Shown piece by piece: positions 1-23,152 of a stretch of DNA of 23,152 nt (position 1 is its first letter; every line of letters starts with the position of its first letter). The notes below the pieces were generated by a model. It was not told where the DNA came from. It saw nothing but the letters and a program-made list of their open reading frames with translations, and did no database searches. The position numbers were made by a program, and so were the translations under genes. The stretch covers positions 1 to 23,152 of the IMG/VR virus record IMGVR_UViG_3300036045_000508. One strand, written 5' to 3'. The stretch comes from a virus.

Positions 1-1437
1 ATGGCATCGAAGACGACGGTCACCGCGGAGAACCTCGAGGCGCTGGGCGCGGCGCGGCTGGCCGCGCTGCTGGTCGAGCTGGGCGAAGGAGATGCGGACC
101 TCAAACGCCGGCTTCGGCTGGAGCTGGCTGGCGCAGTGGGACCGGCGGAGGCGGCCCGCGAGATCAGCAAGCGGCTCACCACCATCGCCCGCGGCCGAGC
201 CTTCATCGACTGGGAGAAGCGCAAGGCCTTCGCGGCCGACCTCGCGACCCAGCGGCGCGCCATCCTCGATCAGGTGGCGAAGGGCGATCCGGGCGAGGCG
301 CTCGATCTCTTGTGGCAGTTCACCGCGCTCGCCAACCCGGTGTTCGAGCGCTGCGACGACGGCAGCGGCACGGTGATCGGCGAGTTCCGCGCCGCCTGCG
401 GCAATCTCGCCGAGATCGCCGCCTCCGCGCGACCCGATCCGCGGGCGCTGGCCGACCGCACCTTCGAGGCGATCTACGCCAACGACTACGGGCAGTACGA
501 CGACCTGATTGCGCGGCTCGCGCCGGCGCTCGGCCGCGAGGGGCTCGAGCACCTCAAGGCGCGGGTCGAGGAACTGGCCAGAACGCCGGTCCCGGCCCCG
601 AGCGACAAGGATCGGAAGATGATCGGCTGGGCGAGCGGCGGCCCGATCTTCGCCGACCAGATCGCGCGCGGTCGCCGCGACAGCACCGTCGCCCTGGCGC
701 TCGAGGCGATCGCCGACGCGCAGGGCGACGTCGACGCGTTCATCGCCCAGAAGAGCGACAAGGCGAAGACCGTGCCGGCGGTCGCCGCCGAGATTGCGCA
801 GCGCCTGCTCGACGCCGGCCGGGCGGAGGAGGCCTGGGCGGCGATCAACGCCGCTGCCACCGATCGCATCGGCCACACGCCCTTGGAATGGCAGCAGACG
901 CGGCTGGCGGTCATGGAGGCGCTCGGCATGGCGGAGCAGGCGCAGGCCTTCCGCTGGGCTTGCTTCCAGAGGTTCCTCGACGCGGGCCATCTGCGGGACT
1001 TCCTGAAGCGGCTGCCCGACTTCGAGGACATGGAGATGGAAGAGCGCGCGCTCGCCTTCGTGCACGCGTCCCCGCATGTCCACGAGGCGCTGTGGTTCCT
1101 GGTGCGCTGGCCGGCCCTCGACCGCGCCGCCGACCTGGTGGTGAGGCGCGCGGGCGAGCTGGACGGCGACCTCTACCACATGCTCGTGCCTGCCGCCGAA
1201 GCGCTCGAGGCGAAGCACCCGTTGGCCGCGACGCTCGTCCGGCGGGCGCTGATCGACTTCACGCTGGCGGCGGCGCGCAGCACCCGCTACCGCCATGCCG
1301 CCCGGCATCTTCTGGAATGCCGGGGCCTCGCCGGCGAGATCGCGGACTTCGGCGCGTTCGAGACCCACGAGGCCTACCATGCCCGGCTGAAGGCCGAGCA
1401 TGGCCGCAAGTCGTCCTTCTGGAGCCTGCTCGACTGA
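1..1437 (+). CDS. DUF6880-family protein, function unknown
   Basis: A 478-residue soluble protein, rich in Ala, Leu, Arg and Glu and apparently all helical. It has no signal peptide, no transmembrane segment and no metal-binding cluster. The N-terminal stretch that reaches from AENLEALGA to KRLTTIARG, and the later FERCDDGSGTVIG, match my recollection of the DUF6880 family of alphaproteobacteria, for which no role is established. Helix pairs such as RLLDAGRAEEAWAAINAA (about residues 268-285) look like TPR/HEAT-type repeats, so a scaffold role is possible (inference). The ATG is the first base of the window, so the true start could lie further left. It ends 426 bp before the resolvase operon, across the repeat block, and may be host or accessory DNA instead of part of the element. 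Confidence 0.75.
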   Translation: MASKTTVTAENLEALGAARLAALLVELGEGDADLKRRLRLELAGAVGPAEAAREISKRLTTIARGRAFIDWEKRKAFAADLATQRRAILDQVAKGDPGEALDLLWQFTALANPVFERCDDGSGTVIGEFRAACGNLAEIAASARPDPRALADRTFEAIYANDYGQYDDLIARLAPALGREGLEHLKARVEELARTPVPAPSDKDRKMIGWASGGPIFADQIARGRRDSTVALALEAIADAQGDVDAFIAQKSDKAKTVPAVAAEIAQRLLDAGRAEEAWAAINAAATDRIGHTPLEWQQTRLAVMEALGMAEQAQAFRWACFQRFLDAGHLRDFLKRLPDFEDMEMEERALAFVHASPHVHEALWFLVRWPALDRAADLVVRRAGELDGDLYHMLVPAAEALEAKHPLAATLVRRALIDFTLAAARSTRYRHAARHLLECRGLAGEIADFGAFETHEAYHARLKAEHGRKSSFWSLLD

Positions 1438-1863
1438 GCGGACGGGGGTCGGCGCCCGTGTGGTGTCACCACCTCCGGCGTCCATGCGCCGTCCCGGATG
1501 GGTTGGTGACACGCTTTATCAAGCGATATCAACAGCATGACCATGGTGTCACCACCCGGTGCGTCACCAACGGGGCAGCATACTCTTTTACGTATACGTG
1601 TGTGTTTCCCCCCTCCATCGATGCCCTTACACAAAAGGATGGAAAAAGCTTGGTGACAGTGGTGACACCGGTGATCCTGTTGAAATTGCGTCGGATTTCG
1701 GTGTCACCAACCTCTGGCCACAGGTGGTGACACCGGGAGGTTGGTGACACCCCGGCGCCCGTCGATTTTCCGCGGCAAAGACCTGGCAGGGCCTTGTGCG
1801 GGCTCGCGGCGTCTGCGATTCTGCCTCCGACCGAAGCCGAAGGCCCACTCCTAGTGAGCCTTC
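1438..1863. other. Candidate replication origin: non-coding iteron block with AT-rich core
   Basis: No credible gene lies here; the reading frames crossing it are low-complexity shadows. The block holds six exact copies of GGTGACACC or its reverse complement GGTGTCACC (1462, 1545, 1661, 1700, 1726, 1743). It also holds three near copies (1505, about 1560, 1652). Most plus-oriented copies are preceded by GGTT or GGTG, and minus-oriented ones are followed by ACC or AACC. The repeats flank a pocket at about 1575-1650 that is clearly richer in A+T than the rest of the window and contains TACGTATACGTG and AAAAGGATGGAAAAAGC. Clustered iterons beside an easily melted segment, in an element that encodes its own VapE primase-helicase, fit an origin of the P4 type. 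A multi-copy operator is the alternative. Confidence 0.55.
1462..1751. repeat. Iteron cluster, 9-bp unit GGTGACACC in both orientations
   Basis: Copies run in mixed orientation: 1462-1470 (minus), 1505-1513 (plus, last base changed), 1545-1553 (minus), about 1560-1568 (minus, degenerate), 1652-1660 (plus, degenerate), 1661-1669 (plus), 1700-1708 (minus), 1726-1734 (plus) and 1743-1751 (plus). The wider consensus is GGTKGGTGACACC. The 9-mer differs from its own reverse complement only at the centre, so each unit is nearly palindromic and could bind a dimer. Confidence 0.8.
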
Positions 1864-2400
1864 ATGATGACACTCCAACCCAGCTCGTCGGGCGCGTCGG
1901 CGGACGCCGGCACGGCGATTTCGCTCGCGCCCGACGGTTCCATCCTCGCCCTCGACCTCGGCACCACCACCGGCTGGGCGCTGCGCGCTCCGGACGGCCC
2001 GATCGCCAGCGGGACCGTATCCTTCCGCGCCAGTCGGTACGACGGCGGCGGCATGCGCTACCTGCGCTTTACTAACTGGCTGACCGAGCTCGACCGGCTG
2101 AGCGGGCCGATCGCCGCGATCTGGTACGAGGAAGTGCGCCGGCATGCGGGGACCGACGCATCGCACATTTATGGCGGCTTGATGGCCACGCTGACCGCGT
2201 GGGCCGAGCTCCGCGGCGTGCCGTACCAGGGCGCGCCGGTCGGGACCGTGAAGAAGCACGCCACCGGCCAGGGCAATGCCGGGAAACCGGCGATGGTCGC
2301 GGCAGCCCGCGCGCGCGGGTTCAACCCGGCCGACGACAACGAGGCGGACGCGCTCGCGATCCTTCACTGGGCGCTCGACACCCGGGGAGGCGTCCGGTGA
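1864..2400 (+). CDS. RuvC-like Holliday junction resolvase (phage type)
   Basis: A 178-residue RNase H-fold nuclease. The first acidic strand is ILALDLGTTTGWA (Asp31). The second is AIWYEEVRRH (Glu89 or Glu90). The C-terminal acidic helix is DDNEADALAILHW (about residues 158-170), completing the D-E-DxxD layout of RuvC-type resolvases. The length suits phage RuvC homologues. The first 25 residues are low in complexity and probably a disordered extension; the ATG-ATG pair at 1864 has no clear Shine-Dalgarno, so a later start is possible. It probably cleaves branched intermediates made by the recombination genes of the opposite-strand operon. It is first in a four-gene operon, its stop overlapping the next start by GTGA. 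Confidence 0.85.
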   Translation: MMTLQPSSSGASADAGTAISLAPDGSILALDLGTTTGWALRAPDGPIASGTVSFRASRYDGGGMRYLRFTNWLTELDRLSGPIAAIWYEEVRRHAGTDASHIYGGLMATLTAWAELRGVPYQGAPVGTVKKHATGQGNAGKPAMVAAARARGFNPADDNEADALAILHWALDTRGGVR

Positions 2401-2654
2401 GCGCGCGACAGCTCCTCGAGCATACGGCCGACATCGTCGACCAGCGCCGGGAGGCGTACGGGCCGGCCGCCGCGATCATGGCCGCGATCGCCGCCCGCTG
2501 GTCGCTGACCCTCGGCCGCCCGGTCACGCCGGCGCAGGTCACCCTCTGCATGATCGACCTGAAGCTGGCGCGGCTCGTGCACGACCCTGCCTACCGCGAC
2601 GGCGTCGTCGACGTGATCGGCTATGCGGCGCTGCTGCCGGAGGTGGTCGGATGA
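2397..2654 (+). CDS. DUF6378-type small phage protein
   Basis: An 85-residue protein starting at a GTG that overlaps the stop of the resolvase gene (GTGA) and ending in ATGA with the next gene. The pattern RREAYG, then a Trp in AARWSLTLG, then LCMIDLKLARLVHDPAYRDGVVDVIGYAALL fits the DUF6378 family. That family is found in phages and prophages and has no established function. The conserved LCMIDLKLAR...DxVxDVIGYAA helices resemble the all-alpha MazG/NTP pyrophosphohydrolase core, so a nucleotide-metabolism role is a reasonable but unproven guess. The GTG start is chosen because the tight coupling and family length support it; the longer upstream frame is a shadow of the resolvase. Confidence 0.7.
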   Translation: MSARQLLEHTADIVDQRREAYGPAAAIMAAIAARWSLTLGRPVTPAQVTLCMIDLKLARLVHDPAYRDGVVDVIGYAALLPEVVG

Positions 2655-2860
2655 AGGCGATGCGTTTCCACCCGCCCGGCTTCGGCGGGGACCGGCGCAG
2701 CGTCGAGGAGGTGAAGCGCGACGGTTGGCACGAGCAGGGCGTGCTCGCCGTCACTGTCGACGACGACCGGCTGACCTGGCCCGAGCGCGAGCTCGTCCGC
2801 CAGCTCGGCGACAAGCTCTACGGCAGGCGTGCCGAGGCGGGCGAGGCGCAGCATGGCTGA
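2651..2860 (+). CDS. Small hypothetical protein of the resolvase operon
   Basis: A 69-residue protein, ATG overlapping the preceding stop by four bases (ATGA) and its own stop lying inside the start of the next gene. I do not recognise a family. The N-terminus is basic (MKAMRFHPPGFGGDRR). The second half, TWPERELVRQLGDKLYGRRAEAGE, predicts one long charged helix. There are no cysteines and no membrane segment. The precise end-to-end packing between two recognisable phage genes is the main evidence that it is translated. Confidence 0.6.
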   Translation: MKAMRFHPPGFGGDRRSVEEVKRDGWHEQGVLAVTVDDDRLTWPERELVRQLGDKLYGRRAEAGEAQHG

Positions 2861-3323
2861 CTGGACACGCGAGAGGGTCGAGGAGCGGCTCTCCGAGGCG
2901 TCGGCGGTGCTCGCCGCGCTGCCGGGGCCGCAGCGGCGCGGATACTTCAGCACCTGGCCCGACGTCGTGCTCACAGCCCGCGAGATCGCCGAGCAGGCGC
3001 CGCGGCCGATGAAGGTGCTGCCCTCGCCGCAGGCGATCAGCCGCATGGAGGAGACGATCACCTGGAACCGGTTCCTGTCCCGCTTCCACGCGAACCTCGT
3101 CTGGGCCCGCGCCGACGGCATGCCGTGGAAGCACATCTGCCACCGCTTCGGGGTCACCCGGGCGACTGCGGTCCGTCACTGGGAGTACGCCGTCTGCGTC
3201 ATCACCTGGCAGCTGAACGGCCGGGAGGTGAACCGCAAGCGCGGCATGGACTACCTGATCGAGCGGACGCGGAAGCTCCGATGGGCGAGACCCGCCACCA
3301 GGGAAGGAAGCGAGGTCGCGTGA
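2853..3323 (+). CDS. DUF6362-family phage protein with HTH-like segment
   Basis: A 156-residue protein. The ATG at 2853 (MADWTRERVEERL) is preferred over the in-frame ATG at 2829, because it overlaps the upstream stop in the operon style seen throughout. The core WPDVVLTAREIAEQAPRP, the SRMEET helix and WARADGMPWKHICHRFGVTRATAVRHWEYA match DUF6362, a prophage family. The last segment looks like a helix-turn-helix (residues about 90-115, PWKHICHRFGVTRATAVRHW), so DNA binding is likely. It is the last gene of the rightward operon and converges on the primase-helicase gene with a 58-bp gap. Whether it binds the nearby repeat block is untested. Confidence 0.75.
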   Translation: MADWTRERVEERLSEASAVLAALPGPQRRGYFSTWPDVVLTAREIAEQAPRPMKVLPSPQAISRMEETITWNRFLSRFHANLVWARADGMPWKHICHRFGVTRATAVRHWEYAVCVITWQLNGREVNRKRGMDYLIERTRKLRWARPATREGSEVA

Positions 3324-3381
3324 CGGCCGGCCCGGCGCGCGAGCGTGCCGGAGCCGACGCGTCGCTCTGCCTGCAGGACGA

Positions 3382-5949
3382 TCAGTCCTCCCCGACCCCC
3401 TCCGGCTTGCAGTACCGCCACTCCTTCGCGCCGTGCCGTCCTTTCGCCTTGCGCGTCTGATAGCGCTCCCAGCCTTTCGCCTTGAGGTAAGCGCCGGCGC
3501 GCATCTGGTCGGCGCGGGTCCACCGCCCCGGCTCAAGACCGATGCACTGGCCGAGGATCTCGCCGACAGACACGTCGGTGAGGGGTGTCAAGCGCTCCAC
3601 GCTCTCGGTGCGGGGCGGGTCGTAGGGCGAGGAGCCTGCGACCGTCCGCACCTCGTGGGTGATCCAGCGGGCGATCAGCGCGTCCCAGGCGTCGACCTGG
3701 TAGCGCTTGTCCTGCTCCAGCGCGGCGGCGTCGGTCAGCTCGGGGGTGTCGAGCCACCAGATCGCGCCGGCGCGGAACCGGGCGACCGCCTCGGCCCAGA
3801 GCTGGTCACGGTCGCGGGCGAGCGCCGCGGTGTCGATGCTGCCGCAGCGGATAGGCCAGAAGCGGCGGGCGCCGGTCTCGTCGCGGAGATAGGCGTCCGG
3901 GTTCACCGTGCCGGCGAAGACGCAGCTCCGCGGCACCTCGGTGGTGTAGCGGCCGTAGGGCGGGCGGAAGCGGTCGGTGGTGCGGGTCAGGAACGCCTTG
4001 ATCCGCGAGACCTCGGCCTTGCCGATGGCGTCGAGCTCGGCGATCTCGATGATCCAGACGCCCTGCATGTGCATGGCGGCGTCCTTCGAGCCGAGGTCGG
4101 GCAGCTCGTCGGTGAACCAGTCCTCGCCAGCGAGGATCTTCAGCGCCGTGGACTTGCCGGCGCCCTGAGGGCCCTCGAGCACCAGCAAATGGTCGGCCTT
4201 GACCCCGGGCCGGAAGATGCGGGCGACCGCCGAGATCAGCCAGAGCGCGCCGGCCGATCGGTTGAACGCGGTGTCCTCGGCGCCGAGGTAGCGCAGGACC
4301 CAGGTCTCGATGCGCGGCACGCCGTCCCAGGCGAGCGCGCCGAGATGGTCGCGGACCGGATGCACCATGGTCTCGCGCGCCACGGCGAGGACGCTGCGGC
4401 TTACGGTCATTGGGGTCACGTTCAGCTCCCGGTGCTGCAGCCAGGCGGCGGCGCGCACGTCGTCGGCGTCGGTCCAGGCGCGGGGGAAGCGCTCGCCCGC
4501 CGGGGACCAGGGCAGCGGCCGGGTGACGAGGACCTCCTTGCGGAAGTCGTCGAACACGATGGCGCCGGCAAAGGCCTCGTCGCAGCTGAGCGCGGTGATG
4601 ACGTTGGCCTCGTTGCGCTCGGGCTGGCCGGCGAGGTCGAGGCGAAGCTGATGCGACCAGGCCGGACGGACGGCGCGGTGCGAGAGGCCCCCGGTCGCGT
4701 TCAGCCGCCGGCGCAGCTCGCCGAGCTGCCGCTCGAGCACCGACATGGCGATGCCGGTCCGGCTCTTCATTCGCGCCAGTACCTGCCGTTCCGGCAGCGG
4801 GTCGAGCCTTGCCAGGACGAGACGCCCGAGCAGGGTGCCCAGCGCAGTCACGTCGGGCGGGTTGGTCAGCGCCTCGGCCGCGGCTTCGAGCTCGGCGCAG
4901 AGGGTGCCGGCGCCGGGCTCGCCCGTGACGGGCGCAGGCGTCGCCTCGGCGTCGGCCGCATCCCGCCCGCGCCCGTAGTCCGCACCGGCCGCGCCGCGCT
5001 GCAAGTCATCATTGAAGTCGTCGCCATGCAGCGGCGCCACGATCTCGTGCGGAACCCCCGCGGCGGTCAGCCGCTCGGCGAGCCGGGCGGCGGCGGCGCG
5101 TCCGGCCTCGCCGGCGTCGGCGAAGACCGTGACGCGCCGCGCATCGGCCGGCCACTGCCAGCGGGCGACGCCGTCGGCCGAGAGCGCGGCCCAGACCGGC
5201 ACGCCGAAGATCGCCTGCGCGGCGAGCGCCGTCTCGATGCCCTCGGCGATGCCGAGTTGTCCGTCGTCGCCGATCGGGAAGAGCCGCACCGCGCCATCGG
5301 CGACGGAACCCAGCATCTTCTTCCCCGCCGGCGCCTTGCCCGATCCGTCGTCGAGCAGGAAGGTCCGGTGGATGCCGCCGACCTGGGCGCCGTCGGCCCG
5401 TCGCGGGACGGCGACCATGCCCGGCCAGCCGCGGCCGCCGTCGTAGTCGGTGAGGTCGGGATGGGAGAGCAGGTCCGGCGAGCCCGGATACGCAAATCCG
5501 CGACTGCGGAGGTAGGTCTCGGCCGGGGTGCCCGAGAGCGGCCGGCAGCCGTCGAGGATGCGGCGGACCTCGAGGGTGTGGTCGGGCTTCGGCCGAGGCG
5601 CCGGCACTGGCCGACCCATGTGCGCGAGGCGGGCGGCCTCCTCGAAGAGCGCTCCGTCGGTCAGCCCGGTCGCGTGATAGATGAGGTCGACCGGACCCGC
5701 CCGCTCGCCGGTCGAGAAGTCGAAGCCCCAGCCGGCGTAGTGGCCGTCGAGGTGCAGGACGCAGGAGCCCTCCTTCCGCGGCGGCCGGCCGGAGAGGTCA
5801 GCGCAGCGCAGCGTCCGCCGGTCGGGCGCGGGACGGGCCTGCGGGAACAGCTCCGGCAGCCAGCCGGCCGCGGTCGCGGCGAGCTGCGCCTTCACCGCGG
5901 CGAGGTCCACGCGCGGCGGCGGCGACCAGACGTCGTTGAGGTCGATCAT
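3382..5949 (-). CDS. Primase-helicase: DUF7146 - Toprim - VapE-type AAA+ ATPase
   Basis: An 855-residue replication protein. Residues about 1-110 resemble the DUF7146 domain that precedes Toprim in phage primases; the zinc cysteines of CHC2 primases are missing. Residues about 225-300 form a Toprim domain (LGIAEGIETALAAQ, then VTVFADAGEAGR). The C-terminal half is a VapE/P4-like superfamily 3 helicase. Its Walker A is GPQGAGKST (593-601), its Walker B region is WIIEIAELDAI (about 635), and a conserved RRFWPI lies near residue 697. This suggests RNA priming and unwinding in one chain, as in P4 alpha-type replicases. It is the last gene of the long leftward operon, 12 bp after the RecD-like gene. 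No DNA polymerase is encoded here, so host PolIII would be needed (inference). Confidence 0.9.
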   Translation of the reverse strand: MIDLNDVWSPPPRVDLAAVKAQLAATAAGWLPELFPQARPAPDRRTLRCADLSGRPPRKEGSCVLHLDGHYAGWGFDFSTGERAGPVDLIYHATGLTDGALFEEAARLAHMGRPVPAPRPKPDHTLEVRRILDGCRPLSGTPAETYLRSRGFAYPGSPDLLSHPDLTDYDGGRGWPGMVAVPRRADGAQVGGIHRTFLLDDGSGKAPAGKKMLGSVADGAVRLFPIGDDGQLGIAEGIETALAAQAIFGVPVWAALSADGVARWQWPADARRVTVFADAGEAGRAAAARLAERLTAAGVPHEIVAPLHGDDFNDDLQRGAAGADYGRGRDAADAEATPAPVTGEPGAGTLCAELEAAAEALTNPPDVTALGTLLGRLVLARLDPLPERQVLARMKSRTGIAMSVLERQLGELRRRLNATGGLSHRAVRPAWSHQLRLDLAGQPERNEANVITALSCDEAFAGAIVFDDFRKEVLVTRPLPWSPAGERFPRAWTDADDVRAAAWLQHRELNVTPMTVSRSVLAVARETMVHPVRDHLGALAWDGVPRIETWVLRYLGAEDTAFNRSAGALWLISAVARIFRPGVKADHLLVLEGPQGAGKSTALKILAGEDWFTDELPDLGSKDAAMHMQGVWIIEIAELDAIGKAEVSRIKAFLTRTTDRFRPPYGRYTTEVPRSCVFAGTVNPDAYLRDETGARRFWPIRCGSIDTAALARDRDQLWAEAVARFRAGAIWWLDTPELTDAAALEQDKRYQVDAWDALIARWITHEVRTVAGSSPYDPPRTESVERLTPLTDVSVGEILGQCIGLEPGRWTRADQMRAGAYLKAKGWERYQTRKAKGRHGAKEWRYCKPEGVGED

Positions 5950-5961
5950 GGCGGTCCGGCC

Positions 5962-7281
5962 TCAGGCGAGAATGACCAGGCCGCGCTCGGCGCGGGTGAT
6001 CGCGGTGTAGAGCCACCGCCGGCGATCGAGCTCGCTCTTGCCGAGCCCATCGTCCCAGACGATGACGTTCTCCCACTGCGAGCCTTGCGCCTTATGGGCG
6101 GTGATCGCCCAGCCGAAGGTCGCCTCGGTCAGCTTCCGCTTCTCGCGCCAGTCGCGGTCGTGCCGTTCGCGGTCGAAGCCGAGATGATCCTCGAAGTGCC
6201 CCTTGTAGATCCGGAGCCGGCCGGGGGCGCCGCTGCTGTCGGCCGGCGCCACCGGCCTTCTGTCCTCGCCCCGGAGCACCGCCGAGAAATAGAGGCTGCC
6301 CTCGTCGACCACGTCCTCGAGCGTGATGAACATGCCGTTGATCAGCCCGATGTCGTTCTGGTTCTTCAGGCAGATGATCTTCTCGCCGGGACCTGAGGGG
6401 AGCACGCCCGCGCCATAGCCCGCTGCGTGGCGCATGGCGTTGTTGAGCTGGAGGCGCGTGGCGTTCATGCCGCAGATCAGCTGGCCGGAGCGCAGCGCCT
6501 GCGCCGGCGTCACGTCGCCCTTGCGCATCTTGGCGACGCACTGGTCGTAGACCCCGAAGCCGATCGGCTCGCCCTGCCGGGCCATGGTAGCGAGGCGGAT
6601 GATGGCGCTCTCCGCCGCCTGTCGGTGGATCTCGGTCAGCATGACGTCGGGGGCGTCGCGGGTGAAGGCGCCTTCGCCCTTGATCGGCGGCAGCTGGCCG
6701 GGGTCGCCAAGGACGAGGATCGGCTTGCCGAAGCTCATCAGGTCGCGCGCCATCTCCTCGCCGACCATCGACACCTCGTCGAGGACGATGAGCTTCGCGT
6801 CCGCCGCGTCGCTCTGCGGGTTTAGCGCGAAGCGCGGCTTCTTCATCTGCGCCAGCGCCTGGCGCATAGCTTCGATCCCAGCCTCTGCGGCGGTGCGTTC
6901 GAAGCCGGTCAGGGTGCGGATGCTGACCTCGGCCTCGCGCACCTTCTTCGCGGCGGCCTCGACCTCCTCCTCGGTTGCCTCGAGCACACTGTAGATCAGG
7001 GAGTGGATGGTGCGCGCCGGGGTGCCCTTGCCGCGCAGCACGTGCGCCGCCTTGCCGGTGAAGGTGGCGGTGACGACCCCGGGCACGCAGCCGCCGTCAC
7101 GCTCGCCCTGGTGCGGCGAGAGGCCGAGCTCGTCGAGGATGAAGCGGAGGACGGTACTTTTTCCGGAACCGGCATAGCCAAACATCCTCGCGACCTGCCG
7201 CCGGTCGGTCTCATGGTTGAACCATTCGACGATGCGTTTCACGCCGGCCTGCTGCTCGTTGGACAGGGCGATGTCCGTCAC
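5962..7281 (-). CDS. RecD/Dda-like superfamily 1 DNA helicase
   Basis: A 439-residue helicase. The GTG at 7281 overlaps the stop of the preceding gene (GTGA); the longer upstream frame is a shadow of that gene. Motifs in order: SNEQQAGVKRIVEWF (Q-motif-like, 7-21), Walker A GYAGSGKST (35-43), TFTGKAAHVL (motif Ia), Walker B IVLDEVSM (Asp168-Glu169), LGDPGQLPPI (motif III), ITAHKAQGSQWENV (motif V) and LYTAITRAERGLVIL (motif VI). The set is that of the ATP-dependent RecD2/Dda group, 5'-to-3' motors used by phages to restart or unwind forks. The length is near T4 Dda (about 440). It sits between a nuclease gene and the primase-helicase gene. Confidence 0.9.
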   Translation of the reverse strand: MTDIALSNEQQAGVKRIVEWFNHETDRRQVARMFGYAGSGKSTVLRFILDELGLSPHQGERDGGCVPGVVTATFTGKAAHVLRGKGTPARTIHSLIYSVLEATEEEVEAAAKKVREAEVSIRTLTGFERTAAEAGIEAMRQALAQMKKPRFALNPQSDAADAKLIVLDEVSMVGEEMARDLMSFGKPILVLGDPGQLPPIKGEGAFTRDAPDVMLTEIHRQAAESAIIRLATMARQGEPIGFGVYDQCVAKMRKGDVTPAQALRSGQLICGMNATRLQLNNAMRHAAGYGAGVLPSGPGEKIICLKNQNDIGLINGMFITLEDVVDEGSLYFSAVLRGEDRRPVAPADSSGAPGRLRIYKGHFEDHLGFDRERHDRDWREKRKLTEATFGWAITAHKAQGSQWENVIVWDDGLGKSELDRRRWLYTAITRAERGLVILA

Positions 7282-7865
7282 ACCGCAATCCTCGGCAGGT
7301 CTGCCCAGGTCCGGCCCTTGGCGATGTTGTAGATGGTCTCCTTCCGGACGTCGTAGAGGCGCGCGATGCAGGCTCGGCACAGGCCCAGATCGAGGTACTG
7401 CCTGATCTGATGAACATCGGCCTCCGACAGCACGGCGGCGGAGTTCGCGGCCCCGGGCTGTGCCCCTTGCTGGCTGGTCTCAGCGGGCAGTTTGCGATTG
7501 AGCTTCGCGTCGCGAACGTTCTGTTGGTGGTCGCCCCAGTACAGTTTCGACGGGTGGTTGTGTGTGGGCCGATCGTCATGATGCAGCACCATCGCGCCCT
7601 CGAACGTTGGCTGCCCGACGAACGCGGTGGCAACGAGGCGATGGACAAACTGCTTGCGCGGCCGCCTGTCGTCGCCGGTGAGGATAACGTACAGGTGCCG
7701 GCTGACCGCCTTGGCGGGAGAGAGGACGTGCCCCGCCGACCAGCGCCCGATCGCCTCGCGGCGTCGGACGCGACCGAGATCGCTAACGTCGTAGGCTGGA
7801 AACCCAGCCACCGATTTCCAGATCTCGGCGCCCAGCGCCTGGCTGCCATCGATGCTGCTGATCAT
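7278..7865 (-). CDS. NUMOD4-HNH endonuclease with C-terminal HTH
   Basis: A 195-residue protein. Residues 16-50 are a NUMOD4 motif (WKSVAGFPAYDVSDLGRVR). Residues 75-116 are an HNH_3-type nuclease: His75, the HHDD at 95-98, Asn103 and YWGDHQQN at 109-116. Residues 146-190 (LSEADVHQIRQYLDLGLC, then YDVRKETIYNIAKGRTW) form a recombinase-like helix-turn-helix that would read DNA. This is the architecture of free-standing phage homing endonucleases. It is unusual that the gene is joined to both neighbours by four-base overlaps (ATGA upstream, GTGA downstream), which suggests a settled operon member, not a recent insertion. All catalytic residues I look for are present, so it is probably active. 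Confidence 0.88.
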   Translation of the reverse strand: MISSIDGSQALGAEIWKSVAGFPAYDVSDLGRVRRREAIGRWSAGHVLSPAKAVSRHLYVILTGDDRRPRKQFVHRLVATAFVGQPTFEGAMVLHHDDRPTHNHPSKLYWGDHQQNVRDAKLNRKLPAETSQQGAQPGAANSAAVLSEADVHQIRQYLDLGLCRACIARLYDVRKETIYNIAKGRTWADLPRIAV

Positions 7866-8665
7866 GCCGCAGCTCCCCAGCAGCGATCCTGCCAGGCGCA
7901 GGCGCCCTGCCAATCGCCGCCGCTGCGGCCGCCGCGGCAGAACACCGAGGTGCGCTCGTGCGCTACCCGCGGCAGCAACTCCTCGGCGGCGCTCGCGCGG
8001 GCGACCTCCACCGCGCGGTCGCTCATCGACTGGGCGAGGCTCGGGTCGAACGGGACAAGCTCGCTGTAGAGCTCCATGGTGTCGCGGTTGAGCGCCGTGA
8101 AGAGCGCCGGGTTCGGCAGCTCGAGATAGGCCTGGTAGAGCGCGATCTGCGCCGCGTAGACCGGCTTCGACAGCACGAGCCCGCGCTTCACCACGTCCTT
8201 CCATGACGACGCCCCGAGTGCCTTGTTCTCCCAGAGCGCCGGGTAGCTGAGCGGGACCGGGCCGGCGACCAGGCAGCCGTCGATGTGACCCTTGAACCGG
8301 CCACCGAGCGCGGTGAAGCCGAACTGCTGCCCGTCGCTCCGCTCCGTCCGGAGGTCGAAGCCGGCGAGGCGCAGCCATCCGGCGACGATGTCCTCGCCGC
8401 GGTGCCCGGCCTCGAAGATGCGCAAGGTCCGCGGCTCGAAGTCGCGGCCCTCGTCCTTCGGCACCGCGAGGTAGTCGTACTGGATCTGGCGCGGGCAGGC
8501 CCGGCCGAGACCGGAGGTGCTGACGTAGCTGCGCGGGGCCTGCTGTTGCTGACGGGCGACAAGCCCCCGGTCGATCGCCGCGGCGATCAGTGCCGTGGTG
8601 TCCGGGAGGGCGAGCGGCCCGCCGTACTGGCAGCCGGAGCCACTGTTGAGATCGACGACGGTCAC
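7862..8665 (-). CDS. PD-(D/E)XK exonuclease, RecB/Cas4-like
   Basis: A 267-residue nuclease starting at a GTG that overlaps the HNH stop (GTGA). The motifs of the RecB nuclease family are intact: Glu91 in GHRGEDIVAGWL, Asp129 in GRFKGHIDG, Glu146-Asn-Lys148 in ALWENKAL, and Gln173 in AAQIALYQAY (the QxxxY motif). One N-terminal cysteine (Cys57, in LGRACPRQIQYDY) and three near the C-terminus (Cys243, Cys256, Cys262) resemble the Cas4/AddB iron-sulphur staple, although the first C-terminal spacing is long. It probably resects DNA ends to make single strands for the Sak4-like and SSB-like proteins of the same operon. Translation from the first in-frame ATG upstream would overlap the HNH gene heavily, so the GTG is preferred. 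Confidence 0.85.
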   Translation of the reverse strand: MTVVDLNSGSGCQYGGPLALPDTTALIAAAIDRGLVARQQQQAPRSYVSTSGLGRACPRQIQYDYLAVPKDEGRDFEPRTLRIFEAGHRGEDIVAGWLRLAGFDLRTERSDGQQFGFTALGGRFKGHIDGCLVAGPVPLSYPALWENKALGASSWKDVVKRGLVLSKPVYAAQIALYQAYLELPNPALFTALNRDTMELYSELVPFDPSLAQSMSDRAVEVARASAAEELLPRVAHERTSVFCRGGRSGGDWQGACAWQDRCWGAAA

Positions 8666-9102
8666 GACTTCCGCCCTCGGCTGCCATCGCGATGCCGCAG
8701 CCCATGACATCGCATGCACAGCCAGATGACATCCAGCCGTCGGGAGTAGTCGGTGTGATGAGCCTCTAGCTCTGCCGACCGACCGCAGTCCGCGCACGCG
8801 TCAGGTCTCGGTAGGCGTCCTTTTTTCAGCGCGCGTCTGACGGCAGCATGCGCTCGGCTGCGGTCGCGATTCCGGACGCGCCACGCACGCTGTATGGCGG
8901 CGTGGGTTTCTGGATTGCGCTTCGCCCGGACGTAGGCGCGGCTGTACTCTCGATGGCAGTCCTTGCAGACAGCTGCTCGCCCGTCAGATTTGCACAGCGT
9001 ACGCCGAGGAAAGTCGAGCAGCCATCGTGGTGTTCGACACGTGCTGCACGTCTTCATTCGCGCGAAGTCCGGCGCGATGCTGTTCGGGTTCAGGTCGATC
9101 AT
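8662..9102 (-). CDS. HNH endonuclease with two zinc-binding cysteine sets
   Basis: A 146-residue nuclease. The ATG at 9102 follows a GAGG box by seven bases. The N-terminal half has CxxC pairs at 19/22 and 46/49 (TCSTC and VCKDC), a treble-clef-like knuckle also seen in recombination endonuclease VII-like proteins. A basic helical linker (about 50-98) follows. The C-terminal half is the HNH core: CADC (103/106), the His115-His116 pair in EAHHTDY, and CMRCHGLRH (129-137). It is joined by GTGA to the exonuclease gene. It could cleave branched or specific DNA during replication or packaging, or be a homing nuclease. The opposite-strand frames over it lack any motif. Confidence 0.88.
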   Translation of the reverse strand: MIDLNPNSIAPDFARMKTCSTCRTPRWLLDFPRRTLCKSDGRAAVCKDCHREYSRAYVRAKRNPETHAAIQRAWRVRNRDRSRAHAAVRRALKKGRLPRPDACADCGRSAELEAHHTDYSRRLDVIWLCMRCHGLRHRDGSRGRKS

Positions 9103-9112
9103 GGGAGGCACC

Positions 9113-9484
9113 TCAGAACGGCAGGGGGTCGTCGTAGGTCGTGCCGGTGCGTTCGAGCTGGGCTGCCTGGCGCTGCATGCTCTCAACGTAGCCGGTGACC
9201 GCCGCCTCGATCAGCTGGTCGATCTCCGCGGAGGTGCGGTCGAGGAACGGCGCCATCAAACCGAGCGCGGTCAGGGCTTCGGCGAAGGGCGGCCGGGCGT
9301 CCTTCAGCGCCTGGGTCTCGCGGGCGGTCTTGTCGATCATGGCGTCGGTCCTCGTGGCGAGCGCCGCGCCGATGTCCTGGCAGCGTCGCGAGCAGAAGCG
9401 GTGGTAGGGGAAGTCCGCGTGGCGGAGGCCGCGGCAGAAGCCGAAGCCGCGCGCCTCGCGGAGGCAGATCGCGCAGAGGGCTAT
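9113..9484 (-). CDS. DUF6511 protein with SSB-like C-terminal tip; start codon unclear
   Basis: The core is CAICLREARGFGF, FCSRRCQDIGA, MIDKTARETQALKDARPPFAEALTALGLM and IDQLIEAAVTGYVESMQRQ. It matches DUF6511, a prophage family, as I recall it. CxxC (residues 4/7) and Cys31/Cys35 make a probable zinc ribbon. The protein ends in TTYDDPLPF, very like the DDDIPF tip of bacterial SSB. The start is a problem: no ATG, GTG or TTG occurs in frame near the family start. The coordinate given is an ATA overlapping the TAG of the upstream gene (ATAG). The nearest in-frame ATG lies deep inside that upstream gene. Possible explanations are a non-canonical start, a frameshift fusion with the upstream gene, or a sequencing error. 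About 123 residues if the ATA is used. Confidence 0.72.
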   Translation of the reverse strand: MALCAICLREARGFGFCRGLRHADFPYHRFCSRRCQDIGAALATRTDAMIDKTARETQALKDARPPFAEALTALGLMAPFLDRTSAEIDQLIEAAVTGYVESMQRQAAQLERTGTTYDDPLPF

Positions 9485-9708
9485 CCCAGCAAGAGCCGGG
9501 TGAGGTCCGCGCTGTCCTCCGGCTGGGCCCGGATGCGCTCCGAGCCCATCACCACGAAGCGGCAGATCGCCGCGCTCGCCATCGCCTCGAGGTCCGCGAG
9601 CGTTAGCGACGACACGGGTGCTGCGAGCCTTCCACGGCCTTCGAGCCATCTGCCGATCTCCCTCGCCGCCTCGCGCGTGACGTGCGCCTGCCACTCGTCC
9701 GGGGTCAC
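9481..9708 (-). CDS. Small hypothetical protein upstream of DUF6511
   Basis: About 75 residues from the GTG at 9708; a CTG at 9720 that would overlap the preceding stop (CTGA) is the alternative. I recognise no family. The sequence VTPDEWQAHVTREAAREIGRWLEG is amphipathic and helical, followed by LTLADLEAMASAAICRFVVMGSERI, another two helices. No metal site and no membrane segment are seen. It lies between the SSB-like gene and DUF6511, and its stop overlaps the presumed start of DUF6511, so the two may be translationally coupled or even joined by frameshifting. Confidence 0.55.
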   Translation of the reverse strand: MTPDEWQAHVTREAAREIGRWLEGRGRLAAPVSSLTLADLEAMASAAICRFVVMGSERIRAQPEDSADLTRLLLG

Positions 9709-9716
9709 CTTAGCGC

Positions 9717-10433
9717 TCAGCCGTTGAGCCAGGCCGGCGTCGCCGCCGGCGCGGGCGTCGCGGCGGGCGCCGGAACTCCAGCCGGGGCGGGCGATGCCTG
9801 CGCGGCCCATGGGGTGCCGGCGGTGGCCGGAGCCGGCGTGGTCCAGGCCGGTGCGGTTACTGCTGCCTCGACCTTCCGCGGCTTGGCGTTGACCGGATCT
9901 GGCGGGACGATCTCGCCGCGCAGCACCGCGGCGTACTGCGGCTCGTCCGGCGTCACCACGTTGGCGAGCTTGTTGGCGTCCTTGTAGTTGGGGTTCGACG
10001 CCGGCTCGACCATGATGCGGGCGACGAAGACGATGCCGTCGAGCTGCCGCAGACCGTGGATGACCCGCTTCGACTTCGCCGCTGCGCTGTCGTCCTTCGG
10101 ATCGAGGCCGAGCGCGCTGTCGATCATCGCCCGGAAGGCGCTCTTGGCGATGTTCCAGCCCTTCGACTGGCCCTTCTCGTCGACCTTGCCGCCGGAGACG
10201 GTGAAGGTCTGCCAGAACTTCCGCCGGGCGAACGGGCCCTCGACCACGGTGAACTCGCAGTCGAGGAGCTTCACCTCGCTCGAGCCCGAGGCCTTGAGCA
10301 GACCGGCGTCGGTGGGCGTGGCGCCGTTGAGCCCCCCCGGGCGGATGGTCATCGCGACGCGGGCGAAGGTGCCGTCGGGGATCAGCTCGCCCACCGGCGC
10401 CATTTGCGGCTGGGCATCGTTGAGGTCGTACAT
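9717..10433 (-). CDS. Putative phage single-stranded DNA-binding protein
   Basis: A 238-residue protein with an AGGA box ahead of the ATG. Residues 1-150 are a compact, beta-rich domain with conserved-looking segments (GTFARVAMTIRPGG, LLDCEFTVVEGPFARRKFWQTFTVSG, KGWNIAKSAFRAMIDSALGL, IVFVARIMVEP). Segments of this kind are seen in phage proteins encoded beside Sak4-like ATPases. The last 55 residues are a Pro/Ala-rich, presumably disordered tail ending in AWLNG. An ordered OB-like core plus a flexible tail, beside a recombinase gene, argues for an SSB role. This rests mainly on context; I cannot confirm the fold. Unlike true SSB the tail has no acidic tip, but the DUF6511 protein two genes downstream does. 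Confidence 0.6.
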   Translation of the reverse strand: MYDLNDAQPQMAPVGELIPDGTFARVAMTIRPGGLNGATPTDAGLLKASGSSEVKLLDCEFTVVEGPFARRKFWQTFTVSGGKVDEKGQSKGWNIAKSAFRAMIDSALGLDPKDDSAAAKSKRVIHGLRQLDGIVFVARIMVEPASNPNYKDANKLANVVTPDEPQYAAVLRGEIVPPDPVNAKPRKVEAAVTAPAWTTPAPATAGTPWAAQASPAPAGVPAPAATPAPAATPAWLNG

Positions 10434-10455
10434 CGGGGTTTCCTGTTGCTCGGGG

Positions 10456-11304
10456 TCAGAGGGCGGACGCGGCGGCCGCCGCGTTGATCTTGGCGAGGAG
10501 CTGGCCGAGGTCGGGCGGCTCGGTCATGTCGAGGCGGCCGGAGCGGTCCTTGGCCGGCAGGCCGTAGGGGTTGCCCGCCCGACAGACGAGACGGCGCTCG
10601 GCCGACTTGTCGTCGAGGACGTAGCCGCCGTTGGCGTCGCGGCCGAAGAGATGCATCGACAGTACCTGGTCGACGATGCCGGGGAGCTCGCGCCCCGCCT
10701 TCGAGCCCTCCATCTGCGGCTGCCAGGTGACGGTGTTGAACTCGTCGGTCACCTTCTCGAGCACCCCGACGAAGATCACGGTCTTGCCGGGCGCGTGCTG
10801 CAGGTGCTTCAGCGCCTGGATCACCTCGCGGCCGAGCAGACCGTAGGCGCCGCGCACGTCGGGCTTGCCGCTGCGCTCCGAGATCGCCTCCGGCTGCTGC
10901 TTGGCGTAGAGCATCGCTTGCCGGGTCAGGTCGGTGATCGAGTCGACGAAGACGATCGACTTGGTGGCGAGGAACACTTCCAGCCCGCTGTCGCAATAGA
11001 CGGCGCGGACGTGCTCGAAGTGCGCGGTGCTGTACCAGGAGGCGGCATCCTGCGCCGGGTCGGCGCCGCCGATCAGCACCGCGAGGTCGCGGAAGTCGCC
11101 GAAGCTCCGAACCGGGATGCTGGCGCCGCGCCAGTCCTGCACCGACTTCATTCCGGCCTCGAGGTCGAGGCAGACGGTCTCGGCCTCGGGCAGCGACTTC
11201 AGGAGCGTGGTCTTGCCGATGCCGGGCGGGCCGAAGATCGCGAACGAGGTCTTGTTGGCGGCCGCCGACAGCCGTTCGTCGGCGCTGATGATGCGAAGGG
11301 CCAT
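10456..11304 (-). CDS. Sak4-like (AAA_24) RecA-fold recombination ATPase
   Basis: A 282-residue ATPase starting at an ATG six bases after GGGAG. Walker A is FGPPGIGKTTL (from residue 24, Lys31). Walker B is IVFVDSITD (Asp121), followed by a sensor strand TVIFVGVLEKVTDEF. The fold and length fit the AAA_24 phage nucleotide-binding family that includes Sak4, a RecA/Rad51-like single-strand annealing protein of phages. It would pair homologous single strands during element replication or repair, working with the SSB-like product of the next gene and the RecB-like exonuclease of the same operon. The protein ends in an alanine-rich helix (KINAAAAASAL). An alternative is a generic phage ATPase with no strand-annealing activity. 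Confidence 0.82.
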   Translation of the reverse strand: MALRIISADERLSAAANKTSFAIFGPPGIGKTTLLKSLPEAETVCLDLEAGMKSVQDWRGASIPVRSFGDFRDLAVLIGGADPAQDAASWYSTAHFEHVRAVYCDSGLEVFLATKSIVFVDSITDLTRQAMLYAKQQPEAISERSGKPDVRGAYGLLGREVIQALKHLQHAPGKTVIFVGVLEKVTDEFNTVTWQPQMEGSKAGRELPGIVDQVLSMHLFGRDANGGYVLDDKSAERRLVCRAGNPYGLPAKDRSGRLDMTEPPDLGQLLAKINAAAAASAL

Positions 11305-11413
11305 GCGGACTCCCGATGATGGCGGTGGGTTGATGGACGAGCGGCGGGGATTGACCGGGCGCCGAAGGAGGGCCTGCCCGACCTCGCGGTGCGGGCTGCC
11401 CCGCCGCCCGTGA

Positions 11414-11899
11414 TCAGCGCTCCTCGCGGAGCGACAGACGGAAGGTCGGCTTGCCCGGCTTCACCGTGCGGGCGGCCTCGAACCCCTCGCGGATCGAAGC
11501 CGGCCAGGCCGCGTACTTCCGCTCCGAGATCCGGAAACTCGTCTCGACATACTCGGCGGGATCGTCGCCGGCGGCACGGATGCGCGCGACCAAGCCGCCC
11601 AGCGCTGCCTGGTCCCATTCGACCTTCTTCGGCAGGTCGGCGATCACCGTGACCTCGCCGTCGTCGAGCCGGACCGTGCCGGAGTCCTTGCCCTCGGCCC
11701 GGCGCGCGGCTGCTGCGCGGTCGCCGTAGCGGAGGGCGATGGCGCCGTTCAACCAGTCGGCCAGATGCCGAGCGGCCTTTGCGGCGTCCTCGGCCTCCTC
11801 CTGCAGGACGGCAAGGAGATCGGCGGGGAGCGCCGCGATCTCGCCGATCGGCATCGTCGGCAGGTCGCCGAGGCGGGGGCGGTTGGCGGGGGCGGTCAC
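11414..11899 (-). CDS. Hypothetical phage protein (161 aa)
   Basis: A GTG at 11899 begins directly after the stop of the preceding gene. The 161-residue product has an acidic helical middle (LLAVLQEEAEDAAKAARHLADWL), a beta hairpin (GTVRLDDGEVTVIADLPKKVEWDQ) and a C-terminal segment typical of a conserved phage protein (YAAWPASIREGFEAARTVKPGK). I cannot name the family or a function. The combination precedes recombination ATPase genes in similar early operons as far as I recall, so a host-takeover or recombination accessory role is possible. No membrane segment, signal or metal cluster. Confidence 0.65.
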   Translation of the reverse strand: MTAPANRPRLGDLPTMPIGEIAALPADLLAVLQEEAEDAAKAARHLADWLNGAIALRYGDRAAAARRAEGKDSGTVRLDDGEVTVIADLPKKVEWDQAALGGLVARIRAAGDDPAEYVETSFRISERKYAAWPASIREGFEAARTVKPGKPTFRLSLREER

Positions 11900-12241
11900 T
11901 TACGCGGCCTCCTCGGTGATGACGTGGGAAGCGAAGTCGGGGAGCGCTCCCTTCCTGCGGGCCCGGGCGACGGCGTAATAGCTGTAGTCCTCGGGCCCGT
12001 GCCGCTGCTGGACGAGGTGGACAAGGCCGCGCTCGGCGAGGTCGTGGGCGCGGGCGGCAAGGAGCCCGAGCGCCGCGCGCGCCGGGCTGTCGGCGAAGCG
12101 GCCGAAGCCGGTGCGGTCGAGCGCGAGGTAGCCGCGGTGATACTCGAGGACGGCGCCGGGCGCGGCCTGCGCCACCCAGGCGCAGAGCTCGATCTCGCTG
12201 ACGCGGGGACGCGGAATCCGGATGACTGGCGCTTTCGCCAT
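11900..12241 (-). CDS. Hypothetical protein, first gene of the early operon
   Basis: A 113-residue basic protein with no recognised family. ISRIPRP-like N-terminal basics (IRIPRPRVSEIELCAWV) are followed by a probable helix-loop with GAVLEYHRGYLALDR, and a winged-helix-like stretch LAARAHDLAERGLVHLVQQRHGPEDYSYYAVARAR. That last segment (helix, then a Gly-containing turn and a strand rich in Tyr) looks like the end of a winged helix, so DNA binding is plausible. It is the first gene after the divergent control region, read from the candidate leftward promoter at 12361-12389. The long leader (about 110 bases) contains a dyad that could be an operator. Confidence 0.62.
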   Translation of the reverse strand: MAKAPVIRIPRPRVSEIELCAWVAQAAPGAVLEYHRGYLALDRTGFGRFADSPARAALGLLAARAHDLAERGLVHLVQQRHGPEDYSYYAVARARRKGALPDFASHVITEEAA

Positions 12242-12336
12242 GGGGGTGTGCTTTCTATTGCGGCTTCGGAACCGTTCAGGTCGCTGCAGGTGCTCCGCGC
12301 GCAGGCGTCTGGCGGTTTCCAGGGGAACTCTTGAGG

Positions 12337-12355
12337 TCGTGACGCGGTGTCATGA
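12337..12355. promoter_or_regulatory. Dyad TCGTGAC-N5-GTCATGA at the presumed leftward transcription start
   Basis: The two 7-base arms pair at six of seven positions around a 5-base centre. The element lies 6 bases downstream of the candidate leftward -10 box, so it would overlap the transcription start of the early operon. It also shares the GTGACNNGGTGTCA core with the iterons at 1462-1751, so one protein could conceivably read both. Function is inference. Confidence 0.4.
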
Positions 12356-12360
12356 GCGGC

Positions 12361-12389
12361 ATCATGCTGCGAATTTTTCGCACCCACAA
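12361..12389 (-). promoter_or_regulatory. Candidate leftward promoter of the early operon
   Basis: Read on the minus strand, TTGTGG (12389-12384) and CATGAT (12366-12361) are separated by exactly 17 bases. The match to -10 is four of six and to -35 three of six, so the call rests on spacing, position ahead of the leftward operon, and the perfect palindrome that fills the spacer. Confidence 0.5.
12368..12382. promoter_or_regulatory. Operator 1: perfect dyad TGCGAA-TTT-TTCGCA
   Basis: A perfect 15-bp inverted repeat with 6-bp arms and an AT-only centre. It occupies the spacer of the candidate leftward promoter, so a bound repressor would block RNA polymerase. The reverse-complementary sequence recurs at 13841-13855 in the matching position of a second promoter. 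The adjacent XRE gene is the obvious candidate for its ligand (inference). Confidence 0.65.
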
Positions 12390-12433
12390 GGGAGAAAATT
12401 GCTGCACTGGAACCTCGCGACAAACTCCGCTAG

Positions 12434-12799
12434 ATGAACGGGGACGCGGGCGACACGGGGCGGCGGGTGGATCACGACGAGAAGCAGGCGCTGGCCCGGT
12501 TCGCCGACATCTCGACCGACGCGACCGCCTGGCGGATGCGCGCTTCGCGGATGGCGCTCGGCCTGAACTCGAAGGAGATGGCCGAGCAGCTCAAGATGCC
12601 GACGACGAGCTACAGCGCCTATGAGAACGGCAAGGCGCACCCGAAGCTCGCGGCCATTCGCTACCTCTACCGCCAGTACGACATCAGCTTCGACTTCATC
12701 CTCTACGGCGATTTCCGGCGCCTGCCCGCCGACCTCCAGCAGCGGATCTTCGACGCCATGCTTTCGATGCAAAGCCCCAAGGGTCCGCCAGAAGCGTAA
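12434..12799 (+). CDS. XRE-family HTH transcriptional regulator, probable lysogeny repressor
   Basis: A 121-residue protein. Residues 31-90 form a Cro/CI-type helix-turn-helix: WRMRASRMALGLNSKEMAEQ, KMPTTSYSAYENGKAHPKLA and AIRYLYRQYDISFDFILYGD. That is five helices ending in the (F/W)xxxGD signature of the family. The 30-residue N-terminal arm is charged, and the C-terminal 25 residues are helical and may dimerise it. There is no peptidase or LexA-like domain, so release would need another signal. It is transcribed away from the early operon, with operator 1 in the shared 192-bp gap, the usual layout of an autoregulated phage repressor. The start has no strong Shine-Dalgarno; an internal ATG at residue 33 would remove the first helix, so the long form is preferred. 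Confidence 0.82.
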   Translation: MNGDAGDTGRRVDHDEKQALARFADISTDATAWRMRASRMALGLNSKEMAEQLKMPTTSYSAYENGKAHPKLAAIRYLYRQYDISFDFILYGDFRRLPADLQQRIFDAMLSMQSPKGPPEA

Positions 12800-12875
12800 G
12801 GCTCACCGGGAGCAGCCGGCGGATCATCAGCATGAGGCGGATCGCGGGACCGGCGTCAATCATGGTGCGGCACTA

Positions 12876-12902
12876 CACTCCCTGGTAATCGCAATGGGAG
12901 TG
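12876..12902. repeat. Inverted repeat CACTCCC-N13-GGGAGTG between the convergent regulators
   Basis: Perfect 7-bp arms around a 13-base loop, 77 bp after the XRE stop and about 105 bp beyond the LuxR stop. It could form a hairpin, but no T-run follows on either strand, so an intrinsic terminator is not well supported. An operator is the alternative. Confidence 0.45.
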
Positions 12903-12928
12903 AAATCTACCTATGGTTGCTTCGGCAA

Positions 12929-12984
12929 GATGGGAAATTCCGAAGATCGCGCGGCGCCGGCCGCCCGCGATGGGCAATCCCGAA
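12929..12984. repeat. Two near-identical 16-bp dyads 40 bp apart
   Basis: GATGGGAAATTCCGAA (12929-12944) and GATGGGCAATCCCGAA (12969-12984) match at 14 of 16 bases. Each has a GGG/CCC-type inner dyad. They lie in the 207-bp gap between the convergent XRE and LuxR genes, where no gene is visible. A spacing of 40 bp is close to four helical turns, which would place two bound proteins on one face (inference). Confidence 0.45.
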
Positions 12985-13006
12985 CCTGCAGGGACGGATC
13001 GAGCGC

Positions 13007-13735
13007 CTAGGCGATGAGGCCGAGGGTGATCGCCTTGGCGACCGCCTGGGTGGTCGATGCGCAATCCAGGCGTCTGCGCGCTCGCGCCAGGCGCTCCTCG
13101 ACGGCCCGGCCCGTGATTCCAAGCGTTTCCCCCACCACCTCGGCCTTCAGTCCGATCGCCACGCCGGCAAGGGCTTCCCGCTCCTGCGGCCGCAGTCGGA
13201 CCTGCTCGCCGGGAAGCTCGACGTGGCAGAAGGCCAAGTGGAAGTCCTGTACGACGTGTCGCACGCCGATCATGTAGCCGCGGCTCAGCGGCTGCTCGAG
13301 GGGTGCGTTGATCTTGAACAGGCCGCGCCGGCCGCGCGGCCCGAAGACGGCTACGTCGAAGCCATGCCACCATCCGTCGCCCAGGGCCTCACGCACGACG
13401 ATGGCCCACCGCTGCCGCGCCGCGCGGACGTCGGGCGGCGAGGCGTCGACAAGGCATGCCGGCTCCCAGGCCCGCGGCTCCGTCAGCTGCATCCGCTCGA
13501 AGAGATCGTAGTCCACCTCGTGCCGCCGGTTGCGGACGTAGTCGTCGGCGAGGGCCCTGATCGGCGGACTGGCGGAGACCTCGATGCGCGCGCCCTCGAC
13601 CAGGGGCACGGCGTGGCGATACCGCGCCTTGGTGATGCCGAGCGCGTGCAGCCGGTCGCGCATCTCGTCGAAGATCGGCGCGAGCGACGGAAGGGTGCGG
13701 TCGATTACCTCGACCGCACGGATGTGCCGGTTCAT
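13007..13735 (-). CDS. LuxR-family regulator with autoinducer-binding-like domain (solo)
   Basis: A 242-residue regulator. The ATG at 13735 follows GAGG by about seven bases; the upstream frame to 13825 has no such signal. Residues about 10-165 are LuxR autoinducer-domain-like: Tyr66, Asp75, Trp90 and the strand GFDVAVFGP (125-133) can be aligned. The Asp-Pro pair of acyl-homoserine-lactone receptors reads Asp-Tyr here. Residues 181-242 are a GerE helix-turn-helix (LRPQEREALAGVAIGLKAEV, GETLGITGRAVEERLARARR) ending in AVAKAITLGLI. No luxI-like synthase is in the window, so it is a LuxR solo within a lysogeny-control region. It could couple element behaviour to cell density or another small molecule. 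Confidence 0.85.
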   Translation of the reverse strand: MNRHIRAVEVIDRTLPSLAPIFDEMRDRLHALGITKARYRHAVPLVEGARIEVSASPPIRALADDYVRNRRHEVDYDLFERMQLTEPRAWEPACLVDASPPDVRAARQRWAIVVREALGDGWWHGFDVAVFGPRGRRGLFKINAPLEQPLSRGYMIGVRHVVQDFHLAFCHVELPGEQVRLRPQEREALAGVAIGLKAEVVGETLGITGRAVEERLARARRRLDCASTTQAVAKAITLGLIA

Positions 13736-13809
13736 AGGAGCCTCTGCGTTAGGATGATTCTCTGCCCTGGCGATCCACTTATGCGGTCGCGAGGTCGGAA
13801 GCGAGAGCC

Positions 13810-13824
13810 TGCCGAAAACTCGCA
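13810..13824. promoter_or_regulatory. Operator 3 (degenerate): TGCCGAAAACTCGCA
   Basis: A 15-bp near match to the TGCGAA-AAA-TTCGCA dyad, with both arms altered. It lies 17 bp upstream of operator 2, upstream of luxR on one side and of the integration operon on the other. It may be a weaker co-operative site; it may also be chance in GC-rich DNA. Confidence 0.3.
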
Positions 13825-13833
13825 CGCTTAGGA

Positions 13834-13862
13834 TTGACGCTGCGAAAAATTCGCCGCAATGC
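13834..13862 (+). promoter_or_regulatory. Candidate rightward promoter of the integration operon
   Basis: TTGACG (13834-13839, five of six to the -35 consensus) is followed by 17 bases and CAATGC (13857-13862, a weak -10). The spacer is filled by the operator dyad exactly as in the leftward early promoter, and this parallel is the main support. The long leader before the first gene (about 150 bases) has no other signal I can see. Confidence 0.45.
13841..13855. promoter_or_regulatory. Operator 2: TGCGAA-AAA-TTCGCc
   Basis: Fourteen of fifteen bases equal the reverse complement of operator 1; only the last arm base differs. Relative to its promoter it is in the same place and the same orientation as operator 1. 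This predicts joint control of the early and integration operons by one dimeric regulator. Confidence 0.6.
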
Positions 13863-14016
13863 TGACAGGCACGGGCGGCGGTCTCGCCCGCTGACCCTTC
13901 TCAATCGCGGAGAAGCCGCTCTGGCTATTGCGTCCCCCGCCGAACGTCGCCCCGTCACCGCAGCAGCTCAGACGCCAAGGCGTCCGCAGCGCTCGAACGC
14001 CCTGCATCCCGAGCGA

Positions 14017-14187
14017 ATGTCGGCCGCTGAGCGCCGCGCCGAGGTCTGCGAGTTGCTCGCCCTCGGGCTGATCCGCCTCCGCGCCCGACAGTCAAGTCAA
14101 CAATCCGACCGTCGTGGAGATAGTTTGCTACACATCCCGCCCCGGCAGAGCGGTCATGCGAACCGTCCACGACGGAGAGTTGCATGA
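14017..14187 (+). CDS. Small conserved protein preceding DUF2924
   Basis: A 56-residue basic protein from the ATG at 14017: MSAAERRAEVCELLALGLIR, then LRARQSSQ and a Ser/Arg-rich tail. A short gene of this kind (AERRAEV.ELLALGL.RLRARKSS) habitually precedes the DUF2924 and recombinase genes in alphaproteobacterial elements, as far as I recall. Its stop overlaps the next start by ATGA, which supports translation. The open frame continues upstream to a TTG at 13834, but that stretch runs through the operator and promoter, so the ATG is chosen; a start between the two cannot be excluded (LHPER just ahead of the ATG looks conserved). Function unknown, perhaps a recombination accessory. Confidence 0.6.
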   Translation: MSAAERRAEVCELLALGLIRLRARQSSQQSDRRGDSLLHIPPRQSGHANRPRRRVA

Positions 14188-14630
14188 CCGACCCGATCCC
14201 CGCCCGCCTCGCCGCGCTGAAGACCATGGCGCTGCCGGACCTGAAGGCCGAGTGGCGCACGCTGTTCGGCGCCGAGCCGCCCGGGTACAACCGCCGCTAC
14301 CTCGAGAGTCGGCTCGCCTATCGCATACAGGAGTTCGCCTTCGGCGGGCTGAAGCCGGAGACGCGGAAGCGCCTCGAGGCGCTCGGGGAGAAGTTCGCCG
14401 ACCGCAACATCACCCGCCGCCGCATCCGCGACGACGTCATGCCGATCGCCGGCACCCGGCTGCTGCGCGAGTGGCAGGGGGTCGAGCACACCGTCACGGT
14501 CCTGACCGAGGGGTACGAGTGGCAGGGCCGGCCGTACCGGTCGCTGTCTGCGGTCGCGAGGGCGATCACCGGCACCCGCTGGAATGGGCTGGTGTTCTGG
14601 GGCTTGAAAAGCCAGAGGGCGGCATCGTGA
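14184..14630 (+). CDS. DUF2924 domain protein, recombinase accessory
   Basis: A 148-residue protein with the DUF2924 pattern: ALPDLKAEWRTLFGAEPPGY, then NRRYLESRLAYRIQEFAFGG, and a C-terminal beta-rich module VTVLTEGYEWQGRPYRSLSA followed by AITGTRWNGLVFWGL. The C-terminal part is the short GYEWxGxxYxSLSxxAxxITGxxWNGxxFFGL module found in many mobile-element proteins and thought to bind DNA. It overlaps the genes on both sides (ATGA before, GTGA after). DUF2924 genes are almost always beside a large serine recombinase, so a role in directing integration or excision is likely but not demonstrated. Confidence 0.85.
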   Translation: MTDPIPARLAALKTMALPDLKAEWRTLFGAEPPGYNRRYLESRLAYRIQEFAFGGLKPETRKRLEALGEKFADRNITRRRIRDDVMPIAGTRLLREWQGVEHTVTVLTEGYEWQGRPYRSLSAVARAITGTRWNGLVFWGLKSQRAAS

Positions 14631-15937
14631 GCCGGGGTCCCGAGGGCAAGCCGGTCCGCAAGCTCCGCTGCGCGGTCTACACCCGGAAGTCGACCGAGGA
14701 GGGCCTCGACAAGGAGTTTAACTCGCTGCAGGCCCAGCGCGAGGCCTGCGAGGCCTACATCGCCAGCCAACGGTCGGAAGGCTGGGCACTAGTCCGCGAC
14801 GCCTACGACGACGGCGGCTTCTCGGGCGGCACCTTGGAGCGCCCCGGGCTGCAGCAGCTCCTCGCCGACATCGAGGAGGGGCTGGTCGACGTCGTCGTGG
14901 TCTACAAGATCGACCGGCTGTCGCGCTCGCTCATGGACTTCTCGAAGCTGGTCGAGGTCTTCGACCGGGCCGGCGTCACCTTCGTCAGCGTGACGCAGAG
15001 CTTCAACACCACAACCTCAATGGGGCGGCTCACGTTGAATATCCTGCTCTCGTTCGCGCAATTCGAGCGCGAGGTCATCGCCGAGCGGGTGCGGGACAAG
15101 ATCCGGGCGTCGCGGCAGAAGGGTATGTGGATGGGTGGCAGCGTGCCGCTCGGCTACGTCGTGCAGGACCGAAAGCTGGTGGTTCACGAGCCCGATGCGA
15201 CGGTGGTGCGGTCGATGTTCGAGCGGTTCCTTCGTGTCGGCTCTGCCACGGTGCTGGCGCAGGAGCTGCGGGCGGAGGGCGTCCTGACCACCAAGGGCCG
15301 GCCGATCGACAAGGGCTACCTCTACAAGTGCCTCAGCAACCGGACCTACCTCGGGCTCGCGATTCACAAGGGCATCGCCTATCCCGGCGAGCACGCCCCG
15401 ATCATCGATGAGGAGCTCTGGGACAACGTCCACGCGATCCTCGCCGAGAATGCCCGCACCCGGTCGGCGCGCACCCGGGCGCAGACGCCGGCGTTACTGA
15501 AGGGGCTGATCTTCGGGCCGACGGGTGCGGCGATGTCGCCGACGCACACTCGGAAGGGCAACCGGCTCTACCGCTACTATGTCAGCCAGGATGTGCTGCA
15601 GCATGGGCGAGATGCCTGTCCGATCGGGCGGGTGCCGGCCGCGGAGATCGAGGCGGCGGTCATCGACCAGCTGCGCACAGTGTTCCGGCAGCCTGAGATC
15701 GTCGTCGGGATGTGGCTCGCGGCGCGGGCCGAGCAGGACAACGTGACCGAGGGCGAGGCGAGGGAGGCGCTCACGCAAATTGACCCGCTGTGGGACGAAC
15801 TGTTCCCGGCCGAGCAGGCGCGGATCGTGCAGCTCCTGGTCGAGCGAGTGGATGTCCATGGAGAGGGGGTCGACGTCCGCTTCCGCATGAACGGCATCGG
15901 CGCGCTTGCCCGCGAAGCCGCGAGGAGGGCCGCATGA
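14627..15937 (+). CDS. Large serine recombinase (resolvase/invertase superfamily integrase)
   Basis: A 436-residue recombinase beginning at a GTG that overlaps the DUF2924 stop. The catalytic domain (about 12-160) starts with LRCAVYTRKSTEEG, placing the nucleophile at Ser22. It continues with FNSLQAQREACEAYIA, DGGFSGGTLERPGLQQLL, VYKIDRLSRSLMDF and LTLNILLSFAQFEREVIAER. A recombinase domain follows (GSVPLGYVVQDRKLVVHEPD to PGEHAPIIDEELWDNVHAIL). A zinc ribbon region comes next: GLIFGPTGAAMSPTHTRKGN has lost the usual first Cys pair, and ACPIGRV keeps one. At 436 residues it is short for the class, without the long coiled coil. It presumably integrates and excises the element; attachment sites are not identifiable from one junction. 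Confidence 0.92.
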   Translation: MSRGPEGKPVRKLRCAVYTRKSTEEGLDKEFNSLQAQREACEAYIASQRSEGWALVRDAYDDGGFSGGTLERPGLQQLLADIEEGLVDVVVVYKIDRLSRSLMDFSKLVEVFDRAGVTFVSVTQSFNTTTSMGRLTLNILLSFAQFEREVIAERVRDKIRASRQKGMWMGGSVPLGYVVQDRKLVVHEPDATVVRSMFERFLRVGSATVLAQELRAEGVLTTKGRPIDKGYLYKCLSNRTYLGLAIHKGIAYPGEHAPIIDEELWDNVHAILAENARTRSARTRAQTPALLKGLIFGPTGAAMSPTHTRKGNRLYRYYVSQDVLQHGRDACPIGRVPAAEIEAAVIDQLRTVFRQPEIVVGMWLAARAEQDNVTEGEAREALTQIDPLWDELFPAEQARIVQLLVERVDVHGEGVDVRFRMNGIGALAREAARRAA

Positions 15938-16344
15938 TGGAAGACGATCGGACGGTGACGGTGCGCATCCCGCTGGTGTTCAAGAAGCATGGCGGACGGA
16001 AGACGGTGATCTTTCCGGATGGTCACGCTTGGGAGCCACCCTCGCCGCTCGTCGACCGCGCTCTGGTCAGGGCGCTGGCGCGGGCCTTCCGATGGCACCG
16101 GCTATTGGACGAAGGTGTATTCGGGACCTTTAACGAGCTGGCGAAGGCCGAGCATGTGAGCCAATCCTACGTGAGCCGGCTGCTACGACTGACGCTGCTC
16201 GCGCCAGCCACGGTCGAAGCGATCCTCGATGGGCGGCAGCAGCCAGCGTTGACACTGGCTCGGCTCTGCGTGCCTTTCCCCGAAGAGTGGTCGCGGCAGA
16301 AGGAGCATTTCGAACGAGACGGCTTGTCGTCTCGGATGACCTGA
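15934..16344 (+). CDS. KorB/ParB-type HTH protein of the recombinase operon
   Basis: A 136-residue protein overlapping the recombinase stop by ATGA. The first 45 residues are a beta-rich segment (TVTVRIPLVFKKHGGRKTVI, then FPDGH). After that comes an HTH of the KorB/ParB kind: TFNELAKAEHVSQSYVSRLL, RLTLLAPATVEAILDGRQQP and LTLARLCVPFPEEWSRQ. The last block is the signature of the small protein that habitually follows such recombinases. It may be the recombination directionality factor or a regulator of the operon; neither is proven. It is the last gene of the integration operon; the 121 bp that follow carry the promoter of the methyltransferase operon. Confidence 0.8.
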   Translation: MMEDDRTVTVRIPLVFKKHGGRKTVIFPDGHAWEPPSPLVDRALVRALARAFRWHRLLDEGVFGTFNELAKAEHVSQSYVSRLLRLTLLAPATVEAILDGRQQPALTLARLCVPFPEEWSRQKEHFERDGLSSRMT

Positions 16345-16407
16345 ATCGCGCCTGCGGGGATGATGCATTGCCGAACGGCTCGGGTGCTTGCGCAGGCATG
16401 TGCACCG

Positions 16408-16436
16408 TTGCGTAAGAGCGTGCATAGAACTAGCAT
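16408..16436 (+). promoter_or_regulatory. Candidate promoter and direct-repeat operator of the methyltransferase operon
   Basis: TTGCGT (16408-16413) and TAGCAT (16431-16436) are 17 bases apart, with three of six and four of six matches to consensus. The direct repeat GCATA-N6-GCATA (16422-16437) overlaps the -10 box, and GCATATGC (16433-16440) is palindromic. The ribbon-helix-helix protein encoded 30 bp downstream could bind there and autoregulate (inference). Confidence 0.4.
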
Positions 16437-16465
16437 ATGCGTCGCCATGCAAGGGAGCCCACAAG

Positions 16466-16657
16466 ATGTCGGTAGCCCGCCGACTGAACACGACGATCGA
16501 CGTCCGTCTTGCAGAGCGACTTGATCGGGAGACCGACGGTCGGACACCGCGACTGCCGCGACGGTATGTCGTTGAGCTTGCTCTGCAACGCCTCTTCGAC
16601 GATGTCGATCGCGGCCAACTGGAACTGGATCTGACCCGGCATGACCGACATGAGTGA
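16466..16657 (+). CDS. Ribbon-helix-helix protein leading the methyltransferase operon
   Basis: A 63-residue protein starting at the ATG at 16466, after AAGGGAG at a slightly long distance. The sequence SVARRLNTTIDVRLAERLDR, then PRLPRRYVVELALQRLFDDV, is a strand-helix-helix of the Arc/CopG/MetJ class. The alternating Leu-Thr-Ile-Val at residues 7-13 would form the DNA-contacting ribbon. It overlaps the methyltransferase start by 8 or 17 bp. The tail is acidic (GQLELDLTRHD). By position it is likely to regulate the operon, a role equivalent to the controller proteins of restriction-modification systems, which are usually XRE-type. It could also be an antitoxin-like remnant, though no toxin is adjacent. 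Confidence 0.65.
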   Translation: MSVARRLNTTIDVRLAERLDRETDGRTPRLPRRYVVELALQRLFDDVDRGQLELDLTRHDRHE

Positions 16658-18098
16658 GAAGAGACATAGGGAGCGGTCGGTCATATCGCTTTTCAGCGGC
16701 GCAATGGGTCTCGACCTCGGGCTCGAAGCCGCGGGCCTGGACCTTTCCATGGCCTTGGAACGCTACAAGTTCCCCGTCGCCACCATCCGACACAACCGAC
16801 CCGACCTTCCGCTCATCGACCGTCCGATCGAGGAGGTATCCAGCGACGAGATCCTTGAAGCGGCTGGAGTCGAGCCCGGTGAGGCGTTCGCGGTCGTCGG
16901 TGGACCATCCTGTCAGGTCTTCAGCACGGCGGGTCAGCGCAAGTCCCTCGGCGACCCGCGGAGTACGATGTTTCGCCACTTCGTCCGGGTCATCAGGGAT
17001 ACACGGCCGGCCTTTTTCGTAATGGAGAACGTCCGTGGGCTGCTCTCAGCTGCTGTAAGGCATCGCCCGCTTAGCGAGCGCGGCCCAGGCTACCCGCCGT
17101 TGGGCGACGACGAACAACTCGGATCGGCCTTTGCCGTCGTGGCTAAGACCCTGCGAAAACTGGGATACTACTGCGTATTCGACGTGCTGAACGCGGCCGA
17201 TTTCGGGGTGCCGCAGACCCGGCAGCGCCTCGTCATACTCGGCAGCCGCGACGGGCGTCGGCTCCAGATGCCGCCCGCGACCCATTCTGCGGTCGGTGCC
17301 AACGGCCTTACGCGATGGCGCACATTGGGTGAGGCCCTGGAAGGCCTCAATGACGACCCGCCGGAGCACTATCGGTTCTGCCCTGCCAAAGAACGGTACC
17401 TCAGGCTGGTGCCCGAAGGGGGAAACTGGCGGGATCTGCCGCAAGACCTCCATCGCGAGGCACTTGGCAGCGCATACGACTCCTGGGGTGGCCGCTCCGG
17501 CTTCTTCCGGCGGCTTTCCTTCGACAACCCGAGTCCTGCGCTTACGACGCGTCCGGACAGCAAGGCGACATCACTCTGCCACCCGACGGAACTCCGGCCG
17601 CTCACCGTCGCGGAGTATGCGCGCATTCAGCAGTTCCCCGACAATTGGACCTTCCAGGGTCCGGTGCGGAAGAAGTACGAACAGGTAGGCAACGCCGTCC
17701 CGACCGGACTCGGCGCTGCCGTCGGGCGAGCGCTTCTGGCTGCCGCCCGTAGCCACGCTCGCCTCGAGCGGCTCGGTCGGTTCGAGTCCTTCAACCTTGA
17801 GCTCCTGGCGAAGCTGGCCCGCCGGCCCATAACGATTGTGAACCCGCCGCGTATGCGGAAGGACGATTCTGAGAACTCACTGGCCGATTGGTATGGTGAA
17901 GTGCCGAGGAGGCGCGAGGATGCCTTCGACTATGTGCCCCCCGAACTCCAGGAGCAGTTCCAGCGCTTCCTCAATGGCGGCAGGCGGGGCCGACCAGGCT
18001 CACCGGCAGCCCCTGTGCAACCTGCGAACGCGACGGCGCCGTGCCAGCCGGGCAACACTGATCCTGAAAGAGACGTACGGCTCGCCGCGGCTGAGTAA
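16641..18098 (+). CDS. dcm: DNA (cytosine-5-)-methyltransferase
   Basis: A 485-residue enzyme that transfers a methyl group from S-adenosylmethionine to C5 of cytosine in DNA. Motif I is VISLFSGAMGLDLGLEAAG (14-32). Motif IV is VVGGPSCQVFS with the nucleophile Cys91; the usual PPCQ reads PSCQ, a tolerated change. Motif VI is FFVMENVRG (Glu129), motif VIII is QTRQRLVILGSR, and motifs IX and X are EYARIQQFPDNWTF and GNAVPTGLGAAVGRALL (Asn351). The target recognition domain between VIII and IX (about 207-320) is normal in size. A C-terminal tail of 120 residues has no known domain. An ATG at 16650 is an equally good start. The recognition site cannot be read from sequence. Its 3' end overlaps the glycosylase gene. 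Confidence 0.93.
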   Translation: MTDMSEKRHRERSVISLFSGAMGLDLGLEAAGLDLSMALERYKFPVATIRHNRPDLPLIDRPIEEVSSDEILEAAGVEPGEAFAVVGGPSCQVFSTAGQRKSLGDPRSTMFRHFVRVIRDTRPAFFVMENVRGLLSAAVRHRPLSERGPGYPPLGDDEQLGSAFAVVAKTLRKLGYYCVFDVLNAADFGVPQTRQRLVILGSRDGRRLQMPPATHSAVGANGLTRWRTLGEALEGLNDDPPEHYRFCPAKERYLRLVPEGGNWRDLPQDLHREALGSAYDSWGGRSGFFRRLSFDNPSPALTTRPDSKATSLCHPTELRPLTVAEYARIQQFPDNWTFQGPVRKKYEQVGNAVPTGLGAAVGRALLAAARSHARLERLGRFESFNLELLAKLARRPITIVNPPRMRKDDSENSLADWYGEVPRRREDAFDYVPPELQEQFQRFLNGGRRGRPGSPAAPVQPANATAPCQPGNTDPERDVRLAAAE

Positions 18099-18696
18099 CA
18101 AGGACGACCCGCTTGACGAGCTCGTCTTCATCCTACTGTCTCAGATGACGACGGGGCCTAGCTACGAGCGCGTATACGAACGTCTGAAGGCTGCCCTGCC
18201 GGACTGGCAACTGCTCCTGGAGACCCCTCTCTCGGTCATCTCCGAGCTTATCGCAGACGCAGGCCTTGTGGCCCAACGAACAAACCGCTTGGTCACGATC
18301 GCACAGACACTGGCTGGGGACTTCGGGACGGTCTCGCTCACACTTCTTACCGAAATGTCCGATCAAGACGCTTTCGCGTACCTGACCACTCTGCCCGGCG
18401 TCGGCCCCAAGTCGGCCAAGTGTGTCATGATGTACAGCCTGGGCAGAGAGGTTCTGCCCGTAGACACGCATACTGCCAGGCTCGCATTCCGGCTCGGCCT
18501 CGTAGCAAGCGCAAGTGCCCCGGCCATCGACAAGGAACTAGAACAGATCGTACCGCCGCCCCTGCGTTACGACTTCCACGTGAATGCCGTTGCGCATGGG
18601 CGCGTCGTGTGCCGCGCCGTCAGGCCACGCTGCGGCGAGTGCGCTCTGCGTCCTGCTTGCCCTTCCGGACAGAGAGCCCCAGCACCAGCACGCTGA
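17974..18696 (+). CDS. Endonuclease III-like HhH-GPD DNA glycosylase/AP lyase
   Basis: A 240-residue protein if started at the ATG at 17974, which overlaps the methyltransferase end by 125 bp; a CTG start near 18048 would shorten the overlap. The helix-hairpin-helix is LPGVGPKSAKCVM with catalytic Lys146. The catalytic Asp164 is in LPVDTHTARLAFRLGL. The iron-sulphur cluster is Cys213-x6-Cys220-x2-Cys223-x5-Cys229. All spacings (Lys to Asp 18, Lys to first Cys 67, cluster 6-2-5) equal those of E. coli Nth as I know it. The lysine predicts a bifunctional glycosylase/lyase. Beside a cytosine methyltransferase, it may repair T:G mismatches left by 5mC deamination (the role of Vsr, or of Mig.MthI in the MthTI system), or cut DNA with a wrong methylation state. 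Confidence 0.88.
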   Translation: MAAGGADQAHRQPLCNLRTRRRRASRATLILKETYGSPRLSNKDDPLDELVFILLSQMTTGPSYERVYERLKAALPDWQLLLETPLSVISELIADAGLVAQRTNRLVTIAQTLAGDFGTVSLTLLTEMSDQDAFAYLTTLPGVGPKSAKCVMMYSLGREVLPVDTHTARLAFRLGLVASASAPAIDKELEQIVPPPLRYDFHVNAVAHGRVVCRAVRPRCGECALRPACPSGQRAPAPAR

Positions 18697-19084
18697 CCAC
18701 CGTCCCGACAGTCGCAGGGGCGCTCCAGACATGTCCTGCGGTATCGTGACCGACCCGCAGCCAGTCCAGCCGCGCCCGCCATGCGGCGTCCAAGCCGTTC
18801 ACGTGAGCGACCGCAAGTACCGCGAGTCCTCCGGTCCGTTCCACAGGCAGCAGCCATTCCAGGTAACGGTCTAGGCGCGTCACGCTGCGCATGTCGGACG
18901 GTCCTTCGCTGTGCTTCGCCTCTCCGACGAAGAGCCCTCGCCCGGTGCTCGGGCGACGGAGAACATCCGGGCGTTCGCCGTCAAGGAGTGCGACCTCCAT
19001 CCGGAAGCCCGACATGTCGGCCAGCGTCCGCAGGAGCGACCGCCGCGCCTCGTGCGTCAGGCTGGGGACGCGTTCGGGTCTCAT
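18620..19084 (-). CDS. Small PD-(D/E)XK nuclease-like protein with C-terminal hydrophobic helix
   Basis: A 154-residue protein, ATG at 19084, 21 bp after the helicase stop. After an N-terminal helix (HEARRSLLRTLADMSGFRME), the sequence ALLDGERPDVLRRPSTGRGL, then FVGEAKHSEGPSD, holds the PD-(D/E)XK layout: Asp40 after Pro39, and Glu55-Ala-Lys57 on the next strand. A helix with Arg and Tyr follows (RLDRYLEWLLP), as in restriction-like nucleases. Residues about 122-142 (SAPATVGTVVSVLVLGLSV) are hydrophobic and could be a membrane anchor or buried helix; a basic tail follows. It is last in the leftward operon. Its 3' end overlaps that of the glycosylase gene by 77 bp in convergent orientation. 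Nuclease activity is inferred from motifs only. Confidence 0.7.
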   Translation of the reverse strand: MRPERVPSLTHEARRSLLRTLADMSGFRMEVALLDGERPDVLRRPSTGRGLFVGEAKHSEGPSDMRSVTRLDRYLEWLLPVERTGGLAVLAVAHVNGLDAAWRARLDWLRVGHDTAGHVWSAPATVGTVVSVLVLGLSVRKGKQDAERTRRSVA

Positions 19085-19105
19085 GGGTCCGACGGTCCGG
19101 GTGGT

Positions 19106-20887
19106 TCACAACGCGTCGGCCACGCCAAGCAACGCCGCCGCCTCCCGCACATCGGCTAGGAACGTCTCGCGGGTCAACGGTGTCGTGACCCTGTCCCCGA
19201 GCAGATCCTGCGCGGCGCGCTCCTTCCCGACGAGCCGGTTGTACTCGACCGTCTCGAGCGAACCATCACAGAGCATCACGACATACTCGACGTCGCGCTC
19301 CTGCCCTCGCCGGTGAATTCTGTCCAAGCTCTGCAGGTAGTGGGCCGCCTGGTTCGACAGGGACTCGTAGATCGCCACCCTCGCCCTGTGCAGAGTGAGA
19401 CCGGCGCCGGCCGCCGCAGGGTTGGCGACGAAGACCATCGTTTCGTCGTCTTCTTGGAACCTGCGGACTGCCTCGCGGCGGGCGTCGACATCGTCCACAA
19501 TTCCATCGTACCGGACGGTACCGTAGCGTGCGTAACGCTCGACGATCGCGGTCACGGATGCGGTGTAGAAGGACCAGACAATCACCTTCTCGCGGTCACG
19601 GCCCACGATGCGCTCCAGCAACGAGTCCATCGCCGCCAATTTCGCGGGCGTCTCCCGGTAGCTGGGATCAACGGCCGCCGGGTTGGAGCAGACTTGGAGC
19701 AGCGCCGCCCGCCGCGCCAGGAAGCTGGTACGTTCCCGCGCGAACCGCGCCTCGTCGCTAGCCTCAAGGTCGTGGACCAGATCCTCGAGTGTTGCTCGGT
19801 ACAGGCGGGCCTGCTCCGCGGCCATCGGGAGCAGCACGCGCTGAAATCTCTTGATCGGCAGCTCCGGCAGAACCTCCGCTTTTAGGTGCCTCACGAATAG
19901 GCCCCGCTCCTCGATCGCCTCCTGGATCACGGGCGCCGCCTCAGCGCGGTCATTCGGCACGTCGACGCCATCAAAACAGAAGCCGAAGTCCACGAGGTTG
20001 AACTGCTGGACGAGATCGCCCGGCGCGTTCGGGGCAGGCGTGCCGCAGAGCACATAGGCGCGCCCCGCCCACTCGCGCAGCCGCCGCAGTGCCCGCGTCC
20101 GTTTGGCGTCCATGGACTTAATGAAGAAGGACTCGTCGATGGCGAGCACGGTGCGCCCTGGACGTGCGCGCATGAGTGAGCGAAGCGCTCCTTCCATCGA
20201 AACGGCCGTCTCGAAGTTAGTGACGAACACATCGGCACCGGCCGTCAGCCGCCGTCTCTTCTCCCTCACGGGACCGCTGAGCACCACGGTCCGGTACAGG
20301 TCGCCGCGGAACCGCGTGAGGTCCTTTGGCCACTCCCCGACCATACTCTTCGGCGCCACGATGATCGCCTGATCGGCTTCGTCCCGCTCGACCAAGAGAT
20401 CCAGGGCGAAGATGAAGGTGACGGTTTTGCCGGCCCCCTGTTCGTCGAAGACACACAGCCCGGGGCTGTCCGGCAAGGTCATCGCCGCGACGTTAACTAT
20501 CTGGTGTCGGTCGAGGACGCCTAGGCCGTCACTGTCGGCGATCAGCCGCGCCGCGAAGTCTGGCCCGCCGGTCTTGATCTGCTGCAACCTCGAGAACACG
20601 CTCGGATGATGCGCCGCCACCCCGAGGCGGTTGTCCACGTACCGTTGCGCCTCGGGTGTCCATCGCAACTCAATGTCGTCCTGTAGCAGCCTGAGGGCGG
20701 CAGTCGCCGACGCCGGAACCCGGAGCCCCTCCGTGACGCGGGTCACGGCCTGACCAGCGTCGCCGAGACGGGTCCGGATGAGCTTAAGCAGTGCCAGCGC
20801 TTCGCCCGGCGCCGGAACAAGGAAGAGAGCGTCCAGCGACTCCGGCACGCGCACCTCCACGCGGTGAAGGCGGCAGTCAGGCAGCAT
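19106..20887 (-). CDS. SNF2-type superfamily 2 DNA translocase/helicase
   Basis: A 593-residue motor. Walker A is FDEQGAGKTVTFI (Lys154), motif Ia IIVAPKSMVGEWPKD, motif Ib VFVTNFE, motif II LAIDESFFIK (Asp251-Glu252, DESF instead of DEAH), motif III YVLCGTPAPNAPGDL. In the second lobe, IVWSFYTASVTAIVERYA, VFVANPAAAGAGLTLHRA and HYLQSLDRIHRRGQ give motifs IV to VI. This is the SNF2 pattern, in which ATP hydrolysis moves the protein along double-stranded DNA. The N-terminal 120 residues are unassigned and may bind partners. Its start overlaps the ParB-like stop by 11 bp, so the two are co-translated. Helicases of this group occur in DISARM and other defence systems, which supports a defence role by analogy. 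Confidence 0.9.
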   Translation of the reverse strand: MLPDCRLHRVEVRVPESLDALFLVPAPGEALALLKLIRTRLGDAGQAVTRVTEGLRVPASATAALRLLQDDIELRWTPEAQRYVDNRLGVAAHHPSVFSRLQQIKTGGPDFAARLIADSDGLGVLDRHQIVNVAAMTLPDSPGLCVFDEQGAGKTVTFIFALDLLVERDEADQAIIVAPKSMVGEWPKDLTRFRGDLYRTVVLSGPVREKRRRLTAGADVFVTNFETAVSMEGALRSLMRARPGRTVLAIDESFFIKSMDAKRTRALRRLREWAGRAYVLCGTPAPNAPGDLVQQFNLVDFGFCFDGVDVPNDRAEAAPVIQEAIEERGLFVRHLKAEVLPELPIKRFQRVLLPMAAEQARLYRATLEDLVHDLEASDEARFARERTSFLARRAALLQVCSNPAAVDPSYRETPAKLAAMDSLLERIVGRDREKVIVWSFYTASVTAIVERYARYGTVRYDGIVDDVDARREAVRRFQEDDETMVFVANPAAAGAGLTLHRARVAIYESLSNQAAHYLQSLDRIHRRGQERDVEYVVMLCDGSLETVEYNRLVGKERAAQDLLGDRVTTPLTRETFLADVREAAALLGVADAL

Positions 20888-22466
20888 CGTCGCCTACCTC
20901 GGCAGCAGGCGGCTCCAAATGCCCCTCCACCAGTTTCAGGGCATCCGCTAGTCCGCGAAGGTTCTCCTGGTTGACGGCCCCGGGTTCGTCCGGATCAAAG
21001 ACCTTCACGGGCAAGTTAAGGAACCAATCCGTGAAGGAGCGTATCCGCACATTCACTCCGGTCTGACGTTGTTCGACTCGAGCCGCGCGAGCAACTCCGA
21101 TGGCATCATCGACGTCACCTTGTGCTACCTCAACATCGGCTTCGTTCCGCGCCTTTCGCAAGAGCTCCAGAGCGTCCTCATTCTGGGCGACATACCTCAG
21201 ATCCCTGATCTGCCGCCAGTTCCTGAACTTGTCCTCAAACAGAAGATCGAAGACCAAGTGCTTGAAGCTGTCCTCTTGATTAAGAGACCAGTTCACTCCC
21301 CCGGGGCTCTTACCCTTGTTGAGCTCATCGAAATATTGGAACTTGTCCGACGCCCGATGTTTGGTCGCATACGGATCCTTTGAACGCTCGACGACCTGAT
21401 ATTCTTCGAACTCCTGGGCAATCTTGACCATGTTGATGTAGCGCGAGACCTCATCGACCGAGAGGGCGAACTGGCGTGCTATCTCCTTCCTGATCTCTCT
21501 TAAGCGCGCGGCCGTCGGGTTGGCGCGCGGCTCCAGTGTGACCAGCGTCTCGTACTGTTCGTAGACCTTCTGTGCCTTCACGTACTCGGGCCAGTCCTGT
21601 TTGAAGTCGGGCTCGAAGTTCAGCGAAACGATCACTGCCTCGCGCTCCTGGTCCGTCGCGTGCGCCGTCAGCTGCCACACCTTGATCCATTCCGCTCGCC
21701 TCCTCTCGTCGGCCGAGAACTCCTGGTCCGCGCTGTTCAAGATGTAGTAGCAGGCCGTCACACGTCTGTTGCCGTCGAGCAGGGTGCCGTCTATGTCAAC
21801 TATCGGCGGCTTCCGGACACCGTTCACTGCGATGCTCTTCGCGAGGGCGCGGATAGCGAACTGGTCTGTGCCTTCGATCCCCGGCAGCGCCATCTCCCCC
21901 TGCATTATAGCCAGAAGCTCATCCGCATTTGGGCGCCGCCCGTACTTCTGTTCGAACTGGTTCAGGTGAATGTCGAGCCGCTTGTTCTCGTCCCAAAGGC
22001 GGATGTCACGAGTCCGGACAAAGCCCTCAATGACAGCCACCGGGCGCTCATGGAAGACCGGGCTCGGTCTCACGGCTTGAGGCTGGATCCCGTCAAAGGC
22101 CTGCAACTCCATGCGGCTGACCGAGGCGGGTTCGGTCCCGGGCCTCTCGTCGTCATCGGTGCGGCCCTCCACTGCCGGCTCCCCCTGCGCCGCAAGCCTG
22201 GCCCTCAGCGTCTCCATACGAGCGATGAGCGCTTCAGCGTCTCGATCGAGGATTGCGATGGTCCGCGGGTCGCCGCGGCGCTCGGCACCCGACCGCATCA
22301 CACGAATCACGCGCTCGAGGAGCGCCACGGTCTCACGCTGTTCCAGCGGCTGCACAAGGCCTTCCCGGATGATCTCGCCGACCGTCTCACCGAGGTCGGT
22401 GGCCATCGCCTCGGCGAGGTCGAGGAGTCGCGTTAGGTCCGCCCTGACATCGTTCATGATCACCAT
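20877..22466 (-). CDS. ParB/Srx-fold protein with long N-terminal helical region
   Basis: A 529-residue protein. The ATG at 22466 follows GGAGAAG and overlaps the sigma gene stop; an ATG at 22457 is also possible. Residues 1-110 are helical and coiled-coil-like (LLERVIRVMRSGAERRGDPR, RMETLRARLAAQG). A ParB-type domain follows: FAIRALAKSIAVNGVRKPPI and DGTLLDGNRRVTACYYI (Gly232-Asn-Arg-Arg235), which is the place of the GERR box of ParB CTPases and Srx-like enzymes. Residues about 318-350 look like a ParB HTH (REIRKEIARQFALSVDEVSR). The last 180 residues are unassigned. The protein could be a CTP/ATP-dependent DNA-binding switch or a nuclease. A chromosome-partition role is unlikely because no parA is present. 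Confidence 0.78.
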   Translation of the reverse strand: MVIMNDVRADLTRLLDLAEAMATDLGETVGEIIREGLVQPLEQRETVALLERVIRVMRSGAERRGDPRTIAILDRDAEALIARMETLRARLAAQGEPAVEGRTDDDERPGTEPASVSRMELQAFDGIQPQAVRPSPVFHERPVAVIEGFVRTRDIRLWDENKRLDIHLNQFEQKYGRRPNADELLAIMQGEMALPGIEGTDQFAIRALAKSIAVNGVRKPPIVDIDGTLLDGNRRVTACYYILNSADQEFSADERRRAEWIKVWQLTAHATDQEREAVIVSLNFEPDFKQDWPEYVKAQKVYEQYETLVTLEPRANPTAARLREIRKEIARQFALSVDEVSRYINMVKIAQEFEEYQVVERSKDPYATKHRASDKFQYFDELNKGKSPGGVNWSLNQEDSFKHLVFDLLFEDKFRNWRQIRDLRYVAQNEDALELLRKARNEADVEVAQGDVDDAIGVARAARVEQRQTGVNVRIRSFTDWFLNLPVKVFDPDEPGAVNQENLRGLADALKLVEGHLEPPAAEVGDDAA

Positions 22467-23152
22467 ATCTCTTCTTCTCCTTCCTCGCTCGTCTGTGTCT
22501 CCGGCAGCTCCGCCGGCATCTCTATTCCCGCGCGCTCAGCCTCCCGCCGCAGTCGCTGCAGTCCGCGCGAGACGAGCTTCCGGGCTGATCCTTCGCTGAT
22601 GCCGAGAGCGTCGGCGATCTCGGAGGCCGGCAGATCTGGGAGCCCCTGCGCGGCAGCGTCGATCACCAGTTCCATCACGTCGACGACCTGGCCGTCCCCA
22701 ATTCGTGGCAATAGCTCCCGCGCCAGGCGGATCGCCTCTGCTCGCCGTAAGTCGTCTAACTCTTCACGTTCTCTCCGCGCGCATTCGGTTTCGGCATCTG
22801 GCGCCGCCAGCCCGTCGATCTCCGTCTCATCGCCGGCGCGTACAGCATACTCCGCCCGCCAACGGTCCTGTGCCGTGTTGGCCGCCGTCTTCCACAGCCA
22901 CGCCCCGAGGTTCCGCACGACCCTTCCGTCGGAGAGAGCCGCAAATGCGAAGTCGACGGTCGTCGCCACACAGTCGTCGATCTCGGTGGGTGGTAACGCC
23001 GGCCACTGACGCTGTAGCCGTCTTACCAACCCGTATAGGAACCCGCTGGCCGTCAGGGCCTCGATCATCTGGGTGGGTTCCCCCCTACTAGCAGCCGCTG
23101 TCGCTGCCTGCAGGAGTTCCTCCGGGCTCTTCCGTTCCGGTCCCTCGTCCAC
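22460..23152 (-). CDS. ECF-like RNA polymerase sigma factor (5' end at window edge)
   Basis: At least 230 residues; the last codon of the window is GTG, so it may be the start or the frame may continue outside. A sigma-2-like region (FLYGLVRRLQRQWPALPPTE, then GRVVRNLGAWLWKTAANTAQ and DRWR) and a sigma-4-like region (LPDLPASEIADALGISEGSA and RKLVSRGLQRLRREAE) are in the right order. They are separated by an acidic helix (CARREREELDDLRR), as in extracytoplasmic-function sigma factors. No anti-sigma gene follows; instead the stop overlaps the ParB-like start. A sigma factor leading a helicase and nuclease operon is unusual. It could turn on the operon, or the sigma fold could be reused as a DNA sensor (inference). 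Confidence 0.82.
   Translation of the reverse strand: MDEGPERKSPEELLQAATAAASRGEPTQMIEALTASGFLYGLVRRLQRQWPALPPTEIDDCVATTVDFAFAALSDGRVVRNLGAWLWKTAANTAQDRWRAEYAVRAGDETEIDGLAAPDAETECARREREELDDLRRAEAIRLARELLPRIGDGQVVDVMELVIDAAAQGLPDLPASEIADALGISEGSARKLVSRGLQRLRREAERAGIEMPAELPETQTSEEGEEEIW

What the first reader, a model, noticed from the sequence alone, without database searches (positions are those of the whole stretch)
16466..23152. Candidate new defence or DNA-modification system: 5mC methyltransferase, EndoIII glycosylase, SNF2 motor, ParB-like protein, sigma factor, small nuclease
Seven genes fill two convergent, tightly packed operons beside an integration module. The right operon pairs a C5 methyltransferase with an EndoIII-type glycosylase. 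The left operon couples an ECF-like sigma factor, a ParB-like protein, an SNF2 translocase and a small PD-(D/E)XK protein. Known: SNF2 motors and C5 methyltransferases occur together in DISARM, but DrmA, DrmB and DrmC are absent here. R-M systems do not normally carry ParB-like, sigma or glycosylase parts. Inference: self is marked by 5mC. The ParB-like/SNF2 unit may scan DNA, and the glycosylase or nuclease may cut the unmarked strand.
Basis: partly seen in the sequence, partly recalled or inferred. Interest (0 to 1): 0.85.

Follow-up and report, generated by a model that had tools for sequence, protein, structure and literature searches.

The report
ParB–SNF2 restriction-modification system on mobile element
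A rare but genuine multi-gene bacterial DNA-defence locus, apparently unnamed so far, most likely marks its own DNA with 5-methylcytosine and cuts unmarked DNA with a ParB-like DNA-binding protein, a SNF2 motor and a small nuclease, while its glycosylase repairs mutations that the methylation causes.

Summary
In detail: seven genes (RHH protein, C5 methyltransferase, EndoIII-like glycosylase, small PD-(D/E)XK protein, SNF2 ATPase, ParB-type protein, ECF-like sigma) lie tail-to-tail beside a serine-recombinase module. They form one system. Ten loci found through the ParB protein (Alpha- and Gammaproteobacteria, Actinomycetes, Binatia, Planctomycetota, viral contigs) all carry sigma, ParB, SNF2 and the same methyltransferase; nine carry the small nuclease. 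None of 78 other viral-contig methyltransferase loci has the ParB, sigma or nuclease. Two branches keep the core with other partners: phage-type loci use a different PD-(D/E)XK protein, and rhizobial plasmids pair ParB, nuclease and SNF2 with DndB-like, radical-SAM and GHKL-ATPase proteins. The glycosylase is optional, twice fused to the methyltransferase and twice replaced by Vsr, never with it. So it most likely repairs T:G mismatches from deaminated 5mC and is not the cutter. The ParB protein has a ParB nucleotide-binding domain plus HTH. Best reading: an ATP-dependent restriction-modification system, like CglI/NgoAVII in logic, but with a ParB/SNF2/small-nuclease restriction complex. DISARM, Dpd and Zorya membership fail. 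No phenotype is known; one locus lacks a dedicated nuclease; sigma's role is unexplained.

The parts
16466..16657 (+). small ribbon-helix-helix-type protein (63 aa), probable controller of the MTase operon; overlaps the MTase start by 17 bases
   Evidence: conserved upstream of the MTase in window, L003, L004, L005 by tblastn, and by position and frame in L007 and L011; the L007 copy matches Pfam ParD/RHH 1.1e-7, the window copy itself has no Pfam hit
16641..18098 (+). C5-cytosine DNA methyltransferase (485 aa) with shared C-terminal extension
   Evidence: Pfam DNA_methylase 2.2e-51; catalytic Cys (PSCQ), ENV and QxRxR motifs kept; 51-82% identical in ten loci
17974..18696 (+). EndoIII-like HhH-GPD DNA glycosylase (about 240 aa, start uncertain, overlaps MTase end)
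   Evidence: HhH-GPD 5.9e-11; nearest solved relatives D. radiodurans EndoIII-1 (1.6e-35), also ROS1 and Mig.MthI; Lys, Asp and four Cys kept; fused to MTase in L008 and L038, replaced by Vsr in L006 and L007
18620..19084 (-). small PD-(D/E)XK nuclease (154 aa)
   Evidence: invariant PD...(D/E)xK in 8 homologues; AF2 model pLDDT 84 with alpha-beta-beta-beta-alpha-beta core, PD at start of strand 2 and ExK at end of strand 3; profile match to plasmid relatives E 9.7e-6
19106..20887 (-). SNF2-family ATPase/translocase (593 aa)
   Evidence: Pfam SNF2 8.6e-19 and Helicase_C 1.1e-7; Walker A GAGKT, Walker B DES, motif VI QxxDRxHRRGQ invariant
20877..22466 (-). ParB-type DNA-binding protein: N-terminal helical region, ParB/Srx nucleotide-binding domain (about 146-290), HTH, helical C-terminal region
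   Evidence: AF2 model pLDDT 76; KorB/ParB/Noc/PadC at Z 8-10 over 146-465; invariant DGNRR motif in 10 of 10 aligned rows
22460..23152 (-). ECF-like sigma factor (230 aa), overlaps the ParB start
   Evidence: TIGR02937 2.8e-8, Sigma70_r4 2.5e-6, weak r2; present in all ten loci directly upstream of ParB
14184..16344 (+). carrier element's integration module: DUF2924 protein (14184-14630), serine recombinase (about 14606-15937), HTH accessory (about 15922-16344)
   Evidence: Pfam DUF2924 4.7e-52, Resolvase 4.7e-42, PHROG recombinase-associated 3.4e-37; same module beside L003 and L040

Best explanation
A mobile, ATP-dependent restriction-modification system. Shown from sequence: gene content, recurrence as a unit, intact catalytic motifs, ParB fold with HTH, and exchange of the glycosylase with Vsr. 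Inferred: (1) the C5 methyltransferase marks the host's own DNA; (2) the ParB-type protein binds DNA through its HTH, perhaps gated by a nucleotide, at or near unmethylated target sites; (3) it recruits or loads the SNF2 motor, which translocates along the duplex; (4) the small PD-(D/E)XK protein cuts the DNA; (5) the EndoIII-like glycosylase, like Vsr elsewhere, repairs T:G mismatches left when 5mC deaminates at the marked sites; (6) the RHH protein and the sigma factor control the two operons so that methylation comes before restriction.
For: Sigma, ParB, SNF2 and MTase together in 10 of 10 loci found through ParB, in two convergent, divergent or one codirectional operon. Small nuclease in 9 of 10 (L008 cut by its contig end). 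Matching distance matrices of the four core proteins in 8 loci, r 0.86-0.92. Specificity: 0 of 78 other viral-contig C5-MTase loci carry the ParB, sigma or small nuclease. The restriction trio ParB, PD-(D/E)XK and SNF2 recurs without the MTase, beside a different candidate modification set, on four plasmids, and a phage-type branch (L013, L016, L040) keeps MTase, ParB, SNF2 and another protein with a D...EIK motif. Glycosylase or Vsr in 7 of 10 loci, never both; MTase-glycosylase fusions in L008 and L038. Neighbouring restriction or defence genes in L006 (type I R-M) and L011 (MmeI-like MTase, Schlafen AlbA_2). Mobile context: serine recombinase (window, L003, L040) and tyrosine integrase beside tRNA-Leu (L004).
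Against: No phage, plasmid or methylation phenotype exists. L005/L002 has sigma, ParB, SNF2 and MTase but no small nuclease, so cutting there needs another enzyme or is lost. The nuclease fold search gave no significant hit: best Foldseek E 0.033 to an unrelated protein, FokI only Z 6.3 among unrelated rows. The residues that hydrolyse CTP in ParB (Q, E of GERR) are K and N here, by a weak alignment, so a nucleotide-gated clamp is unproven. Sigma in every locus is unusual for R-M, and no shared promoter motif was found.
Confidence: 0.62

Rival explanations
1. A mobile element's own protection and maintenance kit: the MTase with SNF2 and ParB modifies or shields the element's DNA (anti-restriction, superinfection control), as in phage SNF2-methylase dyads, with no self/non-self restriction by the cell.
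For: Window and L003 lie on a phage-like element with recombinase, and L013/L016 are phage contigs with structural genes. SNF2-MTase dyads protect incoming DNA in phage P1 DarB-type proteins (PMC5512222). SNF2 matches phage helicase family PHROG_62. L005 lacks the nuclease.
Against: A nuclease is kept in 9 of 10 loci and in both sister branches; several loci sit in bacterial defence neighbourhoods; DarB-type partners are adenine MTases in giant virion proteins.
Confidence: 0.17
2. Base-excision restriction: the glycosylase excises a base in unmethylated target sites and is the main effector, as in R.PabI-type systems.
For: Glycosylase is next to or fused with the MTase in five type-I loci and present in L040; catalytic Lys kept in most copies, which allows AP-lyase cleavage; restriction glycosylases exist (PMC10273834).
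Against: Absent in 5 of 10 loci; swapped for Vsr in two; L038 copy lost the catalytic Lys; a dedicated PD-(D/E)XK protein is present; R.PabI is a different fold.
Confidence: 0.07
3. An epigenetic regulatory or partition-like locus: sigma, RHH and ParB-HTH read methylation to control transcription or maintenance of the element, and the nuclease-like protein is not a restriction enzyme.
For: Three predicted DNA-binding regulators in one locus; true ParB-like domain plus HTH; ECF-like sigma in all ten loci.
Against: No ParA partner in the cluster; SNF2 and nuclease motifs fully conserved; the trio is reused beside other candidate modification genes.
Confidence: 0.08

Closest known systems
CglI / NgoAVII ATP-dependent restriction-modification (PMC4267653, PMC5737866)
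   Same: 5mC MTase plus separate nuclease and separate helicase-like ATPase that must act together; NTP-dependent cutting
   Different: There the nuclease R-protein and a DEAD-family N/H-protein form the enzyme; here SNF2 ATPase, a ParB-type protein, a tiny PD-(D/E)XK protein and a sigma factor
SWI2/SNF2-type R-M operons with MORC/GHKL ATPases, cytosine methylases and Vsr (PMC2292703)
   Same: SNF2 ATPase, C5 MTase, RE-fold or other nuclease and Vsr in one operon
   Different: No GHKL ATPase gene in this cluster; ParB-type and sigma proteins instead (the plasmid sister does have a GHKL ATPase)
DISARM (SNF2 DrmD, DrmMII C5 MTase)
   Same: SNF2 motor and C5 MTase together
   Different: No DrmA, DrmB or DrmC; DrmD similarity covers only the motor core
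M.MthTI with Mig.MthI T:G glycosylase; M.EcoKDcm with Vsr (own knowledge)
   Same: 5mC MTase paired with an enzyme that repairs 5mC deamination; Mig is an HhH relative (1kea, 1e-10)
   Different: Most glycosylases here keep the catalytic Lys that Mig lacks; closer to D. radiodurans EndoIII-1
Phage/plasmid SNF2-methylase dyads and ParB DNases of polyvalent proteins (PMC5512222)
   Same: SNF2, ParB/Srx and MTase domains co-occur on mobile elements
   Different: Those are giant multidomain proteins with adenine MTases; here separate genes with C5 MTase and dedicated nuclease
Chromosomal/plasmid ParB, Noc, KorB, PadC
   Same: predicted fold of nucleotide-binding domain plus HTH (Z 8-10)
   Different: GERR motif is DGNRR; extra N- and C-terminal helical regions; no ParA; operon with SNF2 and nuclease

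Membership tests
Restriction-modification system (broad sense) | DNA methyltransferase and cognate restriction nuclease in one locus | tested here: met
   C5 MTase in 10/10 and PD-(D/E)XK motif protein in 9/10 loci; cognate activity is not shown
Restriction-modification system (broad sense) | restriction blocked by the methylation of the same site | not testable with these tools
   needs assay
CglI/NgoAVII type | 5mC MTase, separate nuclease and separate NTPase | tested here: met
   nuclease inferred from motif and predicted topology
CglI/NgoAVII type | DEAD-family N/H-protein and its R-protein partner | tested here: not met
   Pfam and PADLOC scans show a SNF2 ATPase and no phospholipase-D-type nuclease or B3-type domain hit
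DISARM | DrmA, DrmB, DrmC core | tested here: not met
   no hit in six cluster proteins
DISARM | SNF2 DrmD and C5 MTase DrmMII | tested here: inconclusive
   DrmD 5e-16 over motor core only, weaker than ZorD and DpdE; MTase hits many C5 models
Dpd | DpdA and the Dpd modification proteins | tested here: not met
   only the SNF2 core resembles DpdE
Zorya | ZorA/ZorB motor pair | tested here: not met
   only the SNF2 core resembles ZorD
Base-excision restriction (R.PabI type) | R.PabI-family restriction glycosylase | tested here: not met
   glycosylase is HhH-GPD/EndoIII type
5mC deamination repair (Vsr/Mig role) | repair gene linked to a C5 MTase | tested here: met
   adjacent or fused to MTase; mutually exclusive with Vsr in 10 loci
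5mC deamination repair (Vsr/Mig role) | acts on T:G mismatches at the MTase motif | not testable with these tools
   needs enzyme assay
ParB/Noc/KorB CTPase clamps | ParB N-domain plus HTH fold | tested here: met
   Z 8-10 to several ParB-family chains over residues 146-465; model pLDDT 76, Foldseek E not below 1.7e-3
ParB/Noc/KorB CTPase clamps | CTP hydrolysis residues (Q; E of GERR) | tested here: inconclusive
   aligned residues are K219 and N233, weak profile alignment E 0.036
PD-(D/E)XK nucleases | alpha-beta-beta-beta-alpha-beta core with PD and (D/E)xK at strands 2-3 | tested here: met
PD-(D/E)XK nucleases | significant fold match to a known member | tested here: inconclusive
   FokI Z 6.3, not above unrelated folds

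The most novel reading that the evidence does not exclude
A restriction system whose specificity or loading subunit is a ParB-type, nucleotide-gated DNA clamp with its own HTH, handing unmethylated DNA to a SNF2 motor and a minimal PD-(D/E)XK nuclease. The ParB/SNF2/nuclease trio would be a portable restriction module paired with 5mC methylation here and with an unknown radical-SAM/DndB-type modification on rhizobial plasmids.
Probability: 0.33. Interest if true: 0.85.

Novelty: new variant of a known kind. Interest (0 to 1): 0.63.

Why it matters
If true, it adds a new architecture to ATP-dependent restriction-modification: a ParB-type DNA-binding protein, best known from chromosome partition, working with a SNF2 motor and a minimal nuclease. 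The modular partner swapping (5mC here, a probable other modification on plasmids) gives a direct route to find unknown DNA modifications. The exchange of glycosylase and Vsr next to one MTase family supports the idea that 5mC-based systems need their own deamination repair.

Tried and rejected
Search of plasmid and phage records with the ParB protein: no match. Promoter motif shared by sigma and MTase upstream regions: no better than shuffles; it instead showed that the MTase upstream region codes for the RHH protein. Profile comparison of the phage-type X protein with sigma and of Y with the small nuclease: no match. Sequence search of solved structures with the ParB and nuclease profiles: nothing significant. 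DISARM, Dpd, Zorya and R.PabI membership: rejected. Literature: no paper in the open-access library was found to describe this gene set; subscription papers are not held. Housekeeping Nth as the identity of the glycosylase was rejected because of its fusion and adjacency to the MTase and scores far below the nth cut-off. A run that mistook an alignment row for the window gave empty hits and was redone.

Full report
What is there. The window is a 23,152-base IMG/VR record with no larger genome held. Its left two thirds look like a phage-type early or replication region (by inspection of ORFs, not annotated by profile here). A DUF2924 / serine recombinase / HTH accessory module follows at 14184-16344, then the cluster. 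Seven genes are confirmed: 16466-16657 (+) RHH-type, 16641-18098 (+) C5 methyltransferase, about 17974-18696 (+) EndoIII-like glycosylase, and in the other direction 22460-23152 sigma, 20877-22466 ParB-type, 19106-20887 SNF2, 18620-19084 small PD-(D/E)XK protein. Consecutive genes overlap or nearly touch, and the two operons overlap tail to tail by 77 bases.

Recurrence. A scan of genome contigs with two ParB peptides, blind to the other genes, found six bacterial loci: Aquibium (L003), a gammaproteobacterial MAG (L004), Nitrospirillum (L005, also the viral contig L002), a Planctomycetia MAG (L006), an Actinomycetes MAG (L007) and a Binatia MAG (L008). A wider viral scan added L011, and profile searches of about 1,870 whole genomes added L038 and L039, both Planctomycetota. 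With the window these are ten type-I loci. Sigma, ParB, SNF2 and the MTase are in 10 of 10; the small nuclease in 9 of 10 (only its start is seen in L008, at a contig end; absent in L005); the RHH gene in window, L003, L004 and L005 by sequence match, and in L007 and L011 by position and sequence pattern. Gene order varies: convergent in most, MTase divergent in L006, all codirectional in L011. Distances between loci agree among the four core proteins (Mantel r 0.86-0.92, p at most 0.0014, 8 loci), as for genes inherited as a unit.

Control. From viral contigs 80 C5-MTase loci were fetched with the MTase profile. Two are the system itself. The other 78 (about 27-52% identical) carry no ParB, sigma or small nuclease of these families within the DNA held, and only three carry any SNF2 match. 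So the link is specific. The system is rare: two new type-I members in roughly 1,870 genomes, none in the plasmid or phage collections for ParB.

Role of the glycosylase. It is in window, L004 and L011 as a gene beside the MTase, and in L008 and L038 fused to the MTase C-terminus. L006 has Vsr (Pfam 3.6e-17) next to the MTase, L007 has Vsr next to sigma, and L003, L005 and L039 show neither within the DNA held. No locus has both. Vsr is a different fold with one known job, repair of T:G mismatches from deaminated 5mC. Exchange with it is the best evidence that the glycosylase does the same. The L038 copy lost the catalytic lysine, as in Mig-type enzymes, while the others keep it. An unrelated C5-MTase locus (L051) has a Mig-like glycosylase directly downstream. 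The nearest solved relative is D. radiodurans EndoIII-1; ROS1 and Mig.MthI also match. ROS1-like excision of 5mC itself is not excluded.

Role of the small protein. No family library recognises it. All eight aligned homologues keep PDVx(R/H)...(D/E)xK. The AF2 model (pLDDT 84) has the order alpha-beta-beta-beta-alpha-beta-alpha-beta with PD at the start of strand 2 and ExK at the end of strand 3, the canonical PD-(D/E)XK placement. Fold searches were not decisive. In plasmids a protein with the same motif matches it (hhalign E 9.7e-6), also between ParB and SNF2 genes.

Role of the ParB-type protein. The model (pLDDT 76) matches KorB, M. xanthus ParB, Noc and PadC at Z 8-10 over residues 146-465, including the HTH; Foldseek's first fifteen hits are all ParB family, with E from 1.7e-3. 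The GERR motif is DGNRR, invariant in ten rows. It resembles the nucleotide-binding motif of other ParB/Srx proteins, so nucleotide binding is likely and hydrolysis open.

Two sister branches. (a) Plasmids of Bradyrhizobium, Rhizobium, Roseomonas and Mesorhizobium carry ParB-type (E 4.9e-11 to this family), the small PD-(D/E)XK motif protein and SNF2 (about 30-35% identical) beside DndB/DpdB-like, radical-SAM and GHKL-ATPase genes, with a PIN-like gene in three of them and no C5 MTase in the stretches read. (b) Phage contigs L013 and L016 and planctomycete L040 carry C5 MTase, an unknown protein X, ParB, SNF2 and a larger protein Y whose C-terminus has D...EIK; L040 also has the glycosylase and the same kind of recombinase module as the window. 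This suggests that ParB, SNF2 and a PD-(D/E)XK enzyme are the portable restriction core, and that the marking enzymes and sigma or X are branch-specific.

Mobility. The Aquibium locus lies on a related element: recombinase module and several phage-type genes of the window are matched in similar order, and a tRNA-Ser lies just beyond the sigma gene. L004 has a tyrosine integrase and tRNA-Leu beside the MTase. Type I R-M genes flank L006; an MmeI-like MTase and a Schlafen-type gene flank L011.

Comparison. The logic is closest to CglI/NgoAVII (5mC MTase, separate ATPase, separate nuclease; PMC4267653, PMC5737866) and to SNF2-containing R-M operons with Vsr described by Iyer and colleagues (PMC2292703). 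Membership in DISARM, Dpd, Zorya and R.PabI systems fails on defining genes. I found no open-access paper with this set, and PADLOC-DB 2023 has no model for the ParB, sigma or nuclease proteins beyond a weak PDC-M38A hit. DefenseFinder and REBASE could not be queried, so an existing unnamed entry is possible.

Limits. Everything beyond gene content, motifs and folds is inference. The reverse association (MTase of this clade without ParB) was tested only in viral contigs, each with up to 8 kb of flank. L005 without a nuclease and the constant sigma factor are not explained.

Noticed in passing
L018, L019, L020, L021 (plasmids; about 4.3-15 kb of each locus): Conserved block of ParB-type, small PD..GEAK protein, SNF2, DndB/DpdB-like (DGQHR), radical-SAM and GHKL-ATPase genes (PIN-like gene in three) on plasmids of four alphaproteobacterial genera: a candidate system with an unknown DNA modification.
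   Followed up: partly
L040:684-10321: Planctomycete locus with the phage-type branch (MTase, X, ParB, SNF2, Y nuclease, glycosylase) directly beside the same DUF2924 / serine recombinase / HTH module as in the window, so the module may carry such systems repeatedly.
   Followed up: partly
L013:5874-12029 and L016:4410-10600: Phage contigs encode C5 MTase, unknown 275-aa protein, ParB, SNF2 and a protein with D...EIK nuclease motif; the unknown X protein has no family match.
   Followed up: partly
L039:5035-6333 and 11892-13418: This locus has two different C5 MTases around one sigma/ParB/SNF2/nuclease set.
   Followed up: no
L038:11734-13812: MTase-glycosylase fusion in which the glycosylase lost the catalytic lysine (GIGSTTA) and has TDAS in place of VDTH.
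   Followed up: no
L051:9065-9760: Mig-like HhH glycosylase directly downstream of an unrelated C5 MTase on a viral contig.
   Followed up: no
window 13007-13825: LuxR/autoinducer-binding-type regulator (TIGR03541 1.5e-14) on the phage-like element, between its early region and the recombinase module.
   Followed up: no
L005:6158-7627: 489-aa protein with HNH-like N-terminus and a P-loop motif by eye, no Pfam hit, upstream of an IS66-like insertion beside the system.
   Followed up: no

Follow-up and report, generated by a model that had tools for sequence, protein, structure and literature searches.

A lineage of endonuclease III-like glycosylases linked to C5 methyltransferases of defence systems and predicted to stand in for Vsr

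Introduction

Methylated cytosine deaminates to thymine, which leaves a T:G mispair that is beyond ordinary uracil repair. To our knowledge Vsr is the one linked remedy widely known in bacteria for this mutational cost of cytosine methylation, with Mig.Mth as a special case of thermophiles. The locus described here lies on a 23 kb fragment of a virus record, the whole of which is referred to as the window, and it raises the question of what an endonuclease III-like DNA glycosylase is doing beside a C5 cytosine methyltransferase, in the position where, according to the initial annotation, Vsr normally stands. According to passages of two reports, R-M operons of the MORC type frequently have Vsr as a neighbour, and the word 'glycosylase' is absent from the main texts of both (PMC2292703, PMC8011034).

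The glycosylase and its neighbours

The glycosylase gene is found on the plus strand at 17974..18696, its frame uninterrupted to the stop at 18694-18696, and encodes 240 aa if the ATG at 17974 is used, with an alternative earlier ATG at 17893. With the former start it overlaps by 125 nt the C5 cytosine methyltransferase gene (16641..18098, plus strand; PF00145 with E 2.2e-51, TIGR00675 over its cut-off), in which the motifs GGPSCQ, ENV and QTRQR were read directly, and the overlap claimed in the initial annotation is thereby confirmed.

Pfam, NCBIfam, the residues, the tree and a structure model mark the product as an HhH-GPD (endonuclease III-like) DNA glycosylase and a predicted Vsr-equivalent. 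It is a member of the HhH-GPD superfamily both by fold and by its match to PF00730, at 42.8 bits over a gathering cut-off of 26.2. The catalytic Lys and Asp and the four-Cys cluster of Nth are all present, with Lys146 in GVGPKSA, Asp164 in PVDTH and Cys213, 220, 223 and 229 forming a 6-2-5 cluster, so that what had been claimed of these residues holds on reading and on alignment. When the AlphaFold2 model (pLDDT 85.7) was compared with Foldseek the top matches were EndoIII-1 and EndoIII-3 of D. radiodurans, followed by B. stearothermophilus Nth, Mig.Mth and E. coli Nth, the 50 best matches being HhH enzymes.

Its likeness to any one named family is partial. The closest named NCBI family is NF053634 (DR2438 type), which is described as monofunctional and whose model member also has the Lys, but the window glycosylase scores 130.4 bits against a curated cut-off of 400. 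D. radiodurans EndoIII-1, the closest solved structure, falls outside the methyltransferase-linked clade described below. E. coli Nth (TIGR01083) shares the Lys, Asp and Cys pattern, but here the score, 86.9 bits, falls short of the cut-off of 211.7 and the two proteins lie in separate clades. The sole PADLOC match is to one profile, V.MthTI-looking, at 36 bits; its label of 'type II nicking endonuclease' was rejected as an identity because a canonical host Nth (L020) outscores the window glycosylase with 74 bits, which makes the label unspecific.

Upstream of the methyltransferase is a small ORF of 89 aa (16388..16657, plus strand) that gives no Pfam match and is conserved 5' of the methyltransferase in loci L002 and L199. 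On the minus strand the glycosylase is followed by a small protein (18620..19084) whose PD-(D/E)XK-like motif, PDVLR...GLFVGEAK, was read by eye and gives no Pfam or PADLOC match; the motif is kept in L002 and L017, and L003 shows its GEAK half. Beyond it lie an SNF2-type helicase or translocase (19106..20887, minus strand; PF00176 8.6e-19; ZorD/DpdE/DrmD-like in PADLOC), a ParB-like protein (20877..22466, minus strand) that is labelled from reading and has no library match over cut-off, and a sigma-70-like/HTH protein (22460..23152, minus strand; PF04545, 27.3 bits), the last two being conserved across the module. The set on the minus strand at 18620-23152 recurs together in L002 and in L017, and L003, L187 and L199 have part of it; it is a candidate defence module for which no PADLOC name was found. 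A large serine recombinase adjoins the module (14114..15937, plus strand; PF00239, PF07508, PF13408), with its resolvase domain starting near 14672. Across 1-13000 the window has phage-like replication genes by eye, among them a primase-like ORF of 855 aa (3382-5949) and a helicase-like ORF (5962-7380).

All seven genes of the module recur in a gammaproteobacterial MAG (L002), with 53-68% identity in the stretches that match, and next to an ORF that reads by eye as integrase-like. In the virus contig L017 the module genes are present in a different order. The 5.3 kb fragment L003 has the methyltransferase and glycosylase, an HNH_2 endonuclease (2003-3019), SNF2 and the PD-(D/E)XK-like gene, the last of which is separated from the glycosylase by the inserted HNH_2 gene. 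L187 has the methyltransferase, glycosylase, a sigma-like ORF, the ParB-like gene and SNF2; in L199 the methyltransferase is accompanied by SNF2 and by the ParB-like and sigma-like genes. Plasmids queried with the ParB-like protein gave no match. Because the L199 module has no glycosylase, the enzyme is a frequent but not an obligatory member of the SNF2 module.

A single lineage linked to C5 methyltransferases

Genome contigs searched solely by protein similarity yielded 7 confirmed relatives of the glycosylase, and a C5 methyltransferase adjoins or lies near the gene in every one, these methyltransferases being 26-68% identical to that of the window in matched pieces. As the relatives were found by protein similarity alone, the adjacency of the two genes is more than chance. 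Profile searches, which covered 235, 398, 227, 345, 347 and 95 genomes, extended the sample; among the matches listed, 146 loci were fetched, made up of 6 re-finds (L002-L007), 7 new members linked to a C5 methyltransferase (L187-L189, L192, L194-L196) and 133 that are unlinked. In all 15 full-length members of the clade a C5 methyltransferase adjoins the glycosylase or lies within about 2 kb, 'linked' here taking in one intervening gene in L004, L188 and L196. Among the matches listed, none of the 133 related genes outside the clade has a C5 methyltransferase in its fetched flanks, which span roughly 1.5 kb, or less where a contig ends, and five of them (L146, L147, L149, L173, L114) gave no C5 methyltransferase match at up to about 9 kb.

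The linkage follows phylogeny. In a tree of 173 rows that took in all 133 unlinked genes, the linked proteins of full length, 15 in number, share one branch into which none of the others falls (SH-aLRT 99). In a 42-row tree, which like an initial tree before it is a hand-chosen sample, the linked glycosylases form one clade with support of 98/100 and a single branch in 99% of 200 bootstrap trees, a bootstrap that is not fully settled; some long branches meet in this tree. L008, cut at its contig end, was kept out of the trees, and L113, labelled 'other' in that initial tree, is a duplicate of L196. The window glycosylase falls outside the canonical Nth clade on the trees. Hosts of the linked clade belong to several bacterial phyla and include one Asgard archaeon. 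The catalytic Lys and Asp are kept in 15/15 full-length linked homologues, and the fourth Cys is missing in L017.

Searches of viral contigs gave no relative with the glycosylase protein and one with the profile, and plasmid searches with the glycosylases of L005, L006 and L007 gave, among the matches listed, proteins annotated as or resembling ordinary Nths. Annotated nth genes are found on IncC and IncF NDM plasmids (L184, L185) in a resistance region near sul1; nth genes on NDM/IncC plasmids were rejected as relatives of interest, since in the two regions read they stand among resistance genes with no annotated C5 methyltransferase. The clade is undescribed in the open-access literature searched, and REBASE may hold such genes under V. 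names. As far as the searches go, the lineage and its distribution are new, but the kind is already known from Mig.Mth.

It might be assumed that such a gene is a stray host Nth, but this is ruled out by the separate clade and by the other Nth genes of the hosts. Every host of L002-L008 has HhH-GPD genes besides the linked one (3-7 matches per genome, a count that takes in the linked gene where it scored), and at least one protein from each of the genomes G001-G007 joins E. coli Nth on the tree. The initial annotation had named a genome in which this is the sole Nth copy as an argument against a special role, and that situation is found in none of the 7 close-relative hosts, the window itself being a virus fragment. 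The same genomes bear on the suggestion that the enzyme repairs oxidised products of 5mC (thymine glycol opposite G, 5hmC or 5fC derivatives), or oxidised pyrimidines generally, rather than plain T:G. This suggestion has in its favour Lys146 and Asp164 and nearest relatives of EndoIII types, and it would also account for the pairing with a C5 methyltransferase if the lesion derives from 5mC; a general Nth role would, however, be redundant because canonical Nth is present in 7/7 host genomes, and since Vsr acts on T:G, its exchange with the glycosylase speaks for T:G. It is accordingly judged unlikely.

Systems with Vsr and systems with the glycosylase

The 16 loci of the Lys family, that is the 15 of full length and L008, which is cut before the Lys, were typed by PADLOC and Pfam and prove to be of several kinds. 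The SNF2 module is found in the window, L002, L003, L017 and L187. Type II R-M with one family of REase is found in L005 (E 2e-90) and L189 (E 1e-108), and DISARM in L007 (DrmA at 1309 bits, with DrmB and DrmC) and L194 (DrmA, E 3e-199). L006 is Druantia, with DruE4 at 1767 bits and a weak DruF, L192 is Mza, with MzaC (E 2e-146), MzaE (E 2e-71) and DUF4420, and L195 is a Z1-domain system. L188 is a GHKL and Mrr-helicase system to which L196 is related, and in both a protein family of 518-542 aa (33% identical) lies between methyltransferase and glycosylase (L188 7182-8735, L196 7450-9075); it has no Pfam match over cut-off and no PADLOC match, and is possibly a restriction enzyme. L004 combines an N6/N4 methyltransferase, a circularly permuted C5 methyltransferase and a NOV_C protein, the permuted gene (11475-12695) having its N-terminal motifs after the C-terminal ones. 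Besides the glycosylase itself, the SNF2, type II, DISARM, Druantia and Mza loci share just one component, the C5 methyltransferase.

This variety also bears on the second possibility raised in the initial annotation, a glycosylase-based restriction in which the enzyme excises a methylated or unmethylated base; it was weighed here as an effector that excises its target base when this is unmethylated and then nicks. Restriction by a glycosylase does exist, as passages on R.PabI describe (PMC10273834), and L187 has a module without a recognised PD-(D/E)XK gene. R.PabI is like the present enzyme in that base excision is tied to a methyltransferase, but it has the half-pipe fold, which is not that of the glycosylase, and it acts in restriction, not repair. 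Most loci have another effector, such as the type II REase of L005 and L189, which makes glycosylase-based restriction less likely, and the L199 module is without the glycosylase, and without the PD-(D/E)XK gene too. The possibility is therefore disfavoured and is considered improbable.

Related systems with Vsr were found for two of these kinds. The Paracoccus plasmid p12374 (L203) has Vsr, a C5 methyltransferase and an REase; L005 and L189 have homologues of this methyltransferase and REase (44-56% identity; in L005 54% for the methyltransferase and 56% for the REase) together with the glycosylase. Similarly, the Agrobacterium plasmid pDG3-1d (L200) has Vsr, a C5 methyltransferase, a GHKL ATPase, Z1, a DUF4420 PD-(D/E)XK protein and AIPR, and the Mza locus L192 has homologues of the last four of these components at 30-39% identity, together with the glycosylase. 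In type II and Mza loci, then, the family has a C5 methyltransferase neighbour where homologous systems carry Vsr, and these two comparisons, L203 with L189 and L005 and L200 with L192, support the earlier view that the glycosylase stands where Vsr normally does. A search with a Vsr query gave no match in any of 17 glycosylase loci (the 16 of the Lys family and the Thermus locus L186), and in four other loci it matched only L200, the source of the query.

The exchange of Vsr for the glycosylase is seen in two system types only. For the SNF2 module of the window no Vsr-bearing counterpart was found, a Cryobacterium plasmid has a type II methyltransferase-REase pair with neither Vsr nor glycosylase annotated, and on six plasmids with relatives of Druantia and DISARM helicases neither was annotated inside the system; in one locus among these plasmid relatives, L221, Vsr is in a neighbouring cluster. 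Vsr is present elsewhere in 7 of the 14 host genomes searched, never on the glycosylase contig as judged from the contig numbers or coordinates listed, and the hosts are therefore not Vsr-deficient in general. Likeness to Vsr (PF03852) is one of gene position beside a C5 methyltransferase in homologous systems; fold and chemistry are other, and PF03852 is absent among the Pfam matches of the window glycosylase.

What the enzyme may remove

The glycosylase is probably a dedicated Vsr-equivalent of the adjacent C5 methyltransferase, one that would remove T, or other lesions derived from 5mC, opposite G. This reading builds on what the sequences show: the protein belongs to a known family and keeps its catalytic residues intact, the linked members make up a single clade that is constantly paired with C5 methyltransferases, and Vsr and the glycosylase are exchanged for one another. 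That the substrate is T:G, that an AP-lyase step follows and that the methylated sequence is in any way preferred we infer from these observations. The enzyme would flip out and excise the thymine opposite G, with uracil or oxidised 5mC products opposite G as possible further substrates, Lys146 may next act as an AP-lyase and break the strand where the base is missing, and host repair would restore C:G, the net effect being Vsr's job done by another fold and chemistry. How strong this AP-lyase would be is uncertain as well, given that NF053634, the closest family with a name, is called monofunctional.

The nearest known parallel is Mig.Mth (V.MthTI, PDB 1kea), an HhH-GPD Fe-S glycosylase that is likewise encoded with a C5 methyltransferase, and which we take to lie beside it in the MthTI plasmid context. 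It differs in having a catalytic Tyr where the linked clade has Lys, and it forms a separate branch outside the Nth/EndoIII group. An orthologue of this Tyr type, annotated as hypothetical, is present in Thermus thermophilus pTthSNM6-6d (L186 4258-4965), where 29 nt of it overlap a C5 methyltransferase gene and a tyrosine recombinase lies alongside. The contrast drawn in the initial annotation between Tyr in the MthTI enzyme and Lys here is correct, Lys being found in 15/15 clade members and Tyr in L186 and 1kea.

Against T:G as the substrate stands the Lys, typical of enzymes that attack oxidised pyrimidines, where the HhH enzyme known to act on T:G has Tyr; nor is a thymine pocket evident from the glycosylase sequence alone. 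Passages of PMC2714593 describe Mig.Mth as a T/G enzyme and Mig.MthI as inactivated by Y126S. With Tyr needed there and Lys present here, thymine must be recognised another way, if at all, and recognition of thymine by a Lys enzyme is the chief weakness of the T:G reading. A different substrate has to be weighed at this point, namely modified phage bases such as 5hmC or its derivatives, the removal of which would widen defence to modified phages. Similarity to plant ROS1, a 5mC glycosylase of the ROS1/DEMETER kind, is seen by sequence (E 2e-13) and by structure, the trees holding no ROS1 sequence. Such a role would, however, explain neither why the glycosylase pairs exclusively with C5 methyltransferases nor why it exchanges with Vsr, and an enzyme that also excised 5mC would attack the host's own marks; it is regarded as very improbable.

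For a Vsr-equivalent it is conceivable, although doubtful, that methyltransferase and glycosylase make up a portable mark-and-mend cassette, with lyase-type T:G enzymes tuned to read the context of their own methylase. Distances among the methyltransferases and among the glycosylases correlate with r 0.79 over 14 loci, a value reached in 0/20,000 permutations, and with r 0.36, reached in 465/20,000 permutations, when four near relatives are removed; L004, with its permuted methyltransferase, was left out. Position 57, in the loop 57-58 that presumably adjoins the flipped base (placed on the assumption that Gln41 of E. coli Nth is the intercalating residue), shows eight residue types among 15 clade members, in comparison with Ala in 14/14 housekeeping Nth and Gln in 40/44 related EndoIII types; position 58 varies also in the EndoIII-type group. 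The correlation and the diversity at position 57 are compatible with tuning to methylation context, and no more.

Implications

The glycosylase is a component without a counterpart in the matched PADLOC models of DISARM, Druantia and Mza. If its predicted role is true, it would be a third, independent remedy for the cost of cytosine methylation, present in bacteria and an Asgard archaeon across no fewer than 5 kinds of defence system, and lyase-type T:G enzymes may become available as tools. What is carried on the window is apparently a mobile methylation defence cassette with its own base-excision repair enzyme, mending mutations caused by 5mC, and it would follow that C5-based defence generally needs to pay the mutational cost of methylation.
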